Source: Candidatus Paceibacterota bacterium
GTDB taxonomy: Bacteria > Actinomycetota > Actinomycetes > Nanopelagicales > Nanopelagicaceae
Assembly (NCBI GenBank): GCA_035530615.1
Contig: DATKUL010000002.1
Coordinates: forward strand, 496,001-560,000
Length of the DNA: 64,000 nucleotides
Reading direction: 5' to 3'
The notes below the pieces were generated by a model that was not told the DNA's origin, did not search any database, and was given only the letters and a program-made list of their open reading frames with translations. Position 1 is the stretch's first letter; the number at the start of each line of letters is the position of its first letter. Positions 1-64,000 of this stretch are shown piece after piece. The position numbers and the translations under genes were made by a program.

Positions 1-465
1 CAAATTGAGTATCACTCTCTTACGCGTGACGAAGTGAACACTCGAGTTATACACCCTTTGGAATTCACTTCGCTTACGGCCTCGAACCCTCACGAGTACC
101 TATATGCATTCTGCGAACTCTCCAAGGGTTATCGCACATTCCGAGTTGATCGAATCCTAAAAACCCATAAGGCCAACAGCGTTGAGATGAATCCAAGTCG
201 TGAGATGGACACCTCCGAACCGGAAGTTCAAAGAATGGTCGTTGCCATTGCCTCACGTGAACGCGACGTTGCCGAGCGATTTAATCTTTCCCTTCAAAAT
301 CTCAGGGAAGACTCACGGAAGGAAGTCACAGTGGAGACCTTTACGCCGGACTGGGCTATCCGGGAGATCATGAGCTTCGGGGGAGAAGTTACCCTTAAAT
401 CTCCTCAGTATCTGCGGGAATCGCTCCGCGAACGCTCTCTGCGGGCGCTGGGCGGATATATTTAA
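1..465 (+). CDS. pafC: PafC-type WYL-domain transcriptional regulator, 3' end
   Basis: The frame is open from the first base, so the gene enters from outside the window and only its last ~154 residues are seen. They hold the end of a WYL domain: an LYAFCELSKGYRTFRVDRI block typical of that fold, followed by the WCX-like C-terminal extension. In actinobacteria PafB and PafC form a WYL pair that activates DNA-damage genes, and they commonly sit just upstream of tatA and tatC, as here. Assignment to PafC rather than another WYL protein rests on that position. A GTG at 34 is internal to the domain and is not the start. Confidence 0.75.
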   Translation, partial: QIEYHSLTRDEVNTRVIHPLEFTSLTASNPHEYLYAFCELSKGYRTFRVDRILKTHKANSVEMNPSREMDTSEPEVQRMVVAIASRERDVAERFNLSLQNLREDSRKEVTVETFTPDWAIREIMSFGGEVTLKSPQYLRESLRERSLRALGGYI

Positions 466-536
466 AGTTCTGAGGTAGCGTTAGCCCGTATTACCCCGTA
501 TTTATGTGCCAGCCCATGAAGTAGGAGATTATTGCG

Positions 537-722
537 ATGTTCCTGAGAGAACCTAGTCACATACTCATTCTTTTGCTTGTTCTTGTTCTCCTCTTTGGAG
601 CCAAACGTCTGCCAGATTCTGCTCGCTCGCTCGCTCGCTCTTTGCGAATCTTTAAGAGTGAAATAAAGGAAATCAACGAGGATGAGAAGAAGAAAGATGG
701 CGAAGGCCAAACGGAGAAGTAA
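537..722 (+). CDS. tatA: Sec-independent translocase subunit TatA
   Basis: A 61-residue protein with the TatA layout: a single N-terminal membrane helix (about residues 7-22), the [17 protein letters not shown] amphipathic hinge and helix, then an acidic and lysine-rich tail. TatA oligomerises to form the route for folded twin-arginine substrates across the cytoplasmic membrane. An AGGAG at 522-526 precedes the ATG at good spacing and fixes the start. tatC follows after two bases, so the two are almost certainly cotranscribed. TatB is not seen here. Confidence 0.93.
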
Positions 723-724
723 TC

Positions 725-1510
725 TTGGAGGCGGCCACCACCGGCGGTCGAATGCCGCTACTCGAGCACTTGCGAGAGTTCCGACGTCGTGCAGTCCGCT
801 CTTCCATCATTATTGTCTTGGCTTCGATTGCAGGTTGGTATTTCTATAACCCGATTATCACTCGTTTGGCTCGGCCAGTCTGTGATTTGGCAAAAGCCCA
901 AGCGGTCAATGCGACTCATTGCGGGTCCCTCTACATCAACGGTGTCCTGGGTCCGCTTAATCTTCAGATCAAAGTAGCCCTCCTCACAGGAGTGATCCTT
1001 TCTGCACCTCTCTGGCTTTATCAAGTATGGGCCTTTGTCGCACCTGGGCTCCATCGGAAAGAGAAGCGAAATTCGATCCTCTTCATACTCAGCGCCACGC
1101 CTTTCTTTGCAGCGGGAGCGACACTCGGCTACCTGATTCTTCCAGTAGCGATCCGCGTGCTTTTTGGCTTCACGCCGCAGTCACTAGCCAACTTGGTCAA
1201 GTTCGACGATTATTTGGATTTTGTTCTAAGAATAATCCTCTTGTTCGGGCTAGCCTTCGAACTCCCGATCTTTCTCGTTGCGCTCAATCTCATTGGCTTT
1301 ATTTCCGGCAAGGCGATTCTTCGCCCCTGGAGGATCTGGCTTTTCGGAATCACCCTTTTCACTGCCGCCTTCACTCCAACGGGTGACCCAATGACGATGG
1401 CCCTGCTCGCTGTGCCTCTCTGCATTTTTTACTTTATGGCCGGCGGTATCGCGCTTCTGGTTGATCGACGGCGCGGGAAACGAATGCTCACTGAAGACGG
1501 TGCCGCCTGA
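725..1510 (+). CDS. tatC: Sec-independent translocase subunit TatC
   Basis: TatC is the multispanning receptor for twin-arginine signal peptides. The 261-residue product has the family's N-terminal MPLLEHLREFRRR motif and about six hydrophobic segments, and it ends in a basic tail. The listed start is a TTG directly after tatA; an in-frame ATG at 752 gives a protein beginning exactly at the conserved motif and is equally plausible. The stop overlaps the ATG of the following lipid kinase by one base, which suggests translational coupling. Confidence 0.95.
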   Translation: MEAATTGGRMPLLEHLREFRRRAVRSSIIIVLASIAGWYFYNPIITRLARPVCDLAKAQAVNATHCGSLYINGVLGPLNLQIKVALLTGVILSAPLWLYQVWAFVAPGLHRKEKRNSILFILSATPFFAAGATLGYLILPVAIRVLFGFTPQSLANLVKFDDYLDFVLRIILLFGLAFELPIFLVALNLIGFISGKAILRPWRIWLFGITLFTAAFTPTGDPMTMALLAVPLCIFYFMAGGIALLVDRRRGKRMLTEDGAA

Positions 1511-2379
1511 TGTGGGCAGTCGTCATCAACCCAATTTCTGGGCAGGGGAAAGGTGCCGTCTTCGGTACTCGGGTAATAACATTCTTCAATTTGAGAGGAA
1601 TCGACTATCGAATAATTACCGGCGCTACTGCGAACCTCACCAGTAAGAATCTCGCAACTTTCCTCTCACGCGAACAAAATTGTGATGGAGTGGTTGCGGT
1701 TGGCGGAGACGGCCTTGTTCACTTAGTTATCCAACAAATAGCGCAGACCAATATCCCGCTTGCGGTTATTCCAGCTGGCACGGGCAATGACACATGTCGG
1801 AGCCTGGGATGGCCACTCGACAACTTGGAATTGATACTCGAGAGTGTCTTGACTCAGGAACCTGAATACATTGACCTTGGAATAGTTGATGGCGAGTGGT
1901 TTTCGGCCATTCTTTCCACCGGCTTCGATTCAGTAGTGAATGAGCGGGCCAATACTTTCAAGTGGCCAAAAGGGCCGACGAAATACAATGCTGCCATCGC
2001 CCGCGAATTGCCAGGTTTTAGACCGCGAGAGTACGAGATTGAACTCGATGGGCGTACGTACTCAACCAAAGCGATGCTCATCGCCATTGGAAATGGAATC
2101 TCATACGGGGGAGGGATGAAAGTCTGTCCGAATGCGCTGCTTCATGATGGCCTCTTCGATGTCATGATTCTTCATCCAATCTCTAAATTCGAATTTCTAC
2201 GAGTCTTCCCGAAAGTTTATTCAGGAGCGCACGTCTCTCATCCAGCCGTCAAATTTTTCCGGAGCAAAAAGGTAGCGATTTTGTCCAATGCGGTTGCTTA
2301 TGCCGACGGGGAGAGAGTCGGACCGTTGCCAGTTCACGCGGAATCAGTCCCCTCGGCACTCCTTACCTGGTTGCAATGA
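1510..2379 (+). CDS. Diacylglycerol kinase family lipid kinase
   Basis: A 289-residue protein of the DAGK catalytic family (YegS/BmrU type). It begins with the NPISGQGKG nucleotide-binding motif, then GVVAVGGDGLVHLV (GGDG) near residue 70 and PAGTGNDTCRSLG near residue 92, the standard ATP-binding signatures. The second half is the beta-sandwich domain with a YGGGMKVCPNA metal-site motif. Members phosphorylate diacylglycerol or related lipids at the membrane; the substrate cannot be told from sequence. The gene overlaps tatC upstream by one base and helY downstream by four. Confidence 0.9.
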   Translation: MWAVVINPISGQGKGAVFGTRVITFFNLRGIDYRIITGATANLTSKNLATFLSREQNCDGVVAVGGDGLVHLVIQQIAQTNIPLAVIPAGTGNDTCRSLGWPLDNLELILESVLTQEPEYIDLGIVDGEWFSAILSTGFDSVVNERANTFKWPKGPTKYNAAIARELPGFRPREYEIELDGRTYSTKAMLIAIGNGISYGGGMKVCPNALLHDGLFDVMILHPISKFEFLRVFPKVYSGAHVSHPAVKFFRSKKVAILSNAVAYADGERVGPLPVHAESVPSALLTWLQ

Positions 2380-4766
2380 CAACTCCAGCCGCACGTTATG
2401 CGGAATCGAGAAAGCTAAATACATCGGTTCTGACGCAAGAGTTTGCCAACACTTTCTCTTTTCCTTTCGACGACTTCCAATCAAAAGCCTGCCGGGCCGT
2501 TGAGTCAGGGAAGGGAGTTCTAGTTGCCGCTCCGACTGGGGCGGGCAAAACAGTGGTCGGAGAATTTGCTGCATTTCTCGCGATTCAGCACGGGAAGAAG
2601 TGCTTCTACACGACTCCAATCAAAGCGCTCTCTAATCAGAAGTATCAAGAATTTGTGGCCCGTTTCGGCACGGAAAGAGTGGGGTTGCTGACCGGAGATA
2701 CCAGCATTAACGGTGAGGCAGATATCTTGGTCATGACGACCGAAGTACTGCGCAATATGTTGTACGCGGGCTCCAGCACACTCTCTTCGTTGGGTTTTGT
2801 CGTGATGGACGAAGTTCATTATCTCGCCGATAAGTTCCGTGGCGCCGTGTGGGAGGAAGTCCTCATCCACTTGATGGAGAGCGTTCAAGTGATATCACTT
2901 TCGGCAACGGTCTCAAATGCGGAAGAGTTTGGCGAATGGTTGCAAGTTATCCGCGGTGACACCGAAGTAATCGTGAGCGAGATCCGACCGGTTCCGTTGT
3001 ATCAACATGTACTTATCGACAATAGTTTGGTGGATCTCTTTGTTGAGAATGGTCATGTAAATCCCGAGATTCTCAGGCGCGAACGCGAAGCCATGCGCCG
3101 AGTCCGGACGCCAAGAAGTGCAGGAAGGGGGAGTAGAGGCAAGGATTTCGCCGATGGTGGTCACAGGCTTTCACGAGCAGAAATCATTGAAAAACTCGAT
3201 CGCGAAAGGATGTTGCCGGCGATCACTTTCATTTTTTCCAGGTTGGGCTGCGATTCCGCGGTGCACCAATGTCTGACATCGGGCGTGAGACTTACAACAT
3301 CGGATGAGAGAAAAGAGATTCGTGAGACCGCCACGCGATATACGCAGAATATTGCGGCGGAGGATCTAGAAACTCTCGGATTCCCAGAATGGATAACGGC
3401 CCTGGAGAGGGGAATCGCGGCTCATCATGCTGGTTTGCTTCCCAGCTTTAAGAGTGCGGTCGAAGATCTTTTCCAACGCGGTCTGATCAAAGCGGTCTTT
3501 GCCACTGAGACCTTAGCTCTGGGCATCAATATGCCGGCTCGCACCGTGGTGCTGGAGAAATTGGTGAAGTGGAACGGCGAGGCTCATGTGCCCGTGACGC
3601 CAGGGGAGTACACCCAATTGACCGGACGCGCCGGGCGACGCGGAATTGATATTGAAGGTAACGCAGTTGTTCAGTGGTCGCCTACCGTCGACTCCGCAAT
3701 GGCGGCTAGTTTGGCATCGACTCGTACTTACCCGTTACGTTCCTCTTTTACCCCTACGTACAACATGGCGATAAATCTCATCTCTCGATTCGGGCGTGAA
3801 CGAGCACGAGGTTCGCTGGAGTCATCCTTTGCCCAATTTCAAGCCGATCGTGCAGTAGTAGGACTCACCCGCCAAGTGCATAAGAATGAAGTAGCCATTG
3901 CCGAGTTTGATGAAGTTTCCGGGTGTCACCTGGGCGACTTTAGAAGGTATGCAGAACTTCGGCGGGAGATTAAGGAAACAGAGACGTTACTTTCTCATAG
4001 GCAAGCAAAGCGCGGCTTTGATCCACGTCAGAGAGCGCATCTGGAATCCGAACTTGTGGATTTGAAGAAGGCGATGCGCAATCACCCTTCTCATTCATGC
4101 AACGATCGTGAGGCGCACGCCCGGATTGCCGAACGCGCATCCCGCCTTCGCAAGGAGAATATTGGACTTCTCTCACGTGTCGAGAATCGAACCCACGTTA
4201 TCGCACGTACATTCGACCATGTTTGTGACGTGTTGACCGAACTGGGATATATCCAGGCAGAGAAGACCCTTCCGCAGGGTCAAATTCTCGCCAAGATATA
4301 CACGGAATCCGATCTTCTCTTATCGGAGGCAATTCGTGAAGATCTTTTCGATCATCTTTCGGCGCCGGAATTGCTCAGCGTTCTTTCCAGCATGATTTTC
4401 CAAGGTAGGACATCACAGGCACAAGCACCTCGAATTCCTACCGGAAGCGTCCAAACCGCCTTGGCAGAAGTCACTCGTTTGTGGGCGAAACTAGAAGTAA
4501 TTGAAAATGCACATCAAGTCAGGACGCAGCGCGAACCTGACTTTGGCTTCTGTTGGATTTCTTTTCGATGGGCTAACGGACATTCTCTGCAAAGTGTCCT
4601 TAAAGATTCAGATCTTTCAGTTGGTGACTTTGTCAGATCTGCCAAACAACTCATTGATCTGCTCCAACAAGTATCGGTAGCGAGTGAGAAATTACGTCCG
4701 AAATGCTTGGAAGCCATGAAGAAGTTGGATCGAGGGGTAGTGGCGTATATGGTGAATGAATCATGA
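2376..4766 (+). CDS. helY: Superfamily 2 DEAD/DEAH-box helicase, HelY/Ski2-like
   Basis: A 796-residue helicase with Walker A APTGAGKT near residue 55, DEVH box near 148, SAT motif, and motif VI QLTGRAGRRG near residue 415. The C-terminal third matches the DSHCT region of Ski2/Mtr4-like RNA helicases. HelY is the actinobacterial member and usually lies close to tatC. A role in RNA metabolism is inferred from the eukaryotic relatives. It overlaps the lipid kinase (ATGA at 2376) and the exonuclease gene (ATGA at 4763), placing it mid-operon. Confidence 0.9.
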   Translation: MTTPAARYAESRKLNTSVLTQEFANTFSFPFDDFQSKACRAVESGKGVLVAAPTGAGKTVVGEFAAFLAIQHGKKCFYTTPIKALSNQKYQEFVARFGTERVGLLTGDTSINGEADILVMTTEVLRNMLYAGSSTLSSLGFVVMDEVHYLADKFRGAVWEEVLIHLMESVQVISLSATVSNAEEFGEWLQVIRGDTEVIVSEIRPVPLYQHVLIDNSLVDLFVENGHVNPEILRREREAMRRVRTPRSAGRGSRGKDFADGGHRLSRAEIIEKLDRERMLPAITFIFSRLGCDSAVHQCLTSGVRLTTSDERKEIRETATRYTQNIAAEDLETLGFPEWITALERGIAAHHAGLLPSFKSAVEDLFQRGLIKAVFATETLALGINMPARTVVLEKLVKWNGEAHVPVTPGEYTQLTGRAGRRGIDIEGNAVVQWSPTVDSAMAASLASTRTYPLRSSFTPTYNMAINLISRFGRERARGSLESSFAQFQADRAVVGLTRQVHKNEVAIAEFDEVSGCHLGDFRRYAELRREIKETETLLSHRQAKRGFDPRQRAHLESELVDLKKAMRNHPSHSCNDREAHARIAERASRLRKENIGLLSRVENRTHVIARTFDHVCDVLTELGYIQAEKTLPQGQILAKIYTESDLLLSEAIREDLFDHLSAPELLSVLSSMIFQGRTSQAQAPRIPTGSVQTALAEVTRLWAKLEVIENAHQVRTQREPDFGFCWISFRWANGHSLQSVLKDSDLSVGDFVRSAKQLIDLLQQVSVASEKLRPKCLEAMKKLDRGVVAYMVNES

Positions 4767-5668
4767 CCTTGATGCTTATAGATAGCGCCTCACTCTGGTA
4801 CCGCGCCTACTACGGAATGCCAGATACCTTGGTCGCACCTGATGGAACTCCAGTTAATGCGATTCGCGGATATTTGGATATGACTGCACGCTTGATTGGT
4901 ATGTACAGACCCGAACGACTTGTAGCGTGCATCGAAGGAGATTGGCGTCCAAGCTGGCGCGTTTCGCTCTTTCCTGATTACAAAGCCAATCGAGTCGATG
5001 CGACTAGTGGGGCCGAAGAAGAGGAGCCAGAGACGCTCACGCCGCAAATTCCCATCCTGCTCGATATTCTGGACGCCATAGGATTTCCCGTCATCGGTAT
5101 CGATGATTTCGAAGCCGACGATGTCATGGCATCTTTCGCCGTGCAGCATGCAGGTCCAACGAGGATTGTTACGGGGGATCGAGATCTTTTCCAAATGGTG
5201 GATGATGCGCGCGACGTCGCCGTTGTATATCTTGCTAAAGGACTTTCAGCCCATGAATTTGTAAATCACAAATGGGTGCAAGAGAAGTATGAAATCCCCG
5301 GAGATCGATATGGACTTTTTGCGATGTTTCGTGGAGATCCTTCCGACGGATTGCCTGGAGTAAAAGGAATCGGACAAAAGGGCGCGGCGCTTATTGCAAA
5401 TCACTTTGCAGATGTACACGAGGTAATTGCGGGAGCCGAGGAAGAGCATCCGGCGCTGTCACCGGCGCTGGTCAAGAAAATTCTTGCCGGACGCGACTAC
5501 TTGGCGATCGCGCCAACCTTGGTCCAATGCGCCACGGATATTTCGCTTCCACAGGTCCCGCTCGAACTTCCCAAGCGACCCAAGGACTTGAAGGCGCTCA
5601 AGAAACTGCAAGAACAGTACGGACTTAGCACCAGCATTGAGAGAATGATCTCGGCTTTGCAGTGGTGA
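4763..5668 (+). CDS. 5'-3' exonuclease (flap nuclease, PolA N-terminal domain-like)
   Basis: A 301-residue stand-alone member of the 5'-3' exonuclease family. It has an N-terminal LIDSASLWYRAYYGMP motif, the metal-binding DDFEADDVMASFA cluster near residue 113, GDRDLFQMVDD, and a helix-hairpin-helix with GDPSDGLPGVKGIGQKGA near residue 197. These match the nuclease domain of DNA polymerase I without the polymerase. Such enzymes remove RNA primers or flaps. Actinobacteria often carry this gene near helY. It overlaps lnt by seven bases. Confidence 0.9.
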   Translation: MTLMLIDSASLWYRAYYGMPDTLVAPDGTPVNAIRGYLDMTARLIGMYRPERLVACIEGDWRPSWRVSLFPDYKANRVDATSGAEEEEPETLTPQIPILLDILDAIGFPVIGIDDFEADDVMASFAVQHAGPTRIVTGDRDLFQMVDDARDVAVVYLAKGLSAHEFVNHKWVQEKYEIPGDRYGLFAMFRGDPSDGLPGVKGIGQKGAALIANHFADVHEVIAGAEEEHPALSPALVKKILAGRDYLAIAPTLVQCATDISLPQVPLELPKRPKDLKALKKLQEQYGLSTSIERMISALQW

Positions 5669-7092
5669 TTCTCCAAGCGCTGATCGCGGGCTTACTCATG
5701 TACGCCGCCTTCGCACCCATTGCTCTCTGGTGGTGCGCTCCGATTGCTTTAGCACTGCTCATTCATCTTCTGTACCAACCAGCATTGAAGCGTCGCCTCA
5801 TTGCCGTTGCGTCCTTTGCAACTGCATTCTTTGCCCCTCTTCTATCGTGGACGAATACATATGTCGGAAATGTTCCTTGGATTATTCTCACGCTTCTCCA
5901 AATCGCGTTGCTGACACCGCTTGGTTTTCTCCCTCTTCAAAAGTCGAAACCGTGGCTACTTCTTCTCTTTCCATCCTTCTGGATTCTCATTGAACTTGTT
6001 CGAACCCGATTTCCATTCGGTGGATTTGGGTGGGGGAGGGCGGCATTTAGCCAACCAGATGCCCCTTACGCGCTTATCGCACAATTGGGGGGTGTCCCAC
6101 TACTGAGCTTTGTCGTCGCCCTCATTGGCGTCGCACTTTATCTGTTGGTGGTTGATCGAAAACTGAAGGCGCTCTGGTTGGTAATTCTCATCGCGCTTCC
6201 GACCTTCCTCTTAGGATCTGCTAAAGGCGATGAAAGACGCGATTTCAACTTTGTTGCAGTTCAAGGGGGAGTGCCTCAGCTTGGACTTGAGTTCAACGCG
6301 CGCGCCACAGCTGTCTTTGAAAATCATCTAAGGGTGACCCGCGCATATTTGACCCAACGAAATGGCACTCCGGATGTGGTTTTGTGGCCGGAAAATTCGG
6401 TGGATGTGGACCCTTTTCAAACCTCTTTCGTAAGGGAGAAAATTCAAACTTTAGTCGACGAGTATTCAACTCCATTGGTCCTTGGGGCTGTCTTGGAAGC
6501 TGGAGAAAAATTCCACAACGCTTCCATGCTCTGGCTACCCAGAACAGGTCCTAGTTCGATATATATCAAAGCGCATTTGACGCCCTTTGGGGAATATATT
6601 CCCCTGCGCACCATTGCAGAATTCATTTCCCCTTATGCAAAAAGTGTCGCGGGATTTCTGCCGGGAAATGAAATCGTTTTACATCACGTAGGAAGGGCTC
6701 TCTTTGCACCAATAATTTGTTTCGAACTTCTCGACGATCAAGTCGGGCGCGAAATGGGCAAACGTTCAAATGCTTTAGTAATTCAGACAAATAGTGCAAC
6801 TTTTGGGAGATCTCCTGAAAGTGAGCAGCAACTTCAGATTTCGCGAATACGTGCGATTGAACATCAAAGGTACGCAGTAAGTATTTCCACATCCGGCGTG
6901 AGTGCCCTCATCGATCCACTTGGGAGGGTGTCTCAACGTAGTGGAATTGATCAATCTGCAATTATCGACTCTTCCATTGCACTCATAAGTACGATTACGC
7001 CATCGGACAAATATGGTCAGCAAGTCGAACTTGTCTTAATCTTCATACCTGGAGTATTTGTATTCGCATTTTCACGTCGGAGGGTGAGATGA
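5662..7092 (+). CDS. lnt: Apolipoprotein N-acyltransferase
   Basis: Lnt adds the third acyl chain to the N-terminal cysteine of lipoproteins at the outer face of the membrane. The 476-residue protein has about six N-terminal membrane segments, a nitrilase-like domain from roughly residue 195 to 450, and a final membrane helix. Candidate catalytic residues are visible: Glu in WPENS, Lys in YIKAHLTPFGEY, and Cys in APIICFELL. The start is a GTG inside the previous gene. The stop overlaps ppm1 (ATGA), recalling the Lnt-Ppm1 fusion of mycobacteria, here as two proteins. Confidence 0.92.
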   Translation: MVILQALIAGLLMYAAFAPIALWWCAPIALALLIHLLYQPALKRRLIAVASFATAFFAPLLSWTNTYVGNVPWIILTLLQIALLTPLGFLPLQKSKPWLLLLFPSFWILIELVRTRFPFGGFGWGRAAFSQPDAPYALIAQLGGVPLLSFVVALIGVALYLLVVDRKLKALWLVILIALPTFLLGSAKGDERRDFNFVAVQGGVPQLGLEFNARATAVFENHLRVTRAYLTQRNGTPDVVLWPENSVDVDPFQTSFVREKIQTLVDEYSTPLVLGAVLEAGEKFHNASMLWLPRTGPSSIYIKAHLTPFGEYIPLRTIAEFISPYAKSVAGFLPGNEIVLHHVGRALFAPIICFELLDDQVGREMGKRSNALVIQTNSATFGRSPESEQQLQISRIRAIEHQRYAVSISTSGVSALIDPLGRVSQRSGIDQSAIIDSSIALISTITPSDKYGQQVELVLIFIPGVFVFAFSRRRVR

Positions 7093-7823
7093 AGATCCTT
7101 GTCATAATTCCGACCTATAACGAAGTCCAGAGCATCAGTTCTGTCATTAATGGGGTACTTTCGCTGCCCTTTGATCTGCACATTTTGGTCGTTGACGATA
7201 ACTCTCCAGATGGGACCTCCAAGGTCGTCAAGGAGTTGAACTCCGATCGGGTCCATGTCCTGGATCGAACCCAGAAATCTGGACTTGGCGCTGCTTACCG
7301 AACCGGCTTCCAGTGGGGTCTGAATGACTCCACCTTCACTCACTTCGTGACCATGGATGGCGATGGTTCTCACCGCTGGCAGGACCTGCGTCGGCTCATC
7401 GAACGCGCCAAAAACGCCGATGTTGTGATGGGAACACGGTGGATGCCAGGTGGCGCCATCGAGAACTGGCCCAAATATCGACAATTTATCTCCCGAGTTG
7501 GCACCTCATACGCTCGGTGGGCGCTAAGAATGCCGTTGGATGACCTCACCGGTGGCTTTAGGGTTTATGCCGTACACCTACTGAGACGAATCAAGATAGA
7601 GACTATTACCTCAGATGGTTACTGTTTTCAAATAGAAATGGTGCGAGCGGCTCACGCTGGCGACGGAACTTTCGCCCAAGAACCAATCACCTTTGTGGAA
7701 AGAGAGCTTGGAAAATCCAAGATGAGCAGACGTATAGTGATAGAAGCGCTAACCAAAGTAACCGGTTGGGCGTTCGAATCCCGGGTACGAAATAACGCCG
7801 ATAAGTTACATTATGTTAAGTAG
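7089..7823 (+). CDS. ppm1: Polyprenol monophosphomannose synthase (GT2 family)
   Basis: A 244-residue family 2 glycosyltransferase. VVDDNSPDGT near residue 35 binds the nucleotide sugar and MDGDGSH near residue 92 is the DxD-type metal site. It lacks membrane helices, like the catalytic domain of mycobacterial Ppm1. The expected reaction is transfer of mannose from GDP-mannose to polyprenyl phosphate, feeding lipoglycan and glycoprotein mannosylation. Position directly after lnt supports Ppm1 over a generic GT2. It ends this + strand operon and faces the next gene convergently. Confidence 0.88.
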   Translation: MKILVIIPTYNEVQSISSVINGVLSLPFDLHILVVDDNSPDGTSKVVKELNSDRVHVLDRTQKSGLGAAYRTGFQWGLNDSTFTHFVTMDGDGSHRWQDLRRLIERAKNADVVMGTRWMPGGAIENWPKYRQFISRVGTSYARWALRMPLDDLTGGFRVYAVHLLRRIKIETITSDGYCFQIEMVRAAHAGDGTFAQEPITFVERELGKSKMSRRIVIEALTKVTGWAFESRVRNNADKLHYVK

Positions 7824-7862
7824 ATCATCGGTCGACGCTTACTTAGATCCCCTGCCTATGCC

Positions 7863-8702
7863 TTAATCGCGCCAACTATGCTCTGGTGCGTAACCGAGCA
7901 TTCCCCTGGCTTTATCGATAGAGAGCAAGGTCTCCCTCCCACTGATCTCCCTGGTCAATGCAACGCCTGGAAAAACTTCGGCGACTAGTTCAGCACTAGG
8001 TCTACTCATCACCGTGTCAGATGCCGCAATGATAAAACTCTCAAAACCCGGCTTGGCATTTTCCAACGCCCGCGACACAGCCTGGGCTCCATCGCGACCA
8101 TCAATGTAACCCCAGAGATTCCATTTACGTAATCTGGCATCGGATTGAAATTGGGTAAAGGCAGCATAATCTTCCGGATCCATCACATTGGAAAAACGCA
8201 GAGCAGTAATGCTTAACTGGCTATCCCAGCGGGTTAATTGGATGGACATTTGCTCTTCCAGATGTTTGACCAACGAGTAGGTGCTCTCTGGCCGGGCAGG
8301 GTACTCCTCATCCACCGGAATATAGGGAGGGTCGATATCAAAAGGCAGGCCTAAAACGGTTTCACTGGAGGCATAGACCACGTTCTTGATACCGGCACGT
8401 CTGGCGGCCTGGAATACGTTGTAGGTGGAGAGCAGGTTGTTATGGAATGTTGCGACATCCGAAAATAACCCGGGGGCTGGAATTGCTCCGAGATGAACGA
8501 TGGCGTCAAAGCCAGCATGTCGGTCATCCACACCGAGGATTGCGTCAATAACCGCGCCGTAATCCCGCAGATCCACTACAACTAGATCTTCGCTCCTCTC
8601 CCCCTCTCGGTCGAGAATAATTACCTCATGACTTTCAGCTTTGAGGCGTCGCACCACACTTCTACCGAGTTTTCCGTTTCCACCCGTGACCGCAATTTTC
8701 AT
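7863..8702 (-). CDS. NAD-dependent epimerase/dehydratase family protein
   Basis: An extended short-chain dehydrogenase of 279 residues. It starts with MKIAVTGGNGKLGRSVVRRL, a Rossmann GxxGxxG dinucleotide site, and has the active-site pair in TYSLVK (YxxxK). The ATG at 8702 is preferred over a longer frame because it begins exactly at the Rossmann strand and lies ten bases after the gcvP stop. The family includes sugar epimerases and uronate dehydrogenases; this substrate is unknown. It is probably cotranscribed with gcvP. Confidence 0.8.
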   Translation of the reverse strand: MKIAVTGGNGKLGRSVVRRLKAESHEVIILDREGERSEDLVVVDLRDYGAVIDAILGVDDRHAGFDAIVHLGAIPAPGLFSDVATFHNNLLSTYNVFQAARRAGIKNVVYASSETVLGLPFDIDPPYIPVDEEYPARPESTYSLVKHLEEQMSIQLTRWDSQLSITALRFSNVMDPEDYAAFTQFQSDARLRKWNLWGYIDGRDGAQAVSRALENAKPGFESFIIAASDTVMSRPSAELVAEVFPGVALTREISGRETLLSIDKARGMLGYAPEHSWRD

Positions 8703-8712
8703 AGGGAACTTC

Positions 8713-11586
8713 TCATGCGAAATCAGAGATCGGTGGGCAGGCGCAGATGAGATTGCGATCTCCATAGGCTCCATCAATACGCCCGACTGTTGGCCAGTAT
8801 TTGCCTCGCCGGCCGATGATCTCACCGAGGGCCAACCCTTGCGGGAATGCCGCCAATTCACGCGTATACGGGTGGTTCCAGTCCGTGGAAGTCATCTTCT
8901 CGGCCGTGTGTGGAGCACTTCGAAGAGGTGAATTCTCACTGGTGTAGGTGCCATCACCGACGGCTTGGATCTCTCTGTAAATCGAGATCATCGCTTCGAT
9001 AAAGCGGTCCAATTCGACAATATCTTCACTCTCGGTCGGCTCGACCATCAATGTTCCCGAAACCGGGAAGCTCATGGTGGGCGCATGAAAACCGTAATCC
9101 ATAAGTCGCTTGGCCACATCATCGACGCTCACGCCGGTTTCTTTGGTGATTTCGCGCAGATCTAGGATGCATTCATGGGCGACCAATCCCGCCTCCCCAC
9201 TGTACAGAACGGGGTAGTACTCCCCTAGTTTGCGGGCAATGTAATTGGCAGAGAGAATCGCAACTTGAGTGGCATGCGTAAGACCTGATCCACCCATCAA
9301 GCGGATGTATGCCCACGAGATAGGAAGAATGCTGGCCGAGCCAAATGGCGCCGCACTGACCGGACCCGGACCCGTTGCGGGGCCGGCTTGTGGATCCAAC
9401 GGGTGGTTGGGCAAAAAAGGTGCCAAGTGCGCGCGGCAGATAACTGGGCCTACACCAGGTCCCCCGCCACCGTGGGGAATACAGAAAGTCTTATGGAGAT
9501 TGAGGTGTGAGACATCGGCCCCGAATTTTCCTGGTTGGGCAAGACCGACAAGTGCGTTGAGGTTTGCACCATCGACGTAGACCTGTCCCCCCGCATCGTG
9601 CACGAGCGAACATATTTCGCCAATTGCAGTTTCGAAAACACCATGCGTTGAAGGATAGGTAATCATCAATGCAGCCAGAACTGAGGAGTGCTCTTTGATC
9701 TTTGCACGCAAATCATCAAGGCTCACATTGCCGTGTTCGTCACACGCGACTACAACTACTTTCATTCCAGCCATGACGGCGCTGGCCGCATTGGTGCCGT
9801 GTGCGCTCGAAGGAATAAGGCAGATGCGACGATGATTCTCGTTCTTTGAATCGTGGTAATTACGAATTGCCAACAAACCGGAGAATTCGCCTTGGCTGCC
9901 AGCGTTTGGCTGGAGTGAGACAGCATCATAACCCGTGATCGAAATCAACCACTGGGAAAGTTGGTCAATGAGCTTTCGCGAACCAACACTCTGATTCGCC
10001 GGGGCGAAAGGGTGCAAGGAGGAAAACTCCGGCCAGGTGATTGATTCCATCTCTGTGACCGCGTTGAGTTTCATTGTGCAAGACCCAAGTGGAATCATTG
10101 TTCGATCAAGTGCCAGGTCACGGTCCGCCAGCGTCCGCAGATATCGCATCATCGCAGTCTCAGAATGATTGGCGTGAAAGATTGGATGGGTCAAAAATGC
10201 AGAGGTGCGGATCAAGTTCGCAGGAATTGAGCCTTGGGAAGCGCTCTGCCCTGCCGGGATAGTCACCCCAAAAACTTCCGCGAGATCCCGCAGAGTATTC
10301 TCTGACGTTGCCTCATCGAGTGAAATTCCGATGGTTTCTTCGTCTATTTCACGCAGGTTGATCGAAAAATCTCGCGCCCGATTATGAATGACTTGCGCAT
10401 CTGGAACCGTAATGGTGAGGGTGTCGAAGTAACTACCTTCGGCAACTTTGAACCCACCATCCGCAATTCCTTTTGCTAGACGTCGGGTCTGGCTGTTTAT
10501 CTTGGATGCAATCATCTTCAACCCATCTGGGCCGTGCCACATGGAGTAGAAGGCGCTCATTACTGCGAGCAGAACTTGTGCGGTGCAAATATTGCTGGTT
10601 GCCTTGTCACGACGGATGTGTTGTTCGCGGGTTTGCAACGCGAGTCTGAAAGCAGGATTACCGTCAGTATCTATGCTCTGTCCGACAAGTCGTCCTGGCA
10701 TGGTTCGTTCGAGTCCGGTGCGTACCGACATGAAGCCTGCATGTGGCCCGCCAAATCCCATGGGTACTCCGAAGCGTTGCGCCGAACCAACACAAACATC
10801 AGCGCCCCACTCCCCCGGAGGGGTAAGCAAAGTCAGCGCAAGCGGATCAGCTGCGGCAATGAGGAGCGCGCCACGTTCATGAACTTGCGTGGCTAATGTC
10901 GCGAAGTCGTGAATGACACCAAAAGTATTTGGATATTGAACGAGTAACCCAAAGAAATCACCTTTCGTCAAAGGGGCAAGCGGATCAATCAATTCCACTT
11001 TGATACCCAATGGTTTGGCACGCGTGTGGATGACGGCAAGAGTTTGGGGGTGGGCATTCTTATCTACTAGGAAAACGGCGTCATCGTTGCCCTTGAAGGC
11101 GCGATGGGCGAGAGTCATTGCCTCCGCTGCGGCAGTTGCTTCATCCAACATGGATGCGTTGGCAACTTGGAGAGCAGTCAGGTCGCAGATCATAGTTTGG
11201 AACGCGAAGAGCGCTTCCAGACGTCCTTGCGAAATTTCTGGCTGATATGGCGTGTATGCGGTGTACCACGCCGGATTCTCGAGAACATTTCTAAGAATTA
11301 CGGCGGGCATGATGGTTCCGTAATATCCCGTGCCGATCAAAGACGTAAAAACTTTGTTCTCGGCTGCCAGAGAGCGCAGCTCTTCAATCACTTCAGTTTC
11401 CGTTGCTGGTGGCGGGAGGATCTCTTCTAGCCTCTGACCCATCGCAATACTCGAAGGCAAGACCTGGGCGATGAACTTCTCCATCGTCGCGAATCCGAGT
11501 TCGGCGAGCATTAACTTCTCTTGCTCCGAAGATGGGCCTATATGTCTTCTTTCAAATGCTTCATATGACACAGTCATATCTTTCAT
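8713..11586 (-). CDS. gcvP: Glycine dehydrogenase (decarboxylating), P protein
   Basis: A 957-residue single-chain P protein, the usual length for the homodimeric type. It begins [21 protein letters not shown], as in the family. The PLP-lysine motif [17 protein letters not shown] is present with the lysine near residue 699. The enzyme decarboxylates glycine and passes the aminomethyl group to lipoyl-GcvH, encoded about 3 kb upstream on the same strand. Two ATGs three codons apart could start it. gcvT is not adjacent; the GcvT-domain protein at 34.5 kb is a different, larger enzyme. Confidence 0.97.
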
Positions 11587-11657
11587 CTCTTCTTATCCCC
11601 TTACGCCCCTAGTTGACTCCATATGAGTGTGATTCTAGATGAGCAGGATAAGCCGAT

Positions 11658-12167
11658 TTACGCACCCTTGAGTTTGCGACGTTGCGACAATTCGTCGTTA
11701 CTTACGCCACTAATCACATGGCCATCAATTTCACCCTGCAGGGTTGCCAAGGATCCTTCAACTTCACTCCATACTTTTCCGACAGCAATCCCGAAGACTC
11801 CTTGGCCACCTTGCAGGAGGTCGATAATTTCGTCGGGACTTGAGCATTCATAGATCGATGCCCCGTCACTCATCAATGTAATCCGCTCCAGTTCGGTGAC
11901 GCCACGATTGCGGAGGTACTCCACCGCAGTGCGGATGTTCTGAAGTGAAACTCCGGCGTCTAATAACCGCTTGACGATCTTAAGAACGAGGATGTCTCGA
12001 AATCCGTAGAGTCTCTGGGTTCCTGATCCACTTGCCATGCGCACACTAGGTGTGACCAAACCAGTCCGCGCCCAGTAATCCAACTGCCGATATGAAATTC
12101 CCGCGGCAGCGCAGGCAGTGGCCCCGCGATATCCGATATCAGGCATTTCTTGCTCCGTCACGGTCAT
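11658..12167 (-). CDS. MerR-family transcriptional regulator upstream of gcvP
   Basis: A 169-residue regulator with an N-terminal MerR-type winged helix: GISYRQLDYWARTGLVTPSVR followed by RLYGFRDILVLKIVKRLLDAGVSLQNI. The C-terminal half is a small unidentified domain with no metal-binding cysteine cluster. It corresponds by order to the second MerR gene of the mycobacterial garA-gcvP neighbourhood. Control of gcvP or central metabolism is inferred from position. The upstream 107 bases have a short palindrome around 12190-12206 that might be an operator. Confidence 0.87.
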   Translation of the reverse strand: MTVTEQEMPDIGYRGATACAAAGISYRQLDYWARTGLVTPSVRMASGSGTQRLYGFRDILVLKIVKRLLDAGVSLQNIRTAVEYLRNRGVTELERITLMSDGASIYECSSPDEIIDLLQGGQGVFGIAVGKVWSEVEGSLATLQGEIDGHVISGVSNDELSQRRKLKGA

Positions 12168-12274
12168 ACTCGATTCTCATACTGCTAGAAAGGGAACTTT
12201 CTTGACTGCTCACAAGCCTATGAGTGCGCAGAAGTAGAAGCAATGATCGACACGATCAAAACCTCAAGTAGAGG

Positions 12275-12667
12275 TTAACGGTTTCTCCCGCGTCCCCGGA
12301 GAGCATAAAAGTAAAACAGCGCAAAAAGATAACTCAGAGCGATGCAGGTGAGTCTTCCCCACGACCAACGACCAGGGGTAAAGAGGATGAGTGAACCCAA
12401 CCCGATCGAAATAAAGGCCATTCCCGCCGCGGCCTGCCGCAGTCCCCTTTCTCCCGCAAATGCGGCTACGAGGGGAGCCAAAAGTGCCGGGATAAGAAAG
12501 GTCGCACCCATCAGCCGGAGCGTCCAGGTGAATTCGTTTGTCAGGACAGCCGGCGCGTATCCGAAAAGCTCGGCCACTGCGGCGGGACGGATGATGAGGG
12601 CAGTGGCTGCAAAGAAGAAAAAGGTCGCGGCGAGGCGCAAAGTGAGGGCGGCTCGGCGGACTAACAC
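12275..12667 (-). CDS. Small membrane protein of unknown function
   Basis: A 130-residue protein with about four hydrophobic segments (roughly residues 9-30, 47-70, 78-97 and 103-122) and a basic end (RGRGRNR). I recognise no family. It lies three bases after the bifunctional nuclease gene on the same strand, so it is probably cotranscribed. It is an extra gene compared with the conserved actinobacterial order in this neighbourhood. Confidence 0.7.
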   Translation of the reverse strand: MLVRRAALTLRLAATFFFFAATALIIRPAAVAELFGYAPAVLTNEFTWTLRLMGATFLIPALLAPLVAAFAGERGLRQAAAGMAFISIGLGSLILFTPGRWSWGRLTCIALSYLFALFYFYALRGRGRNR

Positions 12668-12670
12668 GGA

Positions 12671-13159
12671 CTAGCCTGCGAAATCTTCTGGGTTAATCTG
12701 GTCCAAAAACTCCCGAAAGCGCTCGACCTCTTCGTTGGCTTGGGAGACATCTTCGACCGGCATCTCAATTCCGGCGTCGGCCAACAACTCCTCACTGGCC
12801 CAGATACTGCTCGCCGTCCGCAGCGCTAAAGCAATTGCATCTGAGGGGCGCGCAGATAGAACGAGTTCTTGGTTGGCGGCATTTCGCAGCAGGAGGTTGG
12901 CGTAGAAAACGCCGTCTCGAAGTTCTGTCAGATGAACCGCGGTAAGTGTTCCATGCAAGGTTTCGAGAAGTTCTTTCATAAGATCGTGCGTCAGCGGTCG
13001 CGGAGGTATGACTCCTTGTTGGGCGAAAGCAATTGCAGTTGCCTCGACCGCCCCCACCCAGATCGGTAGAAATCGCGTTCCTTCCATCTCTTTGAGCAAG
13101 ATGATGGGTTGGTTGGATGGCATCTCGACTCGCACACCAACGACTTCTACCAGAATCAT
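12671..13159 (-). CDS. Bifunctional nuclease family protein (DUF151)
   Basis: A 162-residue protein of the bifunctional nuclease family, recognisable from LKEMEGTRFLPIWVGAVEATAIA and the SARPSDAIALALR motif. Members in plants and bacteria have been reported to have DNase and RNase activity; the actinobacterial role is not settled. The ATG at 13159 is chosen because it opens at MILVEVVGVRVE, the family's usual beginning, and sits four bases after the upstream MerR stop. A longer frame to 13204 would overlap that gene. Confidence 0.87.
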   Translation of the reverse strand: MILVEVVGVRVEMPSNQPIILLKEMEGTRFLPIWVGAVEATAIAFAQQGVIPPRPLTHDLMKELLETLHGTLTAVHLTELRDGVFYANLLLRNAANQELVLSARPSDAIALALRTASSIWASEELLADAGIEMPVEDVSQANEEVERFREFLDQINPEDFAG

Positions 13160-13163
13160 GTCG

Positions 13164-13877
13164 CTACCGGAGGCGATGCAGTCCACCGCGCACCAACGCG
13201 GCATGAAGTCGGACGGAAAGTGCGGCGATTTCCCGCTGAACTTCCTCGGCGCGAGCTTTCGCTTCGGCGCTTTTCTGTCGAGTCAATGGAGTGATGACTT
13301 GTTCGATCAATCCGATCTCGCGGTCTGCGGCGGACTTAAAGGAGCGCAGATGGCGCGGCTCAATTCCAAAACCGGCCAGTTCAGTTACGGCTCGGGCAAT
13401 AGCAAGTGCGTCCCCGTCATAGTGGCGACCGCGAGCCGAAATCAGTCCGTATGACTCGAGTTCGACAAGTTGCTCTTCCACTACTCCACTTGCTTTAAGA
13501 AGTTCTTCGCGCGAAAGACGCAGATCACTACTCTCCGCAAAACTCGCTGGTGCAAGTTCTCCATCAATCGTGGCAAGGTGAGGAACTGGCGAGCCCCCGG
13601 ATATTTGCGCAGGTTGCAATCCACGATCAAGCGCGTCCAGATTCTCCTTGATCACGCGCAGAGGCAAGTATTGATCTCTCTGGGCGAGAAGGACATAACG
13701 CAATCGCTCCAAATCGGAATTTGTAAACTTGCGATAACCAGATGGGGTTCGTTGAGGCTCGATCAACCCTTCGGACTCGAGAAAGCGAATCTTAGAAATC
13801 GTGATGTCAGGAAAATCCCCGCGGAGCTTTCCCAGAACTTCGCCAATACTCAAATACGCCCGAGCCGGTACGCTCAT
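13164..13877 (-). CDS. ftsR: MerR-family regulator, FtsR-like
   Basis: A 237-residue protein with an N-terminal MerR-type DNA-binding domain: YLSIGEVLGKLRGDFPDITISKIRFLE, then GYRKFTNSDLERLRYVL. It is the ortholog by position of the garA-linked MerR regulator that in corynebacteria is FtsR, an activator of ftsZ. The C-terminal half is a helical ligand or dimer domain ending in a coiled helix. Start overlaps the garA stop by four bases (ATGA), so the two are coupled. Confidence 0.82.
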   Translation of the reverse strand: MSVPARAYLSIGEVLGKLRGDFPDITISKIRFLESEGLIEPQRTPSGYRKFTNSDLERLRYVLLAQRDQYLPLRVIKENLDALDRGLQPAQISGGSPVPHLATIDGELAPASFAESSDLRLSREELLKASGVVEEQLVELESYGLISARGRHYDGDALAIARAVTELAGFGIEPRHLRSFKSAADREIGLIEQVITPLTRQKSAEAKARAEEVQREIAALSVRLHAALVRGGLHRLR

Positions 13878-14317
13878 TTGTTTCCTCCAAAGAAGAGCAT
13901 GTGAAATTTACCAATCTGTATTTCATCGCCGGGTGAAAGTCGAACTTCGATAGTCGAGTGTCCATTTACATATGTGCCATTGAGACTTCCGAGGTCCTTG
14001 AGATGGAAAGCCTTGTCTTGCATGCGCGAAACGATGGCGTGTTTACGCGAGACGGTCACATCGTCGAGAAAGACTTCGCTCTCTGGAGATCGGCCAATCG
14101 TTGCAATATCTGTGAGCAAGAAACGTGCTCCTTTGATTGGACCACGATGGACAATGAGCATTCCATCATGTGCTGAGAGCTTTGCAACAATCTCGCGCTC
14201 CTCATCATTGAGTTGCGTAAGATTTTCTTGGAGTCGATCGACTGGACTCTTCCCGATCGCTTCGCGCGAGCCGAGATGAATAGTTGTTGTGAGTTCGTGC
14301 TCGGGAACCTTCTCCAT
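13874..14317 (-). CDS. garA: GarA-like FHA domain protein
   Basis: A 147-residue protein with a C-terminal forkhead-associated domain containing GRSPESEVFLDDVTVSRKHA and LGSLNGTYVNG, the phosphothreonine-binding loops. The short N-terminus has a TTT cluster (HELTTTIHL) that matches where GarA is phosphorylated by Ser/Thr kinases. GarA in its free state binds and regulates 2-oxoglutarate and glutamate enzymes. Location between gcvH and ftsR is the conserved actinobacterial order. Confidence 0.9.
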   Translation of the reverse strand: MEKVPEHELTTTIHLGSREAIGKSPVDRLQENLTQLNDEEREIVAKLSAHDGMLIVHRGPIKGARFLLTDIATIGRSPESEVFLDDVTVSRKHAIVSRMQDKAFHLKDLGSLNGTYVNGHSTIEVRLSPGDEIQIGKFHMLFFGGNK

Positions 14318-14384
14318 ACCCGTGGCACCCCTTTCTAACTCACCATCAACTTGAGGATGACATTAGAGATGCAAGGTCTCAAGG

Positions 14385-14771
14385 TCAAGCCGTAAGTTGC
14401 ACGTACTCCTGTGCTGAAAGAAGATCTTCTTCTCCGCCAGTTACTTCCACCTCGATGATCCAGCCTTGACCGTATGGATCGGTGTTGAGAATTTCAGGAT
14501 TTGCTGAGAGTGCGGCATTAATGCTCGTCACTTTGCCTGTGAGCGGGGCATACAATTCGGAAACGCTCTTGGTGGATTCAACTTCCCCAAAGACTTTTCC
14601 TGCGCTCACTTCGTCACCTACGGCAGGCAACTGGACATAAACAATGTCTCCAAGGGCACTCTGCGCAAAATCAGTGATTCCAACTCGCACGAGTGATGGA
14701 TTGTCAGTCTTTCCCACCCATTCATGCTCTTTGGTGTAACGCAACGCTAGTGGTGCTTCAGACACGTTCAT
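14385..14771 (-). CDS. gcvH: Glycine cleavage system H protein
   Basis: A 128-residue lipoyl carrier. The motif GEVESTKSVSELYAPLTG holds the lipoyl-accepting lysine. It shuttles the aminomethyl group between GcvP and GcvT. An AGGAG lies directly before the ATG at 14771, too close for it, but about six bases before the GTG at 14765 (third codon), so GTG may be the real start. Confidence 0.95.
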   Translation of the reverse strand: MNVSEAPLALRYTKEHEWVGKTDNPSLVRVGITDFAQSALGDIVYVQLPAVGDEVSAGKVFGEVESTKSVSELYAPLTGKVTSINAALSANPEILNTDPYGQGWIIEVEVTGGEEDLLSAQEYVQLTA

Positions 14772-14801
14772 CTCCTATCACGGTTGTTTTATGTGGATAC
14801 C

Positions 14802-15359
14802 TTACTTTGCATGAGCGATGCAGCGCCATCCCGTCCGAAAATAATCTAAACCTGTCACCAGGTACAAGCCGATGCCCCACACCGCAAAACTCCACCCTGC
14901 GACAAAGGCCACATCTCCCCAGTCAGTGGATGACTTGGCGAGCAGTAAGAGTGGGAAGGAGTACATCAAATTGAAGGTAGCAGCCTTTCCCAGAAAGGTG
15001 ACTTTGAAAGGTGGGATATTAAGACGGTTCATCATCAAAGACATGATTGCCAAAATAAGATCTCGACCGACAAGAAGTCCAATTATCCAGAGCGGAATGG
15101 CATCTCGTATAAAGAGGACTATCAAAGTTGCACCGATATAGAGTCGATCGATAGCCGGGTCCATGAGCTCGCCGAAGCGCGACTCCTGATTCCAAGCGCG
15201 TGCCAACTTCCCGTCAAAATAATCAGTGGCCCCACCGATGATCAGGACGATAATGGCGGCGCCATCGGCGTGCAGGGACAAGGCCAGGTAGATAAAGAGT
15301 GGAATACCTAGTCCACGTAGAAGCGTCAGGGCGTTAGGAACCGTCAACAGTGTGGACAC
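14802..15359 (-). CDS. CDP-alcohol phosphatidyltransferase
   Basis: A 185-residue membrane enzyme with the family signature in GGATDYFDGKLARAWNQESR and the following GELMDPAID, which matches D-x2-DG-x2-AR-x8-G-x3-D-x3-D. About five hydrophobic segments follow. It joins a CDP-activated lipid to an alcohol such as glycerol phosphate or inositol phosphate. Position equals pgsA2 near gcvH in mycobacteria, but the alcohol cannot be read from sequence. The GTG start lies one base after the tRNA-Pro gene. Confidence 0.85.
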   Translation of the reverse strand: MSTLLTVPNALTLLRGLGIPLFIYLALSLHADGAAIIVLIIGGATDYFDGKLARAWNQESRFGELMDPAIDRLYIGATLIVLFIRDAIPLWIIGLLVGRDLILAIMSLMMNRLNIPPFKVTFLGKAATFNLMYSFPLLLLAKSSTDWGDVAFVAGWSFAVWGIGLYLVTGLDYFRTGWRCIAHAK

Positions 15360-15360
15360 G

Positions 15361-15434
15361 TCGGGGCGACAGGATTTGAACCTGCGACAACCAGACCCCC
15401 AGCCTGGTGCGCTACCAAGCTGCGCTACGCCCCG
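15361..15434 (-). tRNA. tRNA-Pro (anticodon GGG)
   Basis: Read on the - strand, this folds as a standard cloverleaf. The acceptor stem pairs CGGGGCG with CGCCCCG at 15362-15368, the D-arm contains GCGCAGCTTGGTAGCGC, the anticodon loop reads CTGGGGG with GGG at 34-36, and the T-arm is GCAGGTTCAAATCCTGT. The discriminator is A and CCA is not encoded. It ends immediately before the phosphatidyltransferase gene, so both may share a transcript. Confidence 0.95.
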
Positions 15435-15458
15435 GTGCGATTTCTCGCCAGTGGAATA

Positions 15459-17429
15459 TTAGTCGCGTTCGCGCACTCGTACAGATACCTGAAGTGGGGT
15501 GCCCGGGAAGCCGAACTCTTCGCGAAGTCTACGTTCGATAAACCGGCGGTAAGAGCTCTCTAGAAAGCCGGTGGTAAAGATGACAAACCGCGGTGGAGCG
15601 ATGCCCGCTTGAGTGGCGTACAGAATCTTCGGTTGCTTTCCTCCGCGCACCGGTGGGGGGGTTGCCGCAACCAGGGTTCCTAGGAAGGAATTGAGCCTGC
15701 TGGTTGGAATGCGTTTCTCCCAACTGCTCAGGGCTGTGCGAAGCGCAGGAGCCAGGCGGTCACGATGCCAGCCAGTCTTGGCAGCAAGATTCACACGCTG
15801 TGCCCACTCAACTTGATCCAGGTGTCGGTCAATTTCGCGATCCAAGGTTATTTGCCGATCTTCATCGACGAGGTCCCACTTGTTCATCACAATGACGAGT
15901 GCTTTGCCCGCTTCCTCGACCATTGTGATGATTCGCAAATCCTGTTCAGAAATTGGAACAGACCCATCCAGAACGACGACCGCAACTTCAGCTCGTTCAA
16001 GTGCAATTTGCGTACGCAGTGTCGCGTAGTAGTCAGTACCACTTTGCTGATTGGCACGTTTGCGGATACCTGCGGTGTCGATAAAACGCCAAATCGATCC
16101 ACCTAACTCAATTAATTCATCAACGGGATCTCGTGTTGTGCCTGCCACGTCATCTACCAGCGCACGGGTATTTCCCGCCAGAATGTTGAGCAAACTTGAT
16201 TTTCCAACGTTAGGTCGTCCGATGAGTGCCACACGGCGATAGCCATCCTGGCTCTGCGCTCCCCCAACTTCGGGCATCACGGAAACTAGCCGATCAAGGA
16301 GATCTCCGCTGTTTCGCCCATGCAGCGCTGAGACGAATTGCGGTTCGCCCAATCCTAAATTCCAGAGGGAGTGAGCCAATGTCTCTTCACGCGGTCCGTC
16401 TACTTTGTTGGCGACGAGAATGATTGGCTTTTTCATTTTCCGCAATTCTCGGACAAGGATGTCATCTTCATCGAGTGCACCAACTTGTGCGTCAATGACA
16501 AGTACCAGCACATCGGCCTCTTCCATTGCCAATTCTGCGATCGCGCTCACACCAACGGAGATGCCGTCAGGTTTTGCTTCCCAACCCCCGGTGTCCATCA
16601 CCATGAATTCACGGCCGTTCCACTCGCACTCATACGTCACTCGATCACGTGTGACGCCGGGCGTATCTTCGACAATCGCTTCACGACGACCGATAAACCT
16701 ATTAATAAGGGTGGATTTGCCAACATTGGGACGCCCAAGCAGAGCGACAATGGGAAGGCCAAGCAGACGACGCTCTTTCAATAATTCCCAAATGCGCTGG
16801 GCAGTCTCCTCCAACGAAAGCTCGGTTGAGTCAATCTCCATCGCATCGGCAGCTTTGCTCAACGGCGAAGCTTTGCGAGTTGAGTCTAAATGATCCCGCT
16901 GCGCGAGGGAGTCGCTGACATCGCCCACTTGCGCACCTTGTGAACTCTGATCCATTTCAAGGTCCCGGCGTTGCGCCCTGGCAGTTAGATCGGCAGTCAG
17001 ATAGATCTTTAGGGCAGCATCTGGAGCCACAATCGTTCCGATATCGCGACCCTCTACAACTATTCCCCGGTTTGCATGGGCGATGAGTTTATGTTGCAGA
17101 TCTAGTAGGAATGCCCGCACTTCTGGATAGGCACTTACTTGGCTCACATGATCGGTTACCGCTTGGGAACGAATCTGAGAGGTGATGTCGACATCGCCGG
17201 CTAGCAACTTAGGATCAGAGGGGTCGGTGCGAAATTTCAATGGTGAACGCTTGAGGGCGCCTACGATCTGCGAGGGTTCTGTCAGCTTTCCTTCCAGGGC
17301 GAGCCAGGTTGCTCCGCGGTAGAGGGCGCCAGTATCCAGATATTCCCACCTGGCACGCCGAGCAATCGCGCGCGCAGTACTCGATTTGCCCGCCCCGCTT
17401 GGGCCATCTATAGCCAGAACAATGCCCAT
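15459..17429 (-). CDS. der: Fused cytidylate kinase - GTPase Der
   Basis: A 656-residue fusion. Residues 1-220 are cytidylate kinase (P-loop [18 protein letters not shown]), which makes CDP from CMP. From about 225 onward is the double-GTPase Der (EngA), needed for 50S ribosome assembly: two GRPNVGKS G1 motifs, DTPGVTRDR and TTRDPVD switch regions, two NKxD motifs (NKVD, NKWD), and a C-terminal KH-like domain. In many actinobacteria cmk and der are adjacent separate genes. No internal stop or frameshift separates the parts here. Confidence 0.95.
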
Positions 17430-17458
17430 GGGGCGAGTCTAGTCGTCCCCCGCTTAGT

Positions 17459-18535
17459 TCAATTTCGCGCAAGATGCACATTCCATCCGCGCAGCTCTAA
17501 GTGCGCAGCTAACCGTTCGGCATCGTCTTTCGACAGGGCCAATGTAATCAAACCTGTGAACTGACCAGGTGAATGTTCAATCGATAGGTCTTCAATGTTG
17601 ACGTTGGCGTCTTCGCACTCGTGAAAGAGCCGACTTAATTGACCGGGTTTATCCTCAATCACAATCGGAAGGTACGAGTAAGCGCGGGCAGTGCCGCCAT
17701 GTTTACCTGGAATCCGGGCTCGCCCAGCTTGTCCCGCCGAGATAAAGGCTGCGACCGCTTCATCATCGCCAATCTGGTTAATGAGCGTCCCCAAATCCAT
17801 TTTCAATCGCATGAGCAACGGCCGGATCTGGGTCCGATTAATGCCGATGATCTCTCTCCACAAGTGGGGGTCAGAGGCGGCTATCCGAGTCGAATCCCGC
17901 AGCCCCTGTCCGGCCAGGGCGAGCCAATTCTCCGGTGCATCCTTCAACTGCTTTGCCAGAAGGGATGCCGATATTTGAGGAAGGTGAGATACCAGAGCCA
18001 CGGCGCTGTCATGTTCTTGCGCCGACATCTTGATTGCACTTGCCCCCAAGAGATCGATAAGCGCCAGAACCGTTTCGATGACATCCGGTTTCGTCGCTTC
18101 CGTCGGTGTGTAAATCCAGGGGCGCCCAGCGAAGAGATCTGCCCGCGCAGCCTCAGGTCCTCCGATTTCCCGTCCCGCCATGGGGTGGGTGCCACAGAAT
18201 CGCTCTGACATCCCAGATATTTTCTCAATTTCAGCCAGAGGTTTAGCCTTTGTACTGCCAATATCTATAAACGTTGCCCTGGGGTTCAATTTAAATTCAT
18301 CAGATATGACCCCTGCGAGGCGAGAGGTTGGCAGAGCGAAGATAACCAGTTCTGCATCATTTCCAATATCTCCGTTGGTGACCCCGACTAAATCTTGCGC
18401 CAGAGAAGCTCTGCGCTGGTCGGAATCAATCATCTTCACTCGAACCCCAGCCGCTGAAAGAGCCAACGCGATCGAGGTTCCGATCAGACCAGAGCCCAGG
18501 ATTCGAACCTTCTGATGAGAAACAACCTTGCTCAT
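17459..18535 (-). CDS. tyrA: Prephenate dehydrogenase with ACT domain
   Basis: TyrA oxidises prephenate to 4-hydroxyphenylpyruvate for tyrosine. The 358-residue protein opens with a Rossmann GSGLIGTSIALALSAAG motif, has the substrate-site CGTHPMAGRE near residue 116, and ends in an ACT domain (YSYLPIVIEDKPGQLSRLFHEC) that commonly gives feedback control by tyrosine. Its ATG overlaps the aroH stop by four bases, so chorismate mutase and dehydrogenase are coupled as consecutive steps. Confidence 0.93.
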   Translation of the reverse strand: MSKVVSHQKVRILGSGLIGTSIALALSAAGVRVKMIDSDQRRASLAQDLVGVTNGDIGNDAELVIFALPTSRLAGVISDEFKLNPRATFIDIGSTKAKPLAEIEKISGMSERFCGTHPMAGREIGGPEAARADLFAGRPWIYTPTEATKPDVIETVLALIDLLGASAIKMSAQEHDSAVALVSHLPQISASLLAKQLKDAPENWLALAGQGLRDSTRIAASDPHLWREIIGINRTQIRPLLMRLKMDLGTLINQIGDDEAVAAFISAGQAGRARIPGKHGGTARAYSYLPIVIEDKPGQLSRLFHECEDANVNIEDLSIEHSPGQFTGLITLALSKDDAERLAAHLELRGWNVHLARN

Positions 18536-18894
18536 TGCGCCAAATCTCGACGTAAAGCCACTGCCCCTTTGAGGTAAATATGGACTACTTGCTCCCTTGT
18601 ACGCTCAGTTTCGCAGTGAAGCATCACTCGAATAACCCTGGAAAGCGCCCCCGGAACAGCGATTTCCGAAGCACAGAGAAGTGGAACGGCACCGAACCCA
18701 ACTTCACGAGCTGCGGCGGCTGGAAAGTCCGCGGTCAGATCCGGAGTCGAAGTCAATATGACTGAAATGACTTCGTTCGGCGTGAGGCCATTGGCCACCA
18801 TCACCGCTTCCAGAAGTTCTTTAACTCCACCATGAATTGCGCTCGTAGTATTTGAATCGACCTGAATAGCACCTCGGATGGCTCGCACGCTCAT
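18532..18894 (-). CDS. aroH: Chorismate mutase, AroH type
   Basis: A 120-residue protein of the trimeric AroH fold, seen in VRAIRGAIQVDSNTTSAI at the start, TSTPDLTADFPAAAAR in the middle and RVIRVMLHCET near the end. It converts chorismate to prephenate, the substrate of the coupled tyrA gene. The ATG at 18894 is chosen because it starts at the family's conserved MSVRAIRGA; a longer frame reaches 18957 but adds an atypical basic leader. Confidence 0.92.
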   Translation of the reverse strand: MSVRAIRGAIQVDSNTTSAIHGGVKELLEAVMVANGLTPNEVISVILTSTPDLTADFPAAAAREVGFGAVPLLCASEIAVPGALSRVIRVMLHCETERTREQVVHIYLKGAVALRRDLAQ

Positions 18895-19178
18895 GCGCAC
18901 AGGGTACCTCCTCCGTGGTGCGAAGCGCGTTTCAATTAGGCGTTTCTCTTTAAACATTCATATTTGCTTAATACTTTGTCGATTTAAATATTAACCGTTT
19001 AACCTACTACCTGCCAGAAATCCATGGTTGGTATGAATAGTCGATAAATAGTTATTCATCCCAAACTCTGAGCGTAATTGCCCTATTCAAATATCGATAA
19101 ATTGATTTTGGAAAGGAAGAGTAATATCAATTTATCGATTAATAACTATTAAGGTGCTAAGAAAAAGACGACAAATTG
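18895..19178. repeat. AT-rich intergenic region with nested inverted repeats
   Basis: This gap lies upstream of aroH and downstream of rluB. A perfect 14-base inverted repeat pairs 19093-19106 (ATCGATAAATTGAT) with 19126-19139 across a purine-rich 19-base loop. An outer perfect 10-base pair lies at 19047-19056 (AATAGTTATT) and 19141-19150. Related TCGATAAA or TCGATTTAAA words occur near 18979, 19041 and 19095. It could be the aroH promoter and operator region, a terminator for rluB, or a protein-binding site. No coding potential is seen. Confidence 0.7.
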
Positions 19179-19901
19179 TTAAAGATCTAAAGCCTTACGT
19201 AGATTTACCAACTCAGCCTTATTGAGATCCCGCCATCGTCCTTCCAGCACATCCCCCAGGAGAATGGGGCCGAAACGGGTGCGGATCAGCCGCAGCACGT
19301 CCACCCCCACAGCTTCCATCAAACGACGAATGATGTGATAGCGCCCCTCATGGATGGTGACCTCGATCCAGGTAGGGGAAAGTGTTTTGAACTCCAGAAC
19401 TCGTCCCAGTCCGTCCTCGAGTTCAATTCCTTTAAGTAAGGAAGCTTGCGCATCTTTGGGCAATCTGCCGGCATATTCGATCAAATACGTCTTCTCTAAT
19501 CCGTAGGAAGGGTGGGTCGCGCGAAAGGTCATTTCTCCGTCATTGGTCAAAAGAATGAGTCCTTCGCTCTCCTTATCCAGACGACCTACGTGAAAGAGAC
19601 GCTCAGTGCGCAGAGAAATAAAATCTGAAAGTGATGGGCGTCCCTCGGGGTCGTACATGGTAGACACAACTCCCCTTGGCTTATGCAGTGCAAGGTAAGT
19701 CTTAGTCAAACTTTGTGTAATTGTCTCACCATCAACCATTACTACAGAGTTATCAGGGTCAACTTTCACTCCGAGTTCGCGAACAATTTCTCCATCCACG
19801 CTTACCCGACCATCATGAATGAGTTCGTCGGCACCACGACGACTAGTGATGCCGGCGTCGGCGATCACTTTATTGAGGCGAGTTAGTGACATGGGATCCA
19901 A
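19179..19901 (-). CDS. rluB: Ribosomal large-subunit pseudouridine synthase, RluB family
   Basis: A 240-residue protein with an N-terminal S4 RNA-binding domain (RLNKVIADAGITSRRGADELI) and a catalytic domain with HVGRLDKESEGLILLTNDGE, which carries the catalytic aspartate of the RsuA/RluB group. It modifies uridine in 23S rRNA, probably near the peptidyl-transferase centre. Start may be the first or fourth codon (both ATG). It follows scpB on the same strand, the conserved actinobacterial order. Confidence 0.92.
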   Translation of the reverse strand: MDPMSLTRLNKVIADAGITSRRGADELIHDGRVSVDGEIVRELGVKVDPDNSVVMVDGETITQSLTKTYLALHKPRGVVSTMYDPEGRPSLSDFISLRTERLFHVGRLDKESEGLILLTNDGEMTFRATHPSYGLEKTYLIEYAGRLPKDAQASLLKGIELEDGLGRVLEFKTLSPTWIEVTIHEGRYHIIRRLMEAVGVDVLRLIRTRFGPILLGDVLEGRWRDLNKAELVNLRKALDL

Positions 19902-19980
19902 TCTAAAAAAGCAAGGAAGCCAGTCTACCGCCCTACAACCCTGACATATTCCGCCGGGTCAGAGGAGAAAAACCAATAAA

Positions 19981-20553
19981 TCAGTCGGTGAGGGCGCCTA
20001 AAACTTCGTCCAAGCGATCCAAATCTGGAAGGTATGGAGCCAGGGCTGGGAGGTCTGTCAGCGCATTAAGACCCAACCTCTCCAAGAAATATGAAGTCGT
20101 CCGGTAAAGAATGGCGCCAGTCTCATGCTCAAGGCCCGACTCCTCAACGAGTCCTCTAGTGATGAGGGTTTTCATGACCGCCTCGACATTCACCCCTCTG
20201 ATGGCCGAGACTCGCGCCCGTGAAACGGGCTGGCGGTAGGCGACGACTGCCAGAGTTTCCAATGCAGCCTGGGTAAGCCTGGATTGCTGTCCATCCAGGA
20301 CGAACTTCTCCACCGCTGCGGAGTATTCAGGTCGGCTGTAAAAGCGCCACCCGCCATTGATAGCGCGAAGTTCGAAACCATGGTTCTCGTACTCTTCCTG
20401 GAGGCGGGCAAGAACTGGAGCGATCGCGTCAACCGGAGTATCCAGGACCTGCGCCAACGTCAGTTCGGTGACTGGTTCATCGACCACCATCAAGATCGCT
20501 TCAATCGAACGTTCAAGTTCAAGATCAGACACTTGACCCCTCCTCTGCTTCAT
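19981..20553 (-). CDS. scpB: Segregation and condensation protein B
   Basis: A 190-residue ScpB made of two winged-helix units; recognisable blocks are LERSIEAILMVVDEPV at the start and RLTQAALETLAVVAYRQPVSRARVSAIRGV in the middle. ScpB dimers bind ScpA and the SMC ATPase to form the bacterial condensin. The listed ATG overlaps scpA by 29 bases; an in-frame GTG at 20532 would begin closer to the conserved region and overlap by only eight. Confidence 0.93.
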   Translation of the reverse strand: MKQRRGQVSDLELERSIEAILMVVDEPVTELTLAQVLDTPVDAIAPVLARLQEEYENHGFELRAINGGWRFYSRPEYSAAVEKFVLDGQQSRLTQAALETLAVVAYRQPVSRARVSAIRGVNVEAVMKTLITRGLVEESGLEHETGAILYRTTSYFLERLGLNALTDLPALAPYLPDLDRLDEVLGALTD

Positions 20554-21388
20554 TTTCCTCTGAAATTACCGGCACATCAAACTCTTCCCCGGCTTCAATT
20601 GCCCCCGTATCCGGACCAATCCAACTAATCTGCAACTCTCCGAGTGAAACGACCTGATCGAATCGGAGTGCGCCTTGCCGATATAGATCCAAAAGAGCTA
20701 GAAAACGGGCGACCACCACCAGGGTGCTCTCTGCCTCGGCTACAAGGTGGCGAAAACTCATGGAACGGGAGCGTCGCAGCATCTCAACAACCCACAGGGA
20801 CTCCTCTGCCACGCTGACCAGCGGCAGGTGCAGATGCTCAAGGGCAACGCTGGGAGTGACTTTAGGGGCTAAGACACGCTCTGCAATGGCGGCAAATCGT
20901 GCTGGACCCACCCCAATGAGGACCTCTGGCAGGAGCGCTGAAAGCGAAGAGTCGAGGGCAACCACCCGCGCGAAAGCCTTGTCTTGCAGGAGAATCCGCT
21001 CATGAAAGGTGGAAGCAATCTCTTTGAAGGCGCGGTATTGAAGAAGTCGTGCAAAGAGAAGGTCGCGCGCTTCTAGGAGAGCAAGGTCGGTTTCATCCTC
21101 GACTTCCCCGCTGGGTAATAGTCGAGCAGCTTTAAGATCGAGCAGGGTTGCTGCGACCACAAGAAACTCGGTGGCCTGATCCAGTTGCCATCCCTCACCG
21201 GATTCCTCCAAGGCGCGGATAAAAGATATGAATTCGTCGGTCACTGCCCCAAGTGCGATTTCGGTAATATCCATCCGATGCCGCGAAATGAGCTGAAGCA
21301 GAAGATCAAAGGGGCCTTCAAAATTCTCCAGATGGACAGCAAAACCGGCAATGACTTCGCTATTTACATCCGGCGCGACAGTTTCCAC
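20525..21388 (-). CDS. scpA: Segregation and condensation protein A
   Basis: A 287-residue kleisin. The N-terminal LENFEGPFDLLLQLISRHRMDITEIAL block, which binds the SMC neck, and the winged-helix C-terminus are both visible. It bridges the SMC heads in the condensin complex. Its start is only 39 bases from the divergent parA gene, so their promoters must overlap or lie inside coding sequence. Confidence 0.95.
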   Translation of the reverse strand: METVAPDVNSEVIAGFAVHLENFEGPFDLLLQLISRHRMDITEIALGAVTDEFISFIRALEESGEGWQLDQATEFLVVAATLLDLKAARLLPSGEVEDETDLALLEARDLLFARLLQYRAFKEIASTFHERILLQDKAFARVVALDSSLSALLPEVLIGVGPARFAAIAERVLAPKVTPSVALEHLHLPLVSVAEESLWVVEMLRRSRSMSFRHLVAEAESTLVVVARFLALLDLYRQGALRFDQVVSLGELQISWIGPDTGAIEAGEEFDVPVISEENEAEEGSSV

Positions 21389-21427
21389 CTGCGAACGTTA
21401 CTTCACATTTGGCTCGCATAGGCGCAC

Positions 21428-22372
21428 TTGCCCTGGATTGAGCGTATGCGTAGAGTCGCCCCTAAAGACGGCAGAGAGGTTTCTCGATTGAGCGTTAAAT
21501 CGACATTTGATGATGATGTGGCCACCACATCTACCCTGCTCCAGAAGAAACCCAAAAATTGGCCGGTTCCCAAACCGTTGGCCAAACATGGACCTGCCAA
21601 AATCATTCCCATCGTCAACCAGAAAGGTGGCGTCGGAAAGACGACCACCACCATCAACCTAGGGGCGAGTTTGGCTGAATTGGGTCGGCGGGTACTTCTG
21701 GTCGACTTCGATCCGCAAGGAGCTCTCTCTGTGGGGTTGGGAGTCAACGCACACGAGCTCAAATTGCAGGAGACGGTCTACCAGGTGCTGATGGATCCCC
21801 GTTCAGATATCGAGAAGATCATTTTAAAGACTTCGATTCCCGGGATGGATCTGCTGCCTGCCAATAAGGAACTCGCAACTGCAGAGGTCACCCTCGTCAA
21901 CGAGATGGGCCGCGAGAATTTCCTCAAAAAGACCCTGTCCACCGTCCGCGAGTACTACGACGTTATTCTCATTGATTGCCAACCGACCCTCGGGCTTCTC
22001 ACCCTCAACGCGCTAACCGCGGCCGATGGTGTGATTGTGCCTTTGCAGTGCGAGTTCTTTGCATTGCGTGGCTTCGCTCAACTTCAAGAGAACCTCGAAA
22101 AAGTGCGGATCAATCTCAACCCCTCGCTCAAATTAATTGGCATTCTCGCAACGATGTACGATAAGAAAACGCTACACAGTCGTGAAGTCCTAGCACGAAT
22201 TCTTGAGGCTTTTCCAGAGAGTGTTTTTGAGACAGTTATTGCACAGACTGTACGCTTTCCTGAAACGACAGTTGCTGGCGAACCAATCACCACCTACGCC
22301 AATAGTTCGGGTGGCGCTGCGTCGTATAGAAGACTGGCACGCGAATTGATCGCAATCGGAGGAGTCAAATGA
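21428..22372 (+). CDS. ParA/Soj-family ATPase next to scpAB
   Basis: A 314-residue ParA-type ATPase with the deviant Walker A motif QKGGVGKTTTTINLG near residue 66, DFDPQGALSVGLG, and the Walker B aspartate in VILIDCQPTLGLL. An N-terminal extension of about 55 residues precedes the ATPase fold. The scpA-linked ParA homolog is widespread in actinobacteria and distinct from the origin-proximal ParA; its partner is unclear. The stop overlaps the next gene by four bases. Confidence 0.9.
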   Translation: MPWIERMRRVAPKDGREVSRLSVKSTFDDDVATTSTLLQKKPKNWPVPKPLAKHGPAKIIPIVNQKGGVGKTTTTINLGASLAELGRRVLLVDFDPQGALSVGLGVNAHELKLQETVYQVLMDPRSDIEKIILKTSIPGMDLLPANKELATAEVTLVNEMGRENFLKKTLSTVREYYDVILIDCQPTLGLLTLNALTAADGVIVPLQCEFFALRGFAQLQENLEKVRINLNPSLKLIGILATMYDKKTLHSREVLARILEAFPESVFETVIAQTVRFPETTVAGEPITTYANSSGGAASYRRLARELIAIGGVK

Positions 22373-22791
22373 GTCGTAGAGCTAGCTTGCCTGGTGCTGA
22401 TGAGTTGTTCCGTTCTACCACTCCCGCACTAACGGCCGTACGTAATACTTCATCCGACTCGAGTATTGCCTCACCGGTAGCTCCAGTTCAGAATGCAACT
22501 GCGCCTGTCGTGCGTCCGACCACAAAGGGCGTGCGCACCACCCCGCGTCGTCGTGTATCTGCCGTAGATCACTCACCTAGTGGTCGCGAATCGCATGCGG
22601 AGAAAATTACTGTCTACCTCTCCCCCGAGGAACTCTTCGACTTGGACCAAGCCCGACTTCTACTTCGTGGCGATCTGGGATTAGCCGCCGACCGTGGTCG
22701 GATTGTTCGCGAGTCGATCGCCGTCATCATCGCCGACCTTGAGGCAAAAGGTGAACAAAGTATCTTGGCCAGACGGCTTCGAGGCTTATAA
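22369..22791 (+). CDS. Small putative DNA-binding partner of the ParA ATPase
   Basis: A 140-residue protein translationally coupled to the ParA gene (ATGA overlap). Residues 1-75 are low-complexity, rich in Ser, Thr, Ala, Pro and Arg and probably disordered. Residues 78-130 (EKITVYLSPEELFDLDQAR and RGRIVRESIAVIIADL) resemble a ribbon-helix-helix pattern: a strand followed by two helices. ParG/Omega-type RHH proteins with disordered arms stimulate ParA ATPases, so a similar role is plausible. No ParB signature is present. Confidence 0.65.
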   Translation: MSRRASLPGADELFRSTTPALTAVRNTSSDSSIASPVAPVQNATAPVVRPTTKGVRTTPRRRVSAVDHSPSGRESHAEKITVYLSPEELFDLDQARLLLRGDLGLAADRGRIVRESIAVIIADLEAKGEQSILARRLRGL

Positions 22792-22793
22792 AA

Positions 22794-23711
22794 CTACCTC
22801 GCTCTGGGGTGTGCCAAACTATAAGTTTCACGAACTTTATCGATTGTGATCAAGGTGTAAATCTGGGTTGTCGTGACGGAGGCATGTCCTAGAAGTTCTT
22901 GCACAACGCGTATGTCTGCGCCCCCATCTAGAAGATGGGTCGCATAAGAGTGGCGAAAGACATGCGGAGATACTTTCCCCGCGACACCCGCCGCTTTTGC
23001 TGCATTGAGCACAAATTGCCATGCGGATTGCCTGCTTAATCGAGTACCGCTCTGATTGAGGAAGAGAGCGTTGGTCCGCTTCGCGGAATTCACAACCAAC
23101 ATTGGGCGCGTGCGAGTGAGATATTCCTGCAGGGCCGCGCTGGCAAAACTTCCCAACGGAACAATCCGCTCTTTTCCGCCCTTTCCAAGTAATTTGAGGG
23201 TTTCAATCTGAACGCCATCATTTGTGAATTGGTGCACATCAGTTAAATCGAGATTCACAATTTCACTGATGCGCGCGCCGCTGCCGTAGAGAAGTTCGAG
23301 AAGAGCCCGATCACGAATGCTAATCGGATTACCCTCATGGTATGCCGCCTCGATCATCGAGACGATCTCCGCCACTGTGAGCGCCTTGGGCAGCCTGCGC
23401 ACTTGCTTTGATTTTTCAAGCTCGGTTGTCGGATCGATTGTGCCCTTCTCTCGCGACAAGTAGCGAAAGAAAGTCCGCATAGTAGAAAGGATTCGACTAA
23501 TACTGGACTGACTCAATTTTTCAGTCTTTAACCAAGTTTGGAAAGATTGAAGAGTCTTCGCATCAACTTCATCCAAATCGAGTCCGTCGGCTTGCAAAAA
23601 AATTGCAAGCCGATGCAAATCTCGCTTGTATGCAGCAATCGAATTTTCAGCCAACCCGCGCTCGACGCGAATATGATCTAAGAAATTACGCGATTCCTTT
23701 TCGAAATCCAT
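22794..23711 (-). CDS. xerD: Site-specific tyrosine recombinase XerD
   Basis: A 305-residue recombinase with a SAM-like N-terminal domain and a catalytic domain carrying all active-site residues: Arg in YGSGARISEI, Lys near GKGGKERIVPLG, HxxR in PHVFRHSYATHLL, His in LGHASVTTTQIYT and the nucleophilic Tyr there. With XerC it resolves chromosome dimers at dif. It is convergent with the preceding gene, two bases apart. Chromosomal context and length point to housekeeping XerD, not an element integrase. Confidence 0.92.
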   Translation of the reverse strand: MDFEKESRNFLDHIRVERGLAENSIAAYKRDLHRLAIFLQADGLDLDEVDAKTLQSFQTWLKTEKLSQSSISRILSTMRTFFRYLSREKGTIDPTTELEKSKQVRRLPKALTVAEIVSMIEAAYHEGNPISIRDRALLELLYGSGARISEIVNLDLTDVHQFTNDGVQIETLKLLGKGGKERIVPLGSFASAALQEYLTRTRPMLVVNSAKRTNALFLNQSGTRLSRQSAWQFVLNAAKAAGVAGKVSPHVFRHSYATHLLDGGADIRVVQELLGHASVTTTQIYTLITIDKVRETYSLAHPRAR

Positions 23712-23729
23712 AATCTCTCATCCACTCGC

Positions 23730-24833
23730 TTAGGAGGCTAGCTGCACAAATTCGTAGCCATGCGCGGTTGCGACGGCTTCGTAATAAACCTTTCCCTCAT
23801 GGACATTTAACCCAAGTGCCAGATTTCGATCACTATTGACTGCATCCATCCAACCTTTGTTGGCGATCGCAAGTGCGAAAGGAAGTGTTGCATTGGTAAG
23901 TGCATAGGTCGAAGCAACAGGAACTGCACCCGGCATATTTGCGACACAGTAAAAAATGCTTCCGTGCACGAGGAACGTAGGATCTACGTGAGTTGTTGCG
24001 TGCGAGTCTTCGAAGCATCCACCCTGGTCGATGGCGATGTCCACCAGGACGGAACCTGCCTTCATCTTCTTTACCTGTGCATTGCTCACGAGTTTCGGAG
24101 CTCTAGCTCCATGAACGAGTACAGCGCCAACGACAAGGTCCGCTTGAGAAATTTCTCGGTCAATTGCGTGATGCGAGGCCGCTAAAGTCTTGATACGGCC
24201 AAGGTAGACGCTGTCGATGTACTGCAACCGAGAAATACTTCTATCAATCACCGTCACGTCAGCGCCCATTCCCATAGCCATAACCGCTGCATTCAAGCCA
24301 GCCACACCTCCGCCGATGACAACAACTTTGCCTGGCGCAACTCCGGGAACCCCGCCGAGCAATACACCTCTGCCACCATTTGGTTTTTGCAGAGCAAAGG
24401 CACCTACCTGGGTTGCCATTCGTCCAGCTACCTCACTCATTGGGGCAAGGAGTGGCAATTGGCCATTTACTTCTACGGTCTCATAGGCGATAGCCGTCGT
24501 ACCGCTAGCGATAAGAGCATCAGTACACGATTTCGATGCAGCCAGATGGAGGTAGGTAAAGAGAGTTTGGCCCTTGCGCATAAGCGGGTACTCAGCGGCG
24601 ATAGGTTCCTTCACTTTCAAGATGAGATCGGCCTGCGCCCAAATCTCCTGCGCACTATGGCGAATGTTCGCGCCGGTTGAAATGAAATCCTCGTCTGTAA
24701 TGGCTGACCCAAGTCCAGCCCCACTCTCCACGATCACCGTGTGTCCAGCGCGTACAAATTCGCTGACACCTTCCGGGGTGATAGCTACTCGGGACTCTTG
24801 GCTCTTGATCTCTTTTGGAACTCCAACAATCAT
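23730..24833 (-). CDS. ald: Alanine dehydrogenase
   Basis: A 367-residue enzyme that reversibly deaminates L-alanine to pyruvate with NAD. It begins MIVGVPKEIKSQESRVAITP, has the LFTYLHLAAS active-site region and the NAD-binding VIGGGVAGLNAAVMAMGMGADV fold. It can feed alanine nitrogen into metabolism or oxidise NADH under low oxygen. It lies between pyrG and xerD on the same strand. Confidence 0.94.
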   Translation of the reverse strand: MIVGVPKEIKSQESRVAITPEGVSEFVRAGHTVIVESGAGLGSAITDEDFISTGANIRHSAQEIWAQADLILKVKEPIAAEYPLMRKGQTLFTYLHLAASKSCTDALIASGTTAIAYETVEVNGQLPLLAPMSEVAGRMATQVGAFALQKPNGGRGVLLGGVPGVAPGKVVVIGGGVAGLNAAVMAMGMGADVTVIDRSISRLQYIDSVYLGRIKTLAASHHAIDREISQADLVVGAVLVHGARAPKLVSNAQVKKMKAGSVLVDIAIDQGGCFEDSHATTHVDPTFLVHGSIFYCVANMPGAVPVASTYALTNATLPFALAIANKGWMDAVNSDRNLALGLNVHEGKVYYEAVATAHGYEFVQLAS

Positions 24834-24898
24834 CTTCGACTCCTATAGGTGAAATTTCTCTATCTCACCAGCCTACCCTGGCTTATCGATGCACCCGA

Positions 24899-26569
24899 CT
24901 ACTCCGCAACTATGACGTTTTTTACTTCGATTGCGGCGGAAATCAGGCCCGAAAAGAGGGGGTGCGGACGAGTCGGACGCGATTTGAATTCCGGATGCGC
25001 TTGGGTCCCTATGTAGTACGGGTGAACCTCCTTGGGCAATTCAACAAATTCGACCAAGTCACGTTCCGGGTACATTCCGGAGAACACGAGTCCGGAAGCT
25101 ACCAATTGATCCCGGTAGGCATTGTTCACTTCATAGCGATGGCGATGTCGCTCCGAAATCTCCGTGGCTCCATACGTCTGCGCGACCACTGAACCAGGTT
25201 GCAGGATCGAACGGTATAGACCAAGGCGCATCGTGCCTCCCATATCCCCTTCGCCCGACACGGCGGCGTGCTGGTCTGCCATGGTTGAGATCACTGGAGA
25301 ATCTGTGTCGGGAGCGAACTCGGCCGAATTTGCATCCGCAATGCCCGCCAGATTTCTGGCGGCTTCAATCACCATGCATTGCAGTCCAAGACAGAGGCCC
25401 AACGTTGGAATTTTTTTCTCTCGTGCAAAATGCAAGGCGCCAACTTTGCCCTCAATTCCGCGCACACCAAATCCCCCAGGTACGCAGATTGCATCCACGT
25501 CAGAGAGGTGTGCTGTCGCGCCTTCCCAAGTCTCGCACTCATCACTGGCGACCCATTTGATATCAACTTTGGCGTTGTTAGCAAATCCGCCGGCGCGCAA
25601 TGCTTCAGTCACGGAGAGATAAGCATCTGGTAGATCGATGTACTTTCCAACTAGTGCAACCCGCACGTGGTGAGCCGGGTGATGAACCTTCGCCAGCAAT
25701 GCATCCCACTCGCGCCAGTCGACATCCTTAAAGGGAAACCCCATTCTTCGTACAACATATGCATCCAGTCCTTCAGAGTGGAGGACTTTTGGAATGTCAT
25801 AAATGGAGGGTGCGTCAACCGCGGCCACAACTGCTTCAAGGTCTACGTCGCACATTAAGGAGATTTTTTTCTTGACCGTAATTGGGATCTCGCGGTCTGA
25901 TCGGATAACAATTGCATCGGGTGTAATGCCGATACTTCGCAGCGCCGCCACGCTATGTTGGGTCGGTTTAGTCTTCAATTCTCCTGATGGGCCGATGTAG
26001 GGCACAAGTGACACATGCAAATAGAAAACATTCTCGCGGCCAACTTCTTGACGAATCTGGCGGGCTGCTTCAAGAAAAGGCTGAGACTCGATATCGCCAA
26101 CGGTGCCGCCAATTTCAGTAATTACCAGATCGATGTCGGGTGCGGCCATCGCCCGGATTCGCTCTTTGATTTCGTTGGTGATGTGCGGAATGACCTGGAC
26201 GGTTTCGCCAAGGTACTCCCCTCTTCGTTCGCGAGCGATCACACGCGAATAAACTTGCCCTGTCGTGACATTTGCAGAGCCATGGAGATTGGTATCAAGG
26301 AACCGCTCGTAATGTCCGACATCCAGATCCGTCTCTGCGCCATCATCGGTCACAAAAACTTCGCCATGCTGAAAGGGATTCATGGTTCCGGGATCCACAT
26401 TGAGGTACGGATCAAGTTTCTGCATCGTCACTCGGACGCCACGCGAACGGAGTAGTCGCCCCAAACTGGATGCGGTGAGGCCTTTCCCGAGGCTGGAAGC
26501 CACGCCCCCGGTTACGAATAAATGCTTAGTCACATGAGGTTGGCCCATGGAAGACCAACCTATCACCAT
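24899..26569 (-). CDS. pyrG: CTP synthase
   Basis: PyrG aminates UTP to CTP. The N-terminal synthase domain has [23 protein letters not shown] and the C-terminal glutamine amidotransferase has the nucleophile in GLCLGLQCM and the His-Glu pair in AHPEFKSRP. The open frame gives 556 residues; the ATG seven codons in ([15 protein letters not shown]) is a better start by similarity to the family. Confidence 0.97.
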
Positions 26570-26607
26570 CCCAGTACAAACCCCTTATCCCCGAAAAGAC
26601 ACGCGCG

Positions 26608-28332
26608 TTAATGGCGCATTGCAAGAAGTTCCGCGGCATGTTGACGTGCACTCTTGGAGTCTTCGTGGCCGGCGAGCATCCGTGCGATCTCTTCAATGCG
26701 AGATTCCCCGCTTACCAGGATGACATCGCTCTGGCTCACAACGCCGTCGCTATTTTTTTGTACAACGAAATGTGAGTCTGCCCATGCGGCGACCTGCGGC
26801 AGGTGTGTGACAACTATTACCTGCGCCTGGCGGGAAAGTTCGAAAAGGCGCCTGCCAACTTCGATGGCCGCTTTGCCTCCAACACCCGCATCGACTTCAT
26901 CAAAGACGTAGGTTCCAACTGGTTGCGACCCGGCTAGCACCACTTCCAGGGCCAACATGATTCGCGAAAGTTCGCCACCACTTGCCCCTTTGGCAACTTG
27001 CACTTTCAGGCCGTCTAAGTGTCCCTGAATTGTCATGGCGACCTCGTCCGCCCCTGTCATCGTAAACCCGTCCGGCGTGGATAATTTCTGGTACTCGGGC
27101 GAAACGACGGTGCAGAAGAATTGTGTGTGCGGCATGGAGAGTAGATGTATCTCCTTGGTGACAGCAGATGACATCTCTTCGGCACTGCTCGATCTGATTC
27201 TGGAAAGTCGCCCTGCGTTCTTAACAAGGATGGTGAAAAGCTCGCGCAGTTCTGCTTCCATCGATGAAATTCTCTCTTCGCCTCCCGACAAGTCCCCAAT
27301 CGCCTCTGCCACTTCTTCGTTGCGAGTAATCAATTCACGGATTTGATCATCAGGTTCGCCACCCGTCGCGTACCTTTTCACGAGAGCGTTAATCTCGGCG
27401 CGTCGAGCTTGCGCGGCCTCCAATCGGATCGGATCGGCCTCCAAGTCCTGCAGATACGTGTGAGTAATTTGTGCCGCATCGGAAAGCAGGAAATAACTCT
27501 CCGAAACCGCGTTCAAGATCTCCGCGATTTTTGGATCTTTCTCGGCGACAGATTCCAGGTTCCGCTTTGCTTGCGCAAGAGAATCAATCACATTCGACTC
27601 ATCATCAAAAAGCAATCGCGCAGAGTCCTCCACACCTGTTCGAAGCGATTCGACGGAGGAAAGTCGAGATATTTCCTGAATTAGATCTGCCATCTCTCCC
27701 GCCAGAGGCTTCACCTTTGAGAACGCTTCGGCAAATTCTCGAAGCGCATTAATCTCCTTCTCGCGTCCAGCAGCATTTGTTCGCAGCGCGGCAATCTTGC
27801 CTTTCAATTGGTTGTACGCTTCAAATGACTCCTGGTACTTAGCCAAGGCGTCGGCAAGGGATGATCCAGCAAAACGATCAAGGATCTCTCGCTGCTTGGC
27901 GACTTTAGTAATGCTCATGCTTGCTGACTGACCATGGACTTCGATCAACCGTTCGCCCAATTCATTGAGCGTGCCAGCCGGAACGGAGACTCCTCCGGCT
28001 ATTGCCTTGCTCTTCCCATCGGCACTCAGTGTCCGGGTAAGGATCAAGGATCCATCCTCCACGGCAGCTCCAACTTCAGATGCAAACTCTTCCACGTCGG
28101 TTGAGATCTGGAAAGTTGCGCTAACGCTCAGCCGCTCTCTGCCCCTCCTAACAAGGGACGCGTCTGCTTTGCCTCCAAGAACGAGCGAGAGCGCAGTGAG
28201 CACCATCGTCTTACCCGCACCAGTCTCACCGGTAAGAACCGTGAATCCCGGACCGAGTTCTAGTTTTGCCTCTTCAATAACCCCTAAGCCACGAATAGAA
28301 ATTTCTTCCAGCATGGTGCGATCACTCACCAC
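26608..28332 (-). CDS. recN: DNA repair protein RecN
   Basis: A 574-residue SMC-like ATPase used in double-strand break repair. Walker A is TGETGAGKTMVL near residue 40, the signature is ASGGELSRIMLALE, and Walker B is YVFDEVDAGVGGKAA. A coiled-coil stretch lies between about 150 and 350. A start at the internal ATG 28314 (MLEEISIRGLG) fits the family; the longer GTG start overlaps nadK by 11 bases. Confidence 0.95.
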   Translation of the reverse strand: MVSDRTMLEEISIRGLGVIEEAKLELGPGFTVLTGETGAGKTMVLTALSLVLGGKADASLVRRGRERLSVSATFQISTDVEEFASEVGAAVEDGSLILTRTLSADGKSKAIAGGVSVPAGTLNELGERLIEVHGQSASMSITKVAKQREILDRFAGSSLADALAKYQESFEAYNQLKGKIAALRTNAAGREKEINALREFAEAFSKVKPLAGEMADLIQEISRLSSVESLRTGVEDSARLLFDDESNVIDSLAQAKRNLESVAEKDPKIAEILNAVSESYFLLSDAAQITHTYLQDLEADPIRLEAAQARRAEINALVKRYATGGEPDDQIRELITRNEEVAEAIGDLSGGEERISSMEAELRELFTILVKNAGRLSRIRSSSAEEMSSAVTKEIHLLSMPHTQFFCTVVSPEYQKLSTPDGFTMTGADEVAMTIQGHLDGLKVQVAKGASGGELSRIMLALEVVLAGSQPVGTYVFDEVDAGVGGKAAIEVGRRLFELSRQAQVIVVTHLPQVAAWADSHFVVQKNSDGVVSQSDVILVSGESRIEEIARMLAGHEDSKSARQHAAELLAMRH

Positions 28333-29182
28333 GCCAGCCTTCGATGGGGAGTTTGAATTTAGCCACCAATCTGTCAGTGAAAATAATTTCTTTCACGTGC
28401 GCAAGACGGACAGTGTCAGAATCTTTTGTCATAGTGACCCTATCCCCCCGCTTAAGAAAGAATTTTCGACGGGAGTCAGATGAAAGTAGCGCCGTACTTG
28501 ACTCAACATCAATGACAATTTTTGATTCTGGCGAAACCACAAGCGGTTTAGAAAAAAGAGCGTGAGCCGAAATTGGCAAGACGACCAGCGCTTGCACTTC
28601 CGGCCAAACTATAGGTCCACCGGCGGAGAATGCATAAGCGGTCGAACCTGTGGGGGTCGAACAGATCAAGCCATCACAACTCCATCGAGATAGCGGGCGC
28701 TGATCGATCTGGACAAAGAGCTCGACCATCGTGGTCTCGCTCCGTTCGATAGTCACTTCATTTAGTGCCCACCCTTGGTCTACGACCTTGCCGTACCTCT
28801 CCACTGAATAAGCTAGAACTAGGCGCTGATCTGTGATGTAACTCTGAGAAATAACGGCATCGGCAATCTCGGACATCTTCGGCTTCTCAACTTCTGCGAG
28901 GAAGCCAACCCGGCCCAAATTCACGCCGAGCAATGGAATTTCAGTACCGCGGACCGCTTCAGCTCCGCGGAGCATCGTCCCGTCACCGCCAAGGACGATC
29001 GCAATCTCGATATCAGAAAGTACTTCAGCACTAAGGGGAGCCATCGATTCAATTTCAGTTTCGTTGTTGGAGTACAACCGAAAACCGGCCTGCCTAAAAA
29101 TCGCTCCAAGTTCCTCCGCAGCTTGGCGGGCATCTTCACGATTTTGGTTGACGATGAAAAGTATCGAACGTTTTGGAGTCAC
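28322..29182 (-). CDS. nadK: NAD kinase
   Basis: A 286-residue kinase that makes NADP from NAD. The GGDGTMLRGAE ATP-site motif lies near residue 65, and the CDGLICSTPTGSTAYAFSAGGP motif near residue 165. It overlaps tlyA by four bases and recN downstream, in the conserved tlyA-nadK-recN order. Confidence 0.96.
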   Translation of the reverse strand: MTPKRSILFIVNQNREDARQAAEELGAIFRQAGFRLYSNNETEIESMAPLSAEVLSDIEIAIVLGGDGTMLRGAEAVRGTEIPLLGVNLGRVGFLAEVEKPKMSEIADAVISQSYITDQRLVLAYSVERYGKVVDQGWALNEVTIERSETTMVELFVQIDQRPLSRWSCDGLICSTPTGSTAYAFSAGGPIVWPEVQALVVLPISAHALFSKPLVVSPESKIVIDVESSTALLSSDSRRKFFLKRGDRVTMTKDSDTVRLAHVKEIIFTDRLVAKFKLPIEGWRGE

Positions 29183-29967
29183 TGCGGCCCCTCTGCGATC
29201 GCCTTATCAAGGGCCGATTCATCTATTTCGCCCGCACCTCGACGCAACCAGAGGAAATATTCAACATTGCCGGCAGGGCCTGGAAGCGGGCTTGCGGCGA
29301 TCCCGAGTGTCCCAAGTCCAACGTCATATGCCGACTGCGCGACATCCAATACTGCCGCTCGTCGGAGCGCAGGGTCGCGGACAACCCCTCCGGCCCCCAA
29401 CTTCTCCCGTCCGACTTCAAATTGCGGCTTCACCATGACGACATAGTCAGCTTCAGGTTTCGAGACTGCTGCAAGGGCCGGAAGAACAAGTGTCAATGAA
29501 ATAAAGGAAAGATCTGCAACGACCAGATCAATCGGATCTCCGACCATCTCACCCGTGAGGTGTCGAATATTTGTCCGGTCCAGAACAGTTACTCGTGGAT
29601 CTTGCCGCAACTCCCACGCCAACTGACCATATCCGACATCAACTGCAACTACTTCTGCTGCACCGCGCCGGAGCAGGACATCAGTAAAACCACCGGTTGA
29701 CGCCCCGGCATCTAGGCAACGACGGCCCGCTACAACAATCTCAGTGAAAACATCGAGTGCTCCCGCCAATTTATGGCCCCCGCGAGAGACGAAGTCATCC
29801 CGCTTTCCTTGGAGGACGATCGACGTCTCGGCATCGACCTGAGTAGCTGGCTTTGTGGCAGGAATACCCCGAACCAGAACGGATCGCGACTCTATGAGAT
29901 CTGCTGCTTGTTCCCGCGAACGTGCCAGCCCGCGCCTAACCAATTCCGCGTCGAGACGGGTTTTCAT
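29179..29967 (-). CDS. tlyA: TlyA-type 16S/23S rRNA 2'-O-methyltransferase
   Basis: A 262-residue protein with an N-terminal S4 domain (RLDAELVRRGLARSREQAADLI) and an FtsJ-like SAM domain with CLDAGASTGGFTDVLLRRGA. TlyA methylates ribose in rRNA; in mycobacteria its loss gives capreomycin resistance. It precedes nadK with ATGA overlap. Confidence 0.93.
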   Translation of the reverse strand: MKTRLDAELVRRGLARSREQAADLIESRSVLVRGIPATKPATQVDAETSIVLQGKRDDFVSRGGHKLAGALDVFTEIVVAGRRCLDAGASTGGFTDVLLRRGAAEVVAVDVGYGQLAWELRQDPRVTVLDRTNIRHLTGEMVGDPIDLVVADLSFISLTLVLPALAAVSKPEADYVVMVKPQFEVGREKLGAGGVVRDPALRRAAVLDVAQSAYDVGLGTLGIAASPLPGPAGNVEYFLWLRRGAGEIDESALDKAIAEGPQ

Positions 29968-29975
29968 CTCGTTTT

Positions 29976-30128
29976 TTACAAACCTTCAATTGTGGAAAGA
30001 GCTGACTCCAATTTTCGATGCACTCCCTCAAGTCTCTGGGCATGCTCAGATGTGGGCAAGGAATCGATTTGTTCTAATTCGACCTTGATCTCGTCCAAGA
30101 GATTCGGAGTATTCGTGCCGTCGCTCAT
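29976..30128 (-). CDS. Small conserved-position protein upstream of tlyA
   Basis: A 50-residue open frame read on the - strand (starts MSDGTNTPNLLDEIK). It is acidic and helical, with heptad-like leucines. Its ATG overlaps the stop of the phasin-like gene (ATGA) and it ends nine bases before tlyA, so it sits tightly inside the operon. Mycobacteria have a similarly small uncharacterised gene at this position. Function is unknown. Confidence 0.75.
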   Translation of the reverse strand: MSDGTNTPNLLDEIKVELEQIDSLPTSEHAQRLEGVHRKLESALSTIEGL

Positions 30129-30499
30129 TTCTTGCTTCCTGCCGCACTCTTCTTGGCAGAGGTTGCCTTGCGGGGAGCAGACTTCTTGACCACTTTCTTC
30201 ACCGCGCTCTTTTTCACAGCCGCCTTCTTGGGGGCAGAACTCTTTGAGGTAACAAGCGAAGCGCGCAGAGCATCCAGATCCTTCTTGAGTTTGTCGAACT
30301 CCTCCTGCTTCACAAAACCCATCTTCGCAACCGCTTGCTCGACCTCTTCTTCGACTTTGAGTTTTATGGCTTCGCCACTTTCACGCAGCCAAGCATTCAT
30401 GGAAGCAACGACCTCTGCGGGAGTGTGCTCCCCCTCGGTAATCTTGGATAGATAGACCCGGAGCGTGCTAAATACATCTTTTGACACATTGCCTCCCAT
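30125..30499 (-). CDS. Phasin-like protein with Lys/Ala-rich histone-like tail
   Basis: A 124-residue protein. Residues 1-75 form amphipathic helices of the phasin/coiled-coil kind (VFSTLRVYLSKITEGEHTP through EEFDKLKKDLDALRASL). The last 40 residues are AKKS/VKK repeats like a histone-H1 or Lsr2-type basic tail, suggesting nucleic-acid or polyanion binding. The ATG at 30499 is chosen over a longer frame that would run through the neighbouring SSB gene. Function unknown. Confidence 0.72.
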   Translation of the reverse strand: MGGNVSKDVFSTLRVYLSKITEGEHTPAEVVASMNAWLRESGEAIKLKVEEEVEQAVAKMGFVKQEEFDKLKKDLDALRASLVTSKSSAPKKAAVKKSAVKKVVKKSAPRKATSAKKSAAGSKK

Positions 30500-30518
30500 A
30501 CTTAGAGCATTACCGTAC

Positions 30519-30851
30519 CTAAATTCTAGAGATCTCGCTTGCCTCAATCTGCCATCGACTGGCAAGGCCGGTTGGAGCCTTCCAGAATCGGCGCCTAACC
30601 GAACCCGATATCTCAACCCATTCGTCAGTTTTGAGGGTCAGGCTCTTTCGACGAGTTTTAGCACTCCAGGCCGCTACATCTAAGGTATCTACACCCTCTC
30701 TCGTGTCGCGTCTTACAACGATCCGAAATTCGACGACGTGATCACCACTGGGAAGTTCGCGTTCGGACGGCTCCCCCGAGACTCTTCCCCGCAACAGAAC
30801 ATTATTGAATGAATGATCTTCGACTTCTTCAATTTCTAGTTTCTTCGCCAT
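30519..30851 (-). CDS. Single-stranded DNA-binding protein-like OB-fold protein
   Basis: A 110-residue OB-fold protein: NNVLLRGRVSGEPSERELPS and VEFRIVVRRDT followed by VEISGSVRRRFW resemble the SSB core. It lacks the acidic C-terminal tail of true SSB, so it is probably the short actinobacterial SSB paralog. A strong AAAGAGGAGAG lies before the ATG at 30851, favouring this start over one eight codons earlier. It heads the operon running to recN. Confidence 0.8.
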   Translation of the reverse strand: MAKKLEIEEVEDHSFNNVLLRGRVSGEPSERELPSGDHVVEFRIVVRRDTREGVDTLDVAAWSAKTRRKSLTLKTDEWVEISGSVRRRFWKAPTGLASRWQIEASEISRI

Positions 30852-30875
30852 ACTCTCCTCTTTCCCAATTTCCAC

Positions 30876-31177
30876 GCATTCGACATGGAGATAGGTTTTA
30901 GGAGAGTACAGACATTCAATTGGTTAGCCGGGAAAACTGTGGAGAGGATGAGCGGTGTTAATTACTTGCGATAACAATGTGAGTCCGCTCACTTAGGTAA
31001 ATCATCGCACGTGATCAAACTGACAATAACCCCTTCTACTCTCTCCCGCGACACAGTTGTAGGTTTAGATTCATCGGAGCATAAGTCCCATGCTTGCGGT
31101 CCATCTAATAATCCACCGCCCTGGACATGAACCGGTGTAGCACCATTCATGATCTACGAGCGAGATGAGAACCAGGT
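30876..31177. promoter_or_regulatory. Divergent intergenic region with a candidate operator
   Basis: This gap separates the - strand SSB-like gene from the + strand membrane protein. A GTGAG-TCCG-CTCAC inverted repeat at 30979-30992 is the clearest element and could be a repressor site. No gene is convincing in the remainder. By composition and gene content this is where the conserved core neighbourhood ends. Confidence 0.4.
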
Positions 31178-32197
31178 ATGACGAGCACAACCTCCAAATC
31201 AAGAACATCATCGGCCATTCCTCTATCCAGGTCTGGCCCTTTGAGTAAAACAATTGCGCTATTGGTAATGCTGATGGGCGCCGGTTTAATCACGGTCACT
31301 CTCATGAACAATCTATTCGCAGTCGGACCGGCATTCGAGAGCTTGATCGTCGACTTTCGCCCAACGTTGACCCAGAGCTCGATCGACACCGCGCGTGCCG
31401 ACATCTCCGGCCTGTCAGCAGTGCAGAGCGAGTTCACCGACAAACTCGCCCCTGCTCTGAGCCAGCAATTGCAGATGACACCGACGCAGTTCAATGAGTT
31501 CGTTTCCGAGAATTTTTCGGCCGTGGCAGCGGGCATGAGTGCCCTGCCCAGTGTGGTTCCGACTTTCAACGGCTTGATTGACACCTTGGATCAGCAACGT
31601 CCGCTCTTCGCATCGGCCGACGCTATTCCCACCAAAAGCCTGCCGGCCACGACCGTCCCCTGGGCGATGTTTGGTGCGGGTTTTCTAGTTTTCCTTCTCG
31701 GACTGCTGATCCTGCGCTCACCGAAAGCCGGTGGAGCATCAACGATCGTGGTGGGGCTTCTGCTCTTGCTTATGCCGGTCGCCTTGTCGCTGCCAGCAAA
31801 AGCGGCCGATGCTGACCAGCTGAACGCAAACCTCAAGCCTGTCTACACTCAAGAGCTGGTAACTAACGCAACTGGGGCACTCGCGACGGTCGGGGCCATG
31901 GGCAATGAGATGCAGACCGCGATGCTCCCTGCCCTGGCCACGCAACTCAAGATGACGCCGGAACAGTTGCAGACTTTCCTCGGCACCAACTTCCCGGCAA
32001 CCGCCCAAGCCCTTCAAGCGATGCCTGCGTCGATGGAGCGTTTCAACGGACTCGTGAAGGTCTTCGACGAGAACCTGGCTAACTACAACACGCTCAAGCC
32101 CGTCGGATTGGCAACGCTCATTTGGATTCTGATGATTGCCGGCGGGTTGGTCGCAGGTCTCGGCGCGCTGACAGTTCTGAAGCGTCGTCAGAGTTAG
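31178..32197 (+). CDS. Membrane protein with internal duplication, unknown function
   Basis: A 339-residue protein with four hydrophobic segments (about 25-47, 160-180, 190-208 and 312-332), which separate two outer domains of ~110 residues. The two domains are repeats: QLQMTPTQFNEFVSENF in the first matches QLKMTPEQLQTFLGTNF in the second, followed in both by a FNGL segment. I do not recognise the family. It appears richer in G+C than the genes after it. A weak Shine-Dalgarno precedes the ATG. Confidence 0.75.
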   Translation: MTSTTSKSRTSSAIPLSRSGPLSKTIALLVMLMGAGLITVTLMNNLFAVGPAFESLIVDFRPTLTQSSIDTARADISGLSAVQSEFTDKLAPALSQQLQMTPTQFNEFVSENFSAVAAGMSALPSVVPTFNGLIDTLDQQRPLFASADAIPTKSLPATTVPWAMFGAGFLVFLLGLLILRSPKAGGASTIVVGLLLLLMPVALSLPAKAADADQLNANLKPVYTQELVTNATGALATVGAMGNEMQTAMLPALATQLKMTPEQLQTFLGTNFPATAQALQAMPASMERFNGLVKVFDENLANYNTLKPVGLATLIWILMIAGGLVAGLGALTVLKRRQS

Positions 32198-32220
32198 CGA
32201 GTTTCCAAAAACAAGGTTGC

Positions 32221-32265
32221 AAGGGGAAGTTCTTCACACAATTGCTGAGTGGAGTCCTTCCCCTT
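32221..32265. terminator. Hairpin terminator after the duplicated-domain membrane gene
   Basis: A perfect nine-base stem pairs AAGGGGAAG (32221-32229) with CTTCCCCTT (32257-32265). A related hairpin lies at 37622-37656, also next to a tRNA-like sequence. Confidence 0.6.
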
Positions 32266-32280
32266 AAGGCTGTACCGGGC

Positions 32281-32305
32281 GTGCTGCTGACAGGATTCGA
32301 ATGAA
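32281..32305 (-). pseudogene. tRNA T-arm fragment
   Basis: On the - strand the sequence TTCGAATCCTGTCAG is a typical T-loop and 3' acceptor side, but no anticodon or D-arm follows. It has the same terminator-then-T-arm arrangement as the tRNA-like gene at 37.7 kb and is probably a decayed tRNA. Confidence 0.45.
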
Positions 32306-32352
32306 AGTTACTGCTAAAAGTCCTCGCTATCCCCTAGACTCTCTTTTACTAC

Positions 32353-32390
32353 GGCTCGCCCCTCTGCGCGTTATAGCGTATGGGCGGGTC
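32353..32390 (+). terminator. Hairpin terminator
   Basis: GGCTCGCCC at 32353-32361 pairs (with G-U pairs) with GGGCGGGTC at 32382-32390 and is followed by a T-rich run. Confidence 0.5.
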
Positions 32391-32413
32391 ATCTTTCCTT
32401 TCAGAGTTTTATC

Positions 32414-32557
32414 TTGAAGCAAAAATATGACAAACCGTTCCTCACACCTGAACAGCAGATAGAAATTTTAATATCTCGCGGCCTTCTCGTAACTGACAGA
32501 GAGAAGGCCATCAGATGGCTCAGACGAATTGGCTACTATCCTCGCCATAAAAGTTGA
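32414..32557 (+). pseudogene. Abi-family (Abi_2) protein, N-terminal remnant
   Basis: The 47-codon frame from TTG 32414 encodes KPFLTPEQQIEILISRGLLV, then a lysine/tryptophan helix and RRIGYY. This is the hallmark beginning of the AbiD/AbiF abortive-infection family (PF07751), which normally continues for about 250 more residues after GYYRL. Here it stops at TGA just after the GYY motif, so only the first sixth survives. It marks a lost phage-defence gene. Confidence 0.75.
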
Positions 32558-32648
32558 AGCCGCCGCGAGATGAACTCGAGACGGCTTCGCGAACCCTTCG
32601 TCGCACTAATGCGACCGGGGACTACAACAAGAACTGTACAGGATATCT

Positions 32649-32732
32649 ATGTCGATGCAACACATATTAATGAATGAGCCATTGAACTGCCGATTACTCA
32701 GAGTGAGCAGAACATTGGGCAGATCAAGGTGA
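32649..32732 (+). pseudogene. hicA remnant, 5' end
   Basis: The frame reads ILMNEPLNCRLLRV, nearly identical to ILMNEPLNYRLLRV of the intact HicA at 37.16 kb. Similarity ends where the catalytic GSH motif should be, and a TGA follows at 32730. It is a truncated duplicate of that toxin gene and should be inactive. Confidence 0.75.
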
Positions 32733-32837
32733 TGCTCCTAGCCTTGATGAATGTTCGACATTTTCCTTGAGTATCTTCACAACACGGGAAAAAGAGCGAA
32801 GGACGCCGGCCCAACACCTCGATTGCGCTATCTATTG

Positions 32838-33158
32838 CTAGCTCAAAAGGCTTTTAACCAGTGCAGGAACGCTCACCGAAGCAGCATTCCAAACGATTTG
32901 CGCATCGATCTGGTGGTAAGCATGGGCGAGTTGGGTGCGCATCCCAACAATTTCTTTCCATTTAACGTCTGGGTATTGGGCCTTATATTCCGCCGATAAA
33001 TGAGTGCAATATTCACCGATATTGTGTAACGCCCTCTCGATCGCCCACTGGCATTCGAAATCATTTAGGAAATTCTCTTTGCCTTTCGCAACCAACGTTT
33101 TGAGTTTGGCGGCGGTTTCTAGGAGATCCTCTAAGCGCTGATCATCAGAGCGAGTCAC
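32838..33158 (-). CDS. hepT: HepT-like HEPN toxin (DUF86)
   Basis: A 106-residue all-helical HEPN ribonuclease. The catalytic RX4HXY motif is present as RTQLAHAY, with Arg74, His79 and Tyr81. The frame also has the family's AIERALHNIGEYC helix. HepT toxins cleave RNA or are kept silent when the partner MntA adds AMP to the motif's tyrosine. Its start overlaps the stop of the antitoxin gene by four bases. Confidence 0.9.
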   Translation of the reverse strand: MTRSDDQRLEDLLETAAKLKTLVAKGKENFLNDFECQWAIERALHNIGEYCTHLSAEYKAQYPDVKWKEIVGMRTQLAHAYHQIDAQIVWNAASVSVPALVKSLLS

Positions 33159-33445
33159 AGAGCTAAGGCTTCTTCCCGAATATGGCTATCTCTCGGTTTA
33201 AGGCCACCGCTGGAAATGACATCAACGGGCGCATTTAAGAATTCTTCTAGCGAATCATGTAACCCTGCTAAATCTGTCAATGATGCATCTGGAGTAAACG
33301 TAACCAGAAAATCAATATCACTTTCTGGGCCATCTTCGCGGCGTGCAACAGAACCAAAAACCGAGATTTTTAAAGCTTTGTGGCGAGCCGCAATAACTTT
33401 AATAGCATCGCTGTTAGCGCGCAAAAAATCTAGGCGTCCACTCAT
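33155..33445 (-). CDS. mntA: MntA-like minimal nucleotidyltransferase antitoxin
   Basis: A 96-residue nucleotidyltransferase-fold protein with GS at residues 31-32 and the metal-binding DID at 43-45, the GSX10DXD motif of MntA. It AMPylates and neutralises HepT. Antitoxin-first order with a four-base overlap is usual for this pair. The pair appears intact, unlike the TA scraps on both sides. Confidence 0.9.
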   Translation of the reverse strand: MSGRLDFLRANSDAIKVIAARHKALKISVFGSVARREDGPESDIDFLVTFTPDASLTDLAGLHDSLEEFLNAPVDVISSGGLKPRDSHIREEALAL

Positions 33446-33555
33446 GAATTAAGGATACAGGTATTAATAAATCGAGGAGAAAAATTCTCGAAATCTTTCA
33501 GGAATTGGCTTCTAAGGCCACTTCGAGAGAGCATCTCGGGGTAATAGTATTTCCG

Positions 33556-34395
33556 CTAGCGCCGCTGGCGCTGACAATGCGGGCAAAAATGTGATGAGCG
33601 CTGACCCACAATAATCCGCTTGATCGGAGTACCGCACCGAACACACGGCCTATCCGTCTGCCCGTAAGCGGCCAGGGATTGCTCAAAGTAGCCACTCTCG
33701 CCATTGACGTTGATGTAGAGATCATCAAAGGATGTGCCGCCCTGCAAAATCGCTTCCTCCATCACTTCGATTGCGCTATCTATCACTAAGGCGATTTTCT
33801 TTAATGACATCTCACTGGTGCGCGCTTGGGGATGAACCTTGGCGCGCCAGAGCGCCTCATCGGCGTAGATATTGCCCACCCCGCTCATGATCTCTTGACT
33901 CAGGAGAGCGGTCTTAATTTTTACATTTCGCTTTGCATAATTTCTTACCACCATGGACTTGTCGAATCCGGGGTCGAAGGGATCTCTGGCAATGTGGGTC
34001 GCAGATGTCGGGACTCCATCCGCGAGCTCTTCGACCGAGAGCCAGCCGAAAGTTCGCTGATCATTAAAAACCAGTTGCTGTCTCTGTAAGCCTTTCGAGA
34101 TCTTGAATAGCGCTCGAACGTGCCTTGCCATTGGTCGATCCCTTTGCTGAATGAGAAATTGGCCGCTCATTCCAAGATGGGCGACCAACACTTCTGGTCG
34201 ATCCAGTTCAAACCAGAGAAATTTACCGCGCCGATTCACCCCAGTAATTCGCGCGCCTGCAACTGCCGAGATTGGCGAAAGAGAGGAAGCCTTGCGCACC
34301 CTTGGGTGAAGTTCTTGAACCTCATTGATACGGTACCCGCGAACCAAGTGTGCAAGTCCCCGTCGGACAGTTTCAACCTCTGGCAATTCAGGCAC
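33556..34395 (-). CDS. mutM: Formamidopyrimidine-DNA glycosylase
   Basis: A 279-residue bifunctional glycosylase/AP lyase that removes oxidised purines. The start PELPEVETVRRGL provides the catalytic N-terminal Pro and Glu, and the C-terminal zinc finger is complete (CVRCG and FCPHC). It is a housekeeping repair gene embedded among accessory genes. Confidence 0.95.
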   Translation of the reverse strand: MPELPEVETVRRGLAHLVRGYRINEVQELHPRVRKASSLSPISAVAGARITGVNRRGKFLWFELDRPEVLVAHLGMSGQFLIQQRDRPMARHVRALFKISKGLQRQQLVFNDQRTFGWLSVEELADGVPTSATHIARDPFDPGFDKSMVVRNYAKRNVKIKTALLSQEIMSGVGNIYADEALWRAKVHPQARTSEMSLKKIALVIDSAIEVMEEAILQGGTSFDDLYINVNGESGYFEQSLAAYGQTDRPCVRCGTPIKRIIVGQRSSHFCPHCQRQRR

Positions 34396-34487
34396 AGAAC
34401 CACTCTACTGTCGTGCCAATTCGTGAATCTGAAAACACCATCAATTGATTGTGAGTGAAATGGGATTAGGAAGATGGGCCTTAATTC

Positions 34488-37001
34488 TTAGGCGGTTGGT
34501 CGGGTGCGACCAGGGTCGAAGAAGGGACGCAGTGAAACCTTCGCACCAACTCGTTTTCCAGCGATTTCGACAGCGAAGGTGCCGGCATCGAGATCGGATT
34601 GGCTGAAACCGCCCGGCCGCTCGATCATGGCCAGACCAGTGGCGGCGCCCAGGGTGTAACCATAGGCACCGGCTCGGATGTAGCCGACGCAGATGCCATC
34701 CCAGAAAACCGGCTCATCCTCAATCAGATCGTAGGCCGGATCATCCAGCAGCAGAGTGATCATCCGACGTTGCAATGCTCCAGAGTCGCGTTGCTTGCTC
34801 AACACCTCCTTGCCGACGAAACCTCCCGGCTTCTCCCATGCCACCGCAAATCCCAACCCTGCTTCCAGCGGAGTGTCATCGGTGTCGATGTCGTGGCCCA
34901 TATCGCGATAAGCCTTCTCCACACGCATGCTGGTAAGTGCGCCGAGCCCGGTGGGCATGAAGCCCAAATCCAACCCAGCCTCGCGAATCTGTTCGTATAG
35001 TTTTGCGCCAAACTCGGTAGGAATGATCAGATCCCACCCCAACTCTCCTACGTATGTCACGCGCAGCGCCCATAGCGGCGTATATCCCAGTTCAATTTTC
35101 TGAGCCGTCAAGAAAGGAAATGCTTCGTTCGACCAGTCATTCGGACTCAGACGCGCAAGAAGTTCGCGTGATCGCGGACCCTGCACCGAGAGCATTGCTG
35201 TACCGCTAGACACATCGGTCACAACGACGAACTCATCGCTGCGCGTGTGACGTTTGATCCACGCCGGTATCCGACGGTGGATGTTTTCACCACTAATAAC
35301 AAGAAACTCATCCTCAGCCAGACGCGTCACTGTTACATCAGCGATGATTCCGGCGAACTCGTTAAGCCACTGGGTGTAGACGATGCGACCGACCGGAACT
35401 GCGACGTCATTGGCGCACACTCGATTGAGAACGGTCTGCGCGTGCGGACCTTGCACTAGGAAATTGGACATGGACGTCAGATCAATTGCGCCGACATTCG
35501 CGCGGCAGTTCAAGTGCTCGATCCCGATACGTTCGAAGGCAACACCACGATCGAATCCCCACTCAATCTCCGGCACTTCTCCTGTACCTGAAAAGAACTG
35601 CGGACTCTCCCAGCCTGCCGATGCCGTGAAATGTGCGCCATCAATCACGTGCTGGGTATGAAAAGGACTTTGTCTAATGTTGCGGGCGGCGCGCATTTGT
35701 GAGTTTGGCCAAGCTCCGTCGTTATGTACGAAGCCAAGTCGCTCGACCGTCCGTTCGGCACGAAATTGTCTTGTGGCCTGGAACTCGTGCGTACGGTCAA
35801 CAGAAACTTTCGTCAGATCAATCGGTGCTTGACCATCCACCAGTAACTGCGCCATAACTTGGCCCACTCCACCACCCAAAAGAATGCCCAATGAATTCAG
35901 TCCACAGGCTAGGAAGAAATTCCGTACCTCCGGTGCTTCGCCAAGCATGGGATAGAGATCGTCAGTGAAACTTTCCGGCCCGCAGAACAATGACCGAATC
36001 CCCACGTTCTCCAGTGCCGGGACACGACGCATTGCAACTTCAAGAAATGGTGTCATCCGATCCCAGTTTGGTGGGAGAACGGTGAATGCCGAGCCCTTGG
36101 GAGTGCCGTCCAGTGACCACGGCGCACCCACCGGTTCGAAGAGTCCAACGAGTAGCCCATTTCCCTCCTCGCGGTAGTAACTGTAACTTTCGGGGTCTTC
36201 AATGACGGGAAGGTCGGAGGTGATGCCCTCGATAGGTTCGGTCAGAAGGTAATAGTGCTCTGCAGCTTGCAACGGCACCGTGACGCCGGCTTTCGCTGCC
36301 ACCTCTCGTCCCCACAGTCCCGCCGCGATCACGACTTTTTCGCACTCGACGTCACCGCGCGAGGTTTGCACACCAGTAACAGTGCCATCGGTGATCTTGA
36401 ATCCAGTGACCTCTGTATCTTCGAATATTCGCGCACCATTCATGCGAGCACCCTTAGCCAACGACATCGTGACATCGACCGGATTGGCCCGACCTTGATC
36501 CGGAGTAAAGAAGCCAGAGCGGATATCGTCGGTGTTCAACATCGGAACAAGGTCAGCGATTTCCTGCGGCGATAAAAGATGCTTCTCAAAACCGTATGCA
36601 TTTTGAAATGACATCTCGCGTCGATAGGCCTCGTCGCGTCGCTTTGTGGTGGCTATCTGCAAATAGCCGCACTTCTTGAACCCGGTGGACAATCCAGTTT
36701 CCGCCTCAAGTCGGCCATAAAGATCGACGGTATGCCGAACCATCTCGATCAAAGTCTCGCCAATTCCACCCGACACGATTTCGCCGGCGGCGTGCCATGT
36801 AGTCCCGGATGTCAGTTGCTTGCGTTCCAGCAAAATGACATCAGTCGCGCCCATCTTCGCCAGGTGGTAGGCGATGGAAGTTCCAATGACACCTCCCCCA
36901 ACAACGATGTACTGAGCACGCGTTGGAAGATCGCTGAGTTGTTTACTGCTCGAAGAGTCTTTAGCGAACGACGGATTATTTGTACTGGAATCAGTGGACA
37001 T
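34488..37001 (-). CDS. FAD-dependent oxidoreductase with GcvT domains (sarcosine/dimethylglycine dehydrogenase-like)
   Basis: An 837-residue protein of the DMGDH/SARDH-like family. An N-terminal FAD-binding DAO domain starts VVGGGVIGTSIAYHLAKMGA with the LTSGTTWHAAG flavin-linkage region near residue 72. A short central domain spans about 390-445, then a GcvT-like folate-binding domain and its C-terminal barrel. Members oxidise N-methylated glycines or related amines and pass the one-carbon unit to tetrahydrofolate. The substrate here is unknown. It links naturally to the glycine cleavage genes of this genome but is not in their operon. Confidence 0.88.
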   Translation of the reverse strand: MSTDSSTNNPSFAKDSSSSKQLSDLPTRAQYIVVGGGVIGTSIAYHLAKMGATDVILLERKQLTSGTTWHAAGEIVSGGIGETLIEMVRHTVDLYGRLEAETGLSTGFKKCGYLQIATTKRRDEAYRREMSFQNAYGFEKHLLSPQEIADLVPMLNTDDIRSGFFTPDQGRANPVDVTMSLAKGARMNGARIFEDTEVTGFKITDGTVTGVQTSRGDVECEKVVIAAGLWGREVAAKAGVTVPLQAAEHYYLLTEPIEGITSDLPVIEDPESYSYYREEGNGLLVGLFEPVGAPWSLDGTPKGSAFTVLPPNWDRMTPFLEVAMRRVPALENVGIRSLFCGPESFTDDLYPMLGEAPEVRNFFLACGLNSLGILLGGGVGQVMAQLLVDGQAPIDLTKVSVDRTHEFQATRQFRAERTVERLGFVHNDGAWPNSQMRAARNIRQSPFHTQHVIDGAHFTASAGWESPQFFSGTGEVPEIEWGFDRGVAFERIGIEHLNCRANVGAIDLTSMSNFLVQGPHAQTVLNRVCANDVAVPVGRIVYTQWLNEFAGIIADVTVTRLAEDEFLVISGENIHRRIPAWIKRHTRSDEFVVVTDVSSGTAMLSVQGPRSRELLARLSPNDWSNEAFPFLTAQKIELGYTPLWALRVTYVGELGWDLIIPTEFGAKLYEQIREAGLDLGFMPTGLGALTSMRVEKAYRDMGHDIDTDDTPLEAGLGFAVAWEKPGGFVGKEVLSKQRDSGALQRRMITLLLDDPAYDLIEDEPVFWDGICVGYIRAGAYGYTLGAATGLAMIERPGGFSQSDLDAGTFAVEIAGKRVGAKVSLRPFFDPGRTRPTA

Positions 37002-37163
37002 AGCAAAAAACTACCATGCCATCCAGACGCGATGATGAAAGGCTCTCGCAGCCAACTCCACGATCTACGCATCCACTTCGTAGTTTTACCAACAGAGAGT
37101 CTCTTGCCTTCAATCTGATCGTTGAGAGCTGGGCAAACTGCGCGGGTGTCTCAATTTCCAAGC

Positions 37164-37382
37164 ATGAAAGCCGGGCGACTTCTGCGGATACTGATGAATG
37201 AACCGTTGAATTATCGGTTACTCAGAGTCAACGGATCACATAAGGTTCTCGTCTCAGATAATCACCCTCAGTTAACATACTGGCCACACGAAGGAAAAGA
37301 AGTCACCGCAAGAGTTGTAAAAGAGTATTTAGTGCGTAAAGTTGGATTATCGGTTGAAGAAGCATTGGAGTTACTCAAATGA
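37164..37382 (+). CDS. hicA: HicA-like mRNA interferase toxin
   Basis: A 72-residue protein of the double-stranded-RNA-binding-like HicA fold. The catalytic histidine lies in VNGSHKVLV, and WPHEGKEV followed by VKEYLVRKVGLSVEEALELL matches the rest of the family. The ATG at 37164 gives the normal length; an upstream in-frame start at 37122 adds an unlikely leader. Its stop overlaps hicB by four bases. Confidence 0.85.
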   Translation: MKAGRLLRILMNEPLNYRLLRVNGSHKVLVSDNHPQLTYWPHEGKEVTARVVKEYLVRKVGLSVEEALELLK

Positions 37383-37597
37383 TTACCGTAAGAGTTGAAA
37401 TTGCCAATGACAATGGTTGTTGGTTTGTGCAAGATTGCGATGCGGTCAACCTAATTTGTTGGAGTGATACTGAGGAAGACCTTCGCAAGCGCGCTGCTGA
37501 AGCCATAATCTTTTCACTTGAAGAGCAGAACATTGAACCATCAGAGATCGCATTCAATTTTTCTATCGTGCCACTTCTCGAATCTGAAATGGCCTAA
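37379..37597 (+). CDS. hicB: HicB-like antitoxin
   Basis: A 72-residue protein with the partial RNase-H-like HicB fold: strand pairs VRVEIANDNGCWFVQDC, then a CWSDTEEDLRKRAAEAI helix. It lacks the C-terminal DNA-binding domain of longer HicB proteins, so it may act only as a toxin inhibitor. A 40-base internal segment (37453-37492) is duplicated downstream at 37976. Confidence 0.8.
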   Translation: MITVRVEIANDNGCWFVQDCDAVNLICWSDTEEDLRKRAAEAIIFSLEEQNIEPSEIAFNFSIVPLLESEMA

Positions 37598-37621
37598 CAA
37601 ATAGGAGTGATGTTCCCTCGA

Positions 37622-37656
37622 GAAGGACTCCGCCCATTTTGTGAGTGGAGCCCTTC
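37622..37656. terminator. Hairpin terminator between hicB and the tRNA-like gene
   Basis: GAAGGACTCC (37622-37631) pairs, with one mismatch, to GGAGCCCTTC (37647-37656). It could end hicAB on one strand and the tRNA on the other. Confidence 0.55.
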
Positions 37657-37676
37657 CCCTTGAGGTGTTGCCACTG

Positions 37677-37750
37677 TGACTCTGGCGGGACTCGAACCTG
37701 TAACCTCGGGCTGAGTGAGAGCCGCGCTCTATCCATTGAGCTACAGAGGC
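37677..37750 (-). tRNA. tRNA-like gene, predicted anticodon CAC (Val), degenerate
   Basis: On the - strand: acceptor GCCTCTG pairs with CAGAGTC with one mismatch; the D-arm is GCTCAATGGATAGAGC; the anticodon loop is CTCACTC with CAC at 34-36; the T-loop is TTCGAGT, but its stem (ACAGG/CCCGC) has two mismatches. It nearly duplicates the 5' half of the gene at 38.12 kb. Mispairing suggests a decaying tRNA. Confidence 0.6.
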
Positions 37751-37895
37751 ACCCGCGAAAGTTACCTCTGCGATAAAGCCATATTGGTTGGCGTTAGATC
37801 TGTTGTGAAAAACTTTTCGACAATTTGTAACACAAAGTAACTGGAAATGTTTTGCACATGAAGATAGAAGTGAATCAACCAATGCTACGATTACA

Positions 37896-37941
37896 GAGCT
37901 GAGTGAGAGTCGCCAGAAGATATATCCCAAGAGTTACATCA
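37896..37941 (-). pseudogene. tRNA fragment (anticodon loop and D-arm)
   Basis: GCTGAGTGAGAG repeats the anticodon loop of the tRNA-like gene 188 bases upstream, followed by a decayed D-arm resembling ATCCATTGAGCTACA. There is no T-arm. Confidence 0.5.
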
Positions 37942-37943
37942 CT

Positions 37944-37972
37944 AAAACCTCGAGAGAACTTCTCGGGGTTTT
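37944..37972. terminator. CGAGAGA-family hairpin, copy A
   Basis: AAAACCTCGAGA and TCTCGGGGTTTT form a bidirectional terminator-like hairpin. Close relatives lie at 38551-38579 and 44449-44477, and weaker ones near 33521 and 41210. Confidence 0.65.
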
Positions 37973-37975
37973 AGT

Positions 37976-38015
37976 ATTTGTTGGAGTGATACAGAGGAGG
38001 ACCTTCGCAGTCGCG
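37976..38015 (+). pseudogene. hicB internal fragment
   Basis: Forty bases match 37453-37492 of hicB at about 36 positions. The match begins within a few bases of the end of the preceding hairpin. No open reading frame surrounds it, so it is scrap from a duplicated TA locus. Confidence 0.7.
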
Positions 38016-38078
38016 ACCTCCCATATCCGCACCCGCGACATTCGACCTAACCATGCGAAGTATTCGACGGGCGTTAAA

Positions 38079-38114
38079 GATGAGGTCTCACTCGTTTTCA
38101 GGTGAGACCTCATC
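38079..38114 (-). terminator. Strong terminator of the 38.1 kb tRNA-like gene
   Basis: GATGAGGTCTCAC (38079-38091) pairs perfectly with GTGAGACCTCATC (38102-38114); TTTAACG follows on the - strand. Confidence 0.75.
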
Positions 38115-38122
38115 GCGAGTCG

Positions 38123-38195
38123 TGCCCCTGGCGGGACTCGAACCCGCAACGACACCTTCGTTATAGATGTGCTCTATCCATTGAGCTACAGAGGC
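38123..38195 (-). tRNA. tRNA-like gene with full cloverleaf, apparent anticodon AAC (Val)
   Basis: On the - strand all four stems pair: acceptor GCCTCTG/CAGGGGC, D-arm GCTC/GAGC, anticodon stem CATCT/AGGTG, T-stem GCGGG/CCCGC. The anticodon loop is ATAACGA, giving AAC at 34-36 with A32 and G37, which is unusual for valine tRNAs; bacteria rarely encode Val-AAC. The body resembles tRNA-Arg. CCA is not encoded. It may be functional with odd identity, or a relic of an integration site. Confidence 0.65.
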
Positions 38196-38336
38196 ACCCG
38201 TGAAAAATAGGCAGATATGAAGAACCAGAAATTACAATTGCCGTTACCTGTGGATTACTTTCAGTAACCAAATAATGAGAACGCAAAGCATTATCATCAG
38301 TTCTCGTTCTAATCGCAAAAACGATGTTACTCTTTC

Positions 38337-38383
38337 CCCACCTTCGTTAAGGATGTGCAAGTGTCTATCACTTGAGCTAAACA
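38337..38383 (-). pseudogene. tRNA fragment (5' half)
   Basis: CACCTTCGTTAAGGATGTGC and CTTGAGCTAAAC copy the anticodon arm and D-arm of the gene at 38.12 kb, with gaps. The T-arm is missing. Confidence 0.55.
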
Positions 38384-38418
38384 ATGAACTCCGTGATTAA
38401 TTTCCCGGAGTTCATTGT
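38381..38418 (+). terminator. Hairpin terminator
   Basis: ACAATGAACTCCG and CGGAGTTCATTGT are perfect 13-base arms followed by TTTTAT. Confidence 0.7.
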
Positions 38419-38479
38419 TTTATAAGTTAGTAGAAGCGTTGAATAGATCCTTATTCCTCAATAGACAACTTGAAACAAG

Positions 38480-38586
38480 AAGTCGTCCAGTGTTACCCTT
38501 CGTTCGGTGTCGTTACCCTGCACAAGTTCTATCCAAAGAGTTACATCACTAAAACCTCGAGAGAACATCTCGGGGTTTTGGTATTT
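38480..38586. repeat. Dispersed ~105-base repeat, left copy
   Basis: This block, a tRNA-derived fragment (GTTCTATCCAAAGAGTTACA) plus a CGAGAGA hairpin, recurs in the same orientation at 44378-44485 with about 85% identity by eye. The copies bracket the NERD-helicase to CBASS block. Confidence 0.7.
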
Positions 38587-38616
38587 GCATATCCTTCCGA
38601 AAAAGCCCAAGTTCAG
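38580..38616. repeat. Boundary repeat, copy 1
   Basis: GGTATTTGCATATCCTTCCG and the following AAAAAGCCCAAGTTCAG match 44568-44605. The element touches the stop codon of the NERD helicase. Confidence 0.65.
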
Positions 38617-40256
38617 ATTAAAGATTTCTCCGCGTGATTGGTCAATTTCTTCACAAACTCTTTGCCGCCGCCGTGTTTAAGAGTCTCCTTGTCGGCACAG
38701 ATAATCAGCAGATCACGGGCACGAGTAATGGCAGTGTAGAGCATCTCCTTTTTCTGATCCTCGACCTTCCAGCCGTTGATTGCTAAGACAATGACACGAC
38801 GTTCAAGCCCCTTGAAACCAAGCACATGACCGTAAAACACTGCATCGCCCTCAAAGAATTCGTCCCAGTAGGTGTGACGATTAGCCTCGACTTTTTCGCG
38901 TTGAATGGGATGTCGCGAGCCCGTAGTCAAAACACAGATATCCCCCGGAGCCCATCCATCATTCAGCAATTGGTTTACAACATCATCGGCTATCTCAATG
39001 GCGTTCTCATTCATAGATTCGACGTAACGAACTGGAACTCCGTCTAACCCTGCCAAATGAAGTGGCTCTTCGAGGCAGAGGGAGGCCAACTGTGCAATCG
39101 GTAGTGAGTTGCGCAGGTTTGTATCTAAACGAAGGGAACATGCCACAAGCGGGATATCAGTTGCTTGTCGGAATATCCCCTGGCGGGTATCTCCAAAGGC
39201 GTAAATGTGTCCATACGAAGGGTTCTTAAGAACTGCTAGAACAAGATCCCACCACTTCGGGTGAAAATCTTGTGCCTCATCAATAATTACCGTGTCGAAT
39301 TTCTCCTCCACTGGCACTACCCCAAAATGCTCGATGAGTAGCAGCGGTACTTCGCTATCCCAAAATTCATCAACCTCCCGTGTCTCCAATCGTAAATTCA
39401 ATTTGTACGCGAGCGAGTGAAGGGTTGACACTATGGTCGGACGCTCGTTTTCCGGCACCGACTTGAATTGATTGTTGATGTAGTCCGAAAGACCCCGGTT
39501 ATAACAGAGGAAGAGAACGCGATCCCCCGCTGCCGCACAACGCCGTGCTTGCTCTATGGCAATGTAGGTTTTCCCGCAACCCGCGGCTCCAAGAATCGCA
39601 AACTTAGGCGTGGTCCGGCACATGTCGAGAATAGAGAACTGCGATTCCGTTAAATGCAGTACCGCTTCCTCCCGCTCTAGCCCCAGTTCAATTATCGATT
39701 TTTGTGAGTGGATCGCTCTGCCAAGATGCTGAATCATAATGTCGACGTCTTGCGCGGTGGGTCGATAGTTATGCGATTGCAAATCAGACTTGATTCGATC
39801 AGCTATATGAATCAAGTCAATTTCATCCGTCACAATGAATCTAGGAATGTCGGGTCGGTTATATTCACGGTCAATAGTTGAGTAAGGGAAAACCAACATA
39901 GGTCGCGGGGAAAAGTGTTGAAGACTGGACTTAGTCTCTAGATAGCGCACGAGCCCATGAAGATTGCTCATGACTTGCGCAATGGGATCTATATTGCGCG
40001 AGCCTCTGGAATCGCTCTGCTTGAAAGTGGAATCCTCATTGGGTTGGACCTTGCCACCTTTAACTTCAAGGATGGCGACGCCAACTTCAGGCCACAAGAT
40101 AATGAAATCCATCTCATATTCGTGGCTGTGGTCAAGCAACTTGAGATTGCAGATTACTGCGGCTTCATCTGGCAATCGTTGCCGCAATTCATTCCATACC
40201 AACCGCTCTGAAGGGTCAGCGAAGATTGGGTCAGTGGGAAAGGAGCGCCTAGTCAT
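38613..40256 (-). CDS. NERD nuclease-related domain plus UvrD/SF1-like helicase
   Basis: A 547-residue protein. An N-terminal NERD domain (residues 15-125) has EMDFIILWPEVGVAILEVKGGKV, with the D and ExK of a PD-(D/E)XK-like site. An SF1 helicase follows: Walker A GAAGCGKTY near 225, VIIDEAQDF, FGDTRQGIF and a C-terminal TAITRARDLLII motif. Proteins of this type recur in phage-defence islands. The ATG at 40256 is preferred over one nine codons earlier. It is AT-balanced and stands alone between tRNA-rich spacers. Confidence 0.85.
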   Translation of the reverse strand: MTRRSFPTDPIFADPSERLVWNELRQRLPDEAAVICNLKLLDHSHEYEMDFIILWPEVGVAILEVKGGKVQPNEDSTFKQSDSRGSRNIDPIAQVMSNLHGLVRYLETKSSLQHFSPRPMLVFPYSTIDREYNRPDIPRFIVTDEIDLIHIADRIKSDLQSHNYRPTAQDVDIMIQHLGRAIHSQKSIIELGLEREEAVLHLTESQFSILDMCRTTPKFAILGAAGCGKTYIAIEQARRCAAAGDRVLFLCYNRGLSDYINNQFKSVPENERPTIVSTLHSLAYKLNLRLETREVDEFWDSEVPLLLIEHFGVVPVEEKFDTVIIDEAQDFHPKWWDLVLAVLKNPSYGHIYAFGDTRQGIFRQATDIPLVACSLRLDTNLRNSLPIAQLASLCLEEPLHLAGLDGVPVRYVESMNENAIEIADDVVNQLLNDGWAPGDICVLTTGSRHPIQREKVEANRHTYWDEFFEGDAVFYGHVLGFKGLERRVIVLAINGWKVEDQKKEMLYTAITRARDLLIICADKETLKHGGGKEFVKKLTNHAEKSLI

Positions 40257-40683
40257 GGGTTCAGTCTCTATGGCGCCCACCATTCAGGCAAGGAAGCAGA
40301 ATTTCCGCGCAATGCCAGTAATGCCTGATATCTTTTCTATTGCTCAAGAAGTGAGTCATAAGCCCTCCGGCTGACTCTCTGCCAACCGCCTCGCTCTTCG
40401 CACACCGTGGCCCCAGAGGCAGAGCTGCTCATCCATCTTTATCCACATCCGCCAACGTTCTTACAAACACAAGCCGATTTGGTTGTTCTGGCATCGGGTG
40501 GAGTAGAGATTCTTCTTGGTGTGGGCGATCTGTACTACAGGAGCCTGGCGCAGCTTTCGATCAAGAGGTCTTGGCGTTTAACGCCGTAGGACCGGGCATG
40601 TGAAAAGACTTCGATTTGTCGGCAGAGTCTTTTTCATTTGTAAACTGAAAAAAGTAAACCCCGCAGATTTTTCTACGGAGTTT
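40257..40683. other. Non-coding spacer with hairpins
   Basis: I see no convincing gene. A GGCGTTTAACGCC palindrome lies at 40573-40585, an AAAAGACT/AGTCTTTT terminator-like hairpin at 40601-40636, and a GTAAACCCCG/CGGAGTTTAC hairpin at 40654-40685 that touches the next tRNA-like sequence. Confidence 0.5.
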
Positions 40684-40813
40684 ACCTTTGTAGTTCAATA
40701 GTTAAACGACACGCTCCTTTGCCGAAGTTGCTTAACCATAGCAGGGGCGAAGGGATAGGGCGCTACTTTGCCGAAGGAAGAGGTTGCAGGTTCAAATCCT
40801 GTCGAGGGCACCA
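40684..40813 (+). tRNA. Interrupted tRNA-like gene, anticodon GCC (Gly), with 49-base insertion
   Basis: The 3' half is excellent: T-arm GCAGGTTCAAATCCTGT, acceptor strand CGAGGGC and encoded ACCA. The 5' half has acceptor ACCTTTG and a D-arm with one base missing. The anticodon segment CGCTNCTTTGCCGAAG occurs twice (40712-40727 and 40761-40776). Removing one copy plus the spacer (49 bases) gives a near-normal tRNA with loop TTGCCGA. As it stands the gene is split in the anticodon arm. It may be an integration scar or a pseudogene. Confidence 0.5.
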
Positions 40814-40818
40814 CCTCG

Positions 40819-40851
40819 GTGGCTCTGCGTAATCTAATTACGTGGGGCCAC
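40819..40851 (+). terminator. Terminator after the interrupted tRNA
   Basis: GTGGCTCTGCGTAAT pairs along its length (three G-U or equivalent wobble pairs) with ATTACGTGGGGCCAC; a TTCAATTT run follows. Confidence 0.7.
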
Positions 40852-41305
40852 TTCAATTTCCTCGTGATCTATTTTGGCAGCGAGGGGATGAAACTACTCC
40901 GTGTAACGAGAGTTTCTGCTTTAATTAGTGAAGTTGAGCCGGGTTGTTAAACCCGACCCAACTGCCTTATGCGAAATCAGGTTGCTGTCTGATCGGGTCC
41001 GTCGGTAATTATCCGACGGCCCTTTCGCATTTCCCATAAACGAACTATGAGATAAAGAATTCAGGCGTGTGAAATGTATTTGAGTGTGTTGCTGGGATAT
41101 TTAAATGTGTCAATGCCTGTGAATAAGTAAGGTGTTGCGAAACTACTCCGAGTGACGAGTATTTCTGATTTAATAAATGTGCCCTAATTTCGAGGTAATG
41201 CTCTTACGTCGAGAGAAAACTCTCTCGGAGATAGGGAAATGGTAAAGCGATGGACGTGGTTAACCCTACTAATTAGATCGCTTGGCCTTGGTGGCCCTGG
41301 GCGAG
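40852..41305. other. Hairpin-rich non-coding spacer
   Basis: No protein gene is seen. A unit starting GAAACTACTCCG (40890 region) recurs near 41139. Hairpins include CCGTCGG-TAATTAT-CCGACGG at 40995-41022 with T-rich tail, and CGAGAGA-AAAC-TCTCTCG at 41210-41227. Short unannotated RNAs or further tRNA relics are possible. Confidence 0.5.
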
Positions 41306-41334
41306 GTGGCTCCGTAGGCGTTATACGGAGCCAC
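41306..41334 (+). terminator. Perfect hairpin terminator
   Basis: GTGGCTCCGTA and TACGGAGCCAC form an 11-base stem followed by TTTCAATT. The sequence just before it resembles a decayed tRNA 3' end. Confidence 0.7.
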
Positions 41335-41526
41335 TTTCAATTAGATGTTAATTCAATGAACACCAGCAGTTATCCGCAGGCTCTCATCTTCGCCATCCCT
41401 TGCAGTAACTTGGCATCGACCTGCCAGTCATTGGGCACGACGATAGTTTTCTTATCGACTGTGAAATTCTTTAATTCGGGAAAGCATGGGTTCAAGCACT
41501 TATCTTTTATCCAGGAGGGAGTCATC

Positions 41527-41853
41527 ATGGCAAAGTCATATAAGGATTATTCGGAGCAGATGCGCTCTCGCCTCTCACCTGAGGGCAAGGCGGCACTTGA
41601 GGCATTTTCAAATTCATACGCACTTGGTTTGTCCTTGATTAATGCACGCCATGCCCACAAGATGACACAGAAGCAGTTGTCAGAAATGACCGGGATTAAT
41701 CAGTCTGAAATCAGTAAAATCGAAACTGGTTCTTTATCCATCAGTACGGCAACTTTGTTTCGACTATTAAGTGCACTCGGTGCAACTGTGCGAATTGAAC
41801 TCGTAGAGGTTCGTCCTAAAGCAAGGCGCAGACCTACACTCGTTGGTGCCTAG
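41527..41853 (+). CDS. XRE-family HTH protein, HigA-like orphan antitoxin
   Basis: A 108-residue protein with a Cro/CI helix-turn-helix: HKMTQKQLSEMTGINQSEIS then IETGSLSISTATLFRLLSALGA. This arrangement matches HigA/RelB-type antitoxins. AGGAGGGA at 41513-41520 gives a strong ribosome site for the ATG at 41527. No toxin gene is found on either side, so it is either an orphan antitoxin or a stand-alone regulator of the neighbouring defence genes. Confidence 0.8.
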   Translation: MAKSYKDYSEQMRSRLSPEGKAALEAFSNSYALGLSLINARHAHKMTQKQLSEMTGINQSEISKIETGSLSISTATLFRLLSALGATVRIELVEVRPKARRRPTLVGA

Positions 41854-41975
41854 ACATTGCAACTTTTCCATAAAATGGATTAGTCCCTATTATTCGAATT
41901 TTTACAGCAGGTATCTGGGAAACGATGAGGTAGAACTTGGGAACAGTGTGGTTATTGCGCTTCATTGGTGTCAGG

Positions 41976-42254
41976 TCACTCCTTCACTTGCTGATGTGAC
42001 TGAATACCCTGACCCAGCTTCCTGATTTCGTCCACTAAGGGCTGTGCCGTAATCCGATAAATCTTGTCAGCCACACGATCCGCCTTGAGCGTGATCGCCT
42101 TCGCAACAGTTGCTGGGCTGAACAAGCCCGTAATAATGATGATTGCACTCACAAGGCCACTCAAAACTTTGTGTCGAATCGGAGCTCCGATGACCCTGGA
42201 GAGAAGTTCTGCAAACCACGGCATAGTACTGTTACCAATCCGAGAAAGCGCCAC
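41976..42254 (-). CDS. Small membrane protein downstream of the CD-NTase
   Basis: A 92-residue protein starting at GTG 42254, 27 bases after the CD-NTase stop. One long hydrophobic segment (about residues 30-52) is followed by an amphipathic helical tail. No family is recognised. Being in the same orientation and close, it may be a third component of the CBASS-like operon. Confidence 0.5.
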   Translation of the reverse strand: MALSRIGNSTMPWFAELLSRVIGAPIRHKVLSGLVSAIIIITGLFSPATVAKAITLKADRVADKIYRITAQPLVDEIRKLGQGIQSHQQVKE

Positions 42255-42281
42255 AGGGTGACATCGCTATTGTCGCCAAAA

Positions 42282-43634
42282 CTAGAGCCCGAACCGGTGC
42301 GTATTGTTGTAGATATTCACCACAAACTTGTCGCTGGCGGCTACGACTCGGTTTGCTTTCACGAGGACGGCGCGGATCCAGTGAGCGCCCGTGTAATTGG
42401 TGTCCTCCCAATTCTCACGCGGATTCGCCGAGTCGCGGCCGTTGAGTTTCTTAGCCTTGAAGAAAGCTCCTCGAAGTCCGTTCCGTTCGCGGGCATGTCG
42501 TCCAGTATTGGCTACTTGCCACCATACTTCTACGTCATCCGGACCACGAGTCAGCGCCTCAAACTTGATCTTCCGACCGTGGAAAAGTGTGCCGCCGTTG
42601 TTTTCATACTTACTGAAGTGCGGGCTGCGTTTGCCCCGTGCAGTTGAAGCAACGAGATGCACGCCATAACGCTCGTCCAGATTCTCTGTCCACCCCCGCG
42701 TCGTGTATGTATGAGCATGGCTATCATCCGACACTCGAATTCCCAGCGCCTCAGTGGGGACGGTTGGAAAGTCCTCGCCCAGAATCTCTCGCCAGCAATC
42801 TGCCGCTTCGACCGGATCCGCCGTTGCGATGGCACGCTCAGACACATCGCGGCCCTCAGCTAGTTCTGCAACGAAATCTCGGAAACTCGCGTTGCTCCAT
42901 CGAGCAGCCAGATTTTCGCTAGGAAGCACCGGATTGGGAATAACGGGCGCAGAACTAAGCGACGCTAGAGCGTCATGCATTGCTGCGAACGTTCCGTGTA
43001 GCCGCGCCGCATCATCAGTGTGAGTTGTCATGTATTGAGACGCGAGCACTTGAAGAACTATTGACTTGATCGAGTGGTGAACTGACTGTTGGTCGTCTCG
43101 CCATCGTTTGAGTGCCTTGACCGTCCGCTCGAAGTGGATTCCCTGAGCAGTGCACCACTCCGTGTATTCGGCCGGGGCCGTGGAATGCCAGCCCTCTCCC
43201 CTGCGAGGCGCTTCAAGCGGTGACGCTCCAGATACGGCGCGCCTCAGCGGCACAACATCTACATGAAACTTCCCGACTTCGTCTTCGGCGTACTCCAGCC
43301 TGACACAGGGTTTCTTGGACACGACCCGTGCGGCGTAACGACCGTCAGCTTTGAAACTCGCCTCTAGGCGATCCAAAGCAGCATCGGAAGATTCCTCAAC
43401 GTCGGACATAGCGAACACGAGGTCGACGTCATACTCACCACCATCGAGTGGACGAATGGCGGTTCCGTTGGGATACGAGCCTTGGAGAAACACATCCGCA
43501 TTACCAATGCTGAACTCTTTCACGAGGAACTCCATCAGCGTAGAAGATGCTCTTTCTATGCGATCAATTGCTAACGCTGGGAGCGATACCTGGCCAATGT
43601 ATTGCTGGAAATGTTCGGACAAATCAACCGTCAT
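42282..43634 (-). CDS. CBASS-type CD-NTase (SMODS) with AGS-C sensor domain
   Basis: A 450-residue oligonucleotide cyclase of the SMODS family. The nucleotidyltransferase core has QGSYPNGT (Gly52-Ser53), the metal site D69-V-D71, and a third acid at D126 in FHVDVVPL. The C-terminal 120 residues, with GAHWIRAVLVKANRVV and KFVVNIYN, match the AGS-C domain (adenylyl/guanylyl and SMODS C-terminal sensor). Such enzymes make cyclic nucleotide signals upon phage infection to activate an effector. The ATG at 43634 overlaps the effector's stop by four bases. Confidence 0.87.
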   Translation of the reverse strand: MTVDLSEHFQQYIGQVSLPALAIDRIERASSTLMEFLVKEFSIGNADVFLQGSYPNGTAIRPLDGGEYDVDLVFAMSDVEESSDAALDRLEASFKADGRYAARVVSKKPCVRLEYAEDEVGKFHVDVVPLRRAVSGASPLEAPRRGEGWHSTAPAEYTEWCTAQGIHFERTVKALKRWRDDQQSVHHSIKSIVLQVLASQYMTTHTDDAARLHGTFAAMHDALASLSSAPVIPNPVLPSENLAARWSNASFRDFVAELAEGRDVSERAIATADPVEAADCWREILGEDFPTVPTEALGIRVSDDSHAHTYTTRGWTENLDERYGVHLVASTARGKRSPHFSKYENNGGTLFHGRKIKFEALTRGPDDVEVWWQVANTGRHARERNGLRGAFFKAKKLNGRDSANPRENWEDTNYTGAHWIRAVLVKANRVVAASDKFVVNIYNNTHRFGL

Positions 43635-44164
43635 GAGCGATTCTTCCGATTGCGATGCGCTAGTCCGATCTTTCGCCAGGGCCATGGTGACAAGTGCGCA
43701 CGCACATCACGCAGAAACAACTCAATGTCTTCAGCGATGTTCACCTGATCCATTAACTCCGGCACCAATGAGTCGACCAATGGATCCGCCCAAGCCCGAT
43801 CAATCGGTCCCCTTGTTGCTTCCTTGGCGGCAGCAATCAAGCGGGTAAAACTCCGTTCGACTAACTTAGACTCACTTCCAATTCGTCCCTGGTGGTAAGC
43901 CAAATCTTCCTGAAGCGTGTGGAATCGATCAGTTAGTTCCACGCCATGATCAACACCGCGTCGTCGCAATCGATGAGGCATCTCCGTCCAGGCAACGACA
44001 GTTCGTAGAGCGTCGCCGTAGGTGCTGCGTCGACGATTCTGCGACCCACCCATTTGGGTAGTGAATGCACCGATCAGCACTGCAGCGATAGTGGTTGTGG
44101 CGGCAATCCCGGCCGCCCACATCGAAGTCTCCGTTGCGTCCACTCGAACCCTCCCAGTTCTCAC
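43631..44164 (-). CDS. Predicted membrane effector of the CBASS-like operon
   Basis: A 177-residue protein with one N-terminal membrane helix (about 14-38) and a helical cytosolic part rich in Arg and acidic residues. It shows no known nucleotide-binding or nuclease motif. Translational coupling to the CD-NTase (ATGA) strongly implies partnership. The natural guess is a membrane-disrupting effector in the style of TM-CBASS systems, but a single helix is uncommon for that group, so its action is open. Confidence 0.65.
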   Translation of the reverse strand: MRTGRVRVDATETSMWAAGIAATTTIAAVLIGAFTTQMGGSQNRRRSTYGDALRTVVAWTEMPHRLRRRGVDHGVELTDRFHTLQEDLAYHQGRIGSESKLVERSFTRLIAAAKEATRGPIDRAWADPLVDSLVPELMDQVNIAEDIELFLRDVRAHLSPWPWRKIGLAHRNRKNRS

Positions 44165-44377
44165 TTAGGTTACCCAAGAGGTTATAGGTAACCACTGACA
44201 CTCACGTGCATCTACCATCACGTCACTCATTCGGACTTTTTCGTTATTTACCGACCTTTCCACGCTTCCGGTTTCGCCAGTCAGGTAAATGTGCATCCAG
44301 CAGTTGAATGAAGCGCTCCCGGTGATTGGGTTCAAACCAATGCCGTAGGTCATGAACGAGGGGATTTATAGGCCAAG

Positions 44378-44485
44378 AAATCGCCCGGTGTTACCCTTCG
44401 CTCGGTGTCGTTACCATTGCATAAGTTCTATCCAAAGAGTTACTACCTAAAGCCTCGAGAGAACATCTCGGGGTTCTAGTGTTTG
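44378..44485. repeat. Dispersed ~105-base repeat, right copy
   Basis: Partner of 38480-38586 in direct orientation. It contains the tRNA-derived GTTCTATCCAAAGAGTTAC and the hairpin at 44449-44477. Confidence 0.7.
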
Positions 44486-44567
44486 CCGGGAATTTTTTAT
44501 GCAACTCCTTATATCCGGTGAAAATCAACCAATGATTAATATGCCTCTTACAAAGCCATTGGACTTT

Positions 44568-44661
44568 GGCATTTGCACAGCCTTCCAGAAAAAGACCCGA
44601 GTTCAGTAAACCAAGCCCGGAATACGTCTGGCACGCCCAACTGTCCGAAGAAGGTTGGACA
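44568..44661. repeat. Boundary repeat, copy 2
   Basis: GGCATTTGCACAGCCTTCCA and the next 20 bases match copy 1; GAGTTCAGTAAACCAAG with CCCGGAATACGTCTGGCACG matches copy 3 at 49308-49357. It thus joins the two halves of the element in one place. Confidence 0.65.
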
Positions 44662-44685
44662 GATAAGAGATTTGTAACTTAGACA

Positions 44686-45756
44686 TTAAGAAATACTAAA
44701 ATGGATCTTTAATTTAGCAACAGTTGACCGCCATCGCGATGTAGTTGGCCTACAAACAGAATTTTGATTACCAAAAAATCCCAGTTCGTCATAGGCATCC
44801 TTAATATCGACAGTCTTGATCCAGTCGACTTTTACAAAGAACTCCTGGTTCTCTTCACTCATATCCTTGCTGTAGTTTGCGCCCTTAACAACATCGAGCA
44901 CGTTGAACGATTTGTCAGACACTACAAGATTGAAATCAGAAGTGGATTGTGCCTTTGCCGCAACTATTCCGACTCCAACATAGCCCAATTTAGGTATACG
45001 AACCCATATTCGGTCACCAGGTGACAGCATATTTAGAGTCCTGCTATACCAAGCGCCACCTCCCGCGCAGATAAAACCATATTTTCGTGCGTCTTCCCAG
45101 GAGCGGGTTTCGCCTTCGCCCCAAGAGACATAAAACTCACCATTCCACGGTTCTTTATCGTTGTCGGCACCAGAGGTATTTATCTGAGTGATAGCAGGAT
45201 CAACAAACCAGCGCCTTATCAAAAATTGATCATTTTCGCTGCTGAATACTTCAAAGAAAAGGGCATTTATCGCAAGATTTCGTTCACTCAAGTAACTGAT
45301 GATCCGCTCAGTGCTTGAATCGAGCTCTGCTGCAATTACAACAATTTGATGGCTTTGATTCAAATTCTCTTCGAGTAAAACAGAGCGAAATCTATCTTTG
45401 AACGCGTCCGCAAGGTTCTCCCCTTTTTTATAGGTCGAAAATATTCTAGAAATCTCATCTGCTTCTAAAGTTTGCACCCAAGATGCATAATCGATGGCTT
45501 GCGCCACAACATCTCTAGGTGTTCTGTTGCGCTTCAATTCAATGATTACTAACGACCCATCAGGTGCAATTGCTAGAAGGTCAATTACGCCACCTTGGGC
45601 TGTACGAACCTGACGCCCAATAATTAGCCATTCCTCAGCCAAAATCGACGGGTCCGCTTCAATCATGTCTTCCAGAATCTTTTCATCCTCCAGCGAACTC
45701 TGAGTCAGGGCAATTGGCCTTTTTCCGACTTTCCAAATAGCGTGTTGAATTGGCAC
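44686..45756 (-). CDS. NucS-like PD-(D/E)XK nuclease with C-terminal EVE/PUA-like domain
   Basis: A 356-residue protein. Residues 55-85 hold GGVIDLLAIAPDG then LVIIELKRNRTPRDVVAQAIDYA, the D-x(n)-ExK core of the NucS/EndoMS (DUF91) nuclease domain. Residues ~205-270 (EFYVSWGEGETRSWEDARKYG, LSPGDRIWVRIPKLGYVGVG) resemble an EVE or YTH-like domain that could read modified bases. The combination suggests restriction of modified or foreign DNA. It is monocistronic and flanked by repeats. Confidence 0.75.
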   Translation of the reverse strand: MPIQHAIWKVGKRPIALTQSSLEDEKILEDMIEADPSILAEEWLIIGRQVRTAQGGVIDLLAIAPDGSLVIIELKRNRTPRDVVAQAIDYASWVQTLEADEISRIFSTYKKGENLADAFKDRFRSVLLEENLNQSHQIVVIAAELDSSTERIISYLSERNLAINALFFEVFSSENDQFLIRRWFVDPAITQINTSGADNDKEPWNGEFYVSWGEGETRSWEDARKYGFICAGGGAWYSRTLNMLSPGDRIWVRIPKLGYVGVGIVAAKAQSTSDFNLVVSDKSFNVLDVVKGANYSKDMSEENQEFFVKVDWIKTVDIKDAYDELGFFGNQNSVCRPTTSRWRSTVAKLKIHFSIS

Positions 45757-45919
45757 TCAAATCCCTTCGATTAAAGAGAATACTACGCTGGGTTATCGAC
45801 AATCGGAAGGACATCATTTCATGGGTGCGCTTCTTATAAAACCGGAAAACGTAAGGCTTCTGGAGTTGGCTCTGGATCAGCTCATGGAATGGGCGAAGAC
45901 AATCATTTGAGTTACCGGA

Positions 45920-47659
45920 TCAAATTCGGAAAAGTTTGTCGGTCTGAGACAGTTTTACTGCAATGTATTCTTCATTATTCAATTCTGGGGGCAACTTATC
46001 TTTCAGAATTGAGGCTACAAATTGAATGTCATTTTTAATTGCAAAATCTGCGATCTTGACTAGTTGATGATCATCCATTAATTCCTTTTTATCGTTCAAT
46101 AAAAAGTCAAGACACGAAATTTCTTCACCCCTCGCGAAAAGAATATAAGCAAGGTCAAAACAGGAAATCTCTCCTTGCTTCTTTCCAGAACTCATGTTTC
46201 GGTTTAACGCACTAAACTTGTAGACTTTATGGCCGGTCTTCTTGTTTATCTCAACCTTATATGTGACGCCATAATCCTCATCGTAAAGCTCCCTTGAAAC
46301 CGAAGAAAAGTATTCATTAAACTTCATCAGTTGCAGGCTGATCGTCTTTTTAGCCTCATCCGAGAAAAGTAAATCATCAATTTGGGAAAGTTGTTCTTCA
46401 TATTCCTTCAGGTTTCTTTCGACGTCATCCAGTTGCTTGATCAAGACTTCGTATTCGCCTTTCTTGGTATAGGCGCTGTTGAGTGCGCCAATCAAAGATT
46501 CAAGTTCGGAAAACGAGTCGGACTTGGCGATTAGTCCAACAAGTTCAGATTCACTGGCTAGGAGACGACTCAGTTCAAGACTCAATGAGCGAAGTTCTTC
46601 ATCCAATTCTGGTAGATCTTTGGTTAAAAACGCGACCTTTTCATCAATCATCGAATTGTGAAACGTCACGAGATCATCAAAAGATTTTTGGATACCGCTA
46701 ACTTGCTTCGTGGCTTGCCGATAAAGGTTGGATAGATGATCGAGACTTCCAAGAAATTTCCCAGAACTCACCTCATCTCGTGCCTCTTCTAGCAATTGTC
46801 TTCTAATTGATAACGTTGAAATATTGGCACTCGTTCGACTTATCGTATGCCGAACCTGATTCAGGTGAGCAAGATCTGCTTCAAAGTTCACGTTTACGTT
46901 AAGAAGAGACTTAGCTTTCTGAAGTTCCTCAATTCGTGATTCTAAGATCGCCAAATGCATTTGAAAGTCGGTCTTATTCTGTCGTTGTCCTAGGCGAGTT
47001 TCGAAAGTCCTCTCAACCTTTATTCGTTCCAAAATGCTCTGCCGAGACTTTCCGTCATTGAAGTTACAGTTAAAAAGAAATAGATGTAATGTTTCATACT
47101 CCGTGTCTTTGGCAAATTTATCCAAAGTTCTAAGGGTGCGATTTACGCTTTCGTCCTTATATCGAATGCTGTGGGAAATGATCTGTCTGAAGGTCGGTTT
47201 CTCTGATGTGTGTTCGGGAATCAACAGTTCCATTAAACGCAGTTCTAGTTCATCATCTGTCAGCGGCTCTTGATTAACTTTCTGTATCTTCTTTTTGTAG
47301 GTTAGGAAATTCTTCTCGACAGATACCTCAGGAGAATCAGTTACGTCCAGGTCTTCCTTAAGGATTAGAGTGATGAGGACTTCATTATTGACAAGGAATT
47401 CCTTTACCAATTCATAAACTTCTTTAGGGTTTTCTGGGTCTGCATAAATACTTTTTGCAGACCCACCGAGGCAGAAATCAATGAGCGCCAACACGGTTGT
47501 CTTCCCAACATTGTTACCGGTTGTCTTGTCGTCATCGTCATACCCAGGAGTTTCATCGACGATCAAATTTAGGCCTTTAGAGAACTGTATGTGACGAATG
47601 ATCTCGGTCCTACTCGAGATAGTGAGTGACTTAAGAAACAATTGATATTCTCCCGTCAA
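45920..47659 (-). CDS. ABC-3C system ATPase (DUF2326-like, SMC/RecF-type)
   Basis: A 579-residue ABC ATPase. The P-loop is GNNVGKTTVLALIDFCLGG near residue 50, two coiled-coil arms span roughly 215-430, and the C-terminus (SSGKKQGEISCFDLAYILFA, CLDFLLNDKKELMDDHQ) has the signature and Walker B of DUF2326 proteins. It is the motor of an ABC three-component conflict system with the two upstream genes, overlapping the middle component by 29 bases. Confidence 0.85.
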   Translation of the reverse strand: MTGEYQLFLKSLTISSRTEIIRHIQFSKGLNLIVDETPGYDDDDKTTGNNVGKTTVLALIDFCLGGSAKSIYADPENPKEVYELVKEFLVNNEVLITLILKEDLDVTDSPEVSVEKNFLTYKKKIQKVNQEPLTDDELELRLMELLIPEHTSEKPTFRQIISHSIRYKDESVNRTLRTLDKFAKDTEYETLHLFLFNCNFNDGKSRQSILERIKVERTFETRLGQRQNKTDFQMHLAILESRIEELQKAKSLLNVNVNFEADLAHLNQVRHTISRTSANISTLSIRRQLLEEARDEVSSGKFLGSLDHLSNLYRQATKQVSGIQKSFDDLVTFHNSMIDEKVAFLTKDLPELDEELRSLSLELSRLLASESELVGLIAKSDSFSELESLIGALNSAYTKKGEYEVLIKQLDDVERNLKEYEEQLSQIDDLLFSDEAKKTISLQLMKFNEYFSSVSRELYDEDYGVTYKVEINKKTGHKVYKFSALNRNMSSGKKQGEISCFDLAYILFARGEEISCLDFLLNDKKELMDDHQLVKIADFAIKNDIQFVASILKDKLPPELNNEEYIAVKLSQTDKLFRI

Positions 47660-47858
47660 TCTCCATTTTCACTACATCCAAAAGAAAGAGCCAATCGAGT
47701 GCCAGCACGAAGGCTGGAAAAGTCAGTCCTTGCGACGTCCTCATTTCAATGTAGAGGTCGGAAATATTCTGGCTGGGTAAGCGATACATTTCCTCAAGGA
47801 CAAGTGAACCAATGTAATAAATCGAATTCTCGGGTCGAAGGTTATCTGGAAGCAACAT
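47631..47858 (-). CDS. ABC-3C middle component
   Basis: A 75-residue protein with the features of ABC-3C middle components: an N-terminal LLPDNLRPENSIYYIGSLVL and a winged-helix-like end with FVLALDWLFLLDVVKME. It is thought to connect the ATPase with the effector. It lies three bases after the SMEK gene and overlaps the ATPase gene. Confidence 0.82.
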   Translation of the reverse strand: MLLPDNLRPENSIYYIGSLVLEEMYRLPSQNISDLYIEMRTSQGLTFPAFVLALDWLFLLDVVKMEIDGRISIVS

Positions 47859-47861
47859 GTG

Positions 47862-48839
47862 TTATTTCACCGGTGGCTTAAAGATCTTGCATCTAATGAA
47901 AGCGTCCACAATCACAATACTGACACATTGATGAAGTTCTTCCAGAGAAATTTCCTTGAAATTGGGGCTGTGTCGGACTATGAGCTTAATGTTTTCAATT
48001 ATCAACTCAAAGAGCTCGTCCCCTTGATGAGTTACGCTGTTTCTCGCGTATTCAGATCTAACGGATGCGATGATGGAATTACTCTTATTCACTGCCATCT
48101 TGTCAAACTCGGAATAGATTCTATCCAGTCGACTGCCGTGAATCTTATAATCCTCTATTGCATACTGGGAAGTCACGAGTTTGTTTTCGTTGATCTTTTT
48201 CTCAATTTTAAAGGGATCAACGGTGAGTGGCGCGTTGATTTCCTCGTGGGAAGATTCGGCAAGAATATTCACTACATGAGTGAGATTTGAGTCGAGGTCT
48301 TTAATTTTGACTGAGTGACCCAATTCTTTTTGAATTAATTCCTCAATTTGGACAAGTCTATCTATGCTTAGTGGTCGAATTTCGCGGAGTAGAGCTGCGA
48401 GATCATAAATATCGACTTTGGGGTCGAATTGAATGTTGTGCGGGTTTTTATATTCTTTCCCACGCAACCATGAAGCATCATCGACAAGTGCTACGAACTT
48501 AAAAGCATGGTCGGCTCTAGCTTTAATTGACTGTTTGGAGAGGGCGGATTCCACCTTATCCTTGGTTGCAGTTGCGGAGACTTGAACGAGTATCTTTGTG
48601 GGAGGCTTTGAGACAAGGTCAAAGCCTGAGATATTTTGGCTCTTAAGATTCGCATCTTCCAAATTCCAGCCGAATAACATGTTGAGGAAATGTAAGTAGA
48701 AGACTTCGCAACTGTTATTTAGGGTTAGTACATTCAATTTGCCGCTGGCTTTTACGGCAACAACCAGCGTACTGAGGCGCTCTGTAATGTGTATGAATGG
48801 AGCTACTCTATTAATGGCCATCATCCGAGAGGATAACAT
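47862..48839 (-). CDS. SMEK-domain protein, third ABC-3C component
   Basis: A 325-residue protein with an N-terminal SMEK domain: LNNSCEVFYLHFLNMLFGWN, then SGFDL and ILVQVSATATKDKVESAL. This fold is a restriction-endonuclease-like domain found in ABC-3C systems. The C-terminal third (about 210-320) fits the partner-specific ABC-3C region. It is the likely effector. Start may be ATG 48839, 48824 or 48821. Confidence 0.82.
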   Translation of the reverse strand: MLSSRMMAINRVAPFIHITERLSTLVVAVKASGKLNVLTLNNSCEVFYLHFLNMLFGWNLEDANLKSQNISGFDLVSKPPTKILVQVSATATKDKVESALSKQSIKARADHAFKFVALVDDASWLRGKEYKNPHNIQFDPKVDIYDLAALLREIRPLSIDRLVQIEELIQKELGHSVKIKDLDSNLTHVVNILAESSHEEINAPLTVDPFKIEKKINENKLVTSQYAIEDYKIHGSRLDRIYSEFDKMAVNKSNSIIASVRSEYARNSVTHQGDELFELIIENIKLIVRHSPNFKEISLEELHQCVSIVIVDAFIRCKIFKPPVK

Positions 48840-49070
48840 CGTCTCCCGCCCTGACGGCCATTTTGAAGTTCAGAGCTTGCCGATTCCCCTTTGAGCTCTT
48901 GGCTTTTTCGCTGACTCCGAAGGGAAGCGTGGGCATTCCGGCACTGGCGGAATGAAGCGACATGAAATGGCGTCCATGGGGATTTGTGAGGGAAATATCC
49001 ATCGGATTGGAATGTTGCCAGTCTTAAACTGGGCGCCAAGACTTGAATAGAAGGAAGAACTTTAGGAAAC

Positions 49071-49253
49071 TTAAGCGCGCTCTTCCGCATCAGTTGTCAC
49101 GTCAACGTCGAGTGCCCTGCCCTTGCTAAACCATTCACGAACCTCCTCGCGCCGACCTGCAACATCTAGTGCGTCAGCGAATGCATAATGAAATGTTCCA
49201 GTACTTGGTGCTGATCCACAATCGACAACGATGCCATTCCAAGTTGGGGTACC
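49071..49253 (-). pseudogene. Unidentified gene fragment, C-terminal end
   Basis: An open frame without any start codon runs to a TAA at 49071 and encodes DCGSAPSTGTFHYAFADALD and then EEVREWFSKGRALDVDV. The composition is protein-like, and a TGA at 49254 cuts the 5' side. It looks like the end of a lost gene; no family recognised. Confidence 0.4.
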
Positions 49254-49299
49254 TCACTCCGATTGAAAATGAAAGACTTCATACCGAAAGCAAACAAAC

Positions 49300-49374
49300 T
49301 GCCTAAAGTTCAGTAAACGAAGTTCGGAAAACGTAGGGCACGCCACCGTGTCCGGAAAACGTAGGGCAGGACGT
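49300..49374. repeat. Boundary repeat, copy 3, with internal tandem duplication
   Basis: AAGTTCAGTAAACGAAG and CGGAAAACGTAGGGCACGCC match copy 2. The unit CGGAAAACGTAGGGCA occurs twice in tandem here, and a single weaker relative (CCGGAAAACGTAAGGC) lies at 45842. Confidence 0.65.
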
Positions 49375-49608
49375 CATGACGCGAGACATACATCTGCAAC
49401 CATTCTTTATGATCTAGGAACTGACATTGAAGTCATTCGTTGACTTTTGGGCGATTCCTCTGTCGAGTTCACGGCAAAAACCAACGTGCATCATTCCGCC
49501 CGTCAACTACGAGGCATAGAGCCGATCTAATTCAGGAAATGATAACAAATTCCAATTCTGGAAATGCTGGCTGGCTCCGAAGGATCTGGCGTCAAGCCTT
49601 GAATGATA

Positions 49609-49851
49609 TTACCGCTTAAAGACTTTAACCGGCTGACCATCTCCGGGGATTGATGTTCCCCAGAACCGCAATTCTGTTAAAGCAGCTCCTTCAAATTCCT
49701 CATCTTTTATACAGTTCCAAAGGTGCATAGCTAACCAAGCGCCTTGCTCATTCGGATCAATATGTTTCGGTCTTCCACTTTCACTGCTCAGCAAAAGAGG
49801 GATTTCGATAAATACGGAAGCCGCAGTGACTTCCAGGTTGCTCTCTGACAT
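49609..49851 (-). CDS. Small accessory protein of the DUF499 operon
   Basis: An 80-residue acidic protein nine bases downstream of the DUF499 gene. It contains HIDPNEQGAWLAMHLWNCIK and a Trp/Gly-rich end. No family is recognised. Position makes it the last gene of the operon, possibly a small adaptor or inhibitor. Confidence 0.6.
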   Translation of the reverse strand: MSESNLEVTAASVFIEIPLLLSSESGRPKHIDPNEQGAWLAMHLWNCIKDEEFEGAALTELRFWGTSIPGDGQPVKVFKR

Positions 49852-49860
49852 AACTTGCTC

Positions 49861-52800
49861 CTATTCGTTTTCGAATGACGACTGATTGAACTTCAGCGAA
49901 CGAGCATTCTCCAGAATCACACGAATTTTATCTGCAGGGAAACCTTCGGAAACTTCCGCGTGAATCTCAATTGTGATCTCAAGACTGATCCCATCAATAG
50001 AACTAATGTGTTGCAAAATTTCTTGACTTAATCTATTCAAGTCTCGACTGTAACGCTCCGGATCAACTTTATAAACGCCAAAGAATCTAGTACTCAACTT
50101 TGGTGAAACCGGCGTTGGTGCTCCACCTGTGACAACTGGTGGCTTGCCAACAACTTCTGGAGTTTCTGACGTTTGAACGTCTGGCTTTACCGTTACCTGA
50201 TTTCGGGCTATCTCTGGTTTAACAATCAATGTCGCATCGGTAATAGCGCCAAAAAATACATTGGCCCCTGGCCGGGTTAGTCCCAAATAATTCCCTGTTG
50301 CACTTTCAAATCCCTCTGCCAGCGCGAACCCCTCGTCATCAAACATAATCATGGTGAGAACTTCAGAAATTGCATCAGCTAACACTTTGCGATTCTTCAT
50401 TCTCGTTAAATAAGGATATGAACAGTAGAAAGCCCACAATTGACCAACATTCAAATGACCAGATTCCCATGCCTTGCTCAGTTTGGAATCTAGGTCCATG
50501 CGAATCATTCGAGGGGACGCGATATCAGTAAATAAGCCGGCTCGAACCAACTTTTCAGAAGTGCGCGCCGCTAAAGAGGTTTCTTGACCTTCTGCCTTTT
50601 CTACCGTCCATTCAATTGGCCTACTTGGATCTGGTTGCTCCGGCACAATCGCCCAGATATACGTTTGCGCGATTCGAGAAGTAACCCCTTCATGGGCTTG
50701 GTCTCGACGGGTTGTGGCTTGCTTTGCCTGTTGCGGAGAAAGGTTCATTTCCTCAATTCTGCTTGCAATATTTTGCCAAGCCAGCAGATCTCTCACAGCT
50801 TCCATCAATTCTTCAAGTCGCTTTGTATCAGGTGCCAGGTATACCATCATATTCTTGTTAATCCTCTGCGCAGAGCCGCGCTTCTCCAACGATTCTTGTG
50901 CAAACTTCATTGCTAGCGAATCCTGGGCATTCTTTGAGTGAGAATGTGAAGGATGGAGAATGACCAGACGCGCCGAGTCCTCATCTGGGATGTCTGCCGA
51001 AGTATCAGGTGCAATATGTACTCCTGAGAAAGCACCACGATTGCGATTTTCATTTGTTCGCAATCTAGAAACAATTTCCAGCCAGACCTCTTCAGGCTTG
51101 TCGCGAAGACGGTCTGCATAGTCGGCTGCCGTTCTAGTCACTGACGCCTGTGTGTCAAACCAATATCGATGCCCATCCGCATAGAGGTAGGTTGCTCGCT
51201 GGGAAAGTAGATCCAGCGCAGACCCAAAATTCCCAATAGTGTCACCAGGAATCGCAACACCCAACCAGATACGTGGTTTCTCAGCCCCTACATGGCTGCT
51301 TTTAAGAGTCGGCGCGGCACCAACAAAAATCGTACGAGCTAATCTGCGAGTTATCGCACGCTGTCCAAATAACGGTCTCTCTGAATCGATTTGCGCAGGA
51401 GTCGATCTCGGACCATCTATATCAGCATCAATGATGGGCTTCCAAGAGTCTGGCAAATACTGACTGATTTGAGTTAAAACATTTGGATCATCAAGGGGCA
51501 ATGATCCTGGCATTATGAGTGGGCCGGCATCCTGCAACTCCCATAGAGTATGAACAACTGCACTCATGAGTTGCAAAACTCCTCGGGTTCGTTGGAAGCG
51601 ATCTAAGGTTGACCAATCTTCGTAGAGGCGATCAAATAACTCTGGATGGATTGGATAGGCCGCACGGATTCTTGCCTCGTACGAAATGTCCGAACATTCT
51701 CTTGGGAATTCACCTACGTGTTGCGAGTAAAAGTTCACGAATTGACGCGCCACAGCAGAAATGTCTGACAAAGCAGCAGCATCTGGTTCAACAAACAGTC
51801 GTCTCCTTACAATTTCAAATGACTCTTGAGCGCTCGCGGGTCTCCATTGATCTGCAACTCGACGAACTACATTCTGCAATCTCTGTAGAGCTTCTTGACC
51901 ATTTGGGCCGCCAACTTCCAGCGCACTACCACCCGACTGACCATCTTTATCCGGATCATGGGACGCTGGAATAGAAATGACAAGCATTGCACCAGGAACC
52001 GTCTTAACCACCTCTGTTAAGGATTGTGCAAATGTAAATTGAGTATCGAACGTTCCTCCAGGAAGATCTTCACGCTCCCAAAGCTGACGAGCATAAGCAA
52101 CCCACTCATCAATCAGAATCAAGCATGGTGAATAGGCGGTAATTAACTTTCTCAACCCTTCGCCGGGATTTGTGCGACTTGAATCAGCTTCTGCGACAAA
52201 ATCAAACGCTTTTTTGCCACCTAACTGCCAGGCAAGCTCTCCCCAAATTGTGTTTACCTTTATTCCATCAGGCTTAACTAATGGTGCTCCAGGAGACAAA
52301 TGAATTCCAACTAACGCTACACGGTTGACTTTCTTTGGTAGTGGACGATTTGCAACAACATCTTGCACCTCTTGAGTCAGCGACGAAGTTGGTGCCCCTC
52401 CGAATAAATGCCATAACGCAAGCATTGAGTGGGTCTTACCACCACCGAAGTTAGTCTGAAGGTTAATAATTGGCGATGCATTTTCATCACCAGATATCCG
52501 CCGGATGCCTCTATCTAAGAGTTCTCTTAGTCCTTCGGTTAGATAGGTGCGCCTGAAGAATTCAATCGGCTCTACATATTCACTTGATCCCTCATTCTGT
52601 GAAACCATGTATAGGTCAGCAGCAAACTCGCTCGCGGAATAGTTTCCGGTTGCTACATCCTCATGTGGGCGAAGTACTTCACGCCATGATTTCAGCCCAG
52701 TGCCTGCAACGCTTATTCCGTTACCAGGATTCAAAATTGCCTTCTTGGTCTCTGATTCAAATACTAACCGTTGATGATCCTGGCGCATCTGCCTAATTGT

Positions 52801-53190
52801 CTCCGCTTCCGTGGGGGCACCTGCTGCGGTTAACAATCTTTCCATTGTGTCGAGAATTCGATAAGTGTCATCATTATCAAATTTTTTACTATGTGCCCAG
52901 CTATTTCTGACTTCGCGTAGCTCTGAAGCTAAAGATTGTTGAGCACGGCTCAAGACCTTGCCAAACACACGCCATTCTTCCGTGATTACTTTTAACTGTA
53001 CTGCAGGATCTTCCTTCTCGTAAATCTTCTTAACGCCATTTTTCGTTTCGTCACGCTTCTCAATCACTTCAATCCAATCAATTCCAACGCCTTCTGAGGC
53101 TGATGTCATTTGTCGATCTACAAAGTCTACAAGCCCAGCGGAAAGTACATCGAAGCCTCTACTTACACGATCACGATTACTTATTGCCAT
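49861..53190 (-). CDS. DUF499 ATPase with N-terminal Swt1-like HEPN domain
   Basis: A 1109-residue protein. Residues 1-125 are a Swt1-type HEPN domain containing VRNSWAHSKKFDNDDTYR (Arg-x4-His, a possible RNase site). The central ATPase has LQTNFGGGKTHSMLALW as Walker A near residue 250 and LILIDEWVAYARQLW as Walker B. A C-terminal part of about 150 residues includes a linker rich in Pro, Thr and Val. DUF499 ATPases occur with DUF1156 methyltransferases in defence islands. TAATG overlap couples it to that gene. Confidence 0.87.
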   Translation of the reverse strand: MAISNRDRVSRGFDVLSAGLVDFVDRQMTSASEGVGIDWIEVIEKRDETKNGVKKIYEKEDPAVQLKVITEEWRVFGKVLSRAQQSLASELREVRNSWAHSKKFDNDDTYRILDTMERLLTAAGAPTEAETIRQMRQDHQRLVFESETKKAILNPGNGISVAGTGLKSWREVLRPHEDVATGNYSASEFAADLYMVSQNEGSSEYVEPIEFFRRTYLTEGLRELLDRGIRRISGDENASPIINLQTNFGGGKTHSMLALWHLFGGAPTSSLTQEVQDVVANRPLPKKVNRVALVGIHLSPGAPLVKPDGIKVNTIWGELAWQLGGKKAFDFVAEADSSRTNPGEGLRKLITAYSPCLILIDEWVAYARQLWEREDLPGGTFDTQFTFAQSLTEVVKTVPGAMLVISIPASHDPDKDGQSGGSALEVGGPNGQEALQRLQNVVRRVADQWRPASAQESFEIVRRRLFVEPDAAALSDISAVARQFVNFYSQHVGEFPRECSDISYEARIRAAYPIHPELFDRLYEDWSTLDRFQRTRGVLQLMSAVVHTLWELQDAGPLIMPGSLPLDDPNVLTQISQYLPDSWKPIIDADIDGPRSTPAQIDSERPLFGQRAITRRLARTIFVGAAPTLKSSHVGAEKPRIWLGVAIPGDTIGNFGSALDLLSQRATYLYADGHRYWFDTQASVTRTAADYADRLRDKPEEVWLEIVSRLRTNENRNRGAFSGVHIAPDTSADIPDEDSARLVILHPSHSHSKNAQDSLAMKFAQESLEKRGSAQRINKNMMVYLAPDTKRLEELMEAVRDLLAWQNIASRIEEMNLSPQQAKQATTRRDQAHEGVTSRIAQTYIWAIVPEQPDPSRPIEWTVEKAEGQETSLAARTSEKLVRAGLFTDIASPRMIRMDLDSKLSKAWESGHLNVGQLWAFYCSYPYLTRMKNRKVLADAISEVLTMIMFDDEGFALAEGFESATGNYLGLTRPGANVFFGAITDATLIVKPEIARNQVTVKPDVQTSETPEVVGKPPVVTGGAPTPVSPKLSTRFFGVYKVDPERYSRDLNRLSQEILQHISSIDGISLEITIEIHAEVSEGFPADKIRVILENARSLKFNQSSFENE

Positions 53191-55955
53191 TAGCTATCCC
53201 ATTCATTATCTGAGTTTGTACTAAAATCAAAAGTATTCTGCTGCGAAGTAACCTTCGGTGTTTTCAAAATGCTGGTTGAAAGATCCGACCATGAAGAGCC
53301 GAGAGAATTGAACAGCATTGCAGTATCAACCCATCCCTTCTTCTCAGAAATGCTAAAGATTAGATAAGTCAATTCCTTTACGGACTCCATGTCCACTCGT
53401 GAATTTGAATCCCTGCTCAATTCGGCCGCTTTATCTGCTCCCTCGGACTGCAGTGCATAAGCTATACGGACGGCAACTTCCCAAATGGATATAGATTTAT
53501 CGATGTCAGGATTCCATTTCTTTGACATTTCTTCGGGACGTAATAGTCGTGCTTTTCCTGCTGCTGCCCTAAAGATTCCCCCTCGTTCTAGAGTGGTAAT
53601 CGAAGTATTTATTGCGCGCGATAAATCAATTGCAACGCTAGACGCGGATTCATTCCAACCAAATTGTTCAAACCACTTGATGCAAAAACGGGTTTCTGAG
53701 TCAAAATCACCCTCCTGATCGCTGAGTACCTCAGCCAAAACTTGGTTAATAATTGCCAGTGCAACACGGACGGACATGTCGGCACCATCTGCCTCAATTA
53801 TTTTCGAATACTTGGAAAATATTGCCATGCCAGGACCAATTGCTGCTTGCGCCAAATCAACCGGTGCTACATTCGAATCTTGTAAATTTTTGAGGGCTAT
53901 GGGCAATCTTTCCTTTAACTCATTTACAAAAGCTCGACGCATTATCGAAGAAGCAGCTGTAGACCTTACTCGGCAAGCAAGGACGATTGATGAAGCAAGG
54001 GCATTTGAGTCATTGTCTCTAGGTCGGCCGGTCCTTTCTGTGCGGACTGGCCACGTGGCTGTAATTTGCCAACCGCTCTTTATCATACCTTCTAGCAATG
54101 CTTCCCAGCCAGTCGAAGCGGTGCCGATACTGTCTGTTTGTTGTTGCTTAAAAGCATAGAACACCGTTATCGGAATATCCTTGCGAACTTGGCCGTGCAT
54201 ACTTTGAAAAACCGATTTAAATCCTTCTTCGAAGAATGAGTTAGCAGCATCCGCGTTTGCATGTCTTGCAGGGTCTGCTATTAGTTCTTCACTTTTAGGA
54301 GTCAAAACAGTATTAAATTCGGGCCATAGATTTGTCGGCAAACTTTTTCTTAGCCAGATATAAAAAAAATCTGACAAATCAGCGTAACCCACATTGTCGT
54401 AATACGGCGGATCTGTTGATACAACATAATTTTGATAGTTACGAGATGAAGCATCAGCTTGCTCTGCATGTCCGTGCATGGCTGGTAAACGTTCCACAAC
54501 ACGAGCTACCCACTCGGAACTTGAACTTAAGCTTGCCGGACCATCGCGGAAAGGATTCGATTCCGCAAAGTCCCAGACCATACTCAGGCTTTGCATTTTG
54601 AAAACATTATTGACTGTTTCCATGCTTGGCGCTGGGTTCCAAGTGTTCAAATTACTGAGTGAACCTGCGGTGCGGCTAACAGCAAGCGAAAGATAAGTAA
54701 TTACGATGTCGGCATACTCTTCAGCACGCGTCTTATTTAAACCCATTTTGATAGCGTCTTTATTTATTGCTTTCTTTGAAGCAACAACATTCTTAGAATA
54801 TGTTAAAAGTGTCATTGTTTGCCTTGGTGTAAACAAATCAGCGTGCTTAGTTAGGCCGTAGGCAAATACTCGAAAACCCAAAGCGTCTTTAGGTATTGGT
54901 GTGTCAAGAAAATCTTCCGGGATAGTAATTTTCTCGGGCACCAAAACTTCAAAACTAGATTTGTACACACGCTGTCTTTCACCTTCAACAACAAGCGCCA
55001 TTGGTGTAATCCCCAGTTTTCCTTTAACGCCAGCTTCCCTTATATGTGTTAGTGGGATTGCAGTGCCACATTTGATACAGCGTCCACCAGTTCTACTTAC
55101 TGTAGGTTTTTCCTGTGGACCGGCTGCACCTGTTGTTACCTGGAATTCAATACTATTATCTTTGATTACAGGTTCTAACCAAGATCGTCTCTGTGGTTTT
55201 TGACTCAACCAAAAATTTCTAATCAACGGAGCAGAAATTCCGCATGAGGGATTTGGACAAATTACGGTTCTAGCCCATAACCATGCCACGACTGGATTGG
55301 TTCCGTCATTCTTTTCACCAACCTCAGGATAATATTTTCGCAATTCTTCTAGACTGGATTGCCAAATATCTTTTGCGTAGCGTTTTATGTCTTCGGCTAG
55401 ACCTGTCGCACGTGGCCAACTTGAAGATTCAATTGCAGAAGCTTCTGGATGAACTGGTGGGCTTCCATGAAATCGATTCGGTAGGTCAAGGAGACATCTG
55501 TTAATCATGACGGGAATCGGATTTAGGTCAGAACCAGTGGAATTTAGCCCCAACCTCTGAGCTTCTAGCGGAATAGAGCCTCCGCCAGCAAAAGGATCTA
55601 AGAAATTAATGTCCTCCAGTGTGCCCACAGAATCTTCAATTGCTTCTCTCATTTCATTCAATAAGCTCACATCATCGCAGTCTTCCCAAACGACTGATCT
55701 ATTTATCAATTCAAATAGGCGATTTCTTTCTAGACTTTGACTTAATTCCGTAGGAAATTTGTCGGGATTTGATGAAGGATCATCTACTAATTGTGCAAAA
55801 AGCACAGCTCGACAGGCGGCTAGAGGACGCCTTGCCCACCACATATGAAGAGTTGATGGATGCCCATGACGAATTCATTTCTCTCTGGCCGATTCGCGGT
55901 TGATCGCTTCCAATGGAAGCGCAACTTCAATAAGTTTTTTTCTGTATTCACTCAC
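53190..55955 (-). CDS. DUF1156 DNA adenine methyltransferase, interrupted by an in-frame TGA
   Basis: Translated from GTG 55955, the protein opens YRKKLIEVALPLEAIN and continues to SAREK, then a TGA at 55875-55877, then IRHGHPSTLHMWWARRPLAA. The family consensus has Ser at the TGA (TCA to TGA is one change). Downstream, the SAM motif NFLDPFAGGGSIPLEAQRLG and catalytic STDPPYYDNVGY are intact over 884 residues from ATG 55844. Either the gene is a pseudogene, the stop is read through, or translation restarts at 55844. GTGA overlaps the helicase stop. Confidence 0.85.
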
Positions 55956-58900
55956 CTAGGTACGCCGCCAATCTTCCACTTAGGGTTCCAATCTATAACA
56001 AAGCGTGTAACGCTAAACTCTTCCGTACCCACTAAATCAAAAGGTCGTTCTAGATATCTAATTTCATCAAAAGCTGGCCCTTTTTGGCTGACTCGGACCA
56101 TAGCTAGCCGATAATTGTCTTCAAGATTCTTTGCCGTTAATACTTCACGACGAGTGACTTGAAAATCGCTAGCACCTTCAATTCTCCCCTTTACTTCAAT
56201 CTTTATTACTGTGCCATCGGGTGCCACGGATCTAATATCAAAGCCGGGATTATTGTGTGGCATTTCTTCTGGAGTTCTTCCAATTGAACGTTCTGCTGCC
56301 ATGGCAGCTGCGACCGCACGACGATCCACTTCTGCTGTTTCTTTGGCATAGCTAGATACGGGGCCAGTTCTTTCACCATTAAGTCGATCGACAAATCCTT
56401 GCGGAAGTACCATCGCGATTCCAACAAGCGCAGGTGGATGAGTAACAATCTTTGAATCAGAATCCAGTTCAGCTAGGCGAATTTCTAGGCGTCTCTCTAG
56501 ATCGCGTGCGCGACGTTGAGCGGTTTCTGGCTTAATTTTTAGCGCTTTACCAGCAGCTTCTTGATCAATTAATTCAGCGTGGCGCGTATCCCAATAGTTA
56601 ATTTCACTAATTAAACGCTTGCGAACTTGTTCTCTAGACCTTTGTGTGGCTGGAATTACCTGTGCGGTAATTTCTTTTTGATGTTCCAGTAGAGAATTTT
56701 CAATGGCCCAATTCACGGCCAACGTTTCCATATTCTTTAAATCCCATGACGTAACTTGTGAAGAGCGGGCCTTCTTATAGACATCTTCCGAGGCTGGTGA
56801 ATAATCAAGATATGGGGCTTGACCCACTCCAAATACTTCCCCCGCAGACGTTAGTTCTACGAAATCAAATCTCTTAGAGATAGTTCTTGGCGGTGTATTT
56901 CCATCACTAATGCTCTGTGTCATTGCGACAAGAAGTCTTGGAGTTTCACCTTGATCTTCAGCATCAATCAATACTGCGCCGTGTTTAAGAGTTGATGAAT
57001 TTTGTTCAATCGATAGATCAACAACCGCATCCAAAAGTGGGTGTCCTGGCGCAACTAGGTCTGCCTTAGCATTACCAGTGACGTTTACGAGCTTTCTCTC
57101 AAAAGTTATACGTTCGTACTTACTCAGAACCGGAGCGCCAGTTCCTATTTGTCTGTCTCTATCTCGGACAGCACTTGGAACATGGGTTATTTCCCATTTA
57201 CCTGCTTCGCGAGCTGCAGCGCGACCACCTAATCTGCTAAACGCACTCAAGAAGAAGGATTGAATGTAGTGGGGCTGGAGTCGCCGTGCCTGTAAATCTT
57301 CAATGCGACGCTTGATCTCATCAATATCGCTAAGAGCCAGAATCTTTGTGTGTAATGCCCGTTCGGCAATTAGGACATCGAGGCCCTCACCGACTCTGGA
57401 GTCAATTACTTCATTGAGGCGTTCTCTAGTCGAAGGTTTGTCCCCATATCTGATTGCCTCTATAAGAAGTTTACGAAGTGGCTCTTCTGCAAAAGCCTCA
57501 CCTAAAACATCAAAAACCTTACCTTTATAAGCAATCCGCTGTTCTTCTATTTTTTGTAGTAGACGCTGGAACACTTCGCCCTCCCGAGTGTTCGCAGCGA
57601 CGAGATTCCACAGATGGCAAACTTCCTTTTGACCAATACGGTGAATACGGCCAAATCTTTGCTCAATTCGGTTTGGGTTCCAAGGAAGGTCATAATTCAC
57701 CATCAAATGAGCACGCTGAAGGTTGAGGCCTTCACCCGCTGCATCTGTCGCAACCAATACACGTACGTCTTTATCTTGAGTAAAGAGATTCTGAACTTTT
57801 CTACGATCTTCGCGGCCAACTCCACCATGAATTGCGACAACCGCTTCATCACGGCCAATTAGCGTCCTTATTTGTTCTATTAAGTAAACCATGGTGTCTT
57901 TGTGCTCAGTAAAGATGATGATCTTTCTTAAGTTGCCGCTCTCATCCTTGGTTAAGGAGTTATCGCTCAGAATGGTCCGAAGTTCTGTCCACTTTTTATC
58001 AGTTCCCGAAAAGCGCACACGTCGAGCAAGTTCAGCCAGGTTTTCAAGAAGCTTGATTTCAGTCTCAAGTTCAGCCACAGTTTGAGCAGCCGTAGCTGCG
58101 TCGACAACATTCTCTTCTATATCTTCAATCTCGGATTCTGGAATATCATCAATATCCTCTAAATCATCGTCTGAAATATCGCGATCTAAAAGCGCTCGCA
58201 GATGCTTCTCAAGTGAGGAGTCTCGCACGGATGCATTCGCAATTTGGGTCATTTCAATGCGTCGAGCTTCTAAACGATCCCGACGCCTTTGCAAGCTTTT
58301 CCAAATTGCCTCAGGACTTGACGCTAAGCGCCTTTGGAGAACAGTCAGAGCGAAGCCAACAGTATTTCCACGCCTGCCGTCCCCTGCGGCCTTGAGTCTG
58401 TCTGCACGATTCATTTCATCTCGCACATACTCAGATACCGCTTCATAAAGCGCTTGTTCTTGGTCCGAGAGTGCGTAAGGCACCGTGTATGCCCGGCGTT
58501 CAGGGAAAAGAGGTGTTCCTTCCATTGTGAGAAGCTCTTCTTTGACCATGCGACGCATCAAGTCGTCAATCTCAATGCTGTGAACACCATCTCGGTATTT
58601 ACCCTCGAAGCGGTCACCATCCAGAAGTGCGAGGAAAAGTTGGAAATTTTCTTGGTTTCCGGCATGCGGTGTTGCGGTCATCAGTAATAAGTGACGACAT
58701 ATTTTGCCAAGCATGAGGCCAAGTTGATAACGCTTGGTTGTTTTTAACTCTTGTCCAAAGTAATGAGCGGACATGCGGTGTGCTTCATCAACAACAATTA
58801 GGTCCCAATCACTTCGCTCTAAGCGTGCTTGAAGTACTTCATCGCGGGAGAGCATGTCCATACGAGCAATCATGAGAGGATGGTCGGTAAAGACATCTCC

Positions 58901-59509
58901 ATGAATATCTGAATCGATCATCGAGCGCGTGAGGATTTCAAACTTTAGGCCGAATTTTTCGAAAAGTTCATCCTGCCATTGTTCTGCTAACCCTCCCGGT
59001 GAGACGACCATGCAACGAGCTAGGTCGCCTCGAAGAATGAGTTCTTTGATGTAAAGGCCAGCCATAATTGTCTTTCCAGCGCCGGGATCATCGGCAAGCA
59101 AGAAGCGCAAAGGGGTCCTTGCTAGGAGTTCTCCATAGACGGCCGTTATCTGGTGAGGAAGGGCGTCAAGATCTGAAGTTGTAATTGCAAGCATTGGGTC
59201 AAAGAGAGCGGCGTAGTGAATACGCAAAGCTTCTGCCCCGATACGCCAAGATTCTGGATCGCCGTCAAACGCTGGTCCATTTCCCGTGGAAGCGACCCTT
59301 AGAGATCCCTCTTTATCTCTTCCCACCACGATTTGCCCGGTATCACCGTGGTCATCCTTGTAGGTAAGGGTTATGAAATTAACTCCATGCCATTCCACCT
59401 GAACAACCGAGACGGGTGTTGCACCGACGAGGCCGCTAACCTCAATCCCAGGAACGAGGTCCTCAAGGCGGATAGTTGAGGTATCCCCAACTGGGGTCTG
59501 ATCAGCCAC
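55952..59509 (-). CDS. SNF2-family helicase with C-terminal DUF3883 domain
   Basis: An 1185-residue DNA translocase. Walker A is LADDPGAGKTIMAGLYIKEL near residue 142, the DEAH box is in VVDEAHRMSA, and motif VI is in RFGRIHRIGQK. The last ~110 residues (NNPGFDIRSVAPDGTVIKIE then VKGR) are a DUF3883 domain, a nuclease-like fold found in DISARM-type and restriction helicases. It is the first gene of the operon with the methyltransferase and DUF499 ATPase. Confidence 0.9.
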   Translation of the reverse strand: MADQTPVGDTSTIRLEDLVPGIEVSGLVGATPVSVVQVEWHGVNFITLTYKDDHGDTGQIVVGRDKEGSLRVASTGNGPAFDGDPESWRIGAEALRIHYAALFDPMLAITTSDLDALPHQITAVYGELLARTPLRFLLADDPGAGKTIMAGLYIKELILRGDLARCMVVSPGGLAEQWQDELFEKFGLKFEILTRSMIDSDIHGDVFTDHPLMIARMDMLSRDEVLQARLERSDWDLIVVDEAHRMSAHYFGQELKTTKRYQLGLMLGKICRHLLLMTATPHAGNQENFQLFLALLDGDRFEGKYRDGVHSIEIDDLMRRMVKEELLTMEGTPLFPERRAYTVPYALSDQEQALYEAVSEYVRDEMNRADRLKAAGDGRRGNTVGFALTVLQRRLASSPEAIWKSLQRRRDRLEARRIEMTQIANASVRDSSLEKHLRALLDRDISDDDLEDIDDIPESEIEDIEENVVDAATAAQTVAELETEIKLLENLAELARRVRFSGTDKKWTELRTILSDNSLTKDESGNLRKIIIFTEHKDTMVYLIEQIRTLIGRDEAVVAIHGGVGREDRRKVQNLFTQDKDVRVLVATDAAGEGLNLQRAHLMVNYDLPWNPNRIEQRFGRIHRIGQKEVCHLWNLVAANTREGEVFQRLLQKIEEQRIAYKGKVFDVLGEAFAEEPLRKLLIEAIRYGDKPSTRERLNEVIDSRVGEGLDVLIAERALHTKILALSDIDEIKRRIEDLQARRLQPHYIQSFFLSAFSRLGGRAAAREAGKWEITHVPSAVRDRDRQIGTGAPVLSKYERITFERKLVNVTGNAKADLVAPGHPLLDAVVDLSIEQNSSTLKHGAVLIDAEDQGETPRLLVAMTQSISDGNTPPRTISKRFDFVELTSAGEVFGVGQAPYLDYSPASEDVYKKARSSQVTSWDLKNMETLAVNWAIENSLLEHQKEITAQVIPATQRSREQVRKRLISEINYWDTRHAELIDQEAAGKALKIKPETAQRRARDLERRLEIRLAELDSDSKIVTHPPALVGIAMVLPQGFVDRLNGERTGPVSSYAKETAEVDRRAVAAAMAAERSIGRTPEEMPHNNPGFDIRSVAPDGTVIKIEVKGRIEGASDFQVTRREVLTAKNLEDNYRLAMVRVSQKGPAFDEIRYLERPFDLVGTEEFSVTRFVIDWNPKWKIGGVPR

Positions 59510-59932
59510 TTCTTCCCCACCCCCGATAGTCCTCCAGTACTTGTGCTAAAACTACCTGGAGTCACCGACATTGGGAAACGTTTGAGAAAAAGTGACCGCT
59601 CGGGTCTAGAAGCAAAGATATCTTAGAGAAGGACCGACTACCTCGCTTGCCATCTGACTCGGCATTGATCGTTCTTGCTTGGGCCCTCATTAGATCTCGT
59701 TCTTCTTAACTTTTACTTAGCCAGAGGGATGTAAAACCGGATTTTCCACTATTACGAGTGTAGAAGGCATCTTGAATAGAGTCACTCCTCCTGAAATGGG
59801 ATATGCCTTGTGAGGTACTAGAGGCTCTTTTGACGAATGAACATTTAGCCTGCACAAAGTTGACCGGACAGGATCCAAATTAGTTATAAAGATGGAAGTT
59901 GGACGTACTCTGCATGTCATTTTCGATGTTTA
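59510..59932. other. Spacer, promoter region of the helicase operon
   Basis: No gene or clear repeat is seen. It must hold the promoter of the - strand helicase operon; I cannot point to a specific box. Confidence 0.4.
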
Positions 59933-60769
59933 TTATCTGACTTCTCGCTCATGGTTCCTTCTTTGAAGAGCAAACTTGATGATGTTGAAGTACATATGGA
60001 ACAGAAAGTCAAGCAAGTCCCTGTCGTCGGTTATTTCCGTTTTCCCGACTTCATGATGTCGAATTGTGGATGTATTCGAAATAGCTGTTGCTATTCCCAG
60101 AATCGCATTCAATGGTTCAGAAAGATCAAATTCTCCTTCCATCAAATCTAATAAATCAGAAATAGCTTGCTTCTTATTGCTCTGGCCTTGGTCGGATTTA
60201 ATTCGCTCATAAGCATCCGCCAGGCTTCGAACACCCTTCCACTTATCGTCAATTCTGGTAGACCGGTAGTCAAGAATCGCCATGGTTATGAGTTTCTTTA
60301 GGTGTTCATCTCCCCCGAATTTAAGATCTTCAATAAGTCGGGCATCCAAAATCGAACTACCCAATACGCGAACTCTGCCGTACTCCATTGAGTACCCCGG
60401 TGCCATTTTTCTAAACAAAATGTTGACCGCGACTGTGTAATCGTAACGGCCAGCAGTGACATCGAATTCAGTCGGATGGCTTTCGCCGCAAAATGGGTGA
60501 CTCCAAGATTTAATGGGCCTTGAAACTATTAGATAAATTCCTTCGATGTAGTCGGTCAAATCGGCCTCTGTATATTCCAACTTTAAGTCCAATGGCCATC
60601 CAGTCAATCCAGTTCGGGCCGTAAGAGCCTGATTCATCCCTTGGGGATCCCAATAGAATGGATGGCCATCGGGACAGAGTTCAGGGGCAACCTGCGTGAA
60701 GTACTGACCCTGCGCCATTTCTTCCAAGGTCGCCAAATACGCGTTCAGGAATCGAGCTTCTAGTGCCAT
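59933..60769 (-). CDS. Unknown protein, possible HEPN-like partner of the TIR-like gene
   Basis: A 278-residue soluble protein without membrane or signal segments. The C-terminal quarter is helical and has STIRHHEVGKTEI followed by DLLDFLFHMYFNIIKFALQ, which recalls the Arg-His region of abortive-infection HEPN domains; this is weak. The N-terminal half, with FDVTAGRYDYTVAVNILFRK, is unrecognised. It lies 114 bases after the TIR-like gene on the same strand, so a two-gene system is likely. Confidence 0.55.
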   Translation of the reverse strand: MALEARFLNAYLATLEEMAQGQYFTQVAPELCPDGHPFYWDPQGMNQALTARTGLTGWPLDLKLEYTEADLTDYIEGIYLIVSRPIKSWSHPFCGESHPTEFDVTAGRYDYTVAVNILFRKMAPGYSMEYGRVRVLGSSILDARLIEDLKFGGDEHLKKLITMAILDYRSTRIDDKWKGVRSLADAYERIKSDQGQSNKKQAISDLLDLMEGEFDLSEPLNAILGIATAISNTSTIRHHEVGKTEITDDRDLLDFLFHMYFNIIKFALQRRNHEREVR

Positions 60770-60883
60770 GAATCTAATGATAGAAGCGGTTGCACTAACT
60801 AGGGCTTGAATTGTTCCAGGTTGAAGACGTATTCCCAGTGCCCAGTTTCATCCCTCCGGGCGCAGACGGAAGCCTGTAGAGGG

Positions 60884-61876
60884 TTAATGCAAATCGTCTT
60901 CTTCGATGGACGTGGAAGTGACGACGTAATCCTGCCAGTTCGTGCCGACAAGGTGCTCGACATTCTCCATAAGCGAATTCATCTGCGTGACAAGCCCATC
61001 ACGACTTCTACCGCCATCCCAGTAAAACTGTATATTGGCAATTTGCTGAGCCATTTCCATCAGGGCCCGAATATCTCGACCGAGTGCAGAAGTCGGATTG
61101 TTGAGAACCACAGCCACATCGCCATTCAGTCTTGCTAGGTACTGATAGATACCCTGTGCGAGATCTTTTGCTGCATCTCCATTGAAGGGATCCCCTCTCG
61201 TTTCCCACTGAGATTTCCACATCACACTATCGCGCAATAACTGAATACGAAGCGGCTCAAGCGCAAAAAAAATAGTTTCTTGCATCTCTTGGCTGCTTGC
61301 GGTTTGCGGTTCTGCGACTACCGCATTCTCGATCTCCAGTCCTTGAACTAATCGAACTAAATCGGCTTCCACATGTCTACGTAGATCATCGATATCTGAA
61401 TAGGATCCGAGGAAGCCTTCGACTTGCATTCGCGCTCGCAATTCATTGCGCCTTTGAAGTTGTTCTGTATCTATATCCGCGATATTCACTTGTGACTCGG
61501 AGAAATAGACAATCGCAGGTCGGCCCGTCGCAATGAATCTTTCAATCTCTTCGCTGGTGCCTGAATCTGAGGAGGCGGTTGGCGTCCCCATTCTGTGGCC
61601 GAAACATGCAATAAGAACGTCGGACGGATCAACAATTTGAGAGTTGAGAATTGTTTGAGGGGGCGCACCCATCTCTGGGCGAGAGTGAGTCGTCCACCGG
61701 ATTGGAAGTAAGACTATTCCTTGCCGTTCCGCATGAAGAGAGTTCCAACGATGAATTGTGGCTTCAATTGCTTCGCACTCCCTCTCGACGTCTGACGGAG
61801 ACGCGATCAGGACCTTTATCGCGATGGCAGGAAACACGTTGCCAAGCCTGGCACGGGGACTCGAAGGAGTCATCAT
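60884..61876 (-). CDS. TIR/DUF4062-like domain protein
   Basis: A 330-residue protein. The first ~160 residues begin IKVLIASPSDVERECEAI and continue with a PIRW motif, QTILNSQIVDPSDVLIACFG, RMGTPT and SGTSEEIERFI. This is the TIR-like/DUF4062 fold found in NTPase and NAD-cleaving defence proteins. The C-terminal half is helical and unidentified. It probably senses or executes in a small abortive-infection system with the following gene. Confidence 0.75.
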   Translation of the reverse strand: MMTPSSPRARLGNVFPAIAIKVLIASPSDVERECEAIEATIHRWNSLHAERQGIVLLPIRWTTHSRPEMGAPPQTILNSQIVDPSDVLIACFGHRMGTPTASSDSGTSEEIERFIATGRPAIVYFSESQVNIADIDTEQLQRRNELRARMQVEGFLGSYSDIDDLRRHVEADLVRLVQGLEIENAVVAEPQTASSQEMQETIFFALEPLRIQLLRDSVMWKSQWETRGDPFNGDAAKDLAQGIYQYLARLNGDVAVVLNNPTSALGRDIRALMEMAQQIANIQFYWDGGRSRDGLVTQMNSLMENVEHLVGTNWQDYVVTSTSIEEDDLH

Positions 61877-62451
61877 GCGAACGGCGTTTTGTCAGATTAA
61901 ATCGAAGTAACGGAAAGAATCTCGACAATGGATCGTTTCGATCCGGATTTGAGAAACGATCACCAATGGCAGGAATTTCGAAAAATCTATCAACCTAGGG
62001 GATCTGGTGAACTTCTTCGTGGACTCCCGGCGCCCAATTTCATCCCATTAGCGCACGACAAGCCTGTCCACGATTTTGCCCATCTTGCCCAAAATTTGCC
62101 CATATAAAATCGTAATTTTGCATTAGGTCTTGCACACTTCTCAAGCAAAGAAACTTACTGGAATAGGCGTGCAAGAGCGCACCAGAGAGTTGTAAAACAG
62201 AAGAGTCGCCCTATAAGCCGGCAAAGCTCCTTCCATTCAATCGCTGGAGCATGCTGACACCACGGGCTCGTCATGGTCGATCACCTGGTGGTCGTCGGCG
62301 AGGGCTGGTACAAATCGGCTCTTCTCGAAGGGCCGTAACCAAAGACCCTTCTCATGGTCACACCCTTTAGTTAGCATCGATCCATGTGTAACTCAATACC
62401 TCAAACACATTTATCGTCGCATAACTGTTCCAATTAGGAGACTCTGATTCA
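61877..62451. other. Divergent spacer with short direct repeats
   Basis: No gene is seen in these 575 bases. TTGCCCA occurs three times at 62076-62102 with 9- and 11-base spacing, followed by an AT-rich stretch. These could be protein-binding iterons upstream of the divergent TIR-like and SEC-C genes. Confidence 0.4.
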
Positions 62452-63711
62452 ATGACTGATGAGATGAGCTATGGAGATGCCATGGAAGACGAAGTGCGCA
62501 AAATTGCGGCTCGTCTGGGCGTTGCCGACTTCGTCTACACCGTTCCAATACTTTCCAAGGGGGCTGGCGGCAGTCGAGAGGTCGGCGACGCCCTGCTTAT
62601 CTCTAATGGACGCGGGGCAATCATTCAGGTAAAGACCCGTGAACCAAATTCACGCTCCGAAACTGGCGAGGCATGGTTGGCTAAGCACGGCGAACGAGCG
62701 TACCGACAGGGACAAGGAACTCGACGACAGATTGGCGAAAAGCAAAAGTCCGGAGAGATACTCACTGCGTACCCTGTTCGCACAGAAAACTGGGCTCTAA
62801 AGGTTCGGGGAGAGGCTGCCCTTTCGTTGGACATGGATGTCTCAGGCTGGCCAACCATCATCGTGGTGGATCATCCAAATGTGGACGGAACTCAACCCAC
62901 GAGAACCGATGCGTTTTGGATTACGCCTGACGATTGGTTAATGCTGAATCGTGCCATCCGATCAGTAACGGGACTATTGATCTACGTAGAGCGCTCTCTC
63001 GAAGCCGGTCCAAGAGTCTGCCCGCCACTAGGCCATGAAGACGAGCGATTTCGTCAAATGGTCCAAGCAGACGCAGTTTTCTCCTCCACAGGCGGGAAAT
63101 CGAGTCGTCCCTGGCTGACTGCGGATTCTCTGAACGACCCGACTGGAGCACAGCTCTATCGAGAACTCCTTGAAAGGATCTGGCCAGAAAACCCAGAGGA
63201 GCTACCTCACGTACCGATTGGGGATGCGCGGCGGATTCTGGAATTTCTCGATGGCGTACCCCCTAGCATGCAAGCTGAAGCTGGTCGGTGGATTCTAAAA
63301 AAGCGTTCCGAAATAGTTGACGGAGTGTGGGCTTCCGGCGCATTGATGTTCAACAGTGAGCGTCTGTTTATCTTCGGTTGTTCACCGGCTAATTCGTTCG
63401 TAGATATTGAACACTTCGATGCCAAGCTTGCCTCTATCGCATGTGTTCGAGCTAAGGAAATTTCTATGCAAGGAGTCGCTATCACATCTCTTCTTGCCGT
63501 CGGCCACATAGTGGGAGATGGCTATATCGACTATCGGTACATCTATATGGAACCTCCTCGCGACGCTCCTGCAGAACTGATGCGGTCAATTAGACATCAC
63601 CATGGAATGTTCAACCTGAAAACTCGCGAGGTGAACCTCATCAAAGCTGAACGCAATGCGAGATGTCCGTGCGGAAGTGGACTCAAGTTCAAGTACTGCG
63701 ATAGGGCTTAA
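62452..63711 (+). CDS. SEC-C zinc motif protein with nuclease-like N-terminus
   Basis: A 419-residue protein. Near residue 45 VGDALLISNGRGAIIQVKTRE has the D and QVK of a PD-(D/E)XK-like fold (E replaced by Q, as in some families). The C-terminus NARCPCGSGLKFKYCDRA is a SEC-C zinc motif (CxC-x8-YC). GGAG precedes the ATG by 11 bases. Such proteins are frequent but uncharacterised in defence regions. The middle is unrecognised. Confidence 0.75.
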   Translation: MTDEMSYGDAMEDEVRKIAARLGVADFVYTVPILSKGAGGSREVGDALLISNGRGAIIQVKTREPNSRSETGEAWLAKHGERAYRQGQGTRRQIGEKQKSGEILTAYPVRTENWALKVRGEAALSLDMDVSGWPTIIVVDHPNVDGTQPTRTDAFWITPDDWLMLNRAIRSVTGLLIYVERSLEAGPRVCPPLGHEDERFRQMVQADAVFSSTGGKSSRPWLTADSLNDPTGAQLYRELLERIWPENPEELPHVPIGDARRILEFLDGVPPSMQAEAGRWILKKRSEIVDGVWASGALMFNSERLFIFGCSPANSFVDIEHFDAKLASIACVRAKEISMQGVAITSLLAVGHIVGDGYIDYRYIYMEPPRDAPAELMRSIRHHHGMFNLKTREVNLIKAERNARCPCGSGLKFKYCDRA

Positions 63712-63847
63712 CCTATCGACCAGGGTCTGCTCAGCGAAACCTAAGCGGAACAAGCTCCTTCCTAGAAGAGGCGCAGTCCTTGTTTCGGCTCGATGTGGCA
63801 CATCAGCAATCATCGCGTTTTACATCAACCTTGCCTCACTAAATGTA

Positions 63848-64000
63848 GTGGGCGAACTTGTGGTTCAGATAGTTGGCACATTGGTTGCCCTGATGTCGCT
63901 CGTGGCCAAGCATCAAGGTGGCAAGTCGCTTGTCGTCGGGCGGTTCATGGATGGTGTTCTGGTCGTCATCGGATTGAGCTTGTTGATGTTCACTACAGTC
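63848..64000 (+). CDS. Possible membrane protein, cut by the window end
   Basis: An open frame encodes hydrophobic stretches AIIAFYINLASLNVVGELVV and LVVIGLSLLMFTTV and runs off the end. The start is not evident; the frame is open further upstream and GTG 63848 is only one choice. No family recognised. Confidence 0.4.
   Translation, partial: MGELVVQIVGTLVALMSLVAKHQGGKSLVVGRFMDGVLVVIGLSLLMFTTV

Follow-up and report, generated by a model that had tools for sequence, protein, structure and literature searches.

An Hma defence operon with a premature in-frame stop codon in its methyltransferase gene hmaB

Introduction

What becomes of a methyltransferase gene that meets an in-frame TGA near its start and is open over all the rest of its length? 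This question is raised by hmaB, a gene of a defence operon located in the window studied here, that is, the whole analysed stretch of 64,000 nucleotides. The gene may be newly dead, the TGA may be recoded, synthesis may restart downstream, the interruption may be one state of a switch, or the stop may be an error of the assembly. The operon belongs to a kind of phage-defence system that is already known. Hma was named as a candidate defence system (PMC8565338) and was later reclassified as a Type-1 DUF499-centred BREX-related (BR) system, in which HmaB is an N6-adenine methyltransferase with a helical DUF1156 N-terminus (PMC12839542). The present member differs from it by the premature stop in hmaB.

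The Hma operon and its neighbourhood

As judged from its gene content and profile matches, the operon is a three-gene Hma system encoding the HmaA helicase, the HmaB DUF1156 methyltransferase and the HmaC HEPN-DUF499 ATPase (Table 1). PADLOC matches are near full-length for all three proteins. Pfam recognizes Helicase_C and NOV_C in HmaA, and HEPN_Swt1 and DUF499 in HmaC, so that both the SNF2-family helicase with a nuclease-like C-terminal domain and the DUF499 ATPase, in many cases fused to HEPN, that are expected as HmaA and HmaC of an Hma, or Type-1 BR, system are found. The same three genes, the fusion of HEPN to the DUF499 ATPase and the C-terminal NOV_C of the helicase are all shared with that system. 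The DUF1156 methyltransferase is recovered in the frame read through the TGA, and not as a single intact ORF. When the frame is read in this way, Pfam DUF1156 scores 107 bits and the motifs DPFAGGG (motif I) and TDPPYYDN are present; because of the TDPPY motif, assignment of HmaB as an amino-methyltransferase fits. HmaB differs from the Type-3 BREX methyltransferases in that DUF1156 stands in for their N-terminal element. HMM-based defence calls score the operon as a complete Hma system even though the methyltransferase is probably not made.

Table 1. Features of the operon and of the surrounding region (positions in the window).
Feature	Position	Strand	Description
hmaA	55952..59509	-	SNF2-type helicase with C-terminal NOV_C, intact; PADLOC HmaA 1436.6 bits, E=0
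hmaB	53190..55955	-	DUF1156 amino-methyltransferase; natural GTG start 55955, interrupted at codon 27; PADLOC HmaB 843.3 bits, E=5.8e-254
In-frame TGA	55875..55877	-	Codon 27, end of predicted helix 15-27; Ser in 98/112 homologs
Candidate restart ATG	55842..55844	-	Codon 38, in frame; no Shine-Dalgarno sequence; preceded by out-of-frame ATGs 55878 and 55867
hmaC	49861..53190	-	Swt1-like HEPN and DUF499 ATPase, intact; PADLOC HmaC 899.2 bits
CD-NTase-like cyclase	42282-43685		
PDC-S11	44686-45756		
DUF2326 protein and SMEK-CTD10 ABC-three-component protein	45920-48839		
PDC-S32/PDC-S60	59933-61876		Weak matches

The region 42282-63711 of the window resembles a defence island, and G+C is lowered to 0.43-0.47 over 44-60 kb.

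A stop codon in a conserved segment of HmaB

On the minus strand, the GTG start of hmaB overlaps the hmaA stop (GTGA), and the hmaB stop at 53190 is itself overlapped by the hmaC start. The TGA at codon 27 is the sole in-frame stop ahead of this natural end. Apart from it the frame of 921 codons is open, with 894 open codons past the TGA. The coordinates, the overlap and the single stop given in the initial annotation are thus correct. The genome holds one copy of hmaB; a second copy was looked for and not found. In the window, TGA is an ordinary stop, terminating 17 of the 44 long ORFs.

The stop falls in a well conserved segment. We compared 112 distinct homologous N-termini, all 40% or more identical in the part that was matched and gathered partly with a pattern on the KLIEVALPLEAIN...REKSIRHGH segment; among them residue 27 is Ser in 98 and Thr in 3, never Cys, and none carries a stop within residues 20-45. 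The comparison therefore bears out the earlier claim that a conserved Ser stands where the stop is found. Most closer relatives share 82-95% identity over the first 45 residues and only about 35-60% over the cores, so the N-terminal segment is under strong constraint. In the nearest hmaB copy, from a MAG of the same genus (G009, L052/L089), the frame is open, with Thr27 and Leu38. As a separate observation, comparison of the window (49861-59509) with this locus (L052, G009:C60) gives about 91% identity for HmaA and HmaC and only 49% for HmaB, DNA similarity being retained at the hmaB ends. This pattern suggests that the methyltransferase core has been replaced, or is diverging fast, between the two operons.

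Overall, the hmaB lesion looks like an ordinary nonsense allele or a one-base assembly error, and not like a recoded or restarted gene. The best explanation is probably that a single nonsense substitution at codon 27 has inactivated the hmaB of an Hma operon. Ribosomes reaching the gene through coupling to hmaA would begin at GTG 55955 and halt after 26 codons; essentially no HmaB methyltransferase would be made, while HmaA and HmaC would stay intact. The lone TGA followed by 894 open codons, the conserved N-terminus, the ordinary use of TGA, the lack of any SelA or tRNA-Sec match above cut-off in the genome and the single hmaB all argue for a null allele. On the other side, no further lesion is present in those 894 codons, a state compatible with a very recent mutation and likewise with an error or with continued translation of the gene, and an in-frame ATG lies 31 nt past the stop. 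Among the options first put forward for this gene, that of a newly dead one is supported, as a recent nonsense allele in an otherwise open frame. We infer that the cell itself carries the stop, that hmaB yields no useful product and that the system is inactive. If the stop is indeed real, this strain offers a ready-made test of whether an Hma system that lacks the methyltransferase does no harm and stays inactive.

Assembly error and downstream restart

The main rival, to which we give a small but real chance, is an assembly or consensus error: the cell would have a sense codon at 55877-55875 and an intact hmaB. One base separates TGA from a Ser codon, the remainder of the gene is fully open, and every homologous N-terminus compared has a sense codon here. 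However, no homopolymer at the site exceeds three and the change is a substitution. Substitutions are the less common kind of assembly error. Also against this rival, the genome is assembled in 3 contigs, with 100% completeness and 0.2% contamination.

Alternatively, a working HmaB lacking residues 1-37 could be made from the ATG at 55844. This ATG had been pointed out in the initial annotation, and it is indeed codon 38, in frame, and heads an 884-aa ORF. Such a short form would retain motif I (DPFAGGG) and motif IV (DPPY). It would also keep the methyltransferase core, since solved methyltransferase folds align to an AlphaFold2 model of HmaB mostly from residues 26-43 on, an alignment that gives no clear information on residues 1-25. 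With VIA-align, the model matches a general SAM-methyltransferase core, best that of Trm14 (Z 13.4, rmsd 3.2, 168 aligned). Foldseek with the same model returned nothing under E 0.001, and sequence searches of solved structures gave only weak methyltransferase matches. The mean pLDDT of the model is 70.9, and values of about 47-74 over residues 1-50 are too weak to place the missing N-terminus; a product starting at codon 38 would lack the model helices 15-27 and 33-38, in this part of low confidence.

The short form is nevertheless possible but unlikely. No Shine-Dalgarno sequence is found in the 20 bases ahead of ATG 55844, and two out-of-frame ATGs lie closer to the TGA, at 55878 (an ATGA overlap with the stop) and at 55867, opening ORFs of 32 and 15 codons. 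The short form would lose the segment that is so strongly conserved in closer relatives and present in 112/112 N-termini, and the DUF1156 score drops from 107 to 57.5 bits. Finally, the statement that Leu is usual at position 38 holds (98/112, with Met in 2/112), whereas Met38 is not peculiar to this gene: L167 and L183, the latter from Rhodococcus opacus, read HMWWARRP with Ser27 kept and no upstream stop. Because Met38 occurs there alongside Ser27, it is natural variation, and the idea that ATG 55844 arose specially to compensate for the stop was rejected.

Phase variation and recoding

A related multi-gene defence system offers a further possibility. The Pgl/BREX methyltransferase gene pglX/brxX is often disrupted (PMC9122589), and in Streptomyces coelicolor pglX is switched by a G tract (PMC4365076). 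The stop in hmaB could by analogy be one arm of a phase-variable switch, a reversible off state. In its favour, a tract of nine G is the site of an hmaB frameshift in two unrelated genomes: L048 (G091:C7, 8134-10934), at codon ~112, and L152 (a Corynebacterium MAG, G535, 6501-9253), inside motif I at codon ~124. In each of these genomes (2.7 and 3.2 Mb) the hmaB tract is the only isolated G9 run, and runs of G8 or longer are few; in both, ten G would preserve the hmaB frame. These frameshifts resemble the pglX switch and may represent the same kind of phase variation; because they come from assemblies and were noticed for being frameshifted, homopolymer errors remain possible at both tracts. 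The lesion of the window differs from pglX, being a substitution with no tract. The genome that carries it has no G8 run anywhere, and the region contains no hmaB fragments and no invertible or long repeats involving hmaB. Neither a homopolymer tract nor recombining repeats, the marks of pglX-type variation, are thus seen in this single hmaB, and phase control of it, as first suggested, is very improbable.

More broadly, it can be proposed, tentatively and with some doubt, that switching of Hma resides in HmaB, as that of Pgl does in PglX. The gene would be shut down again and again, and in some lineages reversibly, through G9/G10 slippage within the SAM-binding motif or beside it; the stop of the window would be one locked-off allele. 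Given the relatives in which hmaB alone of the three genes is broken, and the two with G-tract frameshifts, phase variation of Hma becomes testable in culturable actinobacteria.

Recoding of the TGA as Sec, Trp or Ser, also among the options raised at first, has a negligible chance. The frame is open on either side, but the best genome matches to SelA (62.3 bits, cut-off 267.9) and to tRNA-Sec (43.1, cut-off 47, the match being a tRNA-Ser) both fall short. What the tRNA-Sec search retrieves are ordinary tRNAs for Ser, Arg, Leu, Trp and Gly, and those for Ser and Trp carry ordinary anticodons. In relatives, residue 27 is Ser or Thr in nearly all cases. With the machinery missing and TGA in ordinary use, selenocysteine and another genetic code were rejected.

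Interrupted hmaB genes in relatives

We return to the nonsense allele as the favoured reading. It is also supported by recurrent cases, among relatives, in which hmaB is broken although its neighbours hmaA and hmaC are intact. In L048, L050 and L183 the gene is frameshifted, and in L049 it is split by a transposase-bearing insertion. On plasmids it is interrupted by an IS4 family transposase (L184, Thermus oshimai) or an IS3 family transposase (L185, Microbacterium). The plasmid cases were chosen for looking broken. A single-protein scan of genome contigs gave no match and an alignment-based scan gave 80 loci; no viral contig gave a pattern match. An excess of hmaB lesions over hmaA lesions was looked for and not seen: among 112 loci, frame breaks affect hmaB in L048, L049, L050, L152 and L053, hmaA in L101, L131, L134, L155 and L078, and hmaC once (L163). 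As hmaA is broken about as often as hmaB in this set, hmaB is no general hotspot.

These relatives also weaken the early suggestion that helicase and ATPase deprived of the methyltransferase could be toxic; judging from such loci, toxicity of HmaA and HmaC without HmaB is unlikely. Type I BREX is reported to require its methyltransferase for defence and methylation alike (PMC11842806). By analogy with that requirement, an Hma system that loses hmaB should fall silent and not be unleashed, and that of the window is most likely silent, not toxic. The literature searched yielded no phenotype for the loss of hmaB from any Hma system.

Two minor observations concern the structure of hmaB in relatives. 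Two deposited sequences of the Rhodococcus opacus PD630 plasmid (L183 and L186; 5822-5850) differ by one G in hmaB, which at that site leaves the frame broken in one and intact in the other. CP003951 has besides a duplication of ~275 bp inside hmaB; these differences may be error or real variation. In L042 (4230-4334) and L043 (2819-2935), a truncated second hmaB 5' end (codons ~4-36/42) lies upstream of hmaB. From translations inspected by eye, a HEPN/MNT-like gene pair precedes the truncated copy and small toxin-antitoxin-like genes stand between the copies, as if a module had inserted at the hmaB start, duplicating its 5' end.
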